This document shows positions 1-64,000 of a stretch of 64,000 bases of DNA, in pieces. Every line of letters starts with the position of its first letter. The stretch's first letter is position 1. Source of the DNA: a virus; the IMG/VR virus record IMGVR_UViG_3300029915_000012, positions 36,142 to 100,141 of that record. One strand, given 5' to 3'. Position numbers and translations under genes: made by a program. The notes beneath the pieces are model-generated. The model was not told where the DNA came from. It saw only the letters and a program-made list of their open reading frames with translations, and did no database searches.

Positions 1-314
1 AATTGAAATACATTATCTACTCCATATTTTTCTTGTGTAGCCAACAATCTTTTTTGTTTCATGCACTTAACATCATTACAACATGTTGTCGATTTTCCAT
101 TTTTTGTTTTATTATTATAATTATTATAATTATTATAGTTAATTTTAAATATTTTACCACAATAATCACATTTAACATCTATAATAGCATGACTGCCTAA
201 TGTTAAGTTTTTTACTGGATAATTTATTATATCACCTATTTTGCATTTAGTATCACTATAAATTCTTAAATTATTTTTTGTTATTTTAATTTCAACATAT
301 TTTGATATTATCAT
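1..314 (-). CDS. Homing endonuclease-like protein, N-terminal part (runs off the left edge)
   Basis: About 104 codons are read on the minus strand from an ATG at 314 to the window edge without a stop. The start MIISKYVEIKIT matches the starts of the proteins at 21853-22821 (MIISKTVNIRIS) and 62313-63914 (MILTKYVDVKIS). A zinc-ribbon-like Cys set follows (KCDYCG, then TCC and KC), and the fragment ends in EKYGVDNVFQ, which resembles the KYGVEN repeats of the 62313 protein. I infer a free-standing homing endonuclease of the same family; its catalytic domain is outside the window. A plus-strand reading frame over the same bases is low-complexity and I regard it as a shadow. Confidence 0.75.
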   Translation of the reverse strand, partial: MIISKYVEIKITKNNLRIYSDTKCKIGDIINYPVKNLTLGSHAIIDVKCDYCGKIFKINYNNYNNYNNKTKNGKSTTCCNDVKCMKQKRLLATQEKYGVDNVFQ

Positions 315-343
315 TCATTTTAATTATTTTTAGTCGGACTTTA

Positions 344-363
344 TTTTATTTATATATAAAAAT
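344..363 (+). promoter_or_regulatory. Candidate phage promoter (TTTATATATAAA-type box)
   Basis: TTTATTTATATATAAAAA lies about 14 bases before the ATG at 377. Similar T-run plus TATATATAA boxes precede many transcription units in this window. In such AT-rich DNA this is suggestive only. Confidence 0.35.
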
Positions 364-376
364 AAAAAGGTCATAA

Positions 377-541
377 ATGGAAAAAAAAGTAAAAATATTA
401 ACAGTTAAACATTATTTTAATTTAAGCACAGAAATTAGTTATAAATTTGAAAAATATATTAAAGATAATGTTATAAGTAAACCTAAATTACTAGAAAAAT
501 TAGTAATTAATTATCTTAAAGAGAATAATATTATAGAATAA
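377..541 (+). CDS. Small ribbon-helix-helix-like protein
   Basis: A 54-residue protein beginning MEKKVKILTVKHYFNLS. It has a short beta-like stretch (VKILTVKHYFNL) followed by two predicted helices (EISYKFEKYIKDNV and PKLLEKLVINYLKE). This is the layout of minimal RHH DNA-binding proteins and resembles the small proteins at 60347-60511 and 60617-60769. Such proteins act as dimeric repressors or nucleoid factors. The function here is inferred from length and pattern only. It follows a candidate promoter and precedes the glycosyltransferase gene at 598. Confidence 0.6.
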   Translation: MEKKVKILTVKHYFNLSTEISYKFEKYIKDNVISKPKLLEKLVINYLKENNIIE

Positions 542-597
542 TTTAAATAAACTATTACTCAATTAAATTATATAAAAACATAAAAACAATCAATTAA

Positions 598-1815
598 ATG
601 AACAAATTTAAAGTTTTAGTTCTTGACTCAGACTGTGATGGTGTTGGATACGCAAGATTGCTTTCACCATATTCATGTTTTAATGATCCTGATATTCAAG
701 TAGATATAAGATTATTTATGGATAGTACATTACCATTATTTAATGAAAATTTTCTAAGTCAATATAAAATAATAGTATTTAATAAACCAATTCCTTTTCC
801 TGAACCAAAAGCTAAAGAAGTTTTTGATGCAATTATAAAAAAGCATAATATAAAAAAAGTTTTTGATCTAGATGATTATTGGATTTTATCCAATGATCAT
901 CCGAATTACAGAATGTGGAAACAAAATAATTCTCAATCAATAATTGAGAATCAAATTCGTGAAGCAGATGCAATAACTACAACAACAGAATTATTAGCAG
1001 ATAAAATTATAGAATTTAACACTAATATATTAATTGCTCCAAATTCAGTAAATTTAAAAGAACACCAATGGTGTTCAAATAAAAAACCTTCAGATAAAAT
1101 TAGATTTTTATGGGGTGGTGGAATAACTCACTTGGTAGATTTAAGATTATTAAAAACATCATTTGAAAAATTAGATAAATATTTTTTACAAAAAGCTCAA
1201 ATGGTAATGTGCGGATTCGATTTACGAATGGCTACTCCGAATGGTATAATTAAAGATAATATAAATAGAAGTCCTTGGACATTTTTTGAATCAATTTTTA
1301 CAAATAATTTCAGATATATTTTAAACGGTAAATATAATGCTTGGCTTAGACAAGGTGATGATAAAGGTCGAGATAATTACGGAGTAAATGAAGAATTTAA
1401 AGATGAATTTTATCAGAGAAGGTGGACAAAACCAATATTGCTTTTTGGTACTATGTATAATGAAGCAGATGTAGTATTAGCACCTTTAAAGTCTCACAAT
1501 TCTTTTAATATGGTAAAGAGTCAATTAAAAGTAATTGAGGCTGGAGCGCATCATTGCCCGATTATATGTAGTAATTATGGACCTTATACTATAGATGATA
1601 TTGAAGGTAAGATTGATGGTAAACAAAAAGGTTTTTTAGTTGATGAAGATACTGATAGTTCATTACGTTGGAAAGAAATTATGCAATATTATGTTGAAAA
1701 TCCTGATAAAGTTAAAGAGCATGGTGAAAATTTATTTGAATATGTAAGAGATAATTATGAAATTGGTATTACAAATCAAAAAAGATCTGAATTATTTAAA
1801 AAATTAATAGAATAA
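598..1815 (+). CDS. Glycosyltransferase, GT-B type (GT4-like)
   Basis: A 405-residue protein. The first half carries FDLDDYWIL and an AITTTTELLADKI...LIAPNSVN segment, typical of phage GT4-like enzymes. The second half has FLWGGGITHLVDL at the inter-domain start of the donor-binding domain and VIEAGAHHCPIICSNYGP near the end, corresponding to the E-rich nucleotide-sugar-binding motif. It would transfer a sugar from a nucleotide donor; acceptor and sugar are unknown. It starts at the first ATG after a 56-base gap and is followed 2 bases after its stop by a small gene. Several other glycosyltransferases lie at 48.9-56.7 kb, so the phage probably glycosylates virion proteins or host surface material. 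Confidence 0.8.
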   Translation: MNKFKVLVLDSDCDGVGYARLLSPYSCFNDPDIQVDIRLFMDSTLPLFNENFLSQYKIIVFNKPIPFPEPKAKEVFDAIIKKHNIKKVFDLDDYWILSNDHPNYRMWKQNNSQSIIENQIREADAITTTTELLADKIIEFNTNILIAPNSVNLKEHQWCSNKKPSDKIRFLWGGGITHLVDLRLLKTSFEKLDKYFLQKAQMVMCGFDLRMATPNGIIKDNINRSPWTFFESIFTNNFRYILNGKYNAWLRQGDDKGRDNYGVNEEFKDEFYQRRWTKPILLFGTMYNEADVVLAPLKSHNSFNMVKSQLKVIEAGAHHCPIICSNYGPYTIDDIEGKIDGKQKGFLVDEDTDSSLRWKEIMQYYVENPDKVKEHGENLFEYVRDNYEIGITNQKRSELFKKLIE

Positions 1816-1817
1816 TT

Positions 1818-2009
1818 ATGATAAAAGCAATATTTGTAAGAGGAGATTATGGAAAACAAAGTGATCTGGAAGAATTAAATAGAGAGTTAAAAGAATGCAA
1901 ATCTATAATTAAAGAAATGTCAACTGGATATGGAACAGTTTTAATAGTTGATATTTTTTCAAGAAAAGAAAAATTAGAAAAATTAAATGAAATATCAAAT
2001 AAAAAATAA
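1818..2009 (+). CDS. Small conserved protein, tandem paralogue 1
   Basis: A 63-residue protein of unknown function beginning MIKAIFVRGDYGKQ. It is clearly paralogous to the next gene: both share RELK(E/D)CKSII, a STG-x-G turn, a hydrophobic ILIVD strand and the end KLEKLNEISN. The pattern (strand, helix, strand, helix) suggests a compact alpha/beta fold. It lies 2 bases after the glycosyltransferase stop, so it is probably co-transcribed. Confidence 0.7.
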   Translation: MIKAIFVRGDYGKQSDLEELNRELKECKSIIKEMSTGYGTVLIVDIFSRKEKLEKLNEISNKK

Positions 2010-2018
2010 TTAAAAAAT

Positions 2019-2207
2019 ATGTTAAAAGCAATTTATATAGGATATGATGCTAAGCAAAAAATTAATGATATAAATAGAGAATTAAAAGATTGTAAATCTA
2101 TAATAGAAAAGATTTCGACTGGAGATGGTCAAACTATTTTAATTGTTGATACGGTCACAAGAAAAGATAAATTAGAAAAATTAAATGAAATATCGAATGA
2201 AAAATGA
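2019..2207 (+). CDS. Small conserved protein, tandem paralogue 2
   Basis: A 62-residue protein beginning MLKAIYIGYDAKQK, a tandem duplicate of the preceding gene. The C-terminal RKDKLEKLNEISNEK is nearly identical between the two. The function is unknown. Its 3' end overlaps the start of the next gene, consistent with translational coupling. Confidence 0.7.
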   Translation: MLKAIYIGYDAKQKINDINRELKDCKSIIEKISTGDGQTILIVDTVTRKDKLEKLNEISNEK

Positions 2208-2547
2208 ACTAATAATAATAGTATATAAAATAAATATATCAGGGTTAACAAGACAGCAAGCAGAAGAGATGATAATGAGTTATATTGAATCTGGTAATTT
2301 ATCATCAGATGAAGAATTAAAAGAAAATTATACTATACGTGAACTGTATTTACCGATACAAACAGGAGATAATAATATTGAAGTTATTTATCCAATAGCT
2401 GGAAATACATATTCTAATAATTTTTATGATATAGTAAATGATATTAATAAAATAATAAAAGATATACACTATGATGACGTTAAACCATATTGGAATAAAT
2501 TATTAAGGGAATTAAAAATAAGAATATTAGAAGATAAAGATGAATAA
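2185..2547 (+). CDS. Hypothetical protein
   Basis: A 108-120 residue protein. The ATG at 2185 gives MKYRMKNELIII; the ATG at 2197 (MKNELIIIVYKINISG) has a smaller overlap with the upstream gene and is an equally plausible start. It has a predicted helix LTRQQAEEMIMSYIES followed by beta-rich sequence (LYLPIQTGDNNIEVIYPI). I do not recognise the family. It sits between the small paralogues and the Dam methylase in one plus-strand operon. Confidence 0.65.
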   Translation: MKYRMKNELIIIVYKINISGLTRQQAEEMIMSYIESGNLSSDEELKENYTIRELYLPIQTGDNNIEVIYPIAGNTYSNNFYDIVNDINKIIKDIHYDDVKPYWNKLLRELKIRILEDKDE

Positions 2548-2571
2548 ACAGATAATATAAAAAATATTAAA

Positions 2572-3393
2572 ATGAGCAAATTAATGAAATGGTCAGGATC
2601 GAAAGATTCCCAAGCAAAAAATATAATAAATTATTTTCCTAAAAAAATAGACACATACAGAGAGCCATTTTTAGGAGGAGGATCTGTATTTTTAAAATTA
2701 TTAGAAAGTGATATTGAGGTCAATAGTTACTATTTATCTGATATTAATAAGGAATTAATAGGTATTTATCAATTAATAATGAATGATCCTGATTTACTTA
2801 TAGATACATATAATAATCATTATAAGGAATTTAATATAGATGATGATATACAGCATAGAAAAGAATATTTTAATGAAATAAGAAATAATTTTAATGAAAA
2901 TAAAAAGTCAGAAGATTTCTATTTTATTATGAGGACTGTAACTTCTGGATTACCAAGATGGAATCAAAGTGGTAAGTTTAATTCCAGTTGTCATTTCACA
3001 AGAAGTGGAATGATGCCAGAATCTGTTGATAAAATTATAAAAAAATATAACAAATTATTCAATTCTAAAAATATTATATTTTCACAAGAAAGTTATGAAA
3101 ATATAAAATCAAATGAAAATGATATAATTTATATGGATCCGCCTTATCAAAATACCAAAGGTATGTATTATGGTGGATTTAATTCTGAAAAATTTATAAA
3201 TTGGTTAGATTTATTATCATCCAAATGGATTTTATCATATAATGGAAAAATAAATGATGATAAAATAGAACATTTTGGACCAAATAATTATAAACGGCAT
3301 GAATATTTAATATCTGGAAATTCTTCATTTAGAAGAATAAAAGAAGCAAGTAATGATACAATAATTAGTGAATCTCTTTATTTAAATTTTTAA
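2572..3393 (+). CDS. dam: DNA adenine methylase, D12 class (Dam-like)
   Basis: A 273-residue N6-adenine methyltransferase. The N-terminal MKWSGSK motif is followed by EPFLGGGSVF at residues 31-40 (motif I, S-adenosylmethionine binding), DINKELI (motif II region) and DPPY at 189-192 (motif IV, catalytic), in the order expected for alpha-class D12 enzymes. It would methylate adenine in a short site, possibly to protect phage DNA from host restriction. Length and motif spacing are normal. It lies 24 bases after the preceding gene and just before thyA. Confidence 0.93.
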   Translation: MSKLMKWSGSKDSQAKNIINYFPKKIDTYREPFLGGGSVFLKLLESDIEVNSYYLSDINKELIGIYQLIMNDPDLLIDTYNNHYKEFNIDDDIQHRKEYFNEIRNNFNENKKSEDFYFIMRTVTSGLPRWNQSGKFNSSCHFTRSGMMPESVDKIIKKYNKLFNSKNIIFSQESYENIKSNENDIIYMDPPYQNTKGMYYGGFNSEKFINWLDLLSSKWILSYNGKINDDKIEHFGPNNYKRHEYLISGNSSFRRIKEASNDTIISESLYLNF

Positions 3394-3408
3394 AAAATAA
3401 TAAATAAT

Positions 3409-3567
3409 ATGAAAACAAATGAAAGAGTAGAACCAAAAAAATTAACTGATAATGAAATTGATGATTTAAATAATTATTCTACTTATCAAATAAGTGAAAT
3501 ATCATTATTTATATATGAAGAATATCTTAAAGAAAATTTAAAAAATAATGAAAATGAAAATGAATAA
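3409..3567 (+). CDS. Small acidic hypothetical protein
   Basis: A 52-residue protein beginning MKTNERVEPKKLTDNEID and ending in an Asn/Glu-rich tail. It starts 15 bases after the Dam stop, and its last codons overlap the start region of the thymidylate synthase gene, as other genes here do. The function is unknown. A minus-strand reading frame over the same bases is hydrophobic low-complexity and I do not consider it a gene. Confidence 0.6.
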   Translation: MKTNERVEPKKLTDNEIDDLNNYSTYQISEISLFIYEEYLKENLKNNENENE

Positions 3568-4390
3568 AGCAGATAAATATTACATTGAAAATTTAAACAG
3601 AATAAAAAATGAAGGTTCTTTTGATGAAAATCCAAGGCCAAGATATAAAGATGGTACTGAGGCATATACAAAATTTATAACTCAAGTATTTGAAGAATAT
3701 GACATTTCAAAAGGTGAGTTTCCAATTCCAACACTGAGAAATACAGCTATAAAAACTGGAATAAAAGAGATTTTCTGGATATATCAAAAACAAACAAATT
3801 CATTAGATGTGGCACATGAGCTTGGAGTCACTTGGTGGGATGAATGGAATGTCGGTGATTTAACAATTGGATCCAGGTACGGTTATACTATTAAGAAATA
3901 TAATTTAATGAATAAATTATTAGATGGATTAAAAAATGATCCATTTGGTAGGCGTCATATAATTAACATGTATCAATATGAAGATTTTGATGAACCAAAA
4001 GGATTATATCCTTGTGCATATGAAACATTGTGGTCAGTTAGAAAAGTAAACAATGAATATTATTTAGATATGACATTAACGCAAAGATCAAATGATTATT
4101 TAACTTCAGGATTTATTAACAAAATTCAGTATGTGGCATTTCAAATGATGATTGCTGGACATCTTGGATATAAAGTTGGTAAGTTTTGCCATTTAATGCA
4201 AAACTTACATGTTTATGATAGGCATTTTGATGCTTTAGAAGAATTATTACAAAGAACTCCATTAGATACACAGTCAAAATTAATATTAAAAGAGAATAAA
4301 AACTTTTATGATTATAATATTAATGATTTTGAAATTACTGGAATAGAAGGAATTGAAAAAATTAAATCTCCTTTGGAATTAGCGATTTAA
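3560..4390 (+). CDS. thyA: Thymidylate synthase
   Basis: Folate-dependent enzyme converting dUMP to dTMP. It carries GLYPCAYETLW with the nucleophilic Cys at residue 152 (counted from 3560), QRSNDYLTSGFINKIQY (the phosphate- and dUMP-binding RS-x-D region) and NLHVYDRHF near the C-terminus (the canonical D-x-H-Y-dUMP region in changed form). In-frame ATGs at 3548, 3554 and 3560 are all possible; I chose 3560 because the other two add only MKMK. The protein is 277 residues, a normal length. It supplies dTMP for the very AT-rich phage genome. Confidence 0.92.
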   Translation: MNKADKYYIENLNRIKNEGSFDENPRPRYKDGTEAYTKFITQVFEEYDISKGEFPIPTLRNTAIKTGIKEIFWIYQKQTNSLDVAHELGVTWWDEWNVGDLTIGSRYGYTIKKYNLMNKLLDGLKNDPFGRRHIINMYQYEDFDEPKGLYPCAYETLWSVRKVNNEYYLDMTLTQRSNDYLTSGFINKIQYVAFQMMIAGHLGYKVGKFCHLMQNLHVYDRHFDALEELLQRTPLDTQSKLILKENKNFYDYNINDFEITGIEGIEKIKSPLELAI

Positions 4391-4408
4391 AAATTATAAA
4401 TATAAAAT

Positions 4409-5104
4409 ATGATAGAAACATATAATGAATATGTAGAACTAATAAAAGAAGGACTAATTAGAACTCATAATATAATAACATATGAAGGTAGTTTAGAAAG
4501 AGAGTTATATTTAATTGGGATTAAATTTGAAATAAAAATTTACAATAAATTAAAATTTGATCTATCATTATATAAAACTAATATTATTGATAATGATTAT
4601 CTTGAATATATTGTTAATTATATTGAAAAACAATTAGGATATTATCCTTCATATATAACAGTTGAAAATAATATTGGTAAAAATGGGTTTAAATTTGATA
4701 AAAAGTATTTATCAAATAAATATAAATCAATTAAGATAAATTTTGAAGCTAAGTACGATGATGGATTTTATAAAAATATTATAAAAGTTCCTAAAATTGC
4801 ATATCACTTATCACCAGTTGATAATGAAGATAAAATAAATAAAAATGGATTATGCGTAAAGGCATATAATAGAAAAGGTGAACATCCTGAAAGAATATAT
4901 TTATTTGCTGATATTAATGAATATGATGATTTATTAAATTCGCTTAAAATTGATGATAAATTAAAAGGTATAAATAAAAATTATAATTTATATGAGGTTG
5001 AAATGAGTGATAAAAATATTATACATACTGATCCTAATTACAGTAACGGTTTTTATACCTATGATAGTTTTAATCCAAAATTTTTAAAAATAATAAAAAC
5101 ATAA
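4409..5104 (+). CDS. ADP-ribosyltransferase-fold protein, tandem copy 1
   Basis: A 231-residue two-domain protein. The N-terminal ~125 residues (starting MIETYNEYVELIKEG) form a domain shared with the next gene and, more distantly, with 32295-33041. The C-terminal domain has YHLSPVDNEDKINKNGL, PERIYLF, NLYEVEM and GFYTYDSF. This order (H-containing strand, helix ending in GL, R-I-Y-L strand, V-E/V-D strand, Tyr-rich strand) is like RNA 2'-phosphotransferase and ADP-ribosyltransferase folds that bind NAD. T4 encodes Alt and Mod enzymes that ADP-ribosylate host proteins, so a similar role is plausible. ELIKE-G near the N-terminus could be a prohead protease site. The fold call is by eye. Confidence 0.6.
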   Translation: MIETYNEYVELIKEGLIRTHNIITYEGSLERELYLIGIKFEIKIYNKLKFDLSLYKTNIIDNDYLEYIVNYIEKQLGYYPSYITVENNIGKNGFKFDKKYLSNKYKSIKINFEAKYDDGFYKNIIKVPKIAYHLSPVDNEDKINKNGLCVKAYNRKGEHPERIYLFADINEYDDLLNSLKIDDKLKGINKNYNLYEVEMSDKNIIHTDPNYSNGFYTYDSFNPKFLKIIKT

Positions 5105-5114
5105 TATTTAATTA

Positions 5115-5816
5115 ATGATAGATAATTATAAAGAATATGTAGAATTAATCAAAGAAGGATTAATCAGAACTCATAATATAATTAATTGTGAAAGTAGTTT
5201 AGAAAGAGAATTATATTTAATTGGATTTAAATTTAAAATAAAAATTTATAGTAAATTAAAATTTGATCTTACATTATTAAATACTAATAATTTTGATTTC
5301 GTTGATTTTGAATATATTATTGATTATATTGAAGATCAATTAGGTTATTTTTCATCATATATAACAGTTGAAAATAATATTGGTAAAAATGGGTTTAAAT
5401 TTGATAAAAAGTATTTATCAAATAAATATAAATCAATTAAAATTATATTTGAAGCTAAATATGATGATGGTTTTTATAAAAATGATATAAAGGTTCCTAA
5501 TGTTGCATATCATTTATCTCCAGTTAATAATGAAGATAAAATAAATAGAATTGGATTATTAGTAAAAACTCATAATAGAAAAGGTGAATATCCTGAAAGA
5601 ATATATTTATTTAGAAATATTAATGATTGCGATAAATTATTAAAATCATTAAAATACGATGATAAGTTAAAAGATATAAATAGAAATTATAATTTATATG
5701 AGGTAGAAATGAGTGATAAAAATATTATTCATACTGATCCTAATTATAGTAACGGTTTTTATACCTATGATAGTTTTAATCCAAAATTTTTAAAAATAAT
5801 AAAACATAATATTTAA
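5115..5816 (+). CDS. ADP-ribosyltransferase-fold protein, tandem copy 2
   Basis: A 233-residue tandem paralogue of the preceding gene, with long identical stretches such as TVENNIGKNGFKFDKKY and HTDPNYSNGFYTYDS. The putative NAD-binding elements are conserved (YHLSPVNNEDKINRIGL, PERIYLF, NLYEVEM). Substitutions are spread over both domains, so both copies look functional rather than one being a remnant. The target is unknown. It ends just before a bidirectional terminator. Confidence 0.6.
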   Translation: MIDNYKEYVELIKEGLIRTHNIINCESSLERELYLIGFKFKIKIYSKLKFDLTLLNTNNFDFVDFEYIIDYIEDQLGYFSSYITVENNIGKNGFKFDKKYLSNKYKSIKIIFEAKYDDGFYKNDIKVPNVAYHLSPVNNEDKINRIGLLVKTHNRKGEYPERIYLFRNINDCDKLLKSLKYDDKLKDINRNYNLYEVEMSDKNIIHTDPNYSNGFYTYDSFNPKFLKIIKHNI

Positions 5817-5817
5817 A

Positions 5818-5846
5818 TAAAAAGTTCAGATTTTTCTGAACTTTTT
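5818..5846. terminator. Bidirectional intrinsic terminator
   Basis: AAAAAGTTCAGA, a short loop, TCTGAACTTTTTT: a perfect stem flanked by A and T runs, between convergent genes ending at 5816 (+) and 5846 (-). Confidence 0.85.
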
Positions 5847-6241
5847 TATAAATTAAATTTTGCTGATGCTCTAATAGAACTCAAATCACCTAGTGCTTTT
5901 GGATCATATTTCATATTATTTATATATTCTAACGAATTTTTTGAAAATTCTGTTTTAAATTTAGCAATAAAAGGTTCAGGATTTTCCATATAATAAATAT
6001 CATTTGATCCTTTATTTTCAAGTACTGCTTGATAATAATTATGAGTATCATTTTTATCATTTCCAATTCTAAATTTAATAATATATATAGGATAACCATA
6101 TCTACTAACTGATATATCAAACCACTCATCATTTAATACATCATTTACATTTTCATTCCAGTATATAACAGTTGGATGACTTACATAACCTTCAGCTATA
6201 TTAAAATTTTCATTTATAAAATCTAAATATTTGTTTAACAT
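5846..6241 (-). CDS. Two-ended-tag protein (putative capsid-targeted), unknown function
   Basis: Read from the internal ATG at 6241, the protein is 131 residues and begins MLNKYLDFINENFNIAEG. This resembles T4 capsid-targeting peptides, which are cut after a Glu, here KYLDFINE. It ends in AKFNL, the C-terminal tag seen on most such proteins in this window. An upstream in-frame ATG at 6289 would add a hydrophobic leader encoded by promoter-like DNA, so I prefer 6241. The body (residues ~20-110) is beta-rich with YGYPIYIIKFRIGND; the function is unknown. The gene stops at the terminator it shares with the convergent ART-like pair. Confidence 0.65.
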   Translation of the reverse strand: MLNKYLDFINENFNIAEGYVSHPTVIYWNENVNDVLNDEWFDISVSRYGYPIYIIKFRIGNDKNDTHNYYQAVLENKGSNDIYYMENPEPFIAKFKTEFSKNSLEYINNMKYDPKALGDLSSIRASAKFNL

Positions 6242-6256
6242 AAAAAATTGATATTC

Positions 6257-6278
6257 TTTTTTTAATATATATAAAAAA
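6257..6278 (+). promoter_or_regulatory. Candidate phage promoter between divergent genes
   Basis: TTTTTTTTAATATATATAAA lies between the divergent starts at 6241 (-) and 6295 (+), and 17 bases before the latter. It matches the recurring T-run plus TATATATAA box. Confidence 0.35.
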
Positions 6279-6294
6279 ATGAAATTCAAATTTA

Positions 6295-7050
6295 ATGGAA
6301 AATAATAAAGAAAAAGAAGAATTCAAAATGCCTCAAATTAAATCAGAATCTGATTTAAATAAAGTATTTGATGCTATATATGATCAAGGATTTGGATATA
6401 TAAGTAGAAGAGATGATTATCACCAAAATAAAATTCAAAAAATTGTACAAAAATACAATACATTAAAATTAGATATACCTGATAATTTTTATCGTAATCT
6501 TTATGATATAAAAAATTATTCAGAAGTTGAAAAAGAAGTGATGAATCATTTTTCTAAATTTAATCCTGATGATAAAATTAATGAATTTATAAAAAATATT
6601 TTTTCATTAAAATATGATGATAGAGGTAAACCTCCTGAAAATAACTGTGAAAGTATAAATACTGTCATTGATTGGTTCAAATTCAAAAATAAATATAATC
6701 TTATTGATAAAGATTTCAAATTCAATAAAAATTATCTAAATGTAGATGTTTATAATTTAGATAAAAACTCAATAAAAATAAATTTTAAAGATGATTATGA
6801 TAATTTTGAAAGTTTTTACGAATTAATATTTAATGAAAAATGTATTGAGATAAAACATAGAACTGGCGATTGGCAGAATATTGGTAAAATAGAAATAAAA
6901 TTATTTCTAAATAATACAGCTAGTATTAGAGGAGATTTAACTAAAATTAAAGACTATTATTATAAAGATTTAATGAAAAATTTTTATTTTAATAATGCAT
7001 ATATTATATACTATAAAAATAAAATTGAAAAAATAAATCCAAAAGTGTAG
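6295..7050 (+). CDS. Hypothetical protein
   Basis: A 251-residue protein beginning MENNKEKEEFKMPQIKSE, rich in Lys, Asn, Asp and Tyr, with a helical N-terminal half and a beta-rich C-terminal half (KCIEIKHRTGDWQNIGKIEIKLF). No catalytic motif or membrane segment is apparent. It is the only gene between a divergent candidate promoter and a terminator that overlaps its stop, so it is probably transcribed alone. Confidence 0.65.
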   Translation: MENNKEKEEFKMPQIKSESDLNKVFDAIYDQGFGYISRRDDYHQNKIQKIVQKYNTLKLDIPDNFYRNLYDIKNYSEVEKEVMNHFSKFNPDDKINEFIKNIFSLKYDDRGKPPENNCESINTVIDWFKFKNKYNLIDKDFKFNKNYLNVDVYNLDKNSIKINFKDDYDNFESFYELIFNEKCIEIKHRTGDWQNIGKIEIKLFLNNTASIRGDLTKIKDYYYKDLMKNFYFNNAYIIYYKNKIEKINPKV

Positions 7051-7068
7051 AAATTTCTACACTTTTTT
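7041..7068. terminator. Bidirectional intrinsic terminator
   Basis: AAAAGTGTAGAAATTTCTACACTTTTTT: a perfect palindromic stem with flanking A and T runs, overlapping the stop of the plus-strand gene (7050) and just beyond the stop of the minus-strand gene (7057). Confidence 0.85.
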
Positions 7069-8184
7069 ATTTTTATAATAACTTATAATATTATTATCAA
7101 TATCATTTAATAATTTTTCAAGATTCTTAATAATTTCTTTATGTTTTTCTGCAGCAGAAATAATATCAAAATTTAAAAATTTTTTATAAATTAATATATC
7201 ATTTTTATATTCTGAATATAGATTTCTATTACAAATTTTAACTCCTAATTTAAATATTTTTTCTTCAATTTTGCTTGTTAGATTAATTATGTCTTTACTA
7301 TTAGATTTAATATAATTATTACTATTATTATAATCTTTTAATAAATTTATTACGCAATTAAATGATTTATTTAATAAAGACATACATGTTACATAATTAC
7401 CATAATATAATATAGCATTATCAAAATCTTCATCATTTAATAATTTTAAACTACTATTCAAATCATTTTTCATTTTATCAGCATAATAATCAAGATTTAT
7501 ATTACTAAGATTATGATATCTATTACCAACTTTAGCATGTTCTAATATTTTTTTATCATTATAGCATATGATATCTATTTTCGTTAATTCATCAATTTTT
7601 TTATTAATGTTTTGATAATCTATAACAATATTATTAATTTTAACAATTTTAGTTAAAGATTTATTCAATTTATTATCTAATAAGTTTTTTTCTTTAATTA
7701 ACTTCTTCATTCTATTAATTGTATACTCATTATCATTCATATTAATATCTACGGTAAGATTATTTAATTCAGATTTGATATATTTTTCACAATTTGGATA
7801 ATTAGTTTGCATATAAATTTCAATATCAGATTTACTTTTTGATATTAAATATATTGAATCATCTATACTATTAACAATTTGTTTATATTCAATTAATGAT
7901 TTATACATATTTTTCAATTTGATATAAACATTTATATTCACATCAATCTTAGTTATTTTATCATAGATTGAATCATTATATTTTATTAATAATTCATCAG
8001 GTAATTCATTTATTTTATTTTTTAATTTTTTTATTCTTTTATTTAATATTACAATATTTTTTTTTAGAATTATAAAATTCCTTCTTTTTATATATTCAAA
8101 ATATACTATATTTATTAAAAAATATAATAATGATATTATAAATAAAAAAGAAATTAGCAATGATAGCACAATTAAAATTTTCAT
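7057..8184 (-). CDS. Membrane-anchored coiled-coil protein
   Basis: A 375-residue protein. Residues 3-30 form one strongly hydrophobic segment (LIVLSLLISFLFIISLLYFL), followed by a basic stretch (KRR) and long charged helices with heptad-like leucine and isoleucine spacing. This gives a single-pass N-in membrane protein with a large coiled-coil cytoplasmic or periplasmic part; orientation by the positive-inside rule favours a cytoplasmic body. No enzyme motif is seen. It is a lone minus-strand gene between a terminator and a divergent promoter region. Possible roles include lysis timing, superinfection exclusion or host envelope remodelling, but nothing decides between them. Confidence 0.7.
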   Translation of the reverse strand: MKILIVLSLLISFLFIISLLYFLINIVYFEYIKRRNFIILKKNIVILNKRIKKLKNKINELPDELLIKYNDSIYDKITKIDVNINVYIKLKNMYKSLIEYKQIVNSIDDSIYLISKSKSDIEIYMQTNYPNCEKYIKSELNNLTVDINMNDNEYTINRMKKLIKEKNLLDNKLNKSLTKIVKINNIVIDYQNINKKIDELTKIDIICYNDKKILEHAKVGNRYHNLSNINLDYYADKMKNDLNSSLKLLNDEDFDNAILYYGNYVTCMSLLNKSFNCVINLLKDYNNSNNYIKSNSKDIINLTSKIEEKIFKLGVKICNRNLYSEYKNDILIYKKFLNFDIISAAEKHKEIIKNLEKLLNDIDNNIISYYKNKKV

Positions 8185-8237
8185 ATTTTCATATAACGTT
8201 ATTTTATTAGATGTTCTATTATAAAAATAGTTTTAAG

Positions 8238-8260
8238 TTTTTTTTTATTTATATATAAAG
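8238..8260 (+). promoter_or_regulatory. Candidate phage promoter
   Basis: TTTTTTTATTTATATATAAA, 15 bases before the ATG at 8275. It is one of the clearest copies of the recurring box and heads the operon of tagged genes. An AGATGTT...AACATCT inverted pair (8209-8215 and 8265-8271) flanks it. Confidence 0.45.
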
Positions 8261-8274
8261 AAAAAACATCTATT

Positions 8275-8634
8275 ATGATAGATACAAGAAATGAAGATTT
8301 AGTAAAAAAATATTTTGATTTAGTTCAAGAAGAAATCAAAAGATTAATTTCTCAAGATAAAGAAATAAAGAAAAGTGATGTGCAAACATTTAATGATGAA
8401 ATTTTCAATCAATCTGATGAAATTAAAAGTGAGATAAGTAATTACATCGATCAAGCAACAATGAATGATTTAGATATTAATAAAATTGCTAAAATTCTTT
8501 ATGATAAATTTAAAGTTCAAACTAAAAATAATGTATTCAATCAAACGGATTCACAGAATGTGCCTAATACTTTAATGGGCGAGAATAAACACATAAAAAC
8601 ATTTGAACAATTTAATTATGATAACAAATTTTAA
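8275..8634 (+). CDS. Small helical protein with a tag-like C-terminus
   Basis: A 119-residue, mostly helical acidic protein (MIDTRNEDLVKKYFDLVQEE). The last 17 residues, NKHIKTFEQFNYDNKF, contain IKTFE followed by an NKF ending: both halves of the tag that neighbouring genes carry at opposite ends. The function is unknown. It leads the operon that continues with 8618 and the four-gene tagged chain, and its end overlaps the next gene. Confidence 0.65.
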   Translation: MIDTRNEDLVKKYFDLVQEEIKRLISQDKEIKKSDVQTFNDEIFNQSDEIKSEISNYIDQATMNDLDINKIAKILYDKFKVQTKNNVFNQTDSQNVPNTLMGENKHIKTFEQFNYDNKF

Positions 8635-9316
8635 AAAATATACATTAAATGAAACATATGAATTATCTGGAAAGAATTCATTTTTAACTTATTTGCAGAT
8701 AGTTTCAAATCATGATTATCATTTTATTTCGAATGATACATATAGAAAATTATACAAATATCATGTATTTTTTTCAACTGAAACTATAACAGGAATAGAA
8801 GATTATGTAGATATTTTTAAATATAAACACTCATTAGCATCAGCATATGAAATATTATTACAAATAAAAGATAATAAATTAGCATTCTTTTTTGGTATAA
8901 AAGAAAATTCTACATTAAGATATGGATTTTTAGATTTAGATACACAAAGGAGTTATGTTGTTGGAGAATTTATATTTACTAAAGAATTTTTTGGATCAAT
9001 ATCTAAATATAAATCTATGCAGTTTGTTAATAAAATAATACAGAATACTGATGCTAAAAAATTACCAATACTATCAAAGATAAAACAAGATTGTGAACAA
9101 TTTTACAAAGGTAAGAAGAAAACAAAAGTAGAAATATCAGACAATAAAGTGATTATTTATATAACAAGAGATCAATTCACTGATGATGATATAAATATGA
9201 ATCGTCCATTCAGATCATTAGATAATTGGGCTTCTAAAAAAATGTGGAGAAACAAAGTTGAATGTAGCGTTGATGATGAAGGCGATCCAATAAAATTTAT
9301 ATTGATAGTGAAATGA
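8618..9316 (+). CDS. Hypothetical protein
   Basis: I start this gene at 8618 (MITNFKKYTLNETYELSG), an ATG inside the upstream gene's last codons. A further in-frame ATG at 8603 would only add overlap. The first residues FKKYTLNE-T are weakly like a capsid-targeting peptide, but the C-terminus (FILIVK) lacks the FN[IL] tag. The 232-residue protein is beta-rich (YHVFFSTETITG, KLAFFFGIKEN) with a conserved-looking NRPFRSLDNWASKKMW segment near the end. The function is unknown. Its stop overlaps the first gene of the tagged chain by ATGA. Confidence 0.65.
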   Translation: MITNFKKYTLNETYELSGKNSFLTYLQIVSNHDYHFISNDTYRKLYKYHVFFSTETITGIEDYVDIFKYKHSLASAYEILLQIKDNKLAFFFGIKENSTLRYGFLDLDTQRSYVVGEFIFTKEFFGSISKYKSMQFVNKIIQNTDAKKLPILSKIKQDCEQFYKGKKKTKVEISDNKVIIYITRDQFTDDDINMNRPFRSLDNWASKKMWRNKVECSVDDEGDPIKFILIVK

Positions 9317-9576
9317 AATACTTAAAAAGATTTGAAAATAAGGAAAAAGAATATAATATTGATGATTATATAATTGTTCATAATAATATATATGTAGGAA
9401 CTAGTAAAATATTTAAAATTGTTGATATTGTAAAAAATGCATATTATCCATATAACGTTATTGGAGTAAATGGAGATATTCATTTTTTAGAATATAAGGA
9501 CATAAAAAGAAAATTATCTAAAAAAGAAATTGAAAAATATGAATTAGATAATATATCAAATAAATTTAACATATGA
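9313..9576 (+). CDS. Two-ended-tag protein, small beta-barrel-like
   Basis: An 87-residue protein beginning MKYLKRFENKEKEYN and ending NKFNI. The middle has DDYIIVHNNIYVGTSKIFKIVD and YNVIGVNGD, a pattern of short strands like SH3-type barrels. Its end, KLSKKEIEKYEL before the tag, aligns with YLTTDEIDEFES in the minus-strand gene at 26335-26607, so the two are paralogues. I infer a packaged internal protein cut after the Glu of RFE. It is first of four genes overlapping by ATGA (stop TGA inside the next ATGAAA), so translation is coupled. Confidence 0.75.
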   Translation: MKYLKRFENKEKEYNIDDYIIVHNNIYVGTSKIFKIVDIVKNAYYPYNVIGVNGDIHFLEYKDIKRKLSKKEIEKYELDNISNKFNI

Positions 9577-9911
9577 AATATTTAAAAAGATTTGAAAATA
9601 TTAATAATAATCCTGAAATTGGGGATTATATTATTATAGATAAACTTAATAATATACTAGGTCCAAGTTATGATGATATTTTTTATTTTTTGAATAATAA
9701 TATTGGCAAAGTTGTTGGATTTGGAAATGTATATAACGGAAAAGGTATTAAAATCAAATTTTTTAATATACCAAAGAATCTAAATACTCATTTTAATCCT
9801 GATCATATAAAGATTTTTCCAATGAATTCTATTTTAGCATTTGGTAAAAACAAAGAAACTGTGAAAGAAGAAGCTGAAATACAACGTAATATAAAGAAAT
9901 TTAACTTATGA
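9573..9911 (+). CDS. Two-ended-tag protein, small beta-barrel-like
   Basis: A 112-residue protein beginning MKYLKRFENINNNPE and ending KKFNL. The body PEIGDYIIIDKLNN, IGKVVGFGNVYNG and GIKIKFFNIPKN reads as a short SH3 or KOW-like barrel, similar in layout to 9313-9576. It is second in the ATGA-coupled chain. The function is unknown; head packaging is inferred from the N-terminal tag. Confidence 0.75.
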   Translation: MKYLKRFENINNNPEIGDYIIIDKLNNILGPSYDDIFYFLNNNIGKVVGFGNVYNGKGIKIKFFNIPKNLNTHFNPDHIKIFPMNSILAFGKNKETVKEEAEIQRNIKKFNL

Positions 9912-10255
9912 AATATATTAAAACATTTGAATCAATATCAAAAGGAATCAATAATATAACTACTATTGATTGCTCTGGAGATAATTTAACTGAATTACCT
10001 GAATTACCAGATAGTTTAATTACTTTATATTGTAATAATAATTTTTTAACTAAAATTAAAAAATTACCTCCTAATTTGAAACATTTAAAATGTTCTCATA
10101 ATCATAATTTATCTGAGTTACCTATATTACCAGAAACTATGACTGAATTACGTTGCTATAACACTAAATTACCTTATAATAATCTAATTGAATATAAAAA
10201 ATGGTTAGATAAAGAGCATCCTGAAATATCAAAATCTAAACAATTTAATTTATGA
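9908..10255 (+). CDS. Two-ended-tag leucine-rich-repeat protein
   Basis: A 115-residue protein beginning MKYIKTFESISKG and ending KQFNL. Residues ~15-95 are bacterial-type leucine-rich repeats of ~20 residues: TTIDCSGDNLTELPELPDSL, TLYCNNNFLTKIKKLPPNL and KHLKCSHNHNLSELPILPET. The LPxLPxxL spacing is as in IpaH- and YopM-type effectors. LRRs bind proteins. With a capsid-targeting-like N-terminus, the simplest reading is a small protein delivered with the DNA to bind a host factor; this is inference. It is third in the coupled chain. Confidence 0.8.
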   Translation: MKYIKTFESISKGINNITTIDCSGDNLTELPELPDSLITLYCNNNFLTKIKKLPPNLKHLKCSHNHNLSELPILPETMTELRCYNTKLPYNNLIEYKKWLDKEHPEISKSKQFNL

Positions 10256-11034
10256 AATACTTAAAATATTTTGAAACAAAATTAGAAGTTGAATATCATT
10301 GTCTTGAATGTGGATGGATAGGCTGGTTACCTATGACCAAAATAGTTAAATGTCCAAATTGTGGAAATATTAATGATATATGGAAAGAAGGCGAATCAAT
10401 ACCTGAAAGACATAAAAAAATGAATTATTTATCTGAAAATATTAATATTATTAAACAACAACCTTTTTATTTAAGTGGAGATATATTATACATATCAGAT
10501 GATATGGCAAAATTAATGACTCCAACATATGCAAAATTAAATAAACTTTATAAAAATAAAGGAGTTCGTGATTATATCAATCAAGAACAAATTGATTTTT
10601 ATAATAATGAAAAAGATGATAAAGGTTATTATAAATCTAGAAATATTAATACTAATATAACTGTAAGATATGAAAGGATGTATGCTATGACAATACTTAT
10701 AAAAAGACTTGGTGGAGTTCTTGAAAATAAATATGGAGAATTTCAATATTTTATAGGAGGAACATCAGGAGATCACGATATGCATGGTAAAAACATGGTG
10801 AGAGATACAAAAGAATGTAATTATAATCTAATGATAAAATATTATCCTATTATTGAACATATAAAAAATTTTTACAAAAGATTAAAATCTAAAGACGAAG
10901 GATTTTTTGATATAATTAAAGATTCATTAGATAAAGATATAATGTTAGCTCAATACGGGGTACCAAAAGAACTAAAAAAATATTTCAAAAATGCTGAAGA
11001 TGTGGCAATAAATGTTAATAAATTTAATATATAA
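10252..11034 (+). CDS. Two-ended-tag protein with zinc ribbon
   Basis: A 260-residue protein beginning MKYLKYFETKLEVEYHC and ending VNKFNI. A zinc ribbon spans residues 17-37 (C17, C20, C34, C37: YHCLECGW and KCPNCGN). The remainder is alpha/beta with GVLENKYGEFQYFIGGTSGDHDMHGKNMVRDT, a Gly/His/Asp-rich stretch that could be an active site, but I do not recognise the family. It is last of the coupled chain and is followed by a ~90-base gap without another coupled start, yet it still ends FNI. This argues that the C-terminal tag is protein-level, not a translation signal. Confidence 0.75.
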   Translation: MKYLKYFETKLEVEYHCLECGWIGWLPMTKIVKCPNCGNINDIWKEGESIPERHKKMNYLSENINIIKQQPFYLSGDILYISDDMAKLMTPTYAKLNKLYKNKGVRDYINQEQIDFYNNEKDDKGYYKSRNINTNITVRYERMYAMTILIKRLGGVLENKYGEFQYFIGGTSGDHDMHGKNMVRDTKECNYNLMIKYYPIIEHIKNFYKRLKSKDEGFFDIIKDSLDKDIMLAQYGVPKELKKYFKNAEDVAINVNKFNI

Positions 11035-11090
11035 TATTATATATAGTATATATCATGATCTTGCATGAATTTTATTTCGAATGAAATAGA

Positions 11091-11106
11091 TTTTTTTTAT
11101 ATATAG
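11091..11106 (+). promoter_or_regulatory. Candidate phage promoter for virion genes
   Basis: TTTTTTTTATATATAG, 21 bases before the ATG of the first giant structural gene. It matches the recurring box. Confidence 0.45.
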
Positions 11107-11127
11107 ATAAAAATTAAATTATTAAAC

Positions 11128-14100
11128 ATGATAAATCAACAAAATAGTTTTGTATCATTAGCTGAACAACTAGCTGTATTAAATAAAAATTCTACGGAAG
11201 TTATGACAAAATTAAATGATGTCGTAACTAGTAGAAATTCTGTTATTAACGTTAACTTAATGAATTCTGATGGTACAACATCATCATATCAATTTCCAAC
11301 TGTTGGACAATTGAAAAATGAATTAGATATTGCGAATAGAAATATTCAAAAATTAGCAGGATTAGCTGATAGTACAGCCTATGTATCTGATGGTACAACA
11401 ATGAGAAGAATATATGTTGATGATTTAAATAGTGAACCTAGTCCTATTGATAGTTTAGATACAATTAATAATTTTACTTCTATAAATAATTCTTTTTTTG
11501 AATCATTATGTGATCCTATATTAGCTATTGAACTTGATTTAACTGATAAAATAGATCAAAAAGTAAAAAAAGTATTATCACGTAGATATATTATTGAATT
11601 TCAGAAAGATCAATATGGAAATTTAACATCTGATGGAGCAAATTCTAAATCTGATTTTGAAAATAATTTCTTAAATAGAAATGATATTTTTATTGATGAT
11701 TTAACTGCATGGTATACAAACACTAAAAATAACGGAGTTTTTCAGAGAAATGAACCATATGATGAACAAATATTTGATTTGGATTATGATAGCCTTCAAT
11801 ACTATGGTATATTTGATGTTGTTGGTATTGATAATGATACAATAAATAATAAAATGTGGTATGTATTAGGTTCAATTACATATTACGATTATACTGGGAA
11901 TACCAAACAATTATCAGTTGGAGATGAATTGATAATAAATAAAAAAGATTCATCAACATTATGGACAATTAACGAAGTTAGTACTGCTAAAAGTAATTAT
12001 AGAGTTATTTTAGAGAGGGTGGAAGGCTTAGATCCTGTGCCTATACTATCACAAGGATTAAAGATTTATAGTCCTGTATTACCAGCGAGAACAATAAAAA
12101 TATCTATTGGTTATGACGAGTATAATGTTATATTTATTAAACCGATTAATACTGATTCAAATGTAATTTCGTCAACATGGTCTTATGGTACATCTTTCTA
12201 TACCAACAATTTAGTATTGGATACTAATAGTACTGTCTCTATGACAAGATATTATAGTGATAATGTATTTGATTATGGCGCTATATTAAAAGATTTGATT
12301 GCTAAAAATATACCTAGTCAATTTGGAGTTATTCCAAATGTACCAAATTTAACAGCTACTAATTTTAAAGTTTTACAAACAAATACTCATTTAACAAATA
12401 CTGCGGATTCCGCAAAAATTCAAAGTTTAAATGTACAAAAAGTATCTATAAATTCTCAATTAGAACAATTAAATGATGCTATTATTGAACAAAATAAAGA
12501 ACTTAGTACTAAACAATATAAATCAACATCTGATAAACAAGCTAGTCAAACAACATTAAATAATTTAATAAATCAACAATCTTCTTTGACTAAATCTTAT
12601 ACATCAATAGTTAATCAAATAACAGCACAAAATACTGGAGCAATTTCAGATGTTGAGGCAGAATTTAGTGTAAGAGGATTTTGGAGTGTTCCAGAACCTA
12701 TTATAATAAATACAGTAGGAGAAAATCAAAAGCAAGAGGTTGTTCAATTTATTGTTCAATATAGATATAGTGCAACAGGTGGATCTGCTCCGACTACTGT
12801 TGGATTTGATCTAAATTTAACTGAAAATATATATACTAACTATATTTCAACTGGTGATATTGTAGATCAAACAAAAGCATATCAAAATCCAAGTGTATCA
12901 ACTCAAAGTGTAACAGAAACTGGATATTTTTCAAATTGGTATCAATTTACAACAGATGCTAGAACAAGAACTTATAATTCAGCATTAAATGTATGGACAT
13001 GGGATATTGAAGATGTTACTGATGCAAATATAAAAAAAGTAAATCAATTGGATATTCCATTACATCCTAACGAAACAGTTGATATTAGAATTAAATCAAT
13101 ATCAGAAGTTGGATATCCTGATGCACTTATTACATCTGATTGGAGTAATATTATGACTATTGATTTTCCAGATGATCTTGCACAAGTAGGTAATGAAAAT
13201 GCTACAATTTTACAATCTGCTCAAAATGATCAAATATATAATCAAATAGAAAGTGATTTTAATTCAAAAGGACTAACTGCACATTTACAACAATCATATT
13301 ATGTTAACGATTTATATGTTGCTCATACAGATATAAACTTAGGTACATCTTTTAAAGATAGTTCAGGCAATATGATTATGTTGAGTGATTATCTAACATC
13401 ATTAACTAATAGAATTTTAGCACTTGAACAAATTGTTTCTAATGCTAAAGGTGAACTTTCAATTAGTTTATATCAAAATACTAATAGTGTTATTATACAA
13501 AATGGCGCATCTATAACACAAAAAATAGTATGTGAAAAATATGCTGAATTGTCTGGTACAACTACAAGAACGTATTATAATAGTACATATTCAACTAATG
13601 ATTATTATTTAGAATTTGATAATTTATCTCAATCTTCACAATTAGGCTTACTTTCATATAGAAAATATGTACCTACTATTTCTGGTGATAATAGATTTTA
13701 TAATCCAATATATTCAAATGGATCATTAGCAACATATGTAGATTCAAATGATAATTTACAAACACAAGTTGATAATCAATTTGTTTGGATTTCTGATACA
13801 TCAGGAAATAATGCTATATATAATTCAGGAGTAACATATGATGCTAATGGATTAGGACAGGTATTATATTCTAAAAATTGGAATATTGGATTAACTGGTA
13901 CAACAGTACCAAATTCTGGCGGTACATATTCAACACCAATCAATATTTTTAATGATATTAACTGGACTGGAGGTACTTGGATAGCAGATAATAATTATGA
14001 AACAGATTTTCCTGTTACTATTCATCCATATATTGATAATATTAACGATTATGTTTATGCTGATAAAAGTGGAGTTGAATTAATTAACGCAAATAGTAAA

Positions 14101-14313
14101 TTTATATTACCTATTAAAATATTTTTTAAATTATCTGGTGGAACAAATGATTCTATAACATTTCCAACTAATTTATCTACATCTCCATATGTAATAAGGA
14201 AATTAAGAATATTTATTGAATCTGAAAGCTTAACTAGACCATTTGAATTCGAAATTATATTTAAAATATTTAGAAATAATACATCATCAAATAGAAGTAG
14301 TACAGCATCTTAA
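11128..14313 (+). CDS. Large virion structural protein, probable baseplate or tail component
   Basis: A 1061-residue protein with no transmembrane segment. A helical, coiled-coil-prone stretch lies at about residues 435-505 (LEQLNDAIIEQNKELS, LNNLINQQSSLTKS). Ser/Thr/Asn-rich beta regions flank it, and a fibronectin-III-like stretch near 590-690 ends in SDWSNIMTIDFPDD. Its size and position upstream of uvsY/uvsW are reminiscent of T4 baseplate wedge proteins such as gp7, but I cannot show homology by eye. It follows a candidate promoter and precedes another giant gene by 20 bases, forming a structural operon. Confidence 0.7.
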   Translation: MINQQNSFVSLAEQLAVLNKNSTEVMTKLNDVVTSRNSVINVNLMNSDGTTSSYQFPTVGQLKNELDIANRNIQKLAGLADSTAYVSDGTTMRRIYVDDLNSEPSPIDSLDTINNFTSINNSFFESLCDPILAIELDLTDKIDQKVKKVLSRRYIIEFQKDQYGNLTSDGANSKSDFENNFLNRNDIFIDDLTAWYTNTKNNGVFQRNEPYDEQIFDLDYDSLQYYGIFDVVGIDNDTINNKMWYVLGSITYYDYTGNTKQLSVGDELIINKKDSSTLWTINEVSTAKSNYRVILERVEGLDPVPILSQGLKIYSPVLPARTIKISIGYDEYNVIFIKPINTDSNVISSTWSYGTSFYTNNLVLDTNSTVSMTRYYSDNVFDYGAILKDLIAKNIPSQFGVIPNVPNLTATNFKVLQTNTHLTNTADSAKIQSLNVQKVSINSQLEQLNDAIIEQNKELSTKQYKSTSDKQASQTTLNNLINQQSSLTKSYTSIVNQITAQNTGAISDVEAEFSVRGFWSVPEPIIINTVGENQKQEVVQFIVQYRYSATGGSAPTTVGFDLNLTENIYTNYISTGDIVDQTKAYQNPSVSTQSVTETGYFSNWYQFTTDARTRTYNSALNVWTWDIEDVTDANIKKVNQLDIPLHPNETVDIRIKSISEVGYPDALITSDWSNIMTIDFPDDLAQVGNENATILQSAQNDQIYNQIESDFNSKGLTAHLQQSYYVNDLYVAHTDINLGTSFKDSSGNMIMLSDYLTSLTNRILALEQIVSNAKGELSISLYQNTNSVIIQNGASITQKIVCEKYAELSGTTTRTYYNSTYSTNDYYLEFDNLSQSSQLGLLSYRKYVPTISGDNRFYNPIYSNGSLATYVDSNDNLQTQVDNQFVWISDTSGNNAIYNSGVTYDANGLGQVLYSKNWNIGLTGTTVPNSGGTYSTPINIFNDINWTGGTWIADNNYETDFPVTIHPYIDNINDYVYADKSGVELINANSKFILPIKIFFKLSGGTNDSITFPTNLSTSPYVIRKLRIFIESESLTRPFEFEIIFKIFRNNTSSNRSSTAS

Positions 14314-14333
14314 ATATAAAATATTAAAAAATT

Positions 14334-17300
14334 ATGATAAATAATAGCTTTCAATTATTAAGAACAAATCCAGCACTAACAACTAATGTTAAATTAGTTG
14401 TTAGTTCTGATTATAAGTTCTATTTAGAATCATTTGATACAAATTCTCAATTATCTAATCAAAAATATAAACATTTTTCAATATCAAAAAATAATTTATA
14501 TGAAAATCAAATTGTTAAATTTTATGATGGACTATCATCACAATTGGCATTTGATGTTAAATATGATTCTGATGATTCTACTGTATTTTCTAAATACGAA
14601 CAACAATTTGATGATATTTATTGGAGTGGTGCTAAATCAGTTGAAGATACATGGTATAATGAAACATATGAATATTTTGCGCCATTATTTATAAGAAAAA
14701 ATAATATACCAGATGGATTTGTTATATTAAGAGTAGATGATTCCGCTCCTTATGATATCCAAGATGATGATTTAGGTGCTGGTAAAATTACAAAAGATAA
14801 TTTTAATTCTCAAATTGTTAATAATTGGAAATGCGTATCTTTTGTTGATATGAGATATAATACAGATTTAGGATTATTTTTAAATACAAATATTACAAAT
14901 AATACATCATATCCAGAAAGATCATTTGATTTGGATTTTAGATCATATGAATATTCTAAATTTTACGGAATAGATTATAATAATGGAGGATATGTTAATA
15001 TTTCTAATTTTTTACAATCAACATTGCAATATGAACAACCACATTTTAAACTTGAATCTGATATTATAGAGTCATTTAAAACAAATAATTTAATATATCC
15101 TCATATTTTAAATTTTAAATTTTTATTTAATGATGTACCAGCAGATCCTGTTAATATACATAATTATTCATTAAATAGATATTATGGTTTTTATGCTGAT
15201 AAATTAGAATTGATTACTAATTTAACTTCATATATAACTCCAGAATTGATAAGTGGATTTACATTGAAGAATAATATATTTGGCTATATGTCAGGAAGTA
15301 CTTTCATACCAACTAATGAATCTCCATTTGTAGAAGGTTTCTTTTTAGATAAAACTTATTGGATACAACTTACGTCATCTGAGACTGATAATGAATTTTA
15401 TCAAGTAGTACTAGTGTATAATAACGGTGTTAATACATATAGAGTTATTAGTGATTTTGATATGAGTGGTTCTACTTTTAATGTTTCAAATGATAGAACG
15501 TGCTTTATTAATTATACTGATGGCTATATTTATAATTGTCAAACTATTAATAATCCATCAGGTATTACTAATTATATATCTGGATATACTTCTAACTTTA
15601 ATATTGATCCATATTACTCAGGAAATACTATTAAATCAATGTATGGTGATTTATATTTAATACTAATTGATGGTATATATCATGTACTAAAATGTAAAAA
15701 TGATAGCTATTTTATACAAAGTGATTACGCAATAAATTCTTACACAACAGGACTAGAATATTGGAAAGGTGGTAAAAATAGTAATTATTATACTACAAAA
15801 CAAATTTATACATATGGAAATAAACCATTAATCTATCCTGTGTATAGAATAAAATTTAATGATATTAAAGATTTTGATTTTAATAGAGTAAATACACATT
15901 TTGCTGATTTTGACTATGAAAAAGATATTTATACTGCAACTGATGAACAAAAATTATATGCTATAGATTATACTGATACTTCAGTATTAAGTCAAAATTA
16001 TATGACATATCCAAGAGGTGAAGATGGACAATATCAAATAATGAATGTATCTTCTGAATATATCGCAGATGACGAACTTTATGAAATATCATTTAACGAT
16101 TTAACAGAAATATGGAGAAAAAATCCATCAGTTGTAAAATGGGGGTTCGCTGGCTCAAATTCTAATTGCGATTATCCATATAAATTAAATAATTCAATTA
16201 GTATAGGAGACGTATTTAATGCAACTGCAGATGTATTTAGCTTGCTACCAACAGAAGTAGAAAAAAATTTAGATTACTGCTACAGAATAGGTAATTTTTT
16301 CTCAGGTAATACAAATAATATTATTAAATATTTAAATCAAACTACTAACATAGAAGTAGATTTTATGGAAAATTATAGTAAAAAATTTAATTTAGATTTA
16401 TATCTAAATTCAAATGTTGATTATTTTGATTATTTTTTTAAAAATAAAACATATTTTACTATAGATGATATTAATTATACAAAACAAACATTAAAATATT
16501 CAACTTTTCAAGCAGGCGATATATATACAGCATCTAGTACATTATTTAAAGGTTTAAATATTAACGCATTAAATGTTACAAGTGTATCAAGAGATATTAA
16601 TGGATCAATTACAAGTATAGTTGCTGATAATAGTAAAAATTTTAATGATTATAAATTTGCAATAATTCTTAATGATGTTTATCAATATTATACTGGTAAT
16701 ACATATGATTCAACATATGAAGGTGGATTATCAGGAAATACGATAATTGATATATCATCAAATGCAATACACGCATTTTTAAATGAAGAATTTAAAAATA
16801 TTTTAGTTGTTGTTAATGTTAAAATACCAATTCAAAAAAATTATATTAGTTTAAATAATGTCGCCTTTTTTGGTGAAAAATTTGGATTATATAATTCAAA
16901 AACATTAGACGGTAATAGTTTAGTCTATCCAGCAAATGTTAAAGAATTCGATCCATCATTAATAGTTGCATCAAATATATTTAACGCATTTTATGATATG
17001 AATTCATTATCAGAATTTGATTCTGGTATAACATATTATTATATCAATTCAATTGGACAATCTGGATATACAGCACCTATGAATACAACTGGAGGTACCA
17101 TGGCATTAATACCTGATTGGGTTAAAAATGATACTCCATTTATTTTAAATTTAAATGATCCAGCAGTTTTAACAACTAAACAAAATTCATATATTAAAAC
17201 TGCAATAAAAGGACCATTAACTAATATTTATGATAAATATCAAGTGTATTACGATACAAATCAAAAAACTAAATATAATGTTTCTGAACCGTTAGCTAGA

Positions 17301-17768
17301 TCTATGTCATTAAATATACAACAAAATATAATGAATACTTCAAACGGCGTATCATCAGATAATTCTATTTATAGATATAACGGCTCTTATGAACCAATAT
17401 TTAATACAATACCAGTATTTAATAATACATTTTTATATGAATCAGGAAATACTATAAGTCAATTTGAATCAAACTATAAATTCGATACTTCATTTGAAAA
17501 CTTCGGTATGATTGAAGAATTAATTTATTCAAAAATTAATCCTGTAATATCTCCATTAAAATTAAGTAATACTAATACTGATGTATCTGTGTATCCAATA
17601 GTTGACGAATTTGGATATCAGTTTTCTTCAAGATTTATATTTAGCTCATCTTGGGATAACGATTTTTATGTAATAACAAATAATACTCAAAATATGAATA
17701 ATAATGTCTTTTCAAATTTTTCTAACTATGAATATATAATTGATCCAATAAAAAATATAAATGATTAA
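14334..17768 (+). CDS. Very large virion structural protein, probable baseplate or tail component
   Basis: A 1144-residue protein beginning MINNSFQLLRTNPALTTNVK, rich in Asn, Tyr, Ser and Asp, with many short beta strands and SGNT-type turns (GNTIKSMYGDLYLIL). No enzymatic motif is seen. The start LLRTNPALTTNVKLVV resembles openings of large tail-associated proteins in Bacteroidota phages as I remember them, but I would not name a T4 counterpart. It is co-directional with 11128-14313. Its stop overlaps the next tagged gene (TTAATGAAA). Confidence 0.7.
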   Translation: MINNSFQLLRTNPALTTNVKLVVSSDYKFYLESFDTNSQLSNQKYKHFSISKNNLYENQIVKFYDGLSSQLAFDVKYDSDDSTVFSKYEQQFDDIYWSGAKSVEDTWYNETYEYFAPLFIRKNNIPDGFVILRVDDSAPYDIQDDDLGAGKITKDNFNSQIVNNWKCVSFVDMRYNTDLGLFLNTNITNNTSYPERSFDLDFRSYEYSKFYGIDYNNGGYVNISNFLQSTLQYEQPHFKLESDIIESFKTNNLIYPHILNFKFLFNDVPADPVNIHNYSLNRYYGFYADKLELITNLTSYITPELISGFTLKNNIFGYMSGSTFIPTNESPFVEGFFLDKTYWIQLTSSETDNEFYQVVLVYNNGVNTYRVISDFDMSGSTFNVSNDRTCFINYTDGYIYNCQTINNPSGITNYISGYTSNFNIDPYYSGNTIKSMYGDLYLILIDGIYHVLKCKNDSYFIQSDYAINSYTTGLEYWKGGKNSNYYTTKQIYTYGNKPLIYPVYRIKFNDIKDFDFNRVNTHFADFDYEKDIYTATDEQKLYAIDYTDTSVLSQNYMTYPRGEDGQYQIMNVSSEYIADDELYEISFNDLTEIWRKNPSVVKWGFAGSNSNCDYPYKLNNSISIGDVFNATADVFSLLPTEVEKNLDYCYRIGNFFSGNTNNIIKYLNQTTNIEVDFMENYSKKFNLDLYLNSNVDYFDYFFKNKTYFTIDDINYTKQTLKYSTFQAGDIYTASSTLFKGLNINALNVTSVSRDINGSITSIVADNSKNFNDYKFAIILNDVYQYYTGNTYDSTYEGGLSGNTIIDISSNAIHAFLNEEFKNILVVVNVKIPIQKNYISLNNVAFFGEKFGLYNSKTLDGNSLVYPANVKEFDPSLIVASNIFNAFYDMNSLSEFDSGITYYYINSIGQSGYTAPMNTTGGTMALIPDWVKNDTPFILNLNDPAVLTTKQNSYIKTAIKGPLTNIYDKYQVYYDTNQKTKYNVSEPLARSMSLNIQQNIMNTSNGVSSDNSIYRYNGSYEPIFNTIPVFNNTFLYESGNTISQFESNYKFDTSFENFGMIEELIYSKINPVISPLKLSNTNTDVSVYPIVDEFGYQFSSRFIFSSSWDNDFYVITNNTQNMNNNVFSNFSNYEYIIDPIKNIND

Positions 17769-18085
17769 TGAAATATATTAAAACTTTTGAAAATGAATTA
17801 TATAATGAACCAACATATTGGTTATTGCCGACTGATGATAGATTTGAAAAATCTTTAAAACAAATAAAATGTCCTAATAATAATATTAAATTTTTTTTAA
17901 ATAATAATAGAATTAAAAATATTAAATATGTATTCATTTGTTATTCACCATATAATAAACAATGGGAATGGAATTCATATAAAGGTAAATTACTTGACGA
18001 TTATCTTGAAGAAAATAATTATAAATTTGGTGGACATATAAATATGAATGAATTAGAATTAATTGCTGATAAATTTAACATATAA
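17768..18085 (+). CDS. Two-ended-tag protein, tandem paralogue 1
   Basis: A 105-residue protein beginning MKYIKTFENELYNEP and ending ADKFNI. The body carries YWLLPTDDRFEKSLKQIKCP, YVFICYSPYNKQWEWNSY and a last YKFGGHINMNELEL. All three segments recur in the next gene. The function is unknown; the fold looks alpha/beta. The N-terminal tag suggests packaging in the head. It follows the giant structural gene directly. Confidence 0.75.
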   Translation: MKYIKTFENELYNEPTYWLLPTDDRFEKSLKQIKCPNNNIKFFLNNNRIKNIKYVFICYSPYNKQWEWNSYKGKLLDDYLEENNYKFGGHINMNELELIADKFNI

Positions 18086-18089
18086 CTAT

Positions 18090-18482
18090 ATGAAATATAT
18101 AAAAATGTTTGAAGAAAATATATATGAAAATATATATGAAAATATATATGAAAATATATATGAAAATATATATGATAGTAGATGCTATTGGTTATTACCA
18201 ACTGATGATAGATTTGAAGATTCTTTAAAACAAATAAAATGTCCTGATTTTAAAATAGAACAATTTTTAGGTAATAAAAATATGAGACAATATAATTATG
18301 TATTTGTTGGATATAATCCAACTAAAACTGTAGATGACGATGTTAGTCTTTGTTGGGGCTGGAACTATAAAGTTAATTGGAATAAAAATACTGAAGATTT
18401 TTATGAAAAAAAAGGATATAAATTTATGGGAAATATAAATATACCTGATTTCGAATTTGATGTAAATAAATTTAATATATAA
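18090..18482 (+). CDS. Two-ended-tag protein, tandem paralogue 2 with ENIY repeats
   Basis: Read from the ATG at 18090 (MKYIKMFEENIYENIY) this is a 130-residue paralogue of the preceding gene, with YWLLPTDDRFEDSLKQIKCP, YVFVGYNP and YKFMGNINIPDF, ending VNKFNI. An upstream in-frame ATG (18063) would add nine residues encoded inside the previous gene and hide the tag, so I reject it. Five copies of the tetrapeptide ENIY, encoded by perfect 12-base repeats, sit immediately after the tag and are absent from the paralogue. Confidence 0.75.
   Translation: MKYIKMFEENIYENIYENIYENIYENIYDSRCYWLLPTDDRFEDSLKQIKCPDFKIEQFLGNKNMRQYNYVFVGYNPTKTVDDDVSLCWGWNYKVNWNKNTEDFYEKKGYKFMGNINIPDFEFDVNKFNI
18114..18173 (+). 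repeat. 12-base tandem repeat, 5 copies, in frame
   Basis: GAAAATATATAT repeated five times without change, encoding ENIY x5 directly downstream of the N-terminal tag of the gene at 18090. Copy-number slippage would keep the frame. Confidence 0.95.
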
Positions 18483-18497
18483 AAAAAATAATAAATA

Positions 18498-19232
18498 GTG
18501 AAAAGTAATTTAATATTAAAAAAATTTTCTGTAAACTCTGTGCCAGGTACAATGAATCAAACAGAATTAAGAACTTTTTTTGGAGGTAAAATAATATATA
18601 CCGAAGATGAAATCTATATTAACGACGACGCTATAAAATTTAGTCAAATTGTTAACAATACTATCAATGGTAATAACGGATACCAATACTATGATATAAC
18701 TACAATACCCGATGATTGGGAAATTACATTCAATGAAAATTTATCAGATTTAAAACAAAATAATCAAGTAATTTCACAATATAGTCAAACACAATCAGAT
18801 AAAAATAATAATACCAGATGGCTAATAAATATTAACGGAGCACAAATATTAAAAGATTATTTATTCTTTAAAATTAAAGAACAAAGAGTATTTAAAATAA
18901 TAAGACAAAATGATATATATTCTAATGATATTAATAACGCAATATATGAATATATAAATCAGAATATTTTTAATAGATATAAATTAGATTCTATACAATT
19001 TTATGTAAACTACTATAGCATTACAGATCAAACTATTTATAATAATATTGTTCTACAATATAATCCAATATTTAATCCAGATGTATATCAAACAGCAAAT
19101 TTGACAAATATAAGTATACAAAATTATGATCCTTATAATTTTAATTCTGTGTCAATATTATATAATCAAAGTAAACCATCTAATCAATATAATTTTAACT
19201 ATTATTTTGATATTAATTTTGCAAAAATTTAA
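18498..19232 (+). CDS. Virion structural protein
   Basis: A 244-residue protein with a GTG start at 18498, 15 bases after the preceding stop. The next in-frame ATG is at 18552 (MNQTELRTFFGGKI). The C-terminal half is rich in Tyr, Asn, Gln and Ile (FNPDVYQTANLTNISIQNYD) and ends in NYYFDINFAKI, typical of tail and baseplate proteins of this phage. It closes the structural operon that begins at 11128. I do not recognise a specific family. Confidence 0.65.
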   Translation: MKSNLILKKFSVNSVPGTMNQTELRTFFGGKIIYTEDEIYINDDAIKFSQIVNNTINGNNGYQYYDITTIPDDWEITFNENLSDLKQNNQVISQYSQTQSDKNNNTRWLININGAQILKDYLFFKIKEQRVFKIIRQNDIYSNDINNAIYEYINQNIFNRYKLDSIQFYVNYYSITDQTIYNNIVLQYNPIFNPDVYQTANLTNISIQNYDPYNFNSVSILYNQSKPSNQYNFNYYFDINFAKI

Positions 19233-19240
19233 ACTAACTT

Positions 19241-19260
19241 CTATTTATATTATATATAAA
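19241..19260 (+). promoter_or_regulatory. Candidate phage promoter for the uvsY-uvsW operon
   Basis: CTATTTATATTATATATAAA, 19 bases before the uvsY-like ATG. It matches the recurring TATATATAA box. Confidence 0.4.
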
Positions 19261-19279
19261 ATAAACTCATTCTACAACT

Positions 19280-19738
19280 ATGTCAGAAAACATTGAACTA
19301 GACTCAAGACAAAAATTTCAAAAAAAAATGATAGAATCTACAAAACAATGGATCGCTATTGTTAATAAATTAACTAATAGATTAATTAACGACGATCTAA
19401 AAAATATTGCAGATATTCAGGCAGAAGCTATAAGTCAACGACAAATTGTAGTCGAAGAAATTAAAAATTATAGCGTTAAAATACATAAACTGGTTCAAAA
19501 AACAAAAGTTCTAACAAAAGAAAGATTTGAATTCTATGCAACATCATATCAAGTTAAAACGTCTGGAACAGAAAAATTAAGACTTATCGAAGCAGATTTA
19601 TCAGAACATCAATGCTTTATAAATGAACTAGATGAACATGTAAATTTTTTAAGAGATACTTCTAAAAATCTAGAATCTATAAACTATTCAGTTAAATCTA
19701 AAATTGAACTGGCTAATATATTAGGAGGTTACAAATAA
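19280..19738 (+). CDS. uvsY: UvsY-like recombination mediator
   Basis: A 152-residue, mostly helical protein. The region LTKERFEFYATSYQVKTSG...EKLRLIEADLSEHQCFINELDEHVNFL resembles the T4 UvsY core (KARLDYYSG, then a helix with SADKDVL and LLDFCSGAL) in spacing and chemistry, and the length is near T4's 137. UvsY loads the UvsX recombinase onto single strands coated with gp32. The call is strengthened by position: uvsW lies 550 bases downstream with small genes between, as in T4. It follows a candidate promoter and its stop overlaps the next ATG. Confidence 0.75.
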   Translation: MSENIELDSRQKFQKKMIESTKQWIAIVNKLTNRLINDDLKNIADIQAEAISQRQIVVEEIKNYSVKIHKLVQKTKVLTKERFEFYATSYQVKTSGTEKLRLIEADLSEHQCFINELDEHVNFLRDTSKNLESINYSVKSKIELANILGGYK

Positions 19739-19971
19739 TGATAACTAATAATTATATTAAAAAATTTGAAATAAAATCAGATTTTATAATAGCAGAAGGA
19801 ATGAATAGCCCAAAAATTACAATAATACATTTCGATGACTCAAAATATATTTATAATTCTGACAAACTATCATTTGATTTATTAGATAATACTATTAAAA
19901 ACCATATAAATATTGTTTGTTTAAAACAAATTAGAAAAAAGAAATTATTTTTATTAAATGAAATTAGATGA
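19738..19971 (+). CDS. Small hypothetical protein between uvsY and uvsW
   Basis: A 77-residue protein beginning MITNNYIKKFEIKSDF. The start codon overlaps the uvsY-like stop (TAATG). It is basic, with an alternating beta pattern (KITIIHFDDSKYIYNS) and a Lys/Arg-rich end. NYIKKFE is faintly like the N-terminal tag, but there is no FN[IL] end. T4 also has small genes of unknown role between uvsY and uvsW. Confidence 0.6.
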   Translation: MITNNYIKKFEIKSDFIIAEGMNSPKITIIHFDDSKYIYNSDKLSFDLLDNTIKNHINIVCLKQIRKKKLFLLNEIR

Positions 19972-20140
19972 TTTGGCATATAAATTATTTATAGAAAAAT
20001 TTGGATTTATTTCAATTCAGGATTTTAAAATTAATATTTTTATGAAAAATAAAAATAGATATAAATCATATTACGATAAAGCAAATAAAATTCTAAGAAA
20101 AGAAAAATTAAAGACATTAAAATCATATGGAACTAAATAA
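19958..20140 (+). CDS. Small basic protein, tandem paralogue 1
   Basis: A 60-residue protein beginning MKLDDLAYKLFIEKFGF. It shares (F/Y)KSYYDKANKILRKEKLK with the next gene, marking a tandem duplication. It is Lys-rich and helical, possibly nucleic-acid binding. It overlaps the preceding gene by 14 bases and the next by 14. Confidence 0.6.
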   Translation: MKLDDLAYKLFIEKFGFISIQDFKINIFMKNKNRYKSYYDKANKILRKEKLKTLKSYGTK

Positions 20141-20300
20141 TTTAGCATATAAATTATTAATAAACTACTTAGGATTTACTCCAAAGTATTATTGTAAAAA
20201 AGATTTTTTTATTAAAAATAAAAATAATTTTAAATCATATTACGATAAAGCAAATAAAATTTTAAGAAAAGAAAAATTAAAGGCATTACATGAAATTTAA
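20127..20300 (+). CDS. Small basic protein, tandem paralogue 2
   Basis: A 57-residue protein beginning MELNNLAYKLLINYLGF and ending LKALHEI. The segment FKSYYDKANKILRKEKLKAL is nearly identical to the preceding gene. Its last 11 bases overlap the uvsW start, so the three small genes and uvsW look translationally coupled. Confidence 0.6.
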   Translation: MELNNLAYKLLINYLGFTPKYYCKKDFFIKNKNNFKSYYDKANKILRKEKLKALHEI

Positions 20301-21852
20301 ATTAAATAAAGACAATTCAAAGTTAATTTTAACAGAATCAACCAAAGGAGAATATAACCAACTTAAACTATATCTAACCAGAAAAGTTCATAACTACCGT
20401 TTTATGAAAAGGTTCAAGCTTGGTGTATGGGATGGAAGTATAAGTTATTTTGGAAATCCAGGTGGATCAATTGACTTTGGATTATGGCAAGAAATATATA
20501 AATGTTGTAAAGAGTATGGTTATAAATTTATAATTGAAAATCAAGAACAATTTCCACGTAATAAAGATATATTAAGAGAAAATGTACAAGATTTTGTGAC
20601 TGAATTTTATAAAGATCATAAAACTCCTGATGGTAAACCTTTTATGCCATATGAACATCAAGTAGATGCAATATTTCAATTATTAAAACATCAATATGGA
20701 TTAATTGAAATTGCTACTGCTGGAGGTAAATCATTGGTATTTGGCACATTACTATTTTATTATTTAAAAAATATAAATACAAATGCTAAATTTTTATTGA
20801 TTGTCCCAAGTATAAGTTTAGTTACTCAATTTTATAATGATCTTAATGATTATAATTACGGTTTTAATAATGATAATAAAAACCCTATTGATATTAGAAT
20901 TGATGAAGTTATGAGTGATAAACCAAGAAAATATAGAGATGGTGAAAAAATACCAAATATATACATTGGAACTTATCAATCATTAGAAAAATATCCTAAA
21001 ACATTTTTTGACCAATTTGAAGTTGTAGCATGTGATGAAGCACATACTGCAAAAGCTATTACCATTCAAACTATTTTAACAAAAACGTTTGGAGTTGCAA
21101 AATTACGATTCGGAATGAGTGGATCTTATCCTTCGGATTCTTCAATAGAAATATTAACAATTCAATCTTTAATGGGTCCTAAATTAATAAATATTAGTGC
21201 TAGAAAATTAATAGATAAAGGATTAATATCAGATCTTAAAATAAAAGTTATCATGTTACATCATGATAATCATAAATTTGCAGAAGGAGTTAATAATATA
21301 AAAAAAACTGACGGTCAACGTGCATGGATTTTAGAACGTGAATACGTACATAATTCAGCAAAAAGAAAAACATTTATTAAAAATTTAACAGATAAATTTA
21401 AATCTAATTCTCTTATATTATTTCATACTATTACTTATGGAACAGAATTATATAATTATATCAAAGATAATTGCATTGGTAAAGATGTGTTCTATATTGA
21501 CGGTACAACATCTACAGAAAAAAGAGAATATATCAAGAAAAAATTAGAAGATACTTCAGGTAATCCTAAAATACTTTTAGCATCTTTCGGAGTATTTTCT
21601 GTCGGCGTAAGTGTTAAAGCAATAACAAATATTATCTTTGCGGATTCTTATAAAGAGCCTAAAATAATAAGGCAAGCAATAGGGAGAGGTCTAAGATTAC
21701 ACAAAGAAAAAACAAAATTAATCGTATTTGATTTGGTAGACATTTTTCATCCTGACTATAAAACAATATTATGGAAACAATATGAATCTAGAAGAGATGA
21801 AGTATATAAAAAACAACAATATCCTTATGATGAATTAAAGGTCAAATTATAA
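20290..21852 (+). CDS. uvsW: UvsW-type superfamily 2 helicase
   Basis: A 520-residue protein (T4 UvsW is ~500). The N-terminal ~100 residues (VHNYRFMKRFKLGVWDGS) match the UvsW DNA-binding domain. The helicase motifs follow in order: ATAGGKS at 142-148 (motif I, Walker A), DEAH at 249-252 (motif II), GMSGS (motif III), ILFHTI, and RQAIGRGLRLH (motif VI). UvsW unwinds R-loops and branched recombination intermediates and helps the switch from origin-dependent to recombination-dependent replication. It is coupled to the small genes upstream. Its stop abuts exactly the stop of the convergent homing endonuclease. Confidence 0.93.
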   Translation: MKFKLNKDNSKLILTESTKGEYNQLKLYLTRKVHNYRFMKRFKLGVWDGSISYFGNPGGSIDFGLWQEIYKCCKEYGYKFIIENQEQFPRNKDILRENVQDFVTEFYKDHKTPDGKPFMPYEHQVDAIFQLLKHQYGLIEIATAGGKSLVFGTLLFYYLKNINTNAKFLLIVPSISLVTQFYNDLNDYNYGFNNDNKNPIDIRIDEVMSDKPRKYRDGEKIPNIYIGTYQSLEKYPKTFFDQFEVVACDEAHTAKAITIQTILTKTFGVAKLRFGMSGSYPSDSSIEILTIQSLMGPKLINISARKLIDKGLISDLKIKVIMLHHDNHKFAEGVNNIKKTDGQRAWILEREYVHNSAKRKTFIKNLTDKFKSNSLILFHTITYGTELYNYIKDNCIGKDVFYIDGTTSTEKREYIKKKLEDTSGNPKILLASFGVFSVGVSVKAITNIIFADSYKEPKIIRQAIGRGLRLHKEKTKLIVFDLVDIFHPDYKTILWKQYESRRDEVYKKQQYPYDELKVKL

Positions 21853-22821
21853 TTAATCTTTAATTCTTATAAATTTGCAATTTAAAAAATTTTCAATTTC
21901 TTTTTGCCTATCAAGATCTTTTTGTCTTAATTCACCTTTTATAAAATGATGTTTTTCGTCATACTCATATACTACATTATTTATAGCATCATATCCATCT
22001 ATCCAATAACCAAGTTCTTCAATATGATATTCTCCCTCATTCATTGCATGTTGAATATGAATATTTTCATTCTTTGATATTTCATCAAAAATATCACAAC
22101 CTTTTTTATTATATGATGGAAATACTTGATTTCCATCAAATTTATCATCACTTAATCTTTTTAATCTTTTTAATCTTTTACTTGTATTACTACATTTTTG
22201 ACAACCACACAATAATAAATGATGAGATGAAGTTTGTTTAAAATCGCCATGTATAGGACAACTAATTACTAGCTTCGTGCTTGAGTCAATATAATTAGAA
22301 TCTGAATAATTTGGATAAGTATATTTATTGTTGTGTAATATTTTTGCTTCAGAAACGAATTTTTTATATCTTTTTTCTATTCTTTTTTCTTTATTACATT
22401 TTATGCAGCCTCTTCCGTCAATTAAATCTTTCGGTAACATTTTAAATTCTCCGTGTTTTTCGCATTCTACAATAACACAAGTATGATTATTAACATATAC
22501 ACTCTTTGAAAAATCAAGATTATTTTTATATACTTCATTTAATTGTGCAATAAATGTTTCCTGACTTTTAGCGAAATACAATTTTGCAGCGCATTTATAA
22601 CTACATGAAAATATAGATTTTCTCATATAAACATCATATCTAATTTGAGTTTTTCTATGACAAACATCGCATTCTACATCAATAATAACTTTTGAATTCG
22701 GTTTTAAATGACAAACGTTAACTTCAATATATTCATTTAATTTTACTTTATATCCTAATTTTTCAAAATGATCTTTGTTGCTTGTACTAATTCTAATATT
22801 AACAGTTTTACTTATTATCAT
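21853..22821 (-). CDS. Free-standing homing endonuclease (zinc ribbons plus PD-(D/E)xK/EDxHD-like domain)
   Basis: A 322-residue protein. The N-terminal ~100 residues (MIISKTVNIRIST) belong to the same family as 1-314 and 62313-63914, with a CDVC...CSYKC cysteine set. Two zinc-ribbon repeats follow (CEKHGEF...CIKC and CPIHGDF...CQKC), typical of phage DUF723-like endonucleases. The C-terminus has GYWIDGYDAINNVVYEYDEKHHF and KDLDRQKEIENFLNCKFIRI, the VSR/EDxHD-like nuclease core with E, D and HH. It lies tail to tail with uvsW with no gap, so uvsW is the likely protected site. A short LKRLKRL repeat links the ribbons to the nuclease. Confidence 0.8.
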   Translation of the reverse strand: MIISKTVNIRISTSNKDHFEKLGYKVKLNEYIEVNVCHLKPNSKVIIDVECDVCHRKTQIRYDVYMRKSIFSCSYKCAAKLYFAKSQETFIAQLNEVYKNNLDFSKSVYVNNHTCVIVECEKHGEFKMLPKDLIDGRGCIKCNKEKRIEKRYKKFVSEAKILHNNKYTYPNYSDSNYIDSSTKLVISCPIHGDFKQTSSHHLLLCGCQKCSNTSKRLKRLKRLSDDKFDGNQVFPSYNKKGCDIFDEISKNENIHIQHAMNEGEYHIEELGYWIDGYDAINNVVYEYDEKHHFIKGELRQKDLDRQKEIENFLNCKFIRIKD

Positions 22822-22922
22822 TTATTATTTTATTTTATTATCATATATTTATATAAAAATAATTAAGTTTTGTTTATTTTAATTATAATCACTAATATTT
22901 AATATATAAATAAAAAATTAAA

Positions 22923-23234
22923 ATGGAAATAAATAAATTTAATGAATTTATTAATAATGATTTATTAGTTATAGAAAAATTAATTGATGATTTAGAAAAT
23001 CAAAAAGGTAATTGTTCAGTATTAGAAAAAATATATTCTCATCCATCATATATTAAAATTATAGAATATGGTGAAAAATCAATACCTTCATTATTAAATA
23101 GAATAGATGAGAGTATGTTTTGGTTTGAAGCATTACGTAGAATAACTGGGGACGAGCCTGACAAAGAATCAATTAAATCAATTGATATTATGAATTCTTG
23201 GAAAAAATGGGGTATAGAAAATGGATATAAATAA
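22923..23234 (+). CDS. Conserved protein of unknown function (cellular-type cassette, gene 1)
   Basis: A 103-residue protein. Residues ~40-100 (HPSYIKIIEYGEKSIPSLLN, WFEALRRITGDEP, WKKWGIENGY) match a family I recall from many bacteria, with the pattern HPSYqkIIgmG..avPlil...ALraITGenP...W..WG. Its function is unknown. The N-terminus MEINKFNEFINNDLL is faintly like a tag, but there is no FN[IL] end. It overlaps the next gene by 14 bases, so the two are a translational pair. Confidence 0.65.
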   Translation: MEINKFNEFINNDLLVIEKLIDDLENQKGNCSVLEKIYSHPSYIKIIEYGEKSIPSLLNRIDESMFWFEALRRITGDEPDKESIKSIDIMNSWKKWGIENGYK

Positions 23235-23667
23235 TATTGAAATTTGGCATCCTAAATTGATAGGTAAAAATTATAAAATTATAAATATAAATTATAATTT
23301 AATTGTTTTTAATTGTTTTGCATATAGTTTAGATATATTTGATGAATGGTGTGGCGCATCAGAAAAATCTTGGCCTTATAATATATTACCGCGTAGTTCA
23401 AAATTAAATAATTATATTAAATATTATAATTTATATGGATATAATATATGTGATAATGATGAGTATGAATTTGAATATGAAAAAGTAGCACTTTATGTTG
23501 ATAATTCTAATAATGTAAATCATGCATCTAAACAGTATGAAAATATATGGAGAAGTAAATTAGGAAAATATGTTATAATTGAGCATGAATTAGAATGGTT
23601 AACTGGATTTGATGCTGAAAATTATGGTAATATTGGTGTGATTTTAAAAAGAAAGAGAAAGGCATAA
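23221..23667 (+). CDS. Conserved protein of unknown function (DUF7689-like; cassette gene 2)
   Basis: A 148-residue protein. FNCFAYSLDIFDEWCGA, SWPYNILP, YGYNICDNDEYEFEYEKVALYVD, NHASKQYENIWRSKLGKY and a final YGNIGVILKRK follow the pattern of a bacterial family (N-C-x-A-x-A/S-L, a WP motif, a GYE-C segment, an IALY strand, HAxxQ and SKLG) that I associate with DUF7689. The conserved Cys and His hint at a papain-like or hydrolase active site, but this is unproven. It is coupled to the gene before it and followed by a promoter for the M15 peptidase. Confidence 0.6.
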   Translation: MDINNIEIWHPKLIGKNYKIININYNLIVFNCFAYSLDIFDEWCGASEKSWPYNILPRSSKLNNYIKYYNLYGYNICDNDEYEFEYEKVALYVDNSNNVNHASKQYENIWRSKLGKYVIIEHELEWLTGFDAENYGNIGVILKRKRKA

Positions 23668-23680
23668 AAACTTTTTATAT

Positions 23681-23701
23681 TTTTTTATATATAATAAAAA
23701 A
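23681..23701 (+). promoter_or_regulatory. Candidate phage promoter
   Basis: TTTTTTATATATAATAAAAA, 7 to 20 bases before the M15 peptidase ATG at 23708. It matches the recurring box. Confidence 0.4.
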
Positions 23702-23707
23702 GAAAAT

Positions 23708-24124
23708 ATGAAACTTGGAAAATATTTTAGTTTATCGGAATTAACTGTAACTTCAACAGGATTAAATAATTTACCAATGAAGCCAGAGCAAGATAATTTA
23801 GTATTATTAGTTAAGAATATACTTGATCCATTAAGGGAATTATATGGTAATCAAATTCATATAAATAGTGGATATCGTTCTCCGATAGTTAATAGAGAAA
23901 TTAAAGGGTTCATCAATAGTCAGCATGTATTTGGTCAAGCAGCAGATATTACAGGTGGTAGTCCAGAAGAAAATGAAAAACTTTTTAATTTAATAGTTAG
24001 CAATTTCAAATTTGATCAGATTATAAATGAAAAAAATTTCGAATGGGTACATGTTAGTTACTCAAATGTTAAAAATAGAAATGAAAAATTAAAATTTACT
24101 GGTAAAGGTTATATAAAAATATAA
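23708..24124 (+). CDS. Peptidase M15 family murein endopeptidase or carboxypeptidase (probable endolysin)
   Basis: A 138-residue zinc peptidase. GYRSP at 55-59, SQHVFGQAADI at 71-81 (zinc ligands H73 and D80) and FEWVHVSY at 111-118 (third ligand H115) are the hallmark motifs of M15_3 enzymes. These cleave peptide cross-links in peptidoglycan. No signal peptide is present, so a holin or tail delivery would be needed. It has its own candidate promoter and a strong terminator immediately downstream, which suits a separately timed lysis gene. Confidence 0.9.
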   Translation: MKLGKYFSLSELTVTSTGLNNLPMKPEQDNLVLLVKNILDPLRELYGNQIHINSGYRSPIVNREIKGFINSQHVFGQAADITGGSPEENEKLFNLIVSNFKFDQIINEKNFEWVHVSYSNVKNRNEKLKFTGKGYIKI

Positions 24125-24125
24125 A

Positions 24126-24153
24126 AAAAGACTGTCATAATGACAGTCTTTTT
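24126..24153. terminator. Bidirectional intrinsic terminator
   Basis: AAAAGACTGTCATAATGACAGTCTTTTT, a perfect stem between convergent genes ending at 24124 (+) and 24156 (-). Confidence 0.9.
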
Positions 24154-24155
24154 AA

Positions 24156-24866
24156 TTATATATTGAAATTATTTGACTTTAATATGTAGTCATATTCTAT
24201 TCTTATATTATCATCTAATATTTCATCAGGAATATTATTAATTAGAAATGAATTATTCTTTAAATATTGTTTTTGAAAATTATATGTCATAAAAATATTT
24301 ATAATATTTTTTGCTGAAATTTTATTTGAAACATCTATATCTTTTGATGGAGTCCACTTTTTAGTATTTAAATCTAATTTATATCCATTATAATAAAATA
24401 TCATTTTATCTAAAAATAATATATTACTTAATGATGGTAATTTATTTTTAAAATTATCATTTATAAATTTAATTGTATATTTTGCATAATCTGTATCCCA
24501 ATTTAACCAAAAATTAGTAGATAAAGAATATATAGAATTTATTATTAATAAATCTTCATATGATAAATTAGATTTAATTATTTGTTTTTTATTTGTCATT
24601 ATTTGATTAGATTTTGTGATATCACTTGTGATACTATTAACATAATCAATTATATTACCTAAAAGTTTCATTGGATTATTAATTATTGTGTTACTTTCAA
24701 GATAATCTATAATCTCACTATATGCTTCATGCCAATAAAATGAATATAATTCATTATTATGAAGTATATTTAATGTTCCACGTCTAGGGGAGAAATCAAA
24801 CCCAAAGGATTTGTTTTTACCTATATCAGATATATTGAATTCATTTAATTTTTTGATGTATTTCAT
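24156..24866 (-). CDS. Two-ended-tag protein, unknown function
   Basis: A 236-residue protein beginning MKYIKKLNEFNISDIG and ending KSNNFNI. Here the FN Phe codon is TTC rather than TTT, which supports selection on the protein. The putative cleavage would follow KLNE. The body includes SFGFDFSPRRGTLNILHN and alternating helices and strands; no catalytic motif is seen. It is the last gene of a minus-strand pair, three bases after 24870-25691, and ends at a terminator. Confidence 0.7.
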   Translation of the reverse strand: MKYIKKLNEFNISDIGKNKSFGFDFSPRRGTLNILHNNELYSFYWHEAYSEIIDYLESNTIINNPMKLLGNIIDYVNSITSDITKSNQIMTNKKQIIKSNLSYEDLLIINSIYSLSTNFWLNWDTDYAKYTIKFINDNFKNKLPSLSNILFLDKMIFYYNGYKLDLNTKKWTPSKDIDVSNKISAKNIINIFMTYNFQKQYLKNNSFLINNIPDEILDDNIRIEYDYILKSNNFNI

Positions 24867-24869
24867 AAT

Positions 24870-25691
24870 TTACATATTAAAATTTGCTGCATCTTTTTCT
24901 AAATTAAAAACATTAGATATTTTACAATAATATATAACTGTAAATTTAATACCTACTATTTCTTTATGATCTTTAACTTTTGCTGTCATATATATAGTAT
25001 CACCTTTTTCTACTATTCTACCAATATTATAAGTCATATATCTATTACCTTCTTCATCTATTAATTTACAAGTATATTGAGTGCCAAATTCAGTGTTTTG
25101 GATTTTAAAATTATAAACATCAGCTTTTATTGTAATTTTACTTCCAATCTCACCAACATATTTACTTATACTTTCTTCTTGATTTTTTTTGGTTAATGTT
25201 TCAAAGAATAGATTTTTATATTTTTCAATTTCATTCGCCATATCTTCATTTCCTTGAAATCCTTTAGATAACCAAACAACATATTGAGGATCATCTACGA
25301 ATACTTCACCTATTGTTTCTCCACGATGTTTTCCAAATTTTAATATTTTATTTTTTTCTGCTTGAAATAATCCAGCATATGTACCAAATCTATCTATAAT
25401 AACTGGAATTTGACCAGAAGCTTTAGCAGCTTTTTTAACTGCTGTCGTAAAGTCAGTACTTAAATTACAAATATAATAGCATGATGCACTTCTTGGATTC
25501 CATCTCCAAAAAGTATAATAAACGGAGTATTTTCCAGATACATCTATATAAAAGCAGCCTACATCTCTAATTGTCAATTTTTTATCTTTTCCTTCTTCTA
25601 ATATTTTTTCAGCTTCTAAAACATCTTCATCACTTGGTTGTATGAGTTGATTCATTTTAGCTTCTTTGATATATTGCAAGTATGTTTTCAT
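24870..25691 (-). CDS. Two-ended-tag protein with ExoX C-terminal-like domain
   Basis: A 273-residue protein beginning MKTYLQYIKEAKMNQ. This is strikingly like the T4 internal-protein targeting peptide as I recall it (MKTYQEFIAEA), with cleavage after Glu-10. It ends AANFNM. Residues ~113-160 (ILKFGKHRGETIGEVFVDDPQYVVWLSKGF) match the small C-terminal domain of ExoX-type exonucleases and DUF3820. A later beta-rich part (~175-260) could be an OB-like fold. No exonuclease catalytic DEDD motif is present. I infer a packaged DNA- or nucleotide-binding protein. Confidence 0.75.
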   Translation of the reverse strand: MKTYLQYIKEAKMNQLIQPSDEDVLEAEKILEEGKDKKLTIRDVGCFYIDVSGKYSVYYTFWRWNPRSASCYYICNLSTDFTTAVKKAAKASGQIPVIIDRFGTYAGLFQAEKNKILKFGKHRGETIGEVFVDDPQYVVWLSKGFQGNEDMANEIEKYKNLFFETLTKKNQEESISKYVGEIGSKITIKADVYNFKIQNTEFGTQYTCKLIDEEGNRYMTYNIGRIVEKGDTIYMTAKVKDHKEIVGIKFTVIYYCKISNVFNLEKDAANFNM

Positions 25692-25705
25692 ATTATGAAT
25701 GATTT

Positions 25706-25735
25706 ATTTTTTAATTATATATTAAAAAAAATAAA
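25706..25735 (-). promoter_or_regulatory. Candidate phage promoter (minus strand)
   Basis: Read on the minus strand, TTTTTTTTAATATATAATT lies upstream of the ATG at 25691 and matches the recurring box. Confidence 0.3.
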
Positions 25736-25788
25736 CAAAAAATAATAATTATCATATAACTTAATAATAAAAAAAATATAAATATAAT

Positions 25789-26274
25789 ATGATAATAACA
25801 TTAACGATTGATGATATTTTTAGACGTTGCTTATGGAGTGACTACAAAAGATTTGTACTTAAAGATAAAAATGAGCAAGAGATTCAAGAAATTGTAAAAG
25901 AAAATAAGCCAATCGTCATTTCAGAAAATGATGCATATGCAATAGGATTACTAAAAACAATAGAGACAGATAATTTAGTACATAGGTTTATTGTTCATAT
26001 GAAAGAGATGATAAGTATAAAATCAAATATTTTTGATAAAAATGTTTATTTATCTGTTAGAATAGTAGAAAATGAATTAGAAAGTTATAAGAAAAGATTT
26101 CCTGATTATTGGGATTCAGATCCAGTGTTTACTGATGCTATAGTAGATTTGAATAATTTCATTAATAATGCGTTACAGCAAATTAAAAAATTTGAAGTTT
26201 ACGAATTTAAAATTAAAGATAAAAAAATTAGATATTATTTATCTAAAGATATTAAAAAAATGATTGAAAATTAA
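25789..26274 (+). CDS. Hypothetical protein
   Basis: A 161-residue protein beginning MIITLTIDDIFRRCLWSDYK, with helical segments (YAIGLLKTIETDNLVHRFIVHMKEMI) and an Ile/Lys-rich C-terminus. It has no tag at either end. Its predicted helical DNA-mimic or core-protein-like composition is not diagnostic and I do not recognise it. It is a lone plus-strand gene between divergent and convergent minus-strand operons. Confidence 0.6.
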   Translation: MIITLTIDDIFRRCLWSDYKRFVLKDKNEQEIQEIVKENKPIVISENDAYAIGLLKTIETDNLVHRFIVHMKEMISIKSNIFDKNVYLSVRIVENELESYKKRFPDYWDSDPVFTDAIVDLNNFINNALQQIKKFEVYEFKIKDKKIRYYLSKDIKKMIEN

Positions 26275-26293
26275 AAATAATTTTGTATCTTTG
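26264..26293 (+). promoter_or_regulatory. Bacteroidota-type promoter (TTG-N19-TATCTTTG)
   Basis: TTG at 26264-26266, a 19-base spacer and TATCTTTG at 26286-26293 fit the Bacteroidota -33/-7 consensus (TTG...TAnnTTTG). The predicted start would be near 26300, directly in front of the terminator hairpin, so any transcript would be very short. Sequence match only. Confidence 0.45.
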
Positions 26294-26305
26294 TAATATA
26301 ATATT

Positions 26306-26337
26306 AAAAAGAACCTTATATTGAGGTTCTTTTTTTA
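26306..26337. terminator. Bidirectional intrinsic terminator
   Basis: AAAAAGAACCT, a loop, AGGTTCTTTTTTT: a strong stem with a T-run between convergent genes at 26274 (+) and 26335 (-). Confidence 0.88.
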
Positions 26338-26607
26338 TAAATTAAATTTAATTGCATTTATATTAGATTCAAATTCATCTATTTCATCTGTAGTTAAATA
26401 TCTAATTATTTTATAAAAAAGAACAGTATCAGTTTTATTATCATCATATAATATTTTATATGATGTTGTAGAGTCAAAGTTATTTTTTATTATTTTTGAT
26501 TTTTTATCAACTCTATGATGTGGATCAAAATAAATATTAACTAAAATATATTCACCTTCTTTATAATTTTTATTTTCAATCATTTCAAATTTCTTAATAT
26601 ATTTCAT
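26335..26607 (-). CDS. Two-ended-tag protein, small beta-barrel-like
   Basis: A 90-residue protein beginning MKYIKKFEMIENKNYK and ending AIKFNL. EGEYILVNIYFD, TSYKILYDDNKTDTVLF and YLTTDEIDEFES parallel the 9313-9576 protein (DDYIIVHNN, KLSKKEIEKYEL), so it is a dispersed paralogue on the other strand. The function is unknown; packaging is inferred. It overlaps the upstream tagged gene by ATGA and ends at a terminator. Confidence 0.75.
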   Translation of the reverse strand: MKYIKKFEMIENKNYKEGEYILVNIYFDPHHRVDKKSKIIKNNFDSTTSYKILYDDNKTDTVLFYKIIRYLTTDEIDEFESNINAIKFNL

Positions 26608-26987
26608 AAATTAAATTTGTTTATATCTGTTTCAAGTTTATTAAGTTTATTATAAATATTTTTTATAACAGTTAAATTAGATTTATTATCATTTTTATAT
26701 ATATCTAATGAAAATCTAATATTATTTGATGATTCACTATAATTAAAACTTACTTCATATTTATCACCGTTATATTCAAATTTATAATCTGGATAATTTC
26801 TGGTAAAATGAATTTCATTATTCGTCCTTTGTTTAGAATTTGATGCGCTATGCCAAAAATAACATTTCTTATATTTTTCAGCGCAATCTATTGTATATTT
26901 AAGTTTTTTTGTCAATTCTGGATCATATAAAAAATCATCTTCTATCTTCTTTTTAGATTCATTTATAAATTCAATAAAATTTTTCAT
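26604..26987 (-). CDS. Two-ended-tag protein, unknown function
   Basis: A 127-residue protein beginning MKNFIEFINESKKKI (cleavage predicted after FINE) and ending INKFNL. The middle contains YDPELTKKLKYTIDCAEKYK, CYFWHSASNSKQ and beta-rich FEYNGDKYEVSFNYSES. No family is recognised. It overlaps by ATGA both the gene downstream (26335-26607) and the GNAT remnant upstream, so all three belonged to one coupled operon before the transposon insertion. Confidence 0.72.
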   Translation of the reverse strand: MKNFIEFINESKKKIEDDFLYDPELTKKLKYTIDCAEKYKKCYFWHSASNSKQRTNNEIHFTRNYPDYKFEYNGDKYEVSFNYSESSNNIRFSLDIYKNDNKSNLTVIKNIYNKLNKLETDINKFNL

Positions 26988-27362
26988 ATTTTTAATTTTT
27001 TTATAAGTATAAAAGATTGATTTTTATTATCATCATAATCTTGATATATTTCAAATCCGCATTTTAAATATAAATTTACTGCTTTATAATTATTTTTATA
27101 AACAAGTAAAGTAATAATATTAATTTTAAGTTCATTTTTAACATAATTAAATATCTGTTCTAATAGATATTTAGCATACCCTTTTCCTTGAAAATTTTTA
27201 ACCGTTTTTAAATCATGAATAGTTACATATTTTTCATTAAACCATTTATCTGGATGTTCTATTCTAAAACTAGATTCAGATACTAAAATATCATCTAAAA
27301 ACAACTTAAATTTATAATTCTTTTTATCAATTACAATTTTTTTTTCTGCTGTTATATACAAA
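26984..27362 (-). pseudogene. GNAT acetyltransferase, 5' end displaced by an IS607-type element
   Basis: The GNAT core is intact: TVKNFQGKGYAKYLLEQIF (acetyl-CoA loop, Q/R-x-x-G-x-G/A) and LLVYKNNYKAVNLYLKCGFEI. The open frame continues upstream to an ATG at 27433, but those ~25 residues (starting MTVLAKILKETIG) lie inside the tnpB 3' end and are not GNAT-like. A stranded tag-bearing start (MKKYIEFITENVIQK then stop) sits at the other side of the transposon, at 29703-29750. I infer that the original gene began there, so the present copy lacks its own start. It could still be expressed from the in-frame ATG as a fusion. The exact junction is not resolved. Confidence 0.6.
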
Positions 27363-27377
27363 AACAATAAAGTACAA

Positions 27378-28979
27378 TTAAAAAGTATACACTTTCCAAT
27401 GGTTTCTTTTAGTATTTTTGCTAGAACAGTCAACTGGCTTTATATCGGTTAGCTGCCAACGGTATATAATTCCCGCCTTTTTGAATAGTTTATAAAGGCT
27501 TACCCAGTTTTCACAATCTTTAACAACTGAAACATCAGGAAAAGAATTAATAAATCTTTCAACCACTGTGTTCAGCATTGTACTTGTAAATTTTGGATAA
27601 AAACCATTCTTATCATATTTATAAGCTCCTCTTCTTCCGATTTCAGTTGCTGCTGCAACAGGGTCGAATACTGAGTAATTTATATTTCCGATAAAACTTG
27701 AATAACAAGGATTAACTTTTATTAATATTAATCCATTATTATCACAATGTTTATTTATTAAATTTGTTTGGAAGCCTAAGTTCCAACAATTATTTATTTT
27801 ACGACGAACTTCTTTTGACATTTCATCCTGACTATTTGATTTAAAGTTTAAGTCTTCCATCACAAAATAACCACACTTGTAGTGAGTTATTATATCAAAT
27901 ATCTTAACGTAAATGTTACCGATTTCATGTTTTCTTTTTCTGGTTAGATAAAGACTTTCGTCTACGGTAACATCTTTACCTGATTTTTTCATCAACTCAC
28001 TTAAGTCATAACATTTACTATCAATTACTTTAACTTCATCATTTGATGTTTTATCTAAGATTACTAAACCAATATAATCAGGATTTAAATCAACTGCAGC
28101 AAATCTATTTTGATTTTTGCCTACAAGTTTTCGTGATGTTTGTTCTTGTTTATGTTTAATGTAAATGTTTTTGTCGTACTTACCATTATTCTTTTCTTTG
28201 ATTTCCTTGATGTAAGTTTTATAATCAAAAGGTTCACCATTAATCATTTCATTATCAACTGTAATACAAAGATATTCATGATCTAACTTGACTGAAATAG
28301 GTAATATATTTAAGTCTTTAATTAATTGAAGATCCTTCAATTGTTTCTTATAATTACCTTTAACTACATAATTGATATAAATTTTATTCTCGCTGTTCAT
28401 TTTATAAATGATTTGATTATTAGTAAAATCAAATTCAAAAAATCTATTAGAATTAGGATCACATTTAGATCCGTAAAGACTCAAAGGAAGGATTCTATTC
28501 GAATGATATTCATCTGTTTTAGTAATTATAGTGTTTTTATTTTCCTTTTTATCATTATTTAAGTAGGATATTTCTTTTAGTAGTTTTCTTGTACCGAAAG
28601 TAATATCCTTTGATAAATTTCTATTTTTATAACTTAAGTTTTTCTGATATTTAAATAGATTCCTTGTTTCTTTTTTGGTTAATTTTATTTTTGATTGTAA
28701 TTCTTTTATATCATCTTGTAAATCAAGTATTTCCTGTGATAATTTATCTTTATTTGTTTGAATTTGCTTAAATTTTGTCTTAACATCAATTATTAAACAG
28801 TTAGACTCGTAAACACTCAAACCATATATTTTAGTTAATTTAGTAATATATTCTTTATCATTAATTTTATCATAATGTTTATAAAGTTTACGAAAGAAAT
28901 ATGAAAACTGTTTCTGACGATTTAATATTTTAAGTTTACCCTCTTCACTAACGTTAAATCCAACTTTTATTGATATCAT
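27378..28979 (-). CDS. tnpB: TnpB-like RNA-guided endonuclease homologue
   Basis: A 533-residue protein. An N-terminal helical region contains a long coiled coil (~70-145). The three RuvC motifs are present: FAAVDLNPDYIGL with D297, FVMEDLNFK with E375, and FDPVAAATEIGRR with D439. Between motifs II and III there is only NPCYSSFIGNINYSV; the usual TnpB four-Cys zinc finger is absent, and a ~90-residue extension follows motif III. The catalytic triad looks intact, so it may be active. TnpB proteins cut DNA guided by a transposon-end RNA and help the element persist. It starts 33 bases after the tnpA stop, across a 36-base-period repeat. Confidence 0.85.
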   Translation of the reverse strand: MISIKVGFNVSEEGKLKILNRQKQFSYFFRKLYKHYDKINDKEYITKLTKIYGLSVYESNCLIIDVKTKFKQIQTNKDKLSQEILDLQDDIKELQSKIKLTKKETRNLFKYQKNLSYKNRNLSKDITFGTRKLLKEISYLNNDKKENKNTIITKTDEYHSNRILPLSLYGSKCDPNSNRFFEFDFTNNQIIYKMNSENKIYINYVVKGNYKKQLKDLQLIKDLNILPISVKLDHEYLCITVDNEMINGEPFDYKTYIKEIKEKNNGKYDKNIYIKHKQEQTSRKLVGKNQNRFAAVDLNPDYIGLVILDKTSNDEVKVIDSKCYDLSELMKKSGKDVTVDESLYLTRKRKHEIGNIYVKIFDIITHYKCGYFVMEDLNFKSNSQDEMSKEVRRKINNCWNLGFQTNLINKHCDNNGLILIKVNPCYSSFIGNINYSVFDPVAAATEIGRRGAYKYDKNGFYPKFTSTMLNTVVERFINSFPDVSVVKDCENWVSLYKLFKKAGIIYRWQLTDIKPVDCSSKNTKRNHWKVYTF

Positions 28980-28980
28980 A

Positions 28981-29046
28981 TATTATCTTGTAGTTCTTTT
29001 TTAATTTTATATCATTTATTATCTTGTAGTTCTTTTTTAATTTTAT
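28981..29046. repeat. 36-base-period direct repeat between tnpA and tnpB
   Basis: A ~30-base stretch beginning TATTATCTTGTAGTTC occurs at 28981-29010 and again at 29017-29046. The second copy encodes the last residues of TnpA, so the tnpA 3' end has been duplicated in the gap before tnpB. Confidence 0.9.
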
Positions 29047-29614
29047 TTAATTTTCTTCTATTTGAATATGATTTCATAGAGAAATAATGAATAATAGAAA
29101 TCAAATCATCTGTTAATTCTTGTTCATAACTTTTGTTTTGTATGTTATCACTTATGACTATAATTTTAGTACCAAAATATTTAAATACTTCAGTAATAAG
29201 GTCGAATCCAAATCTACATAATCTATCTTTATTTTCAACTATAACGCATTCAATTTTACCTTCAATAACAAGTTTAATTAATTTATTTAAACCATCTCTT
29301 TCAAATGACATACCTGACTTAATATCTTCAAATTGCTGTTCAATTACTATATCATTTAATATAGAGAATTCATAAATTCTATTAGATTGTTCTTTTAAAT
29401 CATTTTTTCTTGGTTGGTTTGAAACTCTGGCATAACTAACATTAATTCTTTTATGTTTTATTTTTTTAACTCCAATTAATTTATATACATCTTCGTCATT
29501 ATAAATATATGAATAATTATTTATTTTATTAATTTTTATTAATCCTTTTTTAATATATTTACTTAATGTAACTTGGGTTATACCCAATATTTCTTTTACT
29601 TCTTTTGCTTTCAT
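29012..29614 (-). CDS. tnpA: IS607-family serine recombinase (TnpA)
   Basis: A 200-residue protein. Residues 1-50 are a MerR-like helix-turn-helix (AKEVKEILGITQVTLSKYI). The serine resolvase catalytic domain follows, with VSYARVS (nucleophile S65), IKSGMSFERDGLNKLI and VENKDRLCRFG carrying the conserved Arg residues. IS607 TnpA proteins have this N-terminal DNA-binding domain order, inverted relative to most resolvases. It would catalyse excision and insertion through a circular intermediate. The gene appears complete, and an 18-base palindrome lies upstream. Confidence 0.92.
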   Translation of the reverse strand: MKAKEVKEILGITQVTLSKYIKKGLIKINKINNYSYIYNDEDVYKLIGVKKIKHKRINVSYARVSNQPRKNDLKEQSNRIYEFSILNDIVIEQQFEDIKSGMSFERDGLNKLIKLVIEGKIECVIVENKDRLCRFGFDLITEVFKYFGTKIIVISDNIQNKSYEQELTDDLISIIHYFSMKSYSNRRKLNKIKKELQDNK

Positions 29615-29664
29615 AATTATATATATTAAATAAAAAATACCGTTTTTTGCTAAAATAATATAAT

Positions 29665-29682
29665 TTATATAACGTTATATAA
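29665..29682. promoter_or_regulatory. 18-base perfect palindrome upstream of tnpA
   Basis: TTATATAACGTTATATAA is a perfect palindrome 51-68 bases upstream of the tnpA start. It is a candidate binding site for the recombinase or its regulator at the element's left end. Confidence 0.6.
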
Positions 29683-29702
29683 TTATAATTAATAGTCTTT
29701 TA

Positions 29703-29750
29703 TTATTTTTGTATTACATTTTCAGTTATAAATTCAATATATTTTTTCAT
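29703..29750 (-). pseudogene. Stranded 5' end of a tagged gene (MKKYIEFITE...)
   Basis: An ATG at 29750, five bases after the stop of the structural gene at 29756, starts MKKYIEFITENVIQK and then meets a stop. MKKYIEFITE matches the capsid-targeting-like N-termini of this phage (compare MKNFIEFINE at 26987). I infer the beginning of the gene cut off by the IS607-type element, with its remainder being the GNAT segment at 26984-27362. Confidence 0.65.
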
Positions 29751-29755
29751 ATTTT

Positions 29756-32239
29756 TTATTCCCATCTATTATTATAAATATTTGATGTATACAATTCTTT
29801 AGTTGCATTATCAGCTAATATTAAATTATTAGAATCTTGCACTACTCGTTGTAATAATAAATTAGATTTAGATTCATCAGGAATAACATCATCATATATC
29901 CTTATATTTGTCAATTTTATATTAGATGAATTTATTATTATATTTTGATCAACATTAAATGTATTTAATGGTACAGTTACTCCTTCATATTCATCAATAT
30001 ATTTTATTGACGCTATATTATATAAACTTGTGTCAGTTAATTTATCAGCAATTTCAGTATTTTTAACTGGTCTATATCCATTTGATGTATAATACGATAT
30101 GTCATTTATATTTGTATTATCTAATATAACACTTTTATAATTAGGTGTAAACATTGTTATTTTATAATTATATCTTCTTTTAAATAAATCTAAACTTATT
30201 GTTCTTTGTCTATTATCTAAATTTACAGTTAAACCATACCACATATTTGTTGTTAATCCTGTTATTGGTAAACTATAATTTATGTTATTTATAGTCAATG
30301 TTATATTATTATTTGCGTAAGATAATTTATATCCTTTATTATTAATTGAATCATAGTTGTTTATAAATTCAAAATAACTTTTATTACTAACATAATAAGA
30401 ATTAAATATATTTTCATCAATTGCCTTATTTGGATCAAAACTATTATTAAAATTAAACCACACATTAAATGCTCTATTATCACTAAAATTCAAATTTGAA
30501 TCTTTATATGTATAAGTAACTGCGGTTGTACCAGAAGATAATGATGATAAATTATAATAGCTATCTGCTATTTTTATATCTTTTAATGAATTATAGATAT
30601 CTTTTTTAATTATCTCTAATTTTGGATTAACAATTAATCTATAAACTTCGTGTGTTATAGGTTTTAATTGTTTATTTGCAATTTTATCTTCTTGTTCTCT
30701 TATTTCTCCGCCAAATAAAGAATCTATAGTATTATTATTTGTTAATGATTCAATAAGATTTTTTGATGCATTAGAAACATTAGTTTCATTTGCAAGTTTT
30801 TCATATTTTTCAAGAACAACATTATAATAAACACCCATATACATAATATCTCTTTTTACTTGAGCATGTTTAATTCTATACATACGATTTGCTTGACAAA
30901 AATATATAATATCTTTTTGGAATGGTCTTTTTTCTATTCCAAATGCATTATGAAATTCGTCTTTTAATATAATAACTTGAAATGTATCCATCATATCTAA
31001 CATATATTCATTTATTTGAACTTGATTATCTGGAAAATTATTTTCAGGTACAATTATTTTTATTTTTTGTGTATCTACTATATTAAATAATTGATATTCA
31101 TGTAATATACTATCTATTCCTTTACCGTCAGGATCTGTTAAATGATAATCAACTGTCCATCCAAATATTTTACCTACTGTATTTGATAAATATGTATACC
31201 AATCTCCTATTTTTTGTCCAGCATAAGGATTAAATATGCCTTGTGATGCTGCTGTTTGAGTTGAATCTAATCCAGTTGTATTACTTTGTGAACTTAGACT
31301 TGGTATAACATTACCTGATATATAACAACTTAATCCTTTTGTCACCCAATCTTTACTATAATCTAATGGAGTTTTACTATCACCTTTATATGATGTTATA
31401 CCATTTAAACAAACTGAATTTGTACCACTATCTGTTGAATTTGAAATTGTAGTTCCAGTATTTACTGCAGGATAAGAAACTGCACAATCCTCTCTAACTC
31501 CATATCTATTAGTTTTAAGATAATTATTATTAATATTTTGAAAATCTCCTAATAATATAATATCATAAATTTTAGATGTTGTTCCAGTATTTATTTTAGA
31601 AACTGAATACTCAACTTGTGCAAATCTAATTGGATTTATTTTTACAGTTGATATATTTTCTGTTGTTAAATTTTCCCAAGGCGTATATGTTCTACCATTA
31701 TCTTGAGTGAATCTATATTTAATTTGTAAATTATTAGTATTTGATCCATATATTTCATAACCAGTTAATTTGAAAACTTTATAAATATCTTTTGGGGTAA
31801 ATAATATAAATTCATTATCTGGTATATTAACAATTGTATCTGTTTGTTCAATATCATAAGTTCCTTCGATTACAATTGTATTTATTGTAAGTGCTGGTAT
31901 TGTAGTAGTATCAGCATCAATTCTATAATAAGCTAAATTTAAATATAAGTTATTTAATGAGCAATAATCTTGTGTAATTCCTGTAATAGGAGAATACTCA
32001 CTATAACTTATACCACTTCTTGTATTGCTATAAGAAAAATATTTTTTGAAATAATGATCATTAGTTTCTCCTTTTACAATATCTGTAAATTTTGTAATTG
32101 ATGATATGCTTTTTAATGGAACGATAGAAAAATTTTTAATATCACGAATTTGAGTAGATATTTCATCTGTATACGTTGGAGTACCTAACCAACTCATTGT
32201 AAAAGTACCATCAAATTTAGGAGTGTAAATATATCTCAT
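29756..32239 (-). CDS. Large virion structural protein
   Basis: An 827-residue protein beginning MRYIYTPKFDGTFTMSWLG. It is beta-rich, with RYRFTQDNGRTYTPWENLTT (a sialidase-like or Fn3-like turn) and a later concanavalin/LamG-like stretch near 580-690 (FNVWFNFNNSFDP, NNITLTINNINYSLPITGL, WYGLTVNLDNRQRTISLDL). It is probably a tail, neck or fibre-attachment protein with a carbohydrate-binding-type domain. It is co-directional with the former tagged GNAT gene downstream and preceded by a candidate promoter. Confidence 0.7.
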   Translation of the reverse strand: MRYIYTPKFDGTFTMSWLGTPTYTDEISTQIRDIKNFSIVPLKSISSITKFTDIVKGETNDHYFKKYFSYSNTRSGISYSEYSPITGITQDYCSLNNLYLNLAYYRIDADTTTIPALTINTIVIEGTYDIEQTDTIVNIPDNEFILFTPKDIYKVFKLTGYEIYGSNTNNLQIKYRFTQDNGRTYTPWENLTTENISTVKINPIRFAQVEYSVSKINTGTTSKIYDIILLGDFQNINNNYLKTNRYGVREDCAVSYPAVNTGTTISNSTDSGTNSVCLNGITSYKGDSKTPLDYSKDWVTKGLSCYISGNVIPSLSSQSNTTGLDSTQTAASQGIFNPYAGQKIGDWYTYLSNTVGKIFGWTVDYHLTDPDGKGIDSILHEYQLFNIVDTQKIKIIVPENNFPDNQVQINEYMLDMMDTFQVIILKDEFHNAFGIEKRPFQKDIIYFCQANRMYRIKHAQVKRDIMYMGVYYNVVLEKYEKLANETNVSNASKNLIESLTNNNTIDSLFGGEIREQEDKIANKQLKPITHEVYRLIVNPKLEIIKKDIYNSLKDIKIADSYYNLSSLSSGTTAVTYTYKDSNLNFSDNRAFNVWFNFNNSFDPNKAIDENIFNSYYVSNKSYFEFINNYDSINNKGYKLSYANNNITLTINNINYSLPITGLTTNMWYGLTVNLDNRQRTISLDLFKRRYNYKITMFTPNYKSVILDNTNINDISYYTSNGYRPVKNTEIADKLTDTSLYNIASIKYIDEYEGVTVPLNTFNVDQNIIINSSNIKLTNIRIYDDVIPDESKSNLLLQRVVQDSNNLILADNATKELYTSNIYNNRWE

Positions 32240-32256
32240 TTTTAATTATTTTATAT

Positions 32257-32276
32257 TTCTCTTATATATAAAAAAT
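32257..32276 (-). promoter_or_regulatory. Candidate phage promoter (minus strand)
   Basis: Minus strand TTTTTTATATATAAGAGAAA, ~18 bases upstream of the ATG at 32239. It shares the extended core TATATATAAGAGAAA with the plus-strand copy at 33101-33120. Confidence 0.5.
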
Positions 32277-32294
32277 TTAATTATAATATATTTT

Positions 32295-33041
32295 TTAAAA
32301 ATTAACTCTTTCTTTTACTCTTATTGCATAACTTAATATTGATTCATATGTATAATAAGAATTTTTCATTTTAGGGTCTTTATATAATTTAAAATCAGGA
32401 ATAGAAGAAATATCAACTTCTAATATTACCCATTCGTCGATATTCATATTGAATAATTCTGTCTTATCATATTTATTTTTAAAAAATTTTCTTTTTTCTG
32501 CACAAAATTCTTTAGCATCTGACAAATTGTCAGTTAAATATACTCTATCTACATCATTAGATATCATATTTTGAGATTTAGGAACTAATCCTATTTTTTT
32601 AATTTTTTCGTAATAATATTTTGTTGTTGCATGATATAATATATCAGGTGTTCCATCAGGTACATCAAATCTTTTTTGAAATGTTATATTAAATATTGTA
32701 TCTTTTGATATCATTATACTTTTTATTTCTAATCCATTATTATCAATTATACTAGGTTTAAAATATCCCATATTATGCATAAAACTAGTCAATTCTTTAT
32801 TAAATTGTTTTTTATTTACATTTGAAATATCAATTGATAATGAAATATATCCTTCTAATTTTTTTATTTCATATTTAATATTATATGATTTTATTAAATT
32901 ATCTAATTTTTCACAAAAAAAGTCATAATCAACAGAATGAATTAATCCCTCCTTCATAGCTAAATAAAAATGATTGTGAAAATAATCTGCTTCTTCATTA
33001 AAATTTCTATATTTTTCAAAATTTTTAAACCTATCTAGCAT
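32295..33041 (-). CDS. ADP-ribosyltransferase-fold protein, dispersed paralogue
   Basis: A 248-residue protein with the same two-domain layout as 4409-5104 and 5115-5816. The N-terminal domain contains LAMKEGLIHSVDYDFF (compare ELIKEGLIRTHNI). The C-terminal domain contains ILYHATTKYYYEKIKKIGLVP, DRVYLTDN, WVILEVDIS and SYYTYES. The YHATT...GLxP...RVYLT pattern is closer to known NAD-binding ADP-ribosyltransferase and RNA 2'-phosphotransferase folds than in the tandem pair, and it anchors the fold call for all three. The target is unknown. It is transcribed divergently from the structural gene at 33131. Confidence 0.65.
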   Translation of the reverse strand: MLDRFKNFEKYRNFNEEADYFHNHFYLAMKEGLIHSVDYDFFCEKLDNLIKSYNIKYEIKKLEGYISLSIDISNVNKKQFNKELTSFMHNMGYFKPSIIDNNGLEIKSIMISKDTIFNITFQKRFDVPDGTPDILYHATTKYYYEKIKKIGLVPKSQNMISNDVDRVYLTDNLSDAKEFCAEKRKFFKNKYDKTELFNMNIDEWVILEVDISSIPDFKLYKDPKMKNSYYTYESILSYAIRVKERVNF

Positions 33042-33100
33042 ATTTTTTATTTATTATAGTTAATATAATTATATAAGTTTATATAAAATTTTGAATGATA

Positions 33101-33120
33101 AATTTTATATATAAGAGAAA
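33101..33120 (+). promoter_or_regulatory. Candidate phage promoter
   Basis: AATTTTATATATAAGAGAAA, 11 bases before the ATG at 33131. The extended core is identical to the minus-strand copy at 32257-32276. Confidence 0.5.
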
Positions 33121-33130
33121 ACATTTTTTT

Positions 33131-33904
33131 ATGGCTATAATCACCCCTAATGATCTTATTAATCCAACAGAAAAAACAATAAAGAACTGGAATTGCTCAT
33201 TTATTGCAGTTGAAGGTCCAAATATAATTGAAAAATTAAGCTTAGAAGATTTGGCTATTCCATATGAATCTCAATATAGATCGAGAATAGTTTTAAAAGC
33301 TGGTGAATCTAATAAAATGCTTTACGGATTTATTGGTAAGGCTGTTACATTCTTAATGATAAAAGTAACTTATGATAGTTTATCTGATCCATATTATACA
33401 TATGAACAAGAAAAATATAATATAAATTATTATTTTGAAAATGATCCTATTCTTAGACCATTAAATAGATTATTAATAATGACAGGTTCTTCTGATGAAA
33501 GAATACCACAAATTTATGTGACAAATCCATTAGATTATGACGTAACATTAGATGTATTAGAAGCAACAGTTGATTCTGAATTTGATGAAGATGATGATAT
33601 ACCTGCTGATTATCAAATACATTATGCTATAACAAATATATCAAGTACATATTCTGGAAAAACAGATGATGAATATATAAGATGTTCTGGTACAACAGAA
33701 TCAGGTTCTACATATTCATTATATTTACCGTTAGCAACTGGTACAGGAAATGTATTAACAATCAAAAATATATTAAACGGAGTTATAACTATTTTAACAC
33801 AAGATACAGATTTGATTGATGGTTTAAATTCATATGTATTAAATACTCAATATGAAGTAGTCGTGCTAATTGATGCAGGTACTGGTATCTGGGATAAAAT
33901 ATAA
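33131..33904 (+). CDS. Virion structural protein, tandem paralogue 1
   Basis: A 257-residue protein from the ATG at 33131 (MAIITPNDLINPTEKTIKNW). I prefer this over an in-frame ATG at 33095, which lies in the promoter box. Paralogy with the next gene is clear: IKNW near the start, DLAIPYESQYRSRIVL versus DIAIPYDSCYTSRIVL, and IYVTNPLDYDVTLDVLEA versus IYLNNPLDYDVVLDVMQA. It is probably a tail, baseplate or fibre-connector protein. It opens a plus-strand structural cluster that ends at 36565. Confidence 0.7.
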   Translation: MAIITPNDLINPTEKTIKNWNCSFIAVEGPNIIEKLSLEDLAIPYESQYRSRIVLKAGESNKMLYGFIGKAVTFLMIKVTYDSLSDPYYTYEQEKYNINYYFENDPILRPLNRLLIMTGSSDERIPQIYVTNPLDYDVTLDVLEATVDSEFDEDDDIPADYQIHYAITNISSTYSGKTDDEYIRCSGTTESGSTYSLYLPLATGTGNVLTIKNILNGVITILTQDTDLIDGLNSYVLNTQYEVVVLIDAGTGIWDKI

Positions 33905-33911
33905 TATAAAT

Positions 33912-34787
33912 ATGGCAAAAATAACAAGTAATAGTCTTTATGGTAAAACAAAAAGAGAAATAAAAAATTGGGGTAGAGATTTTAGAACATCAGATGGACC
34001 TCAAACATCTTCTGTTATGAGTCTCAGTGATATTGCAATACCGTATGATTCATGTTATACATCAAGAATAGTATTACCTTCTTATACTGAAGATTTTTTA
34101 TTAAATTATGGTATAATTGAAGAATCTACTTTTTTATTATTAAAAGTTACATATAATGGTAATTATGATAATGAGAATGAAGATGCGTATGATCCATATT
34201 ATTATTATGAACCAAGTACATATAATATTAATTACTATTATGATTCTAATTCAGGTATAACATATCCAATTGGAAGATTATTGCTTTTAAATGGCTCATT
34301 TCCAAATAAATTAGGACAAATTTATTTGAATAATCCATTAGATTATGATGTAGTTTTAGATGTAATGCAAGCTAATATTGAAGCTCCAATAGTTCAACCA
34401 CCAAGTAGTGCAGTAACGATATCAAATTTGTATTATAGTGACATTATAACAAATCAAGTTGAATGTTATTCTTATACTGGATTAACAACAGGATCTACTG
34501 AATTTATTATTACTGGAATTACATCTTCAATAATAAGTACAGGTTATACAATTACACAATATATAATTCCATATAATACTATTATATCAATAAATTCAGA
34601 TACATCATTATATTACATTTACATAAACACTACATCAACTTATTATACTATTAAATTTTTAACTCAATCTGATTATGAACAAGCATATTTTAGAATAATA
34701 TTCGCGTATTCATCATATACAGATGGTAATTGTAGATATTTAACTACAACAGAAACATACGATAGTGGTAATAATATAAATTGTTAA
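33912..34787 (+). CDS. Virion structural protein, tandem paralogue 2
   Basis: A 291-residue protein from the ATG at 33912 (MAKITSNSLYGKTKREIKNW), starting 8 bases after the upstream stop. Its N-terminal ~165 residues match the preceding gene. The C-terminal ~125 residues (ISNLYYSDIITNQVECYSYT, then Ser/Thr/Tyr-rich beta sequence) diverge completely, so a shared attachment domain carries different distal domains. It is probably a tail or baseplate component. Confidence 0.7.
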   Translation: MAKITSNSLYGKTKREIKNWGRDFRTSDGPQTSSVMSLSDIAIPYDSCYTSRIVLPSYTEDFLLNYGIIEESTFLLLKVTYNGNYDNENEDAYDPYYYYEPSTYNINYYYDSNSGITYPIGRLLLLNGSFPNKLGQIYLNNPLDYDVVLDVMQANIEAPIVQPPSSAVTISNLYYSDIITNQVECYSYTGLTTGSTEFIITGITSSIISTGYTITQYIIPYNTIISINSDTSLYYIYINTTSTYYTIKFLTQSDYEQAYFRIIFAYSSYTDGNCRYLTTTETYDSGNNINC

Positions 34788-34806
34788 AAATAAAAATTAA
34801 TTATAA

Positions 34807-35547
34807 ATGACTATTATATATTATAATTCTCCTATAAGTGGAACTACTTGGATTGGTAGTGGAACTACTGTACCACATAATGCATATTTGCATTTATATC
34901 ATGATAGTGTTACAGGTTGGACATTAAATAGTTTAAAACATCTATTCATTAGTGGAATAACTGGTTGCATTTCAGTGAATATACCATTAGATAATATAAC
35001 TTTTGAGTTATATGAGAAAGGTACAAATATACAATTATATGAATTAACAAAATATGGACAATATTTTATATATATTTCAATTTCAGATTCTGTTGGAAAT
35101 ATAACTACATCATATATTTATAATATTGTTGTAAATGATAGTTCTCCTGAAATAATATTTAATTGTAATATTTTTAATTCAGGATTGACAGGAAATACTA
35201 TTGATTTTTCTGGAGCAACTGGTATAACATCAGGAATTAATATTTATTCTGGCGTAACATTTAATCTTTTTGAATTTGATAAAAATATAATTAATAAAGT
35301 TGATATAATTTATAATTGTATATGCTATGTGATTGATAATATTGATTATTGTATCAATAAATATATGATAAATGTTTTAATTATAGGATCAAATTTATTA
35401 AATAATAATGAGTATCAAGAAATTTCTATACCAGGTTATTATTGCATAAAATTATCTTTAATAAATAGTACAAATTATGAGATTGTTTATTATTTTCTTG
35501 TAGATGCTGTTTATGATCCAAATAATTATAATTCTAATATTTATTAA
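34807..35547 (+). CDS. Virion-associated beta-rich protein
   Basis: A 246-residue protein beginning MTIIYYNSPISGTTWIGSGT. LYELTKYGQYFIYISISDSVGNITTSYIYNI reads like an immunoglobulin/bacterial Ig-type domain with a DSVGN turn, followed by FSGATGITSGINIYSGVTF. It is Ser/Thr/Gly/Asn-rich like other fibre proteins. It lies between structural genes in one operon; the specific role is unknown. Confidence 0.65.
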   Translation: MTIIYYNSPISGTTWIGSGTTVPHNAYLHLYHDSVTGWTLNSLKHLFISGITGCISVNIPLDNITFELYEKGTNIQLYELTKYGQYFIYISISDSVGNITTSYIYNIVVNDSSPEIIFNCNIFNSGLTGNTIDFSGATGITSGINIYSGVTFNLFEFDKNIINKVDIIYNCICYVIDNIDYCINKYMINVLIIGSNLLNNNEYQEISIPGYYCIKLSLINSTNYEIVYYFLVDAVYDPNNYNSNIY

Positions 35548-35600
35548 TATTATTGACCTAATAAAATAAATATATAAATTAGTAAAAATTAAATAAATAA

Positions 35601-36218
35601 ATGAGTAAAGTAACTTTTGATGGATCAGCAAAAATAATAACTATAAATAGTGGAGTAACAAGTATTGATGTTAAAACTGATTTATATTTAGAATGGAAGC
35701 AATGGGTATTAGAAGGAGATAATTCTAAATGGCTAGCTGCATTCAGATCATTTGGTGGTGATCCAACTACATTAAATCAAAATGCTCCAAGCTACTTTTT
35801 TTTAACTAATAATTGGATAGTTAAAATAGAAAATTTAAATGTAGCAATACAAGATAATTTATATTCAGATGATTATGATATTCCTTATCTAAATATAAAT
35901 TCTACAATATTATCAAAAAATTCTGATATACCTAGTATTGATAGTTTAACTGGTATTACAGAAACATTATCAGATATGAATAATACTATCATAGATATTT
36001 CATTTGATGTTAAACATATATTAGGATTATCACAGCAAAATTATAGATTAAGTAATCATGTTTATGATGATGATTTTAGATTGACATCAGTTACAATAAA
36101 ATTATTTAATACTAAAACTGATTGTAATAATAATGTTAATAGTTTTGCTAATTATACAATGAATGCGGCTTATGATGATAATGGATTATTAATTGATTAT
36201 AAAGTAGTTAAAAATTAA
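35601..36218 (+). CDS. Phage tail or fibre-adaptor structural protein
   Basis: A 205-residue protein. Residues ~10-95 (IITINSGVTSIDVKTDLYLEWKQWV, WLAAFRSFGGDPT, YFFLTNNWIVKIEN) match a domain seen in many phage tail operons, with the signature YSxWKxWV, AFRxIGGDP and YFFLxNGWRI. The C-terminal part has a hydrophobic helix region and a terminal beta segment (SVTIKLFNTKTDC) typical of the same proteins. It probably connects fibres to the tail. The C-terminal neighbour at 36227 may be its partner. Confidence 0.75.
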   Translation: MSKVTFDGSAKIITINSGVTSIDVKTDLYLEWKQWVLEGDNSKWLAAFRSFGGDPTTLNQNAPSYFFLTNNWIVKIENLNVAIQDNLYSDDYDIPYLNINSTILSKNSDIPSIDSLTGITETLSDMNNTIIDISFDVKHILGLSQQNYRLSNHVYDDDFRLTSVTIKLFNTKTDCNNNVNSFANYTMNAAYDDNGLLIDYKVVKN

Positions 36219-36226
36219 TTCTTATT

Positions 36227-36565
36227 ATGATTAATCACATAACAACAAATTTAGTAACTAAAGGTTTATTGAATATTTCTAATATTACAAAAGGAATGAT
36301 ACAAATTAAGTATCAAATAATATTTAGAAAAAGAGGAGGATCGAGTGCTAATGTTGTTCATTCATATGATAATGATGAAGCATTCTATGATGAACTTAGA
36401 AAGCATAAAGAAGAAGAAATTGACTACATAAAAGTGTTTGTTGATTGGAAAGGAGCAAAATTAAAAGCATTTAAAAAAATTGAAGTTAAATTATTAAAAG
36501 AACATATTGAAGCAGAAATATTATTAAAAACAAATAAAAAATTCACAGTAGAAATAATAAAATAA
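36227..36565 (+). CDS. Hypothetical protein of the structural operon
   Basis: A 112-residue basic protein beginning MINHITTNLVTKGLLNISN, with SYDNDEAFYDELRKHKEEEIDYIKVFVDWKG and a Lys-rich end. It starts 8 bases after the preceding stop and is followed at once by a terminator, so it is the last gene of the 33-36.6 kb cluster. The function is unknown. Confidence 0.65.
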   Translation: MINHITTNLVTKGLLNISNITKGMIQIKYQIIFRKRGGSSANVVHSYDNDEAFYDELRKHKEEEIDYIKVFVDWKGAKLKAFKKIEVKLLKEHIEAEILLKTNKKFTVEIIK

Positions 36566-36597
36566 AAAAGATGTAATTTATATTACATCTTTTTTTA
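36564..36597. terminator. Bidirectional intrinsic terminator
   Basis: AAAAAAGATGTAAT, a short loop, ATTACATCTTTTTTT: a stem with flanking A and T runs, between convergent genes at 36565 (+) and 36610 (-). Confidence 0.88.
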
Positions 36598-36609
36598 TAA
36601 ATATTTAAG

Positions 36610-37170
36610 TTATTTAAATGAATCAAATTTCATTATACTGGAAACTACTTTTTCTTCTTTTTTAGATTTTTCTGTTTCTTCATCAACATCTTCTTCAACA
36701 ATTTCTATTTTTTTCTCAAAAGCTGCTTCCAATTTTGAGATTGTGTCATTTTTCTCGACTACTTTTTCAACTTTTTTTTCAACTTTTTTTTCAACAATTG
36801 GTTTATTTTCAAATTTTGTTTCTGATACAGATATTCTTGGTTTATTTGAAGGTTTTTGAATTTCAGATACCATTTCTTCTATTTTAATAGAAGCTTTACT
36901 TTTTATTTCAAAATTATCTTGCCACACTGGAAAATATAAATCTTCTGATATAATTTCAAATTTTATTTTTCCATTATCACCTTTTTCATATAGACTCAAT
37001 TTAGGAATTTCAAATCTACAAATATCATTTTCAATCTTACCTATTAAAAGAACATTTTTATTTTCTTTTGTCATTAATATTAATCTTGGCTCAACATCAT
37101 TTACGTTAATGCCATCACTATTTATTTTAAATTTTAAAATATCATTCTCTTTATTGTTAAATAAATCCAT
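36610..37170 (-). CDS. Acidic Lys/Glu-rich protein, possibly head core or scaffold-associated
   Basis: A 186-residue protein. The N-terminal ~95 residues form a beta domain (ILKFKINSDGINVNDVEPRL, NVLLIGKIENDICRFEIPKL, IKFEIISEDLYFPVW). A disordered linker follows with repeated EKKVEKKVEKVVEK and acidic runs, and the end is VSSIMKFDSFK. This beta domain plus charged helical tail is seen in phage prohead core or decoration proteins, but I cannot name it. It is a single minus-strand gene with its own terminator and a candidate promoter upstream. Confidence 0.65.
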   Translation of the reverse strand: MDLFNNKENDILKFKINSDGINVNDVEPRLILMTKENKNVLLIGKIENDICRFEIPKLSLYEKGDNGKIKFEIISEDLYFPVWQDNFEIKSKASIKIEEMVSEIQKPSNKPRISVSETKFENKPIVEKKVEKKVEKVVEKNDTISKLEAAFEKKIEIVEEDVDEETEKSKKEEKVVSSIMKFDSFK

Positions 37171-37240
37171 ATTAATTATTTATTTTTTATATTCTATATA
37201 TTAATAAAAAAATATAGAATTATATATTAAAATTTTGATC

Positions 37241-37260
37241 TTCTTTTTTTAATATATAAT
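37241..37260 (+). promoter_or_regulatory. Candidate phage promoter for fibre genes
   Basis: TTCTTTTTTTAATATATAAT, 15 bases before the ATG at 37276. It matches the recurring box. A related box on the minus strand (37191-37213) faces the 37170 gene. Confidence 0.45.
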
Positions 37261-37275
37261 AAAAAATTAAGTTTA

Positions 37276-38634
37276 ATGTCAACTGGAGTAATACTTCCAA
37301 ATAATTCGTTAATAGCAGATTTGACCAGTAAATATTGGCTTTATTTTTCAGATAATTTTGGAAGTATAAATGCTACACTTATTAATGATTCTAATGGACA
37401 TCCAATAACAGGATATATATCTGGAAGAACCTCAATTTATTATGATTTTGATTATTCTGGTAATACTCAAGAAGGTAGAATACCAAACACTGATGTAGAT
37501 TTTACTGCTGTTGCCATTGGGCAAAATATCGCTAGATATTCTATAATTAAAGGTGTAATCACAAGTGGTTTAACAAATATAATTTTAACTTCGGATACAG
37601 ATTGGAATTATTCTGGTAATACTCAAGGAACAAGTGGCACATCAGGAATAGATGGAGAAAATGGTACATCAGGAGCTTCTGGTAGTGAAACTCTTGAACT
37701 TACAATTACTGGAGTTCAAGATGGTATAAATAAGAATTTTATATTATCTAGCGGAGTCAGTTATATCCACATGTTTTATGTTGATGGTCAATTACAAACA
37801 TATAATAACGATTATTATGTTTCTGGATTAACTTTAACATTTATTAAAATACCACCTAAAGAAAGTGATATTTTAAGATTATTCATCACACAGCATGGCG
37901 GTGTTTTTGGTACATCAGGAACAGATGGAACATCAGGAACAGATGGAACATCAGGAGCTTCTGGTAGTGAGTCTCTTGAAATTACAATTACTGGAATTCA
38001 AGATGGTATAAATAAGAATTTTATATCATCAAGTGGTATTAGTGAAAATCATATGTTTTATGTTGATGGTCAATTACAAACATATAATAACGATTATTAT
38101 GTTTCTGGATTAACTTTAACATTTATTAAAAATCCTCCTAAAGAGAGTGATATTTTAAGATTGTTTATTACTCAGCATGGCGGTGTTTTTGGTACATCAG
38201 GAACAAACGGTACAAGCGGATCATCAGGGTCATCAGGTAGTTCAGGGTCATCAGGTAGTTCAGGTTCATCAGGTAGTTCTGGAACAAATGGTACATCAGG
38301 TATAAATGGAGATATTATAAACGAAATTGATATTTCTGGAATTCAAGATGGAGTAAATAAAAATTTTATATTATCAAATGAAATTGTAAGTGAAAATCAT
38401 ATGTTTTATGTAGATGGACAATTACAAACATATAATAATGACTATTATATCTCTGGATTAACTTTAACATTTATTAAAATTCCGCCTAAATATAATTATA
38501 TTTTAAGATTGTTTGGTAGTATAGGCACAAATTATCATAATGGAATTACTATTAATCAAAATATTGTTGTTGATAATTATGGAACAATAAAAACATTAAA
38601 TATTGTTAATGGTTTGATAATATCAATAACATAA
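37276..38634 (+). CDS. Collagen-like tail fibre protein with three repeated modules
   Basis: A 452-residue protein. After an N-terminal ~115 residues (probable attachment domain) there are GTSGTSG/GSSGSSG collagen-like linkers alternating with three copies of an ~80-residue module. Each module has a TI(T)G-x-QDGxNKNFI strand, HMFYVDGQLQTYNNDYY and ILRLF. The first two modules are nearly identical, the third is divergent. Collagen-like Gly-x-y segments trimerise fibres. The Ser/Thr-rich linkers are plausible O-glycosylation targets. The 3' end is followed by extra copies of its last codons. Confidence 0.85.
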   Translation: MSTGVILPNNSLIADLTSKYWLYFSDNFGSINATLINDSNGHPITGYISGRTSIYYDFDYSGNTQEGRIPNTDVDFTAVAIGQNIARYSIIKGVITSGLTNIILTSDTDWNYSGNTQGTSGTSGIDGENGTSGASGSETLELTITGVQDGINKNFILSSGVSYIHMFYVDGQLQTYNNDYYVSGLTLTFIKIPPKESDILRLFITQHGGVFGTSGTDGTSGTDGTSGASGSESLEITITGIQDGINKNFISSSGISENHMFYVDGQLQTYNNDYYVSGLTLTFIKNPPKESDILRLFITQHGGVFGTSGTNGTSGSSGSSGSSGSSGSSGSSGSSGTNGTSGINGDIINEIDISGIQDGVNKNFILSNEIVSENHMFYVDGQLQTYNNDYYISGLTLTFIKIPPKYNYILRLFGSIGTNYHNGITINQNIVVDNYGTIKTLNIVNGLIISIT

Positions 38635-38684
38635 ATTATCAATAACATAAATTATCAATAACATAAATTATCAATAACATAATT
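38622..38684 (+). repeat. 16-base tandem repeat, ~4 copies, at a fibre gene 3' end
   Basis: ATCAATAACATAAATT is repeated three times exactly plus a partial fourth. The first copy encodes the end of the fibre gene (SIT-stop) and the rest are non-coding copies downstream. This looks like replication slippage in an intergenic spacer before the next fibre promoter. Confidence 0.92.
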
Positions 38685-38699
38685 TTATATATAATATAA
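38683..38699 (+). promoter_or_regulatory. Candidate phage promoter for the giant fibre
   Basis: TTTTATATATAATATAA, ~20 bases before the ATG at 38720. It matches the recurring box. Confidence 0.35.
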
Positions 38700-38719
38700 A
38701 TAAAAATAAATTAAAAATA

Positions 38720-41700
38720 ATGAGTACAAGATTAGATGCGAATGATAGATTAAAAGGATTAAGTTTTAAAAAACCTTGTATCGTTGCGACATTAGAAAAT
38801 GTAAATTTAACAGGGTCAACTAATGTAATTGATGGAGTATCTTTAAATTTAAATGATAGAATATTAGTCATAAATCAGATAGATCAGATAGATAATGGTA
38901 TTTATATTGTTTCAAATGTTGGTACAGGTTCTGATGGCGTTTTATTACGAGCAAATGATTTTTCTACAAGTGATGATATATTTGCTGGAATTAACATTTA
39001 TATTTTATCAGGAGATACATATAATGATAGTTATTTCATATTAAATACCGAAAATCCTATATTAGATATTACTCCGTTATTTTTCTCTAATAAAAAAATG
39101 TTAGATACTCAAAATGTAAGTAATAATCAAGTATTATTATATAATAATAATTCAATAATTGGTTATACAGGACTAACATATGATGGTAATACATTAGATA
39201 TAAATGGTAATGTTAATATAACAGGTAATACAACAGTAATTGGAAATATTATTTCAAATACAATATCTGTAACAGGAGGAACTTCAACTCAATTTTTAAA
39301 AGCTGATGGATCTATTGATTCAACATCATATACTGATTTTAATTTATTTACTGGTGAAACATTTGATAGAATAAGTGGTGATACATATTTGAATAATTTA
39401 TTAACAGGTGAAACATTTGATAGATTATCAGGTGATACATTTTTAAATGAATTATTAACAGGTGAAACATTTGATAGAATTTCAGGAGATACATTTTTAA
39501 CTGAATTATTAACTGGTGAAACATTTGATAGAATTTCTGGAGACACAGTATTAAATGATTTAATTACAGGATTAACTTCAACAGTTAATAATAATTATAA
39601 TTTATTAACAGGTGAAACATTTAATAGAATAAGTGGAGATACAGTATTAAATGATTTAATTGAAGAGTTATCAATAAATGCTCAAAATCAAATGAATAAT
39701 GAAATTAATAATAGAATTTCAGGAGATACATTATTGAATAATTTACTAACTGGTGAAACATTTGATAGAATAAGCGGAGACACTTTTTTAAATGAATTAT
39801 TAACAGGTGAAACATTTGATAGAATAAGCGGAGACACAATATTAAATAATTTAATTACTGGATTGACATCAACAGTTACGGATAATTATAATTTATTAAC
39901 AGGTGAAACATTTAATAGAATTTCAGGAGACACATTTTTAAATAATTTAATTACAGGATTAACACAGAATATTATAAATAATTATGTACCTTATACTGGA
40001 TCTACATCAAATATAGACTTAGGATATAATAATTTAACAGCTAGTTCAATTATTAAATCTGGTGGTACATCTAATCAATTTTTAAAGGCTGATGGAACTA
40101 TTGATATAACTACATATTCAAATACTGGTCATAGTCATTATCAATTATTTCAACCAAATGGTACAACTCCTTTTGTCTATACAGATAATGGTGGGTCATT
40201 TCATATTGATGGAAATATTATTCAATCAGGATCAACATATGAAACTCATACAGAACAAATATACACTACTAAAGATTATATTTATTTGAGAAGTGGAGCA
40301 ACTTCTGGATTACCTGATGGACAATATGCAGGATTTACAGCTAAATTATATGACGGATCTAATGATGGTCAATTAGTCTTTGATAATAAAGGCTTTGCAA
40401 GAGTTGGAGACGTAGGTAGTTTATTGAAATTAGCAGCTATTCAAGAAACACCTACAGATACACAATTTACTTACTATGATGCTGCAACTTATTCATTAAA
40501 AACACGTGCTTTTTTAAGTGGTGATATTACAACGGCTTTAGGATTTACTCCTTATAACGCAACTAACCCATCTAATTATATAACAATTGGATCAGTTCCT
40601 GTTGTAGCTACAACAACTCCTTTAATAAATGGAATTGCTGCAATTGGAGCAAGTGGTAAATGGGCTGATGGAGCACATGTTCATCCAGTTGATACTTCAA
40701 GACAAGTTGCATTAAGCGGAACTGGATTTGTAAAAAGCACATCAGGAACTATTAGTTATGACACTTCTACTTATATTCCAGTCACAGGAAATACAAATAC
40801 AATAAACTTAGGTGTTAATAATTTAACAGTAGATACAAATACTCTGTTTGTTGATTCTGTTCATCACTATTTAGGTATTACTACAAATAATCCTAATGCG
40901 TCAGTTGATATTGGAGGTTTTGGTACACCTTCTGATTATGGAGGAGGAACTGGTACGGCTAAAGTTTTAATTGCTGATAACGCGACAGGGTCATCTGGTG
41001 TTCAAATGTATAATTCTAATTCAGGAACAGCCTCTGATTTTAGATTTGCCATTTTTAATAATAATAAAAATGAATATATGGCATTTTCAACGCCAGCCGA
41101 TACTAATACTAATACTTTATTTGGATTTGCAAGAAGTACATCTAATTATTTATTTAATAATTTAAATGGAGTAGGTGGCACTCTTAGAAATTTAACTATT
41201 GGTACGGTTGGAAGTTCTGACCTTATATTTGGAACTAACAATGTAGAAAATTTAAGAATAAAATCTGGAGGTAATGTCGGGATTGGAACTACTACTCCAG
41301 GAACGTTATTAGAAATAAGTAACTCTGCAAATATATCTATTAATTCAATTTTAAGGATTAGAGACATTAATACTGGTGGTTCATATTTTGATATCGGTTC
41401 TGCTAATGGTAGTAGTGGATTATTCATTAATCAAGGCTCTACTAAGATAATGCAAATTAGAAGTAGTGGAAATGTAGGATTTGGAACTTCATCAACCCCT
41501 AACGCAAGATTTAATATTTATAAAAGTGGAATAATTGATTATTTCAATATTACAAGTTCAGTTGATGGTGATGTGATGGTTATCTTAAATAATGGCAACG
41601 TCGGGATTGGAGCTACCACTCCAGACCAAAAATTATCAGTTTGGGGTGGTTCACAAAATATTATTGATCCAACAACTTTAGGTTCTGAAAGCTTAACTAA

Positions 41701-44700
41701 TGGTACGTTATCTGGTGGAACTTCTTGGACTGCAACAAATGATTGTACTTTAGTATCTAATAACGCAACTTGGACTTTTTCTGGTGGAACTGCTTCAACT
41801 CTTACACAAACGAATGCTAATTTAACAGTTGCAGGAGTAGGATATAGATGGTATAAATTTGTTTATACAGTATCAGCTATTTCTGGAACTCCATCTGCAT
41901 CAATAACAACATCTTTTGGCGGATCAACAACTTCTCTTACTATAACAGCTGGAGCACAAACTACTTATTTTAAAGCAGCTACTACACCTACTGATTTTGT
42001 TATTACTTCTACTTTGGTATCAGGACAGACATTCACATTGGGTACGTTTTCGTTAAAAGAAGTTCAAGGTGGAAATTTAATAACTGGTGGATTGTTAACT
42101 GGTGGAGGTACAACTGGTATTAAAGTTTTAGCAAATGGAAATGTTGGAATTGGAACAACTACTCCTGGACAATTACTTGAAGTAAATAATGGGCACATAA
42201 ATGTTTTAAATACCAATTATGGACTTCTATTAGCTTCTAATCAAGCTCTAACTAGGAATGGAGCAAAACTTGTACTTGCTAACTCAAGTGCATTTACTTC
42301 TATGGGGTTGAGTACCGTAGGAGTTGAAAGAATTTCTATTGATAGTTCAGGGAACGTAGGTATTGGAGTAACTCCAACGTCTATGCTTACTCAAAAATCT
42401 ACAACCGCATTAGAATCTGCTACGTTAGGAACTGAATTAACAGCTTCTGGAGATACTTGGGGATTAGCAACAACTAAAAGCATAACTGCTTTTGCAAATT
42501 ATGGATCTACTGTTGCTGGAACAGTTGAAGTAACTTCAAATGCTCATGGATTTCCAGCTGGAACAACAACTAATGTTGTAATATCAGGAACTACTAATTA
42601 TAATGGTACATACACAATAACATATATTGATGTTAATAACTTTTATATTACGGCAACTTGGGTATCGAACGATGCAACTGGAACTGCAACTCAAACTGGT
42701 TGGTCTGGAACTTATGCTGGTGGATACACACACTCAACTGGAAATACAACAGCATTAACTGATTCTACATTGGTTCCAGTGGTTGGTAATTTATACCAAA
42801 TAACTTATACAGTAACAAATAGGACGACAGGAACATTTACGATTACATTCGGCGGAGTTACATCTTATACTTATTCAGCAACAGGCTCATATGGTCCTAA
42901 AGCTGCAACAGTAGGAACATTAACTATTGCTCCAACGACTGATTTTAATGGCACAATAATACTTTCAATTAAATTAATTGCATCATATTCTCCTATTTAT
43001 GTTATTCAAGATAGTTCTTCTGCTAATACATTAGAAATTCGTAGTTCTTTAAATACTTCAGTAAATTTATTCATAGGTAAAAACTCTGGAAGATATAATA
43101 CAACAGGTATTAATAATACTTCACTTGGATCTGGAGCGTTACCGATAAATTCAACTGGATTTAATAATGTTGCAATTGGTGGTAGTGCTATGCAAGCGAA
43201 TACAGCTGGATTTTCTAATATCTCTATAGGTTTTAATTCCCTTTTAAGCAATACTGTCGGTTATGCCAATACATCAATTGGTAATGCAACTCTACAAAAT
43301 AATTCTATTGGTTATTATAACACAGCAGTTGGTATAAGTGTTCTTGTCACTAACACAGCTGGGTATTATAATACAGGCATTGGAGCAAGCGCGCTTAGTT
43401 CAAATTCTACTGGATATTATAACACTGCGATAGGAATTAATTCTATTAATTTAAATACTACTGGTTTTTATAATACTGCATTAGGTGGTAATTCTCTTAG
43501 TTCAAATTCAGTTGGATCATACAATACTGCTGTTGGCTATTCATCGATAAGTAATATTGTATCTTCATATAATACTGCTATTGGTTATATATCTGGTCGT
43601 TATATAACTGGAGGGGTAACAACTAATATCAATTCTTATAATTCTGTCTATATTGGAGCAAATACAATGGCATCTGCTGATGGCAATTCAAATGAAATAG
43701 TAATTGGATATAACGCAACTGGTAATGGAAGTAACTCAGTAACATTAGGTAATACATTAATTACTAAAACTATTTTACAGGGTAATACTGGTATTGGCGG
43801 ATATACAACTCCTTTACATTTCTTAGATAATACTCAAACTCAGAATCAACGCACTGTTTATGGATTAAACGTGGTGATGAATGCTACTAATCTTCAACAA
43901 GATATAGTATCTACAGGTAATGATGAACCACTTTTAAATCAATACTATGCCTGGAAATTTACCGCAAGTGCTGCAAACACAATGGGTTCGTTATCAGTTA
44001 GATTGAAGAAAATAGGTACTGTTACAAATACAACAGATTATATTAGACTTAAATTATATTCAGATACAGGTACAGCCCCAAATGCTTTATTATACACTTC
44101 TGATCAGGTTAAAATGGGCACATTAACGACTTCTTATGTTGAATACTTGTTTGGTGGAGACTATACGATGGTTAATGGTACTTCATATTGGTTAGTAGTT
44201 GAAAGAAGTGCATCGGTAACAGGAGGAGGTTCAATTACAGTTGATAGAAATTCTAATTCTTTAAGTACGACAAATGTTGTAACTCCTGCGAGTGGAGATT
44301 GGACAATAAATACAGGTTTAGGAAGATATATTATTTATGGACAGACTCCAAGGGGTATTTATGTAACCTCTACAAATTATGTTGGAGTTTATGGAAGCTC
44401 TACAAATAGTTATGGAGTTCAAGGAATCTCTACAAATAGTGGTGGAGTTTATGGAATCTCTACAAATAGTTATGGAGTTTACGGAAACTCTACAAATAGT
44501 ACTGGAGTTAATGGAAACTCTACAAATAGTTATGGAGTTCAAGGAATCTCTACAAATAGTGCTGGAGTTAATGGAAACTCTACAAATAATTATGGAGTTT
44601 ATGGACAATCAAGTAGTTCTTATGGATTAGGCGGTATATCAACAACTGGAGTTGGATTTATTGGTATATCAACAAATTCATCTGGTGGAGCAATGTATAT

Positions 44701-45178
44701 AGGTGATGGGGTAGATAAATTAACCCAAAACAATACTGGTTCTGTACTTATAATGTCAAGACGTGTTGATGGTAACTCCACATATGCAGTAAGTGGTAAT
44801 TTATTAAATATAACTGATAACCCAACCAACTGTACATCAGTTTCAGGAGCATTAATTTCAGGTACAATAGTATCTACTGAAAGATTTAGAATTGATCCTC
44901 GTGTAGTTGATGGAGCGAGTGCAGTAGGAGCATTTACAGATACATCAAGTGCTTTAGCAAATGCAACAGCTAAGTTATTTTCATTCAGAAATAATGGGGT
45001 TGAAAAAGCGTATGTTGGAGCAACTGGTAGTTTAGTAGTTCAGGGAGTAATAATGCCACAACAAGCAACTACTGCAGCAGCACCAGCATATGTTAAAGGT
45101 GGAATGTATTTCGATACTACCTTGAATAAGATGAGAATTGGTGGTGCAACAGGTTGGGAGACGATTACGAGCGTATAA
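38720..45178 (+). CDS. Giant repeat-rich tail fibre or adhesin (2152 residues)
   Basis: Modules in order: an N-terminal attachment domain (MSTRLDANDRLKGLSFKKP) with a carbohydrate-like beta region to ~180; ~16-residue repeats LTGETFDRISGDTFLN at ~205-425; a phage fibre domain with NGTTPFVYTDNGGSFHI; repeated NVGIGTTTPG beta motifs between ~850 and 1220; a YadA-head-like array of NTAIGYxSLSSNSTGYY at ~1455-1640; a jelly-roll-like domain near 1730-1850; eight STNSYGVYG decapeptides; and a C-terminal ~180 residues ending GGMYFDTTLNKMRIGGATGW. No S74 chaperone is seen. It is the likely receptor-binding long fibre. Codon and base use become less AT-biased after ~40.2 kb, suggesting acquired modules. 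Confidence 0.9.
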   Translation: MSTRLDANDRLKGLSFKKPCIVATLENVNLTGSTNVIDGVSLNLNDRILVINQIDQIDNGIYIVSNVGTGSDGVLLRANDFSTSDDIFAGINIYILSGDTYNDSYFILNTENPILDITPLFFSNKKMLDTQNVSNNQVLLYNNNSIIGYTGLTYDGNTLDINGNVNITGNTTVIGNIISNTISVTGGTSTQFLKADGSIDSTSYTDFNLFTGETFDRISGDTYLNNLLTGETFDRLSGDTFLNELLTGETFDRISGDTFLTELLTGETFDRISGDTVLNDLITGLTSTVNNNYNLLTGETFNRISGDTVLNDLIEELSINAQNQMNNEINNRISGDTLLNNLLTGETFDRISGDTFLNELLTGETFDRISGDTILNNLITGLTSTVTDNYNLLTGETFNRISGDTFLNNLITGLTQNIINNYVPYTGSTSNIDLGYNNLTASSIIKSGGTSNQFLKADGTIDITTYSNTGHSHYQLFQPNGTTPFVYTDNGGSFHIDGNIIQSGSTYETHTEQIYTTKDYIYLRSGATSGLPDGQYAGFTAKLYDGSNDGQLVFDNKGFARVGDVGSLLKLAAIQETPTDTQFTYYDAATYSLKTRAFLSGDITTALGFTPYNATNPSNYITIGSVPVVATTTPLINGIAAIGASGKWADGAHVHPVDTSRQVALSGTGFVKSTSGTISYDTSTYIPVTGNTNTINLGVNNLTVDTNTLFVDSVHHYLGITTNNPNASVDIGGFGTPSDYGGGTGTAKVLIADNATGSSGVQMYNSNSGTASDFRFAIFNNNKNEYMAFSTPADTNTNTLFGFARSTSNYLFNNLNGVGGTLRNLTIGTVGSSDLIFGTNNVENLRIKSGGNVGIGTTTPGTLLEISNSANISINSILRIRDINTGGSYFDIGSANGSSGLFINQGSTKIMQIRSSGNVGFGTSSTPNARFNIYKSGIIDYFNITSSVDGDVMVILNNGNVGIGATTPDQKLSVWGGSQNIIDPTTLGSESLTNGTLSGGTSWTATNDCTLVSNNATWTFSGGTASTLTQTNANLTVAGVGYRWYKFVYTVSAISGTPSASITTSFGGSTTSLTITAGAQTTYFKAATTPTDFVITSTLVSGQTFTLGTFSLKEVQGGNLITGGLLTGGGTTGIKVLANGNVGIGTTTPGQLLEVNNGHINVLNTNYGLLLASNQALTRNGAKLVLANSSAFTSMGLSTVGVERISIDSSGNVGIGVTPTSMLTQKSTTALESATLGTELTASGDTWGLATTKSITAFANYGSTVAGTVEVTSNAHGFPAGTTTNVVISGTTNYNGTYTITYIDVNNFYITATWVSNDATGTATQTGWSGTYAGGYTHSTGNTTALTDSTLVPVVGNLYQITYTVTNRTTGTFTITFGGVTSYTYSATGSYGPKAATVGTLTIAPTTDFNGTIILSIKLIASYSPIYVIQDSSSANTLEIRSSLNTSVNLFIGKNSGRYNTTGINNTSLGSGALPINSTGFNNVAIGGSAMQANTAGFSNISIGFNSLLSNTVGYANTSIGNATLQNNSIGYYNTAVGISVLVTNTAGYYNTGIGASALSSNSTGYYNTAIGINSINLNTTGFYNTALGGNSLSSNSVGSYNTAVGYSSISNIVSSYNTAIGYISGRYITGGVTTNINSYNSVYIGANTMASADGNSNEIVIGYNATGNGSNSVTLGNTLITKTILQGNTGIGGYTTPLHFLDNTQTQNQRTVYGLNVVMNATNLQQDIVSTGNDEPLLNQYYAWKFTASAANTMGSLSVRLKKIGTVTNTTDYIRLKLYSDTGTAPNALLYTSDQVKMGTLTTSYVEYLFGGDYTMVNGTSYWLVVERSASVTGGGSITVDRNSNSLSTTNVVTPASGDWTINTGLGRYIIYGQTPRGIYVTSTNYVGVYGSSTNSYGVQGISTNSGGVYGISTNSYGVYGNSTNSTGVNGNSTNSYGVQGISTNSAGVNGNSTNNYGVYGQSSSSYGLGGISTTGVGFIGISTNSSGGAMYIGDGVDKLTQNNTGSVLIMSRRVDGNSTYAVSGNLLNITDNPTNCTSVSGALISGTIVSTERFRIDPRVVDGASAVGAFTDTSSALANATAKLFSFRNNGVEKAYVGATGSLVVQGVIMPQQATTAAAPAYVKGGMYFDTTLNKMRIGGATGWETITSV
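39340..39960 (+). repeat. Array of ~48-base repeats (LTGETFDRISGDTxLN)
   Basis: About nine imperfect copies of a segment encoding TGETF(D/N)RISGDT, separated by short LLTG or LITGLTSTV spacers. Synonymous differences between copies show that the protein repeat is maintained. Confidence 0.85.
43080..43620 (+). repeat. YadA-like NTAIG repeat array
   Basis: Roughly ten degenerate copies encoding GYYNTAIGxxSLSSNST, the left-handed beta-roll head repeat of trimeric adhesins, within the giant fibre. Confidence 0.85.
44384..44623 (+). repeat. 30-base tandem repeat, 8 copies (GVYGxSTNSY)
   Basis: Eight consecutive 30-base units encoding G-V-x-G-x-S-T-N-S-x. Units are near-identical at the DNA level, so recombination could change their number without frameshift. 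Confidence 0.92.
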
Positions 45179-45194
45179 AAAACAATAATATATT

Positions 45195-45695
45195 ATGTGG
45201 ATAACAATGATTTCAGTTTTTGTACTTTACAATTTATTCATTCTTTTAAAATATGGATGGTTAAATTCGATATCAGCAAGCTACTACAGTTTACCTGATG
45301 AATATATAAAAATAAAATGGAATAATAATGTAGTATTAACTTTACCTATTAAATATAATTCATTATTTCTTTTATTTTGCTTAGGATATGCAATACCAAC
45401 CTTATTCTTAGTAACCGATGGATTTATGTTTTTTGCTTGTGGGTTAATTTGTTTTGTAGGCATAGCGTCAGCATTCAGACTTGATAGTTTTACAGCAAAT
45501 ATGCATCAATATAGTGCGTTAGGAGCAGTAGTATTAAGTCAACTATCATTAATATTTTTCTATCATTTATATTATTTAGTTATTATTACCGCAGTAAGTG
45601 CAGTAATATTATACTTACTTAATAAAAAATTACCTCAATGGATGTATATACTAGAATGGATTGCGTTTTGGACGGTTGCAATAGCTTTATTATAA
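45195..45695 (+). CDS. Polytopic membrane protein
   Basis: A 166-residue protein with about five hydrophobic segments: residues ~3-19, ~51-72, ~76-94, ~108-140 (probably two) and ~150-166. It has few charged residues between them and conserved-looking FTANMHQYSALGAV. It lies 16 bases after the giant fibre gene and convergent with nadE. It could be a holin, an exclusion protein or an inner-membrane modifier; the many segments make a classical small holin unlikely. The family is not recognised. Confidence 0.65.
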   Translation: MWITMISVFVLYNLFILLKYGWLNSISASYYSLPDEYIKIKWNNNVVLTLPIKYNSLFLLFCLGYAIPTLFLVTDGFMFFACGLICFVGIASAFRLDSFTANMHQYSALGAVVLSQLSLIFFYHLYYLVIITAVSAVILYLLNKKLPQWMYILEWIAFWTVAIALL

Positions 45696-45702
45696 ATAAT
45701 TT

Positions 45703-47484
45703 TTAATCTAATGATATATTATTAATAGATTTATATTTATTGATTAATGTTTCACGATTACTAAATCCTCTACTACGTGGACTAATAATAACAATTGGTG
45801 AACTTTGAGCAGCTTTATAAACTGAAATTTTCATTTTATTAACTGCAAAATTGACTTGCTCATCCCATTGTTTAATGTCATATTTATATACTTCATCCAT
45901 TTTAGGAAAATAATCAATATTCAAAGATTTATTTTTATAATCTAAAATTAAATCATCTCTTGTTTTTCTATCACGTATTAATGAAGCACATATACCACTT
46001 TGTACCCAATAATCAATTGGATCTTCATTTGCATCAGGTAATTCTGCAGCGGGTTTAAATTTACCATTATATAAATCATATGGTACTATTTCATCATTAT
46101 ATAATTCTTTATTAATATATTCAGATAATTCATATAATTCAACTTTAGTTAAATCTCCAATAATAGCATGAACGCCAATACTTCCAATGTCATGAAAGGA
46201 AGACCAAGAAAGCACTATTTCTGTTTGATTGCCTGTTGAAACGATACCACTTTTAAATCTATGAGTATCTTCTAAACCTAATACAGTTCTTAATACTGCA
46301 TGTATTGAAGCTTTACCCGTATCACTTAGTTTAGGCGCATTTTTCATATGTACATCATCTACATTTAATATTTCATCAACTGTTGATTGAATAGGTTGCC
46401 AATATGTAATCATTCCTAATTTTTCATCTAATTGATTTACATAACTTTTAGATTTAGTATTCAATGAAGATGGATTTGAAATGAATATAGTGTGTTCTTT
46501 GCCCATAGCACGATAAACCAATGCTGCTACAATAGACGAATCAAGTCCGCCAGATACATGAACCTGAGCATTTTCAATACCTGATAATTTAAAAAATTCT
46601 TTCTGCTCAAATATAATAGCTTCAGTTATTTCTTTATATTTACTATCATTACTGCCTAATATTGGTTCACAATCTTTTAATCTGAATGTTTCAGTTTTTT
46701 CTTCAAATTTAGGAAGTTCTTTAACTAATCTTCCATAACTATTATATACAAGAGAAGCACCATCATAAATTATAATATTTTTAACTATATCACCGCAACC
46801 AACTGAATTTACTGAAATAACTGGAACCATATTATTTTTGGCAATTTTAGAAAATAAATTTTTTCTAATTTTTTGCTTTCCATAATAAAAATAAGATTGA
46901 TTAGGTATAATCAAAATTTCAGCACCCATATCAACCATTTCTCGTGAAATATCTCTACTATGATTCATAAACCAAGCATCTTCACAAATTGGTGTACCTA
47001 TAATGGTTTTACCAATACTTGGTAAATTAACTTCGAACACTTTAGTTTCAGTTCCTTCTGTAAAATATTTTCTATCTTCATGATGGTCTGTATCAGCTAA
47101 TAATTGTTTATCATATGTACGAATTCCATTATCATCAATTACAGCTACTGAATTTTTTAAAATTGGAAATCCATTTCTATTTATACCATGAGATGATACA
47201 AATCCAATTACAATTATTCCACACAATCCTAATTCTTTTCTATATTCTTCAATTTTTTTCAACCTTGAAATTTGGTCACGAATAAAATCCTCTCTATCCC
47301 AAAGAGAACCACAGCAATATCCACTAATAGCTGTTTCTGGAAACACTGATATATCTACATTATCATCATAACTAGCATGATTTTTATCCAACTTTAAACA
47401 ATTTAAAATTTTTCTGGTATTACCGATTAAATCTCCTGTAACTGTATTAATTTGGTGTACTGAAATATTTGCATTTTCAATCAT
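45703..47484 (-). CDS. nadE: Glutamine-dependent NAD+ synthetase
   Basis: A 593-residue two-domain enzyme making NAD from deamido-NAD, ATP and glutamine. The N-terminal nitrilase-type glutaminase has the E-K-C triad (E50 in FPETAISGY, K126 in DKQLL, C167 in GTPICEDAW). The C-terminal synthetase has SGGLDSS at 311-317 (ATP pyrophosphatase loop), STGNQTE, GDLTKVELYEL and KPAAELPDANEDPIDY. I start at 47484 (MIENANISVHQ) because the upstream in-frame ATG at 47529 lies across a promoter. All catalytic residues are present. A Bacteroidota-type promoter directly upstream suggests early expression by host RNA polymerase. Confidence 0.93.
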   Translation of the reverse strand: MIENANISVHQINTVTGDLIGNTRKILNCLKLDKNHASYDDNVDISVFPETAISGYCCGSLWDREDFIRDQISRLKKIEEYRKELGLCGIIVIGFVSSHGINRNGFPILKNSVAVIDDNGIRTYDKQLLADTDHHEDRKYFTEGTETKVFEVNLPSIGKTIIGTPICEDAWFMNHSRDISREMVDMGAEILIIPNQSYFYYGKQKIRKNLFSKIAKNNMVPVISVNSVGCGDIVKNIIIYDGASLVYNSYGRLVKELPKFEEKTETFRLKDCEPILGSNDSKYKEITEAIIFEQKEFFKLSGIENAQVHVSGGLDSSIVAALVYRAMGKEHTIFISNPSSLNTKSKSYVNQLDEKLGMITYWQPIQSTVDEILNVDDVHMKNAPKLSDTGKASIHAVLRTVLGLEDTHRFKSGIVSTGNQTEIVLSWSSFHDIGSIGVHAIIGDLTKVELYELSEYINKELYNDEIVPYDLYNGKFKPAAELPDANEDPIDYWVQSGICASLIRDRKTRDDLILDYKNKSLNIDYFPKMDEVYKYDIKQWDEQVNFAVNKMKISVYKAAQSSPIVIISPRSRGFSNRETLINKYKSINNISLD

Positions 47485-47511
47485 AATATATAAATGTTTT
47501 AAATTTGAGTA

Positions 47512-47543
47512 CAAAGATACATATAACAATTGATATAAACAAA
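47512..47543 (-). promoter_or_regulatory. Bacteroidota-type promoter of nadE (TTTG-N20-TATCTTTG)
   Basis: On the minus strand, TTTG at 47543-47540, a 20-base spacer, then TATCTTTG at 47519-47512. The predicted start is near 47505, ~20 bases before the nadE ATG. The -33 box overlaps the T-run of the terminator upstream. Confidence 0.7.
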
Positions 47544-47576
47544 AAAACTCATAAAAATATTTATGAGTTTTTTAAA
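47541..47576. terminator. Intrinsic terminator between the small gene at 47625 and nadE
   Basis: AAAAAACTCATAAA...TTTATGAGTTTTTT, a near-perfect stem with T-runs on either strand. On the minus strand it ends the 47625-47804 unit just before the nadE promoter. Confidence 0.85.
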
Positions 47577-47624
47577 ATTAAAAAATTTGGTCATCTTATC
47601 AATAAAACGATCAAAATTTTTTAA

Positions 47625-47804
47625 TTATTGAATTGAAGCTTGTTCTTTTGGTGCATTAGCAATGTTTTGTGCGTTTACTTGATCATTAGCTTCCTTAGTA
47701 ACTTTTAATAAAAGAGTATTTACTACTTTATAAGGCATTTCAGATAATGCACCCAATATTAAATTTACTTCTTCTACTGTGAATTCAAATTTCAAATTTT
47801 CCAT
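47625..47804 (-). CDS. Small conserved phage protein
   Basis: A 59-residue protein beginning MENLKFEFTVEEVNLILGAL and continuing SEMPYKVVNTLLLKV, ending QASIQ. This short FTVEEVNxILxALxExPYxxV pattern is common in phages of many groups as I recall it, with unknown function. It is a single minus-strand gene closed by a terminator and lies upstream of nadE. Confidence 0.8.
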   Translation of the reverse strand: MENLKFEFTVEEVNLILGALSEMPYKVVNTLLLKVTKEANDQVNAQNIANAPKEQASIQ

Positions 47805-47928
47805 AACTATATTTTTTTGTTTATATCTATAACAAAATAAATAAAAAGTTTAAACTTATTATAAAAAATATAATAAAAAATTACATAAAAAATAAATAAT
47901 TTATAATATGAGAATATAATGTAAATCT

Positions 47929-47956
47929 AACTACCAATTTCACGACGGGCGGTTCA
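47929..47956. other. Unexplained GC-richer island
   Basis: The stretch TAACTACCAATTTCACGACGGGCGGTTC stands out in DNA that is otherwise ~80% A+T. It lies just before the promoter of a GIY-YIG endonuclease gene. No coding frame or hairpin is evident. Confidence 0.5.
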
Positions 47957-47973
47957 TTTTTTATATATATTAA
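47957..47973 (+). promoter_or_regulatory. Candidate phage promoter
   Basis: TTTTTTATATATATTAA, 11 bases before the ATG at 47984. It matches the recurring box. Confidence 0.4.
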
Positions 47974-47983
47974 TAAAAAAATT

Positions 47984-48907
47984 ATGATAATATATAAAAC
48001 TACAAATCTCATTAATAATAAATTTTATATTGGGCAAGATTTTAATGATAATCCTAAATATTATGGTTCTGGTAAATTAATTACATTTGCAATAAAAAAA
48101 TATGGTAAAGAAAATTTTAAAAAAGAGATAATAGAATATTGTACTGATGAAAAACATATGGATGAAAGAGAAATATTTTGGATAAAAGAACTTAATGCAA
48201 CAAATAAAAAAATAGCTTATAATATTTGTGAAGGAGGAAAAACATATAGAACAATGAAAGGTGAAAATCATCCATTTTTTGGTAAACATCATACAGAAGA
48301 AACTAGAGCTATAATTAAAGAAAAAAGAAAACTTCAAAAAATGTCTAATTTTGAAAAAGAAAGACTTAGAAAATTATGGAAAACTAATGCTAATCCAGGC
48401 AAAAATAAATCAAATGAAACAATAGAAAAAATAAAAAATGCAGCAAAAGAATTAGATAGATATGGGGAAAAATCTACTTTTTACGGTAAAACTCATTCAG
48501 AAGAAACTAAAAAACATTGGAGTGAAATAAGAAAAGGTAAAAATGTAGGTATTAATAATCCTGCTGCAACTAGATATTATATTGAAACACCAGATAAAAA
48601 AGAATTAATATTTAATAGTAGAAAAGAAGTAATTGAATATATTGGATGTAGCATGGGATTTTTTACATTAAAAAAATATAAAGGATATAAACTTATAAGA
48701 AAAGAAATAATAAATAAAAAAGAAATAATAATAAATAAAGAAGATGATGAATATTATATTTATACTATTGAATCTCCTAATGGAGAAATATTAATATTTA
48801 ATAAAAAAAGTGAAATAATAAAAAAATTAGATTGCAGTTTATATTTCTTTATATGTAAACATTTTTTGGGATATAAACTTATAAAAAGAGAAAAAAATAA
48901 TTTATAA
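47984..48907 (+). CDS. GIY-YIG homing endonuclease with NUMOD3 motifs
   Basis: A 307-residue protein. IIYKTTNLINNKFYIGQ (the GIY-YIG module in KTTN...YIGQ form), YYGSGKLITFAIKKYGKENF and DEREIFWIKELNA make up the catalytic domain (~1-95). GENHPFFGKHHTEET and STFYGKTHSEETKKHWSE are NUMOD3 DNA-binding repeats. The C-terminal part has two similar IETP/IESP...EI...GYKLI(R/K) segments. Such genes spread by cutting alleles that lack them. Its stop overlaps the ATG of the glycosyltransferase (TAATG), so it was inserted cleanly between genes. Confidence 0.9.
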   Translation: MIIYKTTNLINNKFYIGQDFNDNPKYYGSGKLITFAIKKYGKENFKKEIIEYCTDEKHMDEREIFWIKELNATNKKIAYNICEGGKTYRTMKGENHPFFGKHHTEETRAIIKEKRKLQKMSNFEKERLRKLWKTNANPGKNKSNETIEKIKNAAKELDRYGEKSTFYGKTHSEETKKHWSEIRKGKNVGINNPAATRYYIETPDKKELIFNSRKEVIEYIGCSMGFFTLKKYKGYKLIRKEIINKKEIIINKEDDEYYIYTIESPNGEILIFNKKSEIIKKLDCSLYFFICKHFLGYKLIKREKNNL

Positions 48908-51378
48908 TGAGAATATTGTTAATTTTACCTCATGTTAGTACTGGAGGAATGCCTTCTGTATCTTTAAAAAGAGTTGAATATTTAATAAAAAATAATGAAG
49001 TATATCTTATAGAATATAGACAAATTTCTTGGAGTTTTGTTGTACAACGAAATAAAATAATAGAATTATTAGGAGATAGATTTATATCATTAGGTAATAC
49101 ATGGGATAAAGATGAAAGTGTTAGAGACAAATTTCAAGAAATAATTGAAAATATTAATCCTGATATCATTCATATGGAAGAAATTCCTGAACTGTTCAAT
49201 GATGGAATGAGGGAAGAACATTCAGATTGGTTATATAGGAATGATAGACCATATAAAATTATTGAAACTACTCACACATCAACATTTGATGTAAATAAGA
49301 AAGTATATTTTCCTGATAAATTTTTATTCGTATCTAAATTTTCACAATTACAATATGAAAAATTTAATATTCCTTCATCTGTGGTTGAATATCCAATGAA
49401 TAAATTAAAAAAAAATCAAGGATATGCTATTAAAAAATTAAATTTTGATCCTGAATATTTTCATGTTTTGAATGTTGGATTATTCACATCAGGTAAAAAT
49501 CAAGGTTATGTATTTGAAATAGCAAGAAGATTAGAAAAATATAAAATACAATTTCATTTTGTAGGTAATCAAGCTGATAATTTTTCAGATTATTGGAAAC
49601 CTTTATTAGAAAATAAACCAAATAATTGTATTATTCACGGTGAAAGAGATGATATTGATTTATTTTATCAGGCATCAAATTTACTTATACATTCATCTAT
49701 AAATGAATTAAATCCGTTAGCAGTAAAAGAAGCAACATCTTATGATTTACCGATATATTTAAATAATCTTAGTACATATTTAGATACTTATGATTCTTAT
49801 AAAAATATAAAATATCTTACAAGAGATGTTGATAAAGATGCTAAAAGAATATTAGATAATTTTAATATAAAACTTATAGATGATAATGATACATTTGAAG
49901 ATATATTAATAAATGAATATAAAGAAGTACTTAATATAGATAAAATAAAACAAAATTCAATTGATGCTCAATATGAATATAATATTGATTTTATTGAAGG
50001 TGCAAAAGTTGAAATTCTTGGTACAAAAAAATCAGAATTTTATGTTGAGATATTAGATAAAAATACCAAAGAAGTCATATATAAAAATTTAATAAATAAT
50101 AATAATTGGTGTAAAACAAATAATGAATGTTATAAAGAATATAAAATTAACATTTATCATAATAATAAATTAGTAATTAATCATAATTTTGATTTAACAA
50201 ATAGAAATGTATTAATAACATTAGAAAGTAAATCTATTGGTGATACATTAGCGTGGTTTCCATATATAGAAGAATTTAGAAAAATTCATAACTGTAAAGT
50301 TTATTGTTCTACATTTTGGAATAATTGGTTTATAAATCAATATCCTGAAATTACATTTTTAAAGCCTGGTCAATCAAATATTAACGATTTATATGCTAAA
50401 TATAAAATAGGATGGTATTTACCATTTGATAGAAATAAAAATCCAATTGATTATAAAACTATTCCTTTGCAAAAAACAGCATGTGATATTCTTGGATTAG
50501 AATATAAAGAAATTGTACCAAAAATTGAAATTCCTGAAGGAGTTAGACCAATTAAAGAAAAATATGTTTGTATTGGACAATTTTCTACTGCGAATGCAAA
50601 ACACTGGCATTACCCTTGTAAAGATAGCAACAAAGGCTGGCAAATTTTAGTTGATTGGCTTAATGTTCAAGGTTATAAAGTTATGGTAATAAGTAAGCAG
50701 TCAACTACTCTTAAAAATATAATAAATAAAACTGGTGATTTTCCTATTGAGCAAAGAATAAATGAATTAAAATGGTGTGAATTTTATATTGGAGTTGGTT
50801 CTGGATTAAGTTGGTTAGCTTGGGCTGTTGGTAAAAAAGTAGTAATGATGTCTGGATTTTCTAATCCTTTCTGTGAATTTAAATCTAATAATATAAATGT
50901 TCATAATTTTAATGTTTGTAATGGTTGTTTTAATACTCATCAATTTGATCCAGGAGATTGGAATTGGTGTCCTATACATAAAAATACAGATAATCAATTT
51001 GAATGTTCAACTAATATTACGCCAAAAATGATAACTGATAAAATTATTAAATGTAAACTCATTGAAAATCCTAATAATTTCAATTTTACTAAATATAATT
51101 TAAAATATAATTTAAATAAAAATGATATTTTCTTTAAATATGATAAAAATGAAAATAAATTTACAATAATTTATAAAGGTGATGATGTTGAACCTTTAAA
51201 TATTGATATTAGAGATTATAATTCAGATATGATATATTATACATTATCTGACACATCATTAAGTAAAAATAATATAATTTGGAGTATACCAGAGAAAAAA
51301 ATGTTTGAAGAAACAAATAAGTTACTTATAGTATTTTACGAAAAAAATAAAATATTAGAATTGCAATATGATATTTAA
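48907..51378 (+). CDS. Two-domain glycosyltransferase: GT4-like plus TibC-like O-heptosyltransferase
   Basis: An 823-residue protein. The N-terminal half (~1-345) is a GT-B GT4-like enzyme (LPHVSTGGMPSVSLKRVEYL, FVSKFSQ, LNVGLFTSGKNQG, LLIHSSINELNPLAVKEATS). From ~434 (RNVLITLESKSIGDTLAWFP) it resembles GT9-type heptosyltransferases and specifically the autotransporter O-heptosyltransferases (TibC/Aah). It has FSTANAKHWHYP, GWQILVDWLNVQGYKVMVIS, FYIGVGSGLSWLAWAVGKKV and a four-Cys set at C671, C674, C688 and C700, where TibC binds iron. Those enzymes heptosylate Ser of beta-repeat adhesins. Nearby fibres carry such repeats, so self-glycosylation of the virion is plausible. Confidence 0.82.
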   Translation: MRILLILPHVSTGGMPSVSLKRVEYLIKNNEVYLIEYRQISWSFVVQRNKIIELLGDRFISLGNTWDKDESVRDKFQEIIENINPDIIHMEEIPELFNDGMREEHSDWLYRNDRPYKIIETTHTSTFDVNKKVYFPDKFLFVSKFSQLQYEKFNIPSSVVEYPMNKLKKNQGYAIKKLNFDPEYFHVLNVGLFTSGKNQGYVFEIARRLEKYKIQFHFVGNQADNFSDYWKPLLENKPNNCIIHGERDDIDLFYQASNLLIHSSINELNPLAVKEATSYDLPIYLNNLSTYLDTYDSYKNIKYLTRDVDKDAKRILDNFNIKLIDDNDTFEDILINEYKEVLNIDKIKQNSIDAQYEYNIDFIEGAKVEILGTKKSEFYVEILDKNTKEVIYKNLINNNNWCKTNNECYKEYKINIYHNNKLVINHNFDLTNRNVLITLESKSIGDTLAWFPYIEEFRKIHNCKVYCSTFWNNWFINQYPEITFLKPGQSNINDLYAKYKIGWYLPFDRNKNPIDYKTIPLQKTACDILGLEYKEIVPKIEIPEGVRPIKEKYVCIGQFSTANAKHWHYPCKDSNKGWQILVDWLNVQGYKVMVISKQSTTLKNIINKTGDFPIEQRINELKWCEFYIGVGSGLSWLAWAVGKKVVMMSGFSNPFCEFKSNNINVHNFNVCNGCFNTHQFDPGDWNWCPIHKNTDNQFECSTNITPKMITDKIIKCKLIENPNNFNFTKYNLKYNLNKNDIFFKYDKNENKFTIIYKGDDVEPLNIDIRDYNSDMIYYTLSDTSLSKNNIIWSIPEKKMFEETNKLLIVFYEKNKILELQYDI

Positions 51379-51380
51379 AA

Positions 51381-51392
51381 ATTTATATATAA
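51381..51392 (+). promoter_or_regulatory. Candidate phage promoter
   Basis: ATTTATATATAA, 21 bases before the ATG at 51414. It matches the core of the recurring box. Confidence 0.35.
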
Positions 51393-51413
51393 CGAAAAGA
51401 AAAATCGTTACAT

Positions 51414-53444
51414 ATGAGCTATATAAAAATTCAAAAAATACTTAAAGAAGAAGTTGAAACACCTGAAGAAGGTTATATTTATTTTGGTTATGATGATTCA
51501 ACAGTTGGTAGTGGAGTAACTAGTGGAGTAACTGGTGGATTTTGGATGAAAGATGATACTGGTAGCGGAGCAACATATTTATTTGCAGGTTATTCAAATG
51601 CGCCAAATATTATATCTTTTAATCCAACATCATCAGCATTTAATGGTGATACTATAACAATATATGGTATAAATTTCTTTGGTGCTGTAGTGGCGTCATT
51701 TAGTGGAATTACAGGAATAACAACAGTAGTGAATTCAAATCAATTGACCGTAATAATACCTAATTTACCTAATTATGATAATGAAGTTGATGTTGTAATA
51801 ACTTCTTCATTAGGAACAGGAACTTCCGTAAAATATAAAGTATATCAGCAAATAAATAAGCCTGTAATTACTAGTTATCCATCAATTGCTAATATAAATT
51901 CTACAATAACTATTAATGGATTATATTTTATCGCTGGACAAACTTCTGTATATTTTAATCCAGCATCTACTATTTCAACAACAACGGTAATTAATTCAAC
52001 TACGTTAACAGCAGTAGTTCCAATAATTCCAACTGGATCAACACAATTTTATATTCAAACAACTTTTGGACAAAGTTTACTTTCAAATATTAATATTAAT
52101 GGCGGAACAATTCCAATAGTTACTAATTTTTACCCAACATATGCAAATTTAGGAGATACTATTAATATATTTGGCGAAAATTTTATAGATATTAATAATT
52201 TATTAGTACGTTTTGGACCTAATCAATCATCAAATATTAGCATAATAAATTCAGGACAGTTAACAGTTACAATATCAGGAGATACTCCAATTGGAGATAC
52301 ATTAATTAGCGTTAATGATATGACATTTTCAGGATTTACAGTTTGTGGCTCTACTTCTACATTAATTCCAACAGTATCAAGTATATCGACATCAGTATAT
52401 CCAGGGAATACTGTAATTATGACAGGGACAAATTTAGATTCACCATTAACAGTTACTTTTAGTAGCGTTATATGTAATACTTTACCTATAGATTCAGGTA
52501 GTTGCTATATTTATATAGGAACTAATGTAATTCCAGGTATAAATACAGTAATTGTTATAAATAAATATGGATCATCATTACCTTATTCTTATACAGTATT
52601 AAATCCTGGTAGTTTGACTATAACAAGTTTTAGTATTAATCATATGCAAAGAGGAAATAATTCAATTGGATTATATGGTAGTGGGTTTATTAATAGTCCA
52701 TCAATGAGTGTTTATATTGGAAATGTATTATCAAGATTTTCTTATAATAATCAATCAGGATTAACTGTTCAAATATTAAATGCTTCATCAACAAGTGATT
52801 TAATTCCGACTGGACCAGTTGATATTAGAGTAGAAAGTATAAATTCAAGTTATACATTAAATGGATTTACAGTTGATCCTAATACAGGTTTAAATCCACC
52901 AATAATTTCAAAAATAAGTCCTATATATGGTCAATATGATGATATTATTGATATCTATGGTACATATTTATCAGGAGGTACCATTAGTTTTGGAACTTCG
53001 TATCCAGGAACTTATGCAGAAACAACTACAATAGATGATACTCATTTAAGTGTTTATGTACCATCTGGATTTACAATAGATTCTAATGAAATTATAAATA
53101 TTTATGCTACAACAATAGCTGGATCTTGTACATATTCTCCTTTTGAAATTTATGTAGAAGCATCATCATCTCCAATAATAAATAAATTAGATAGTCCTGT
53201 AAATGTATCAGGAGGAACATTAATTACTATTCTTGGAAGTAATTTTGTTAAATATTATACTGATGTTTATGTAAGTATAATTACAGGAAGTACAGTTCAA
53301 TATTTAGTATTAGATTCTCAAAAATTTATATCTAGTACTGAAATACAAGGAATTATACCTAATACTACATATATTGGACTTTCTATGATTAAAGTAGTAA
53401 CCTCCGCTGGTGTTGATCAAGAAACAAATTTAAATTTTATATAA
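51414..53444 (+). CDS. IPT/TIG-repeat surface or fibre protein
   Basis: A 676-residue protein. After a ~60-residue N-terminus (YIYFGYDDSTVGSGVTSG) come about seven IPT/TIG immunoglobulin-like domains. Examples are PNIISFNPTSSAFNGDTITI, PVITSYPSIANINSTITING, PIVTNFYPTYANLGDTINIF and PIISKISPIYGQYDDIIDIY, each with the P-x-I-x-x-x-x-P start and a G-x-x-F strand. These form elongated adhesive rods and occur on phage virions. It lies between glycosyltransferase genes and ends at a strong terminator. It is a likely decoration or fibre protein and a possible glycosylation target. Confidence 0.85.
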   Translation: MSYIKIQKILKEEVETPEEGYIYFGYDDSTVGSGVTSGVTGGFWMKDDTGSGATYLFAGYSNAPNIISFNPTSSAFNGDTITIYGINFFGAVVASFSGITGITTVVNSNQLTVIIPNLPNYDNEVDVVITSSLGTGTSVKYKVYQQINKPVITSYPSIANINSTITINGLYFIAGQTSVYFNPASTISTTTVINSTTLTAVVPIIPTGSTQFYIQTTFGQSLLSNININGGTIPIVTNFYPTYANLGDTINIFGENFIDINNLLVRFGPNQSSNISIINSGQLTVTISGDTPIGDTLISVNDMTFSGFTVCGSTSTLIPTVSSISTSVYPGNTVIMTGTNLDSPLTVTFSSVICNTLPIDSGSCYIYIGTNVIPGINTVIVINKYGSSLPYSYTVLNPGSLTITSFSINHMQRGNNSIGLYGSGFINSPSMSVYIGNVLSRFSYNNQSGLTVQILNASSTSDLIPTGPVDIRVESINSSYTLNGFTVDPNTGLNPPIISKISPIYGQYDDIIDIYGTYLSGGTISFGTSYPGTYAETTTIDDTHLSVYVPSGFTIDSNEIINIYATTIAGSCTYSPFEIYVEASSSPIINKLDSPVNVSGGTLITILGSNFVKYYTDVYVSIITGSTVQYLVLDSQKFISSTEIQGIIPNTTYIGLSMIKVVTSAGVDQETNLNFI

Positions 53445-53450
53445 ATTATT

Positions 53451-53480
53451 AAAATGACTGATTAATCAGTCATTTTTTTT
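53451..53480. terminator. Intrinsic terminator
   Basis: AAAATGACTGATTAATCAGTCATTTTTTTT, a perfect palindromic stem with a T-run, directly after the TIG-repeat gene. Confidence 0.92.
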
Positions 53481-53536
53481 ATAAAATATAAACCTATTTA
53501 TATATTTTGCCTACAATAAAAAAAACAAATAAATCA

Positions 53537-54448
53537 ATGAAAATATTAGTAGCAACTTTTGATCACAATTATTATTTATGGCAAGTTCTTGTACAAATAA
53601 ATAATTTTATGAAATATGGATATGATGAAGACACTATTTATGTAGTATCATCTTCAAATCCTAGTCCAATTTTAAAATCATTAATGAATAATGAAAAAAT
53701 TAAATCTAAATTTTTTATTTATAAAGATGAAAGAGTAAATCCAATATATCCATCTTCATTAAGACCTCATATATTAGAAAAATTCTTTAATGAACATCCT
53801 GAATATAATGATGAAACTTTATTTTATTGTGATCCAGATATGGTTTTCACAAAAAAATTAGATTTCACTGAAATGATAAATGATAAAAAATGGCATTTAA
53901 GTGATACAAAATCGTATATTGATACAGTGTATATTAAAAGTAAAAGTGAACAATTATTTAATGAGATGTGTGAAATATCTAAAGTAAAACCAGAAGATAT
54001 TGTAGCAATTGATGAAAATGCAGGAGGAGCACAATATTTAATGAAAGGAATAAATTCTGATTATTGGAAAAAGGTGTATGATGATAGTGAAAATTTATAT
54101 TCTCATATGAAAAAAACAGAAAGTATATATAATCCTGAACATCCTATTCAATCATGGACATCTGATATGTGGGCAGTTCTATGGAATGCAGTTTATTATA
54201 ATCATGAAGTTGAGATTAATAAAGAATTGGATTTTTGTTGGGCTACTGATTCAATAAATAGATGGAATGAAACTTATATTTTTCATAATGCAGGTATTGC
54301 TGGAAAAAGTGATACACATTTTAGTAAAATAGAATATCAAGTTTCTCCATTTAATAAAGAACTCAACGGTGATGATGATAATTGTACATATAATTATGTA
54401 AAAGAAATAAAAGAGACAGAAGAAAATTTCAAAGATATAATCTGGTAA
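53537..54448 (+). CDS. Putative glycosyltransferase (GT-A like)
   Basis: A 303-residue protein starting at the ATG at 53537 (MKILVATFDHNYYLWQVLV); an upstream TTG at 53507 is in frame but unlikely. FYCDPDMVF (~100) is a DxD metal and nucleotide-sugar motif. FNEHPEYNDET before it and DENAGGAQYLMKGI, SWTSDMWAVLWNAV and IFHNAGIAGKS after it fit a family of small phage sugar transferases. Donor and acceptor are unknown. It starts a three-gene sugar-transfer group (with 54464 and the decayed gene at 56076). Confidence 0.75.
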   Translation: MKILVATFDHNYYLWQVLVQINNFMKYGYDEDTIYVVSSSNPSPILKSLMNNEKIKSKFFIYKDERVNPIYPSSLRPHILEKFFNEHPEYNDETLFYCDPDMVFTKKLDFTEMINDKKWHLSDTKSYIDTVYIKSKSEQLFNEMCEISKVKPEDIVAIDENAGGAQYLMKGINSDYWKKVYDDSENLYSHMKKTESIYNPEHPIQSWTSDMWAVLWNAVYYNHEVEINKELDFCWATDSINRWNETYIFHNAGIAGKSDTHFSKIEYQVSPFNKELNGDDDNCTYNYVKEIKETEENFKDIIW

Positions 54449-54463
54449 AAAATAAAAAATTAA

Positions 54464-55219
54464 ATGAATATAGGAATAGTTGTATTAGCTACAAATGCTT
54501 ATTTTGTGTTAGGAATAAGATTTATTAAAAGATTTATGAAATTTTACAAAGGTGATAAAAATATCACATTCTATTTTTTCTCGGATAATGATCCAAAAAA
54601 TTATATACCTGATAATATTGATGTTGAATATTTTCATGTGACTAATAGTAATTGGGTAGATGGAACAAACTTAAAATTTACATCTATATTATCAATTAAA
54701 GATAAATTAAAAAGTGATTATCTATTTTATTTTGATGCTGATACTAATGTAAATAAAGATTTTATTGAAGATTGGTTTATTGGAGATTTAGTTGGAGGCC
54801 AGCATTATGCAGATCAAGATTGGATGAAAAATGAAAAAGGATTTGATAGAAATCCGTTATCAAAAGCATATGTACCATTTGATACTAAATTACATCAAAT
54901 GTATTTTTATGGTGCTTTTTTTGGTGGTACATCTGAAAATATGATTGAATTTTGTAAAACTATGAGATATTATCAATTGGAAGATAAAAAAATACCATAT
55001 GAACCTGGGGTAAACGATGAAAGTTACATTAATTGCTACTTACACTTTAATCCACCAACAAAAGTAGTTTTATGTAAAGACTTTGCTTTTGCTATTAGTG
55101 ATAAAGGTGGAATAGGAGAAACTAGATATCCAGATCTAAATGTAGATGAACTTAAAAAAGAATTATTAATATATAAGAATGAATTTATTAATATTCAAAA
55201 TAATAAACTAATAAACTAA
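54464..55219 (+). CDS. GT6-family-like glycosyltransferase
   Basis: A 251-residue protein. FYFDADTNV at 89-96 (DxD), GQHYADQDW, FDRNPLSKAYVP, YFYGAFFGGTSENM (148-160) and NDESYINCYLHFNPPTKVVL (184-202) match the GT6 order (DVD motif; YYxGAxFGG; HDExHLNxYFxxxxPxKxLxPEY). GT6 includes the ABO and alpha-1,3-galactosyl transferases and small bacterial and phage members, which add Gal or GalNAc in alpha-1,3 linkage. Sequence length fits the minimal prokaryotic forms. Its last ~18 codons are duplicated 850 bases downstream, flanking a homing endonuclease. Confidence 0.82.
   Translation: MNIGIVVLATNAYFVLGIRFIKRFMKFYKGDKNITFYFFSDNDPKNYIPDNIDVEYFHVTNSNWVDGTNLKFTSILSIKDKLKSDYLFYFDADTNVNKDFIEDWFIGDLVGGQHYADQDWMKNEKGFDRNPLSKAYVPFDTKLHQMYFYGAFFGGTSENMIEFCKTMRYYQLEDKKIPYEPGVNDESYINCYLHFNPPTKVVLCKDFAFAISDKGGIGETRYPDLNVDELKKELLIYKNEFINIQNNKLIN
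55160..55213 (+). repeat. 54-base direct repeat, copy 1 (3' end of the GT6-like gene)
   Basis: Identical to 56014-56067. It encodes ELLIYKNEFINIQNNKLI of the GT6-like protein. Three short AATAAACT units follow it. Confidence 0.93.
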
Positions 55220-55236
55220 TAAACTAATATATAATT

Positions 55237-55968
55237 ATGAACATAGGAATATATAAAATTATTAGTCCATCAGGAAAAATATATATCGGACAAAGTTGGG
55301 ATTTAAAAAAAAGATTTAATAAATATAAAAATCTAAATTGTGAAAAACAAAGAAAATTATTTAATTCATTAGTTAAATATGGTTTTGAAAACCATATTGT
55401 AGAAATAATATGTGAATTTAATGATGATATTACACAAGATATATTAGATCAAAAAGAAATATATTATATTAATGAATATAAAAATAACGGATTTGATATG
55501 TTAAATTTGGCATCAGGTGGTAGTAGAGGAAAGCATAGTGAAGAATCAAAAGAAAAAATGAGAAATAGAAAAGGGGTATTGCATCCTTCTTATGGTAAAA
55601 AAAGAACTAAAGAATTTTGTGAAAAAATAAAAGGAGAAGGTAATGCGAATTTTGGTAATAAAGGAGAAAAAAATCCGAATTTTGGAAAAAAACAAACAAT
55701 TGAAAGAATATTAAAAACTAGTGGAGAAAATAATTATTGGTATGGTAAAACAGGAAGTACTTCTCCGTTTTTTGGTATAAAACAAACCATTGAACAAATA
55801 GAAAAAAAATCCGGTAAAAATCACAAAAAATCAAAAAAAGTTATTGATACATTAACTAATAAAATTTATGATACCATAGGACAAGCAGCAAAGGATTTAA
55901 ATTTAACATATTCTACTTTGGTGACTAATATAAGATTAAATAAATCTAGATTGAAATATTATAAATAA
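55237..55968 (+). CDS. GIY-YIG homing endonuclease with NUMOD repeats
   Basis: A 243-residue protein. The GIY-YIG catalytic domain is at 1-95: GIYKIISPSGKIYIGQSWDLKKRF, LVKYGFENH, DQKEIYYINEY. Four to five NUMOD3-type repeats follow (GVLHPSYGKKRTKEF, GNANFGNKGEKNPNFGKKQT, NNYWYGKTG), then a NUMOD1-like C-terminus (IYDTIGQAAKDLNLTYSTL). It is intact. It sits between the GT6-like gene and a decayed glycosyltransferase, with a 54-base direct repeat on either side, so it inserted there together with duplicated flank. Confidence 0.9.
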   Translation: MNIGIYKIISPSGKIYIGQSWDLKKRFNKYKNLNCEKQRKLFNSLVKYGFENHIVEIICEFNDDITQDILDQKEIYYINEYKNNGFDMLNLASGGSRGKHSEESKEKMRNRKGVLHPSYGKKRTKEFCEKIKGEGNANFGNKGEKNPNFGKKQTIERILKTSGENNYWYGKTGSTSPFFGIKQTIEQIEKKSGKNHKKSKKVIDTLTNKIYDTIGQAAKDLNLTYSTLVTNIRLNKSRLKYYK

Positions 55969-56013
55969 TTATTTAATTAATATACAAATTTAGATATTCA
56001 AAATATTAAAAAT

Positions 56014-56067
56014 GAATTATTAATATATAAGAATGAATTTATTAATATTCAAAATAATAAACTAATA
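56014..56067 (+). repeat. 54-base direct repeat, copy 2
   Basis: Exact copy of 55160-55213, here non-functional sequence between the endonuclease stop and the decayed glycosyltransferase. Confidence 0.93.
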
Positions 56068-56075
56068 TATAATTT

Positions 56076-56721
56076 ATGATAACAGTATATTCTATTCATT
56101 ATAATAAATTAGATCATCTATATTTACAATATTTTCAATTAATGAAATATTGTAAAAAAAATAAATTATGTTATTGTAAATAATGGAATTGATGATGATT
56201 TTAGAAAAACAATAAGAGATTTTTGTGATATATTAAATATTAAAGAAATAGTTATACAAAATAACGATAAGATTAATATGACAGCAATGCATCATAAAAC
56301 TGCTCTTCAATATTGTTATGATAATTATATATCAAAAGATTTAAGTGATATTAGGGTTGTTATGAATTCTTATATTATACATTTTTGATTATTTTTCTTT
56401 TTCTGATATGATAGGTGATTTTCAACTTTGTGGATTAAAGATGGAGGTGATTGGAATGGAAATGTATATTGTGGTTATATTAATGCAGTAACTACTTTTG
56501 AATTAAATTATTTTACAGTAGATACAGATTGGGGAGTCGAAGTTATAAAAAAATAAGGAAAACATAAATTTTAGTTCAAAAAAATATAATTTACAAACAG
56601 ATTGGAATTATTTTAATTATAATAGAAAAGAATTACTTAAATTAGTCAGTGTTGATGAATTATTTATATAATAGAATTATATCCTAATTTTAAAATAGAT
56701 TATTACTCTCAACTTCCTTGA
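56076..56721 (+). pseudogene. Decayed glycosyltransferase-like gene
   Basis: An ATG at 56076 opens MITVYSIHYNKLDHLYLQYF but stops after 35 codons. The reading continues in another frame (NYVIVNNGIDDDFRKTIRDF...HHKTALQYCYDNYISKD), then shifts again (YFSFSDMIGDFQL; WIKDGGDWNGNVYCGYINAV; NLQTDWNYFNYNRKELL) and ends ELYPNFKIDYYSQLP near 56721. Together these give a ~215-residue phage glycosyltransferase-like protein with at least four frameshifts or stops. The decay lies directly downstream of the endonuclease insertion. Apart from this, 55969-56723 holds only the repeat copy. Confidence 0.8.
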
Positions 56722-56723
56722 AA

Positions 56724-56760
56724 ATAAAAAATGTAGATATTAATATCTACATTTTTTATT
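56724..56760. terminator. Bidirectional intrinsic terminator
   Basis: AAAAAATGTAGATATTAATATCTACATTTTTT, a perfect palindromic stem, between the decayed plus-strand gene and the minus-strand gene ending at 56756. Confidence 0.9.
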
Positions 56761-57688
56761 TTATTAAATTTTCATTCTTTAATTCTTCCAAGATTAAACT
56801 ATATAATTTAGATAATTTATTTTTAATAGTTTTTGATGCACTTTTAAATCTTTTATCATATATTTCTAATATCTCATCTAAATTCTCAATTTTAATGTTT
56901 TTATCTATTCTACTATAATACCAACTCATATAATATTTATCATTAAATAAATTTATAATATTCAATAAAAATTTTTTAAATTTTCCACTTTTTTTTGATA
57001 TTATTAATAAATTTTTTTTATCATTTAAAACATTAAAAAATACAACCAGCATATCAGAATTATATTTTTTTAATATTTTAAAATTATAATTATATAATAC
57101 ATCAGACATTTTATATATGTAAGTATCTTTGTGAAATGAATTAAAATATTTATTAAATTCTATATTAGTTATAACTCTACCAATTTTTTTAAAATTTTCC
57201 ATAATTTCATAATATGCTTCACTAATGAAAGAATCAACTTCTTCTAAATCAGAATAATAAACCAAATCTATAAAATCTTCAATATCTGGGTTTTTAATAA
57301 AAGTTCTACTCATTTTATAACTTTTTAATTCACGAGTTTTATCTATATATTTTTCTTTACCTATCATATAAAATTTTAAAGCATGATTTAATTCGTGATG
57401 TATAACTTTAGTTTCTATATCATTCTTATTTATATTCAATATAATATCAAATCCTTTTTCAGTTAATGTTGAAGATGATGCATCAAATGAAGAATCATTG
57501 TTTGATATAAATATCAGTATTGAATTAATGTGCATAATTCTAACATCAAATAACTTACCATCAAATTTATAATATAATTTTTTATCATTTATAATCAATT
57601 TATAAATTTGATCACTTAAATCTTTAATATCCAACTCAATTCCAACTTTCTCTACTATTAAATTAAATATTTTATTTTTTATTATCAT
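56756..57688 (-). CDS. Putative zinc metalloprotease (HExxH)
   Basis: A 310-residue protein. HELNH at 98-102 in KVIHHELNHALKFYMIG is a zincin HExxH motif. YYSDLEEVDSFISEAYYEI ~45 residues later supplies an acidic third ligand of gluzincin type. The C-terminal ~130 residues (from EFNKYFNSFHKD) are basic and helical and end in SKTIKNKLSKLYSLILEEL. That tail recurs at the end of the chimera at 59130-60344. No signal peptide is seen, so it probably acts in the host cytoplasm or in the virion. Target unknown. Confidence 0.72.
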   Translation of the reverse strand: MIIKNKIFNLIVEKVGIELDIKDLSDQIYKLIINDKKLYYKFDGKLFDVRIMHINSILIFISNNDSSFDASSSTLTEKGFDIILNINKNDIETKVIHHELNHALKFYMIGKEKYIDKTRELKSYKMSRTFIKNPDIEDFIDLVYYSDLEEVDSFISEAYYEIMENFKKIGRVITNIEFNKYFNSFHKDTYIYKMSDVLYNYNFKILKKYNSDMLVVFFNVLNDKKNLLIISKKSGKFKKFLLNIINLFNDKYYMSWYYSRIDKNIKIENLDEILEIYDKRFKSASKTIKNKLSKLYSLILEELKNENLIK

Positions 57689-57728
57689 TATTTTATTTAT
57701 AATTCAATTTATTTTTTAATTATATAAT

Positions 57729-58673
57729 TTATTCTAATAATCTATTTTTATAACTCTCATCAATTTCAAAATTATCACACCATTTTTTATTATCTTTAAC
57801 ATCGGATATAACTTCTTTGATAATCAAATTTATTTTTTTTATGTGTTTTTTATTTTTATTCTTAAATAAATTTTTCCAATTGTTTAAATATGCTTCAACA
57901 TTATCTATATCAACAATTTTTATAAATTTATAACCATTAAGTTTGTTTACACCACTATTTATTAATTCCTGATTCAATCTATTAATTTCCGATATTAATG
58001 TATTTTCTCCAATATTCATTTTTAATTTTATCAAAAATAGTTCTGCATTAAATTCATCTAAATAACTGTAACATTTATAAGTTTCACTATTTAAAAATTT
58101 ATTCATTAAAAAATCACTATCTTTTGAATTAAAATCTATTAAAAATTGATAAAGTTGTGCAATCCTTGCGTTATATTCAGTATCTAAAGATAAATAAATC
58201 AGAGTTTTAAAACTATTCCACTCATTATCAAAATTAATATAGTTTATAGATTTACGAACTGAAATATAGTTCGGATCAACGTTAATATTTAAATTTAATT
58301 TTACATCATTTTGTTTTATTCTAAAATATTCTAAAATGTGAGTCAATTCGTGAGTTATTATTTCCTTTATTTTTACGTCGTTGAATTTATTTTGATCTAT
58401 TTCAATTCTAATTATAACATTATATAATATATCATCTTTAAATATAATATGAGATGAATCAAATAATCCATAATTTCTATTAGATAATTTATAATCAATT
58501 AACATATTTTTTAAAATAAAATCATTCTGAGCATCTAAATCTAATATTATTTCATCTGAAATATTATCTTCTATATTTTTTTTAATTTCTATAAATATTA
58601 TATCTGTATATTGTTTTATAATATTTGATATTCCTCTATTTTCTAATATATATTCATCGTAATTATTTATCAT
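57729..58673 (-). CDS. Putative zinc metalloprotease (HExxH), paralogue
   Basis: A 314-residue protein beginning MINNYDEYILENRGISN; the first residues (YDEYILE-N) resemble a capsid-targeting peptide. HELTH at 108-112 in EIITHELTHILEYFRI is the zinc motif, and YLSLDTEYNARIAQLYQFL about 55-60 residues later supplies a Glu third-ligand candidate. Overall layout matches 56756-57688, but sequence identity is low except around these motifs. It is the second gene of a minus-strand cluster that also includes 58686 and 59130. Confidence 0.7.
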   Translation of the reverse strand: MINNYDEYILENRGISNIIKQYTDIIFIEIKKNIEDNISDEIILDLDAQNDFILKNMLIDYKLSNRNYGLFDSSHIIFKDDILYNVIIRIEIDQNKFNDVKIKEIITHELTHILEYFRIKQNDVKLNLNINVDPNYISVRKSINYINFDNEWNSFKTLIYLSLDTEYNARIAQLYQFLIDFNSKDSDFLMNKFLNSETYKCYSYLDEFNAELFLIKLKMNIGENTLISEINRLNQELINSGVNKLNGYKFIKIVDIDNVEAYLNNWKNLFKNKNKKHIKKINLIIKEVISDVKDNKKWCDNFEIDESYKNRLLE

Positions 58674-58685
58674 ATATTTAATTTT

Positions 58686-59072
58686 TTATTTATATAATAA
58701 CTGTATTAAATTCTCTGTTAAAAACGTTATCATTTTTTTACCTGGTAAAATTTCTACATCAGGAATAGCTGTAATTATACTAAATTTATCATTACCTTCA
58801 ATTTTAAGCTCATTAATATATTTCTGAATGTTCTCATCCTTTTCATAATAATTCTTCATTCCTTCTATTAATAAAGTTAAATTAACACCCATTTTATTAT
58901 TATATTTAATACATTGTAACTTATTCTCATCTTTTTCAATAAGAATATACCACAATTTACTTTTTGAAACTTTTATGTTTTCTAAAAAATTGTATGCATT
59001 TTTTGCTTTAGTGTTTTTTGGCATTTTAACCACTTTACCGATAAATTCTAGTTTTTTATCTTTATCTTCCAT
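58686..59072 (-). CDS. Hypothetical protein of the metalloprotease cluster
   Basis: A 128-residue protein beginning MEDKDKKLEFIGKVVKMPK. KLWYILIEKDENKLQCIKYN and FSIITAIPDVEILPGKKM are beta-rich, and the end FLTENLIQLLYK is helical. No family is recognised. It lies 12 bases upstream of the HELTH protein gene, so it is probably co-transcribed with it. Confidence 0.6.
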   Translation of the reverse strand: MEDKDKKLEFIGKVVKMPKNTKAKNAYNFLENIKVSKSKLWYILIEKDENKLQCIKYNNKMGVNLTLLIEGMKNYYEKDENIQKYINELKIEGNDKFSIITAIPDVEILPGKKMITFLTENLIQLLYK

Positions 59073-59129
59073 TTTTAATTTAAATTTTTATACTTTTATA
59101 TATTAATATTAAAAGATTCAATTTTATAA

Positions 59130-60344
59130 TTAATTTTTTATTAAATTTTCATGTTTTAATTCATCTAATATTAAACTATATAATTTAGATAACTTATTTT
59201 TAATAGTTTTTGATGCATTCTTAAATCTTTTATCATAAATTTCTAATATATTATCCAAATTTTCTATTTTAATACTCTTATCTATTTTTTTATAATAATA
59301 ATCATTAAAATAACGGTTAGTTAACACATCATAAATATCTAATAAAAATTTTTTAAATTTTCCACTTTTTTGATGTATTTTCAATAAATTCTTTTTATCA
59401 TTTAAAACATTAAAAAATATAACCAAATTATTAGAATTTAATCTACTAAAATTTTTTAAATTAAATTTATCTAACATTATAGAAGCATCATATATGTAAC
59501 ATTGTTTATAATATTTTTTAAATAATTTATTAAATTCATTCTCAGTTATATTATTATTATCTAAATAATTTCTGATTTCTTTTTCACCTTTAGATTCTGA
59601 ACAGTTTGGACAATCACTACCATTTAAATGAAATCTACTAATCTGTTCAAACATACCATGTATTGGACATATTATTTTTACAGTATTCATAACACCATTA
59701 TATTTAACTAAACTATAATCATATTTATTATTATGATTTAATTTTGATAATTCTATAAATTTAGAAGTAGATAATGTATTTATGCCGCATTTTGGACATC
59801 CGTGACCATTGTTATGAGCATATGCAATTTTTTCGAATTCTCCGTGAATTGGACATATTATTTTAATTATAGAATGTTTATCTTTATAATTATTAACTAA
59901 ACTATAATCATATTTATAATCATATATTTTATTAAAATCATCAATTATTTCAGATATATTTTTATTTTTTCCACTACATTTTGAACATCCTATTCCAAGT
60001 AAATGATTATTCGCCCTTATGATAAATTCTCCGTGAATCGGACATATTATTTTAATCTTATTTCTACTATTTATATAATTCGTTAAACTATAGTCATATT
60101 TATTATGTACAATATTAGCTTTTTCAATAAATTCTATTTTAGAATATATATAATGACCAGAACATTTCGTACATTCATGCCCATTTAAATGAGATTGAGC
60201 ATTTTGAGTAAATTTTCCGTGTATTGAACAAATTATTTCGACATCATTTTTACAACCAGTATAAATAGTATTTGAATAATCATATCTATTATTATGTATC
60301 TCATTTGATTTTTCTATAAATTCATTTGTAGTTAATTTTCTCAT
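59130..60344 (-). CDS. Chimera: homing-endonuclease zinc ribbons fused to a metalloprotease C-terminal tail
   Basis: A 404-residue protein. Residues 1-250 hold four ~60-residue zinc-ribbon repeats with CSIHGKF/CPIHGEF and C-x-x-C ends (CTKC, CSKC, CPKC, CPNC), as in DUF723-type phage endonucleases. SKGEKEIRNYLDNNNI (251-266) is the usual entry to the nuclease domain. The protein then switches at ~267 to EFNKLFKKYYKQ...VIFFNVLNDKKNLLKI...SKTIKNKLSKLYSLILDEL, nearly identical to the C-terminal ~130 residues of the HELNH protein. The nuclease catalytic core and the HExxH motif are both missing. It is a recombinant, possibly still DNA-binding. Confidence 0.85.
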   Translation of the reverse strand: MRKLTTNEFIEKSNEIHNNRYDYSNTIYTGCKNDVEIICSIHGKFTQNAQSHLNGHECTKCSGHYIYSKIEFIEKANIVHNKYDYSLTNYINSRNKIKIICPIHGEFIIRANNHLLGIGCSKCSGKNKNISEIIDDFNKIYDYKYDYSLVNNYKDKHSIIKIICPIHGEFEKIAYAHNNGHGCPKCGINTLSTSKFIELSKLNHNNKYDYSLVKYNGVMNTVKIICPIHGMFEQISRFHLNGSDCPNCSESKGEKEIRNYLDNNNITENEFNKLFKKYYKQCYIYDASIMLDKFNLKNFSRLNSNNLVIFFNVLNDKKNLLKIHQKSGKFKKFLLDIYDVLTNRYFNDYYYKKIDKSIKIENLDNILEIYDKRFKNASKTIKNKLSKLYSLILDELKHENLIKN

Positions 60345-60346
60345 TA

Positions 60347-60511
60347 TTATAATTTTATTTTTGATACATCTTCTCCTAATTTATTAAAATATTCTAATAA
60401 TAAATTATCTACATAATTAGATCTATTAGATGTTTTATCATCTAATAATATAAGTATGTCAGGACTTAATGTTATTGTTATTTTCCTCTTTTTTTCTTCA
60501 ACTTTTTTCAT
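60347..60511 (-). CDS. Ribbon-helix-helix-like regulator
   Basis: From the ATG at 60511 (MKKVEEKKRKITITLSPDIL) this is a 54-residue protein. KITITLSPDIL is the beta strand and turn, followed by helices ILLDDKTSNRSNYVDNLLLEYF, the standard RHH layout. An upstream in-frame ATG (60559) would add a hydrophobic leader encoded by promoter-like DNA, so I reject it. It is divergent from the RHH gene at 60617 and 2 bases upstream of the chimera gene. It probably represses from the shared intergenic region. Confidence 0.72.
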   Translation of the reverse strand: MKKVEEKKRKITITLSPDILILLDDKTSNRSNYVDNLLLEYFNKLGEDVSKIKL

Positions 60512-60616
60512 AACTTTTATTTTTATTCTATATATAAATAATTTCAAGTCATAACACAAGAATATATCTTATTTATAAAATAACAAACAAATAATATAAA
60601 AACATATATAAATTAT
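60512..60616. promoter_or_regulatory. Shared control region between divergent RHH genes
   Basis: A 105-base non-coding gap. It contains TTATTTATATATAGAATAAA facing the minus-strand gene and an ACATATATAAATT box before the plus-strand gene. It is a likely operator region for one or both RHH proteins; no clear inverted repeat stands out. Confidence 0.4.
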
Positions 60617-60769
60617 ATGAAGAAAAAAATGTTAGATAGTGAAAAAAAAATTACAGTGAGTTTTTCACTAAATCCATATATTTATGAATTATTAGATAAA
60701 TATATTAAAAAATCTAAATCAAAATTCATTGAAACTTTATTAAAAAATAAATTAAAAAATAATATATGA
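60617..60769 (+). CDS. Ribbon-helix-helix-like protein coupled to DNA polymerase
   Basis: A 50-residue protein beginning MKKKMLDSEKKITVSFSLNP. ITVSFSLNPYIYELLDKYIKKSKSKFIETLLKNKL fits an RHH fold (strand, helix, turn with SKSKF, helix). Its stop overlaps the DNA polymerase start (ATATGATTG), so the two are translationally coupled. Because polymerase dosage would follow translation of this regulator, autoregulation of the operon is plausible. Confidence 0.72.
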   Translation: MKKKMLDSEKKITVSFSLNPYIYELLDKYIKKSKSKFIETLLKNKLKNNI

Positions 60770-62250
60770 TTGTAGATACTGAATATAAAAATAATAACCT
60801 AATTATCTCATATATAGATAGTTCTGGTCAGATCAAACTAAAATATAAAAATTGGAGTCGCCCAACAAAATTTATAAAAACTACTGATGATGATAAAGAA
60901 AAAAGTGGTAGATTTGTCACATGGTCAGGAGAAAATGTTAAAGAGATTTATACAAAATACCCAAATCGGTATTCCATTTATGATTTCATAGATAGTTTTG
61001 ATAAAGAAGAACGAGATGAAATATATTCATATGCAGAACCAGATATATTCTTCGTTGATATTGAGAACGAGATTCTTAATACTGGTAAACCACAACCACA
61101 ACTTGCTGAGGGTGAGATACAAACAATATCAATAGTAAATAAAGATAAAGTGTTGGTAATTGGAACTCAGTTTTTAGATGCTGCACAAATTGAATCAATT
61201 GGTAATGATATCAATACTCATTTTCAAAAATTTGGAACAAATTATAAATTTAAATATGTTCAGTACAAAACTGAATATGATATGCTTCATAGTTTTTTTA
61301 ACAAATTAGTTCCTAAAATGCCAGTAATAACTGGTTGGAATTTCATTAATTATGACTGGACATATTTAGTTGCAAGAGCAAGAAGAATTGGACTTGAACC
61401 TGAGGTTGCCTCATTCACAAAAAAACTTAATAAACCATTTAATCCTCCTAATGCTATTAATCCAAGTTACGCAGAAATGCCAGCGCATAGGGTTATAGTT
61501 GATTATATGGAATTATTTAAAAAATGGGATCAATCAGTTAAAGTAAAGGAAAGTTTATCTTTAGATTTCGCTTCTGAAAAATTACTAGGAAAAGAAATTA
61601 AGAAAATTAATTACGATGGAGATTTAAAAAAATTGCATAAAGAGGACTATAAGAAATTTGTATTCTATAATGCTGTAGATAGTTGCTTAGTTCAACAGAT
61701 ACATAAAAAAATGAAATATGTAGACATACTTTATGGCATGGCTGTATTGGGTAAAATTAAGATTAAAGATGCAATTTCAACTCTTGCATTAACAGAAGGA
61801 ATTTTAAGAGAAAAATTAAGAGATCAAAAAAATATTGTTCTTGTTAGAAATGAAGATAGTGAATACGGAGATACTGAAACTGAATCTATAAAAGGAGGAT
61901 GGGTTAAAGAACCTGTAAGAGGTATGGCAGAATGGACATGCTGTTTTGACTTTAGTTCCTTGTATCCTACTACTATGAGAGAATTTAACATATCTGCAGA
62001 TTCATATAAAGGTCAAAAAGTAAAAGGTAAAGATTATTCCATATTTAATGGACATCAATTAACAATTGAGCCTGATGATATCATAACTTTAAATGGATCA
62101 GTATTTAAGAATGAGGAAGGAGTTGTTAGTAGTGTAATGAGAGAAGTATATTCTGATAGAAAAAAGTGGAAAAACGTGATGATGGAAAAACATGAAGAAC
62201 TTGATAAATTACAAAATGAGCTTAAAAAATTAGAGGGAACTCCTTTATGA
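60766..62250 (+). CDS. 43: DNA polymerase family B (gp43-like), N-terminal half of a split gene
   Basis: A 494-residue protein. The 3'-5' exonuclease is complete: FFVDIE with D98/E100 (Exo I), NFINYDWTYL with D197 (Exo II) and YNAVDSCL with D305 (Exo III). Polymerase motif A, DFSSLYPTTMR, is at 395-405. The protein then reads SVMREVYSDRKKWKNVMMEK and stops after LEGTPL, before motif B (KxxxNSxYG) and motif C (GDTDS). T4 gp43 is ~900 residues, so about half is missing. A homing endonuclease follows at once. Split gp43 genes are known in T4-like phages; the second half is presumably beyond the window. Start by ATGA overlap with the RHH gene. Confidence 0.92.
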   Translation: MIVDTEYKNNNLIISYIDSSGQIKLKYKNWSRPTKFIKTTDDDKEKSGRFVTWSGENVKEIYTKYPNRYSIYDFIDSFDKEERDEIYSYAEPDIFFVDIENEILNTGKPQPQLAEGEIQTISIVNKDKVLVIGTQFLDAAQIESIGNDINTHFQKFGTNYKFKYVQYKTEYDMLHSFFNKLVPKMPVITGWNFINYDWTYLVARARRIGLEPEVASFTKKLNKPFNPPNAINPSYAEMPAHRVIVDYMELFKKWDQSVKVKESLSLDFASEKLLGKEIKKINYDGDLKKLHKEDYKKFVFYNAVDSCLVQQIHKKMKYVDILYGMAVLGKIKIKDAISTLALTEGILREKLRDQKNIVLVRNEDSEYGDTETESIKGGWVKEPVRGMAEWTCCFDFSSLYPTTMREFNISADSYKGQKVKGKDYSIFNGHQLTIEPDDIITLNGSVFKNEEGVVSSVMREVYSDRKKWKNVMMEKHEELDKLQNELKKLEGTPL

Positions 62251-62285
62251 AATAATAAATAAAAATATAATTTTTTTATATTTTT

Positions 62286-62302
62286 ATTTTTATATATAAA
62301 AT
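62286..62302 (+). promoter_or_regulatory. Candidate phage promoter for the homing endonuclease
   Basis: TTTTTATATATAAAATA-type box, 11 to 20 bases before the ATG at 62313. It matches the recurring box. Confidence 0.4.
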
Positions 62303-62312
62303 AAAAAATGTT

Positions 62313-63914
62313 ATGATTTTGACAAAGTATGTCGATGTAAAAATATCTAATAATCAAATTAAATATTATAAAGAAAAAGGGTATGAAGTAAAAGGAGGAA
62401 ATGAAATTATTTCTATACTTGCAATAGATTTACCTACAAGAAGTGTATCAAAAATTAAAGCAAAATGTGATGTTTGTGGCGAAGAAACTATTATTTCATA
62501 TAGTAGATATAATTATAACACAAAAAATTCAACAACATATTATGCTTGTAGTAGAAAATGTTCTGAACAAAAATCAAAAAATACAAATTTAGAAAAATAT
62601 GGAGTAGAAAATGTTTCAAATTCTCAAATTATTAAAGATAAAAAAGTAGAAACTTGTTTAAAAAATTTTGGTGTCGAATATCCTCAGCAATCTAAAGAAA
62701 TTAACAAAAAAGGACATGTAAGTAAATTAGAAAAATATGGAGATGCTAACTATACAAATCCATATAAAATGAAATCAACGAATTTAGAAAGATATGGAGT
62801 AGAATATGCTAGTCAAAATGCAGAAATATCTATTAAAATGAGAGAAAATCAATTTATTAGTTTTAAGAAAAATTTTGATAAAGGATTATATAAATCTGAA
62901 ATTATTAGAGATAGAAAAGATATATTTGTTGGATATTTATCAAATGGTCAATATGAATTTAAATGTGATTTACATAAAGATCATCATTTTAATATTGATT
63001 ATAAATTATTGTGGAATAGGATAAATAATAAAACAATATTATGTACAGAATGCAATCCAATTTCAAAAAATGTTAGTGGGTTAGAGTTACAATTATTAGG
63101 TTTTATTAAAGAAAATTATAATGATGAGATAATTTTGAATGATAGAAAAATTTTAAATCCTTTAGAATTAGATATTTATTTACCTAATTTGAAATTAGCA
63201 TTTGAATTTAATGGTTTATGGTGGCACAATGAATTAAATAAAGATAAAGATTATCATTTAAATAAAACTGAAGAATGTGAAAAACAAGGCATTCAATTGA
63301 TTCATATTTATGAAGATGACTGGATTTATAATAATGAAATTATAAAATCTATAATATTAAGTAAATTAAATATTTTTGAAAACGTAATTGATTCAAAAGA
63401 TTGTGAAATAAGAGAAGTTTTAGATATAAATTTAATTAAAAGTTATTTAGAAAAAAATGATATACATGGATATATTAAATCTAATATAAAAATTGGTTTA
63501 TATTTAGGTAATGAATTAATTAGTTTAATGACATTTAATATTAAGAATAATAATTATGAGATGATAAGTTTTAGTAATAAAATAAATACTAATATTATTG
63601 ATAGTGAAATTACGTTATTAAATTATTTTATAAATAAATATAGTGCGAAAGAAATAGTATGTTATTTTGATAGAAGTTTTAGTCAAATTAATTTATATAA
63701 AAAAATAGGATTTGATTTTGTCGATAAAGTTAAGCCAGATTATCAATATATTATTGATAATATTAGGCATAATAAATGTAATTTTCGTAAAAATAAATTA
63801 GTAACAGAAGGATTTGATATAAATAAAACAGAGCATGAAATTATGTTAGAACGGAAGGTATATCGCATATATGATTCTGGATTTTTAAAATTTATATATA
63901 CTTTAAAAAAATAA
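62313..63914 (+). CDS. Free-standing homing endonuclease, EDxHD (VSR-like) type
   Basis: A 533-residue protein. Residues 1-95 are the MILTKYVDVKIS N-terminal domain with CDVCG...CSRKC zinc ribbon, shared with 1-314 and 21853-22821. Residues ~95-190 carry repeated KYGVENVSNS/NFGVEYPQQS/RYGVEYASQN units that I take as DNA-binding repeats. The nuclease core is at ~265-345: LELDIYLPNLKLAFEFNGLWWHN and IQLIHIYEDDW, as in EDxHD/VSR-like homing enzymes such as I-Bth0305I. A GNAT-like C-terminal domain follows (LISLMTFNIK, EIVCYFDRSFSQINLYKKIGF). It sits at the break in the DNA polymerase gene, its likely cleavage target. Confidence 0.85.
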   Translation: MILTKYVDVKISNNQIKYYKEKGYEVKGGNEIISILAIDLPTRSVSKIKAKCDVCGEETIISYSRYNYNTKNSTTYYACSRKCSEQKSKNTNLEKYGVENVSNSQIIKDKKVETCLKNFGVEYPQQSKEINKKGHVSKLEKYGDANYTNPYKMKSTNLERYGVEYASQNAEISIKMRENQFISFKKNFDKGLYKSEIIRDRKDIFVGYLSNGQYEFKCDLHKDHHFNIDYKLLWNRINNKTILCTECNPISKNVSGLELQLLGFIKENYNDEIILNDRKILNPLELDIYLPNLKLAFEFNGLWWHNELNKDKDYHLNKTEECEKQGIQLIHIYEDDWIYNNEIIKSIILSKLNIFENVIDSKDCEIREVLDINLIKSYLEKNDIHGYIKSNIKIGLYLGNELISLMTFNIKNNNYEMISFSNKINTNIIDSEITLLNYFINKYSAKEIVCYFDRSFSQINLYKKIGFDFVDKVKPDYQYIIDNIRHNKCNFRKNKLVTEGFDINKTEHEIMLERKVYRIYDSGFLKFIYTLKK

Positions 63915-63915
63915 T

Positions 63916-64000
63916 ATGAAGCATTTAAAATTATTTGAAAATAATACTGGAACAATAATTTATCTTTGTACTATATCAGATTGTGGTATAAATGATATGT
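63916..64000 (+). CDS. Tagged protein, 5' part (runs off the right edge)
   Basis: An ATG at 63916, one base after the endonuclease stop, opens MKHLKLFENNTGTIIYLC with no stop before the edge. MKHLKLFE-N is the same N-terminal tag as on the small proteins at 9-11 kb and elsewhere. The product is unknown. Because this gene follows the endonuclease directly, the missing half of DNA polymerase is not the next gene. Confidence 0.6.
   Translation, partial: MKHLKLFENNTGTIIYLCTISDCGINDM

Follow-up and report, generated by a model that had tools for sequence, protein, structure and literature searches.

A putative C-terminal address label and a T4-like N-terminal tag on many unrelated proteins of giant phages

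Why do small phage proteins with different bodies begin and end alike? The question was raised by a stretch of 64,000 bases (the window; bases 36142-100141 of the 100,141-base IMG/VR record IMGVR_UViG_3300029915_000012, G000 below). A reading of the sequence alone had listed eleven open reading frames in it whose products mostly start like MKYIKxFE (N-tag) and end in Phe-Asn followed by Ile, Leu or Met (C-tag). All eleven were present with an FN[ILM] end (Table 1), and they make up 11 of the 68 genes called within the window. The start MK-Y-[ILV]-K-x-F-E occurred exactly in seven of them, with no match over 100 shuffles, while the starts of the genes at 5846, 24870 and 26604 resembled those of the T4 internal proteins, that of 24870 being nearest to the T4 capsid-targeting sequence. 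The gene at 5846 starts with TTG in the list of reading frames; the ATG that carries the tag lies at 6241. The gene at 9573 overlaps the preceding one by ATGA, the gene at 24156 has nothing close downstream, and the body of the 9908 protein is a leucine-rich repeat (phrog_21719, E 4e-13). The tagged pair at 17768-18482 sits between long open reading frames and the UvsY-like/UvsW block. Within its second member (18090-18180), in-frame 12-base repeats (ENIY) encode ENIYENIYENIYENIY right behind the N-tag, a segment missing in the paralogues.

Table 1. Tagged genes and the UvsY-like/UvsW block of the window (coordinates of the window).
Feature	Coordinates	Strand	N-tag	C-tag
Tagged gene, 131 aa	5846..6241	-	MLNKYLDFINE	KFNL
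Tagged gene, 87 aa	9313..9576	+	MKYLKRFE	KFNI
Tagged gene, 112 aa	9573..9911	+	MKYLKRFE	KFNL
Tagged gene, 115 aa	9908..10255	+	MKYIKTFE	QFNL
Tagged gene, 260 aa	10252..11034	+	MKYLKYFE	KFNI
Tagged gene, 105 aa	17768..18085	+	MKYIKTFE	KFNI
Tagged paralogue of 17768	18090..18482	+	MKYIKMFE	KFNI
Weak UvsY-like gene (phrog_231, E 0.008), then UvsW-type helicase	19280..21852	+		
Tagged gene, 236 aa	24156..24866	-	MKYIKKLNE	NFNI
Tagged gene, 273 aa (phrog_3628)	24870..25691	-	MKTYLQYIKE	NFNM
Tagged gene, 90 aa	26335..26607	-	MKYIKKFE	KFNL
Tagged gene, 127 aa	26604..26987	-	MKNFIEFINE	KFNL

Other genes were seen in the window. A TnpB-like reading frame stands beside a MerR/serine-recombinase one and has the look of an IS607-type element (27378-29614). 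A likely glutamine-dependent NAD+ synthetase of 608 aa is encoded at 45703-47529. At 60766-63914 a family-B DNA polymerase-like reading frame stops at 494 aa, with a homing-endonuclease-like gene behind it; the polymerase gene may be split.

The UvsW helicase of the window was 55% identical to that of the 735 kb phage LR756501, and the 634-642 kb genomes came next with 48-49%. The capsid protein of a relative of the window (G009) was 57% identical to that of LR756501 and ranked the clade members in the same order, with about 29% identity to the Lak phages and 26% to Tenacibaculum phage PTm1. By the identities of these two marker proteins the window lineage fits the Mahaphage clade, which includes genomes of 634, 636, 642 and 735 kb and the Lak phages (Al-Shayeb et al. 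2020; PMC7162821) and whose predicted hosts are Bacteroidetes (PMC7162821). No DNA match to a close isolate was found among phage records. The helicase is shared at 79-100% by longer relatives, among them G002 (256 kb, 100%), G006 (330 kb) and G009 (155 kb). These relatives are metagenomic assemblies, several of them fragmentary, and the genes of the fetched relatives were called by one simple codon-score caller that was blind to the tags. Counts for LR756501, LR756502, LR745206, LR756504 and LR756500 refer to sampled parts of these genomes.

Enrichment of the C-terminal motif at protein ends was found in the window's own record and its relatives and was far larger than first noted. Ends of the type FN[ILMVF] were present in 13 of 124 genes of the window's record, 67 of 418 in G002 and 95 of 509 in G006, while 0.2-0.6 were expected from the interiors of the same proteins (about 0.6 for G002 and G006). 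Overall, 10 to 20% of all proteins in this giant-phage lineage carry the C-tag, on unrelated bodies; its full consensus is [A/S/T]-x-K-[F/Y]-N-[I/L]. The DNA word for K[FY]N[ILM] plus stop occurred 116 times in G006, 102 times at gene ends; in G012, which has a different ending, none of its 11 occurrences was at the end of a gene. The window's record is A+T-rich (23% G+C). The excess and the placement of the stop words rule out chance and A+T-rich codon use. Paralogy alone is likewise ruled out, as the 102 tagged proteins of G006 fell into 60 body clusters after their ends had been trimmed, 51 of them singletons. Pfam searches with 128 tagged proteins gave ankyrin repeats (11), leucine-rich repeats (4), one ExoX-like C-terminal domain and a few weak single matches, and the PHROGs matches were to families without description. 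In the structure predicted for the protein at 17768, with a mean pLDDT of 85.6, residues 1-8 were disordered and the body was folded, and a predicted helix (95-102) was followed by Phe-Asn-Ile at the C-terminus; a fold search with this model gave no significant relative. The motif is real, and its earlier description as unremarked holds for the open-licence literature, in which neither a report of it nor a phage precedent was found. We know of no T4 counterpart of a shared C-terminal tag.

Versions of the ending were determined by unbiased motif searches of gene ends and by inspection of one locus. KFN[IL] is the ending in the window, G002, G006, G005 and G008. G009 has KYNL and not a single gene ending in FNx, and in G007 KFN and KYN are mixed. 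Further endings are KFGL in L121, K[LM]GLL in G012, DDFGFFDN in LR756500 and a DFNI type in G018, and several of the variants have the pattern hydrophobic-[N/G]-hydrophobic-COOH in common. IEW[LVF] in G013 and RxxxIxxLL in LR756504 are only candidates for kinship with the C-tag, and R[DN]xKLxxLGI in LR756502 and LR745206 is only a candidate for the same kind of tag. About eleven sampled proteins of the 735 kb LR756501 (L191, L228, L232, L235) end in DPYGEExWxx, perhaps a C-terminal tag of its own.

Ends were also recorded for relatives of the window's proteins: KFGI for 9573 in L121, KYNL for 10252 in L022 (G009), KFNL in G006 and KYNL in G009 for 24870, and for 5846 KFNL in G006 and RYNM in G009, there without a near downstream gene. 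When the ends were masked, homologues of tagged G006 and G009 proteins bore the tag of their own genome in 13 of 13 (G009) and 7 of 7 (G012) alignments, these 20 alignments covering 10 distinct tagged proteins. Leucine-rich repeat proteins, for example, ended in KKFNL in G006 and in KKMGLY in G012. The sole match of a masked body outside those records was one of 31 residues in LR756502, and it was untagged. The ending is lineage-specific and is replaced as a block on all of its bearers.

The two motifs had been taken for one two-ended tag. N-tag and C-tag do co-occur strongly (Fisher p 3e-59 in G006 and 8e-49 in G002). C-tagged proteins are nearly all N-tagged in the window lineage, in G009 and in LR756500, and all six listed proteins of the DDFGF-x-DN type in the last have an N-tag-like start. 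As a general rule, the idea of a single tag nevertheless had to be abandoned, as the two ends occur on different proteins in two relatives of 635-642 kb. With N-tags detected by sequence patterns, so that such counts are approximate, N-tag-like starts without a C-tag were found on about 75 proteins of LR756502 and about 68 of LR745206, and the ending R[DN]xKLxxLGI without an N-tag on 34 and 12, respectively. In G012, no N-tag could be recognised on 34 of 60 C-tagged proteins, also with alternative starts taken into account. Since the N-tag and the C-tag occur apart in these three genomes, they are better regarded as two labels that can be combined. The reading we prefer, with a probability of roughly 0.45, is that of a T4-type capsid-targeting N-tag and a separate, co-evolving C-terminal docking peptide.

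It is also possible, although less probable, that the N-tag targets the capsid while the C-tag is an intracellular signal apart from packaging. The C-tag would then be either a phage-specific degron or a motif by which its bearers dock to a chaperone, a protease adaptor, a factor for localisation or a hub of host takeover. C-tags on proteins that lack an N-tag, as in G012, raise the possibility that it works outside the head, and the endings R[DN]xKLxxLGI and RxxxIxxLL stand on small N-tag-free proteins of LR756502, LR745206 and LR756504. Moreover, a Phi-x-Phi-COOH end is like the ligands of C-terminus-reading domains. Against this stands the nearly complete N-tagging of C-tagged proteins in the window lineage, G009 and LR756500, and the LGI and LL endings are themselves candidates only.

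The starts had been likened to the capsid-targeting peptides of T4 that are cut after Glu. In the ten-residue targeting sequence of T4 IPIII, targeting needs residues 4 and 7 and processing residues 8 and 10, and gp21 cleaves after L/I-x-E (PMC9026906). In the genomes with the KFN ending, a hydrophobic residue at position 4 and an aromatic one at position 7 followed by Glu were found in 157 proteins compared with 9.8 expected, and the enrichment peaked exactly at 4/7. The same pattern occurred 103 times (6.7 expected) in the sampled parts of LR756502 and LR745206, and 21 times (1.8 expected) in G014 and G015, where no C-tag was seen. Glu lay within three residues of the aromatic residue in 279 of 342 core tags (background 19%), and the first position after it was Glu in 214 cases and Asp in 6. 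The cleavage rule agrees with forms such as YIKE, FINE and FLDE, MKTYLQYIKE and MKNFIEFINE included. In the MKYIKxFE form, however, the third residue ahead of the cut (P3) is mostly Thr (73 of 228) or Lys (51 of 228) and not Leu or Ile, and cleavage after Glu is doubtful for this form. The likeness to T4 extends to residues 4 and 7 and the following Glu, and to the protease and scaffold of relatives.

Relatives carry a fusion of an S77 protease and a scaffold that contains 7-14 [YF][ILV]AE repeats, and this fusion adjoins a Gp23-type capsid gene; the annotation of PTm1 shows the same fusion. The capsid block is absent from the window's own record, and the Pfam models for S77 and Gp23 gave no clear match in the longest KFN records, which are without the block. 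Separate small reading frames of G009 (33551-34012 and 10147-10470) resemble parts of the major capsid protein. A promoter model of the capsid gene was not enriched upstream of tagged genes and so gave no sign of their late expression. A recurrent word of the form CAAAAAATGATTTTTTTATTTAATATATA, which stands upstream of several genes, for instance of that at 65153-65755 of G000 (29012-29614 of the window), is like the conserved sequence upstream of the relatives' capsid gene, and words of this type are probably a class of phage promoter. Three proteins of the window, a tandem pair at 4409-5816 and a third at 32295-33041, have an ADP-ribosyltransferase/KptA-like look, with a weak match to PF01885 for the third only (E 0.01); starts of these proteins (MIETYNEYVELIKE and MLDRFKNFE) resemble capsid-targeting peptides, and they have no C-tag.

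Judged from these sequence features, the N-tag is probably a capsid-targeting sequence. That it is another targeting peptide, for example for a membrane or a replication compartment, appears unlikely: FE-type tags do fall outside the L/I-x-E rule and packaging is a prediction, but the exact agreement with positions 4 and 7, the strong preference for Glu over Asp and the fused protease/scaffold with its Y[IL]AE repeats all speak for the capsid.

Whether the ending is maintained as protein or as DNA was decided from codons and gene neighbourhoods. The sequence-only reading had noted that genes without a successor keep the ending and that its codons differ, and both points were confirmed: in seven related records tags were present on 83 of the 785 genes that lack a following start within 30 bases, and a codon comparison of orthologues indicated selection on the C-tag as protein. 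Among tagged orthologues of G002 and G006 (52 pairs), the Asn codon showed amino-acid changes in 0% and silent changes in 35%, while codons further upstream showed 38% and 13%, respectively; ten pairs isolated in both genomes behaved in the same way. Codon bias at the C-tag (AAC; ATA over ATT) does exceed that of the genome itself, and this residue of bias may stem from gene overlap and recent duplication. The tags might be relics of cassette shuffling, with conserved ends serving as recombination homology for the exchange of bodies and no peptide being recognised. Tandem arrays in which the ends stay constant while the bodies vary, and the biased codons, would fit this, but homologous bodies wear different, genome-typical tags in different genomes and the codons evolve under amino-acid constraint, which makes it improbable.

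Tagged genes often overlap the next ATG (AAATTTAAYATATGA), so that a start signal is conceivable, but the ending is very improbable as an RNA or translation feature (a start region serving the overlapping gene that follows, or an effect of the nascent peptide on how translation terminates and re-initiates), for although tagging is commoner among overlapping genes (28%) than among isolated ones (11%) and the excess codon bias would agree with it, the upstream word AAATTTAA precedes just 1-2% of other starts, tags are retained where no gene lies near downstream, isolated genes of G009 show its own YNL or YNM ends, and silent changes at Asn are common where amino-acid changes are nil. The isolated tagged genes, the rare upstream word and the codon comparison likewise exclude a start signal of the next gene as the sole cause.

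On the preferred reading, two protein-level labels would mark a large and fast-diversifying set of small proteins in this T4-related lineage of giant phages. The N-tag, an amphipathic peptide of 8-11 residues with a hydrophobic residue 4, an aromatic residue 7 and then Glu, would tie each protein to the prohead scaffold, and the protein would then be packed into the head, for delivery along with the DNA. The C-tag, K-[FYLM]-[NG]-[IL] behind a short terminal helix, would act as a docking peptide with a free C-terminus. Docking to a single receptor fits the protein-level constraint and the block replacement best, and we consider it likely. This receptor would act in trans and would most likely be encoded by the phage; since one receptor would read many proteins, tag and receptor would drift together, leaving each lineage with its own tag on all bearers. 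As to the site of action, our leading guess is that the C-tag gives the same cargo a second contact within the head, for loading or for retention, with a degron or an intracellular hub close behind. An anti-defence role of the bodies is plausible by analogy with the internal proteins of T4, which are diverse anti-defence proteins with only the targeting sequence in common (PMC3012670).

IPI-IPIII of T4 are similar in having a short N-terminal peptide with determinants at 4 and 7 followed by Glu on unrelated, diverse bodies (PMC9026906, PMC3012670), and a T4-type S77 protease and scaffold are also encoded within the giant-phage lineage. T4, however, has a handful of bearers compared with about 70-100 per giant phage, and a common form of the N-tag in the latter ends in FE, outside L/I-x-E. 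T4 Alt is also packaged and has signals at both termini, being processed by gp21 at both ends (PMC9026906), but its C-terminal propeptide is cut off, whereas the giant-phage C-tag is the extreme C-terminus, contains no Glu and has many bearers.

Short C-terminal peptides load diverse cargo into the HK97-fold shell of encapsulins. The C-tag is similar as a short C-terminal peptide on diverse proteins, and its binding to a capsid would be purely an analogy. In PTS1, ssrA, PDZ ligands and the SSB tail, a few free C-terminal residues on many proteins are read by one receptor. The giant-phage tag differs from these in that it varies among lineages and is exchanged on all bearers together.

Novelty is claimed solely for the C-tag; we regard the N-tag as a new variation on the known theme of T4 capsid targeting. 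The C-tag looks like a previously undescribed address label borne by a large number of phage proteins, and its change in concert between lineages suggests self-specific sorting. Tentatively, at least a tenth of the proteins would bear a C-terminal address private to the lineage, to be read by a phage receptor that evolves along with it. This would be a sorting code for proteins, encoded by the phage, by which each phage would recognise only its own cargo. As most proteins of giant phages are functionally uncharacterised, a label on about a hundred unrelated proteins lets a functional class be recognised from sequence, and a common C-terminal label offers a handle toward its receptor. Should the N-tag indeed serve capsid targeting, dozens of pre-made proteins may enter the host, where they would probably act against its defences.
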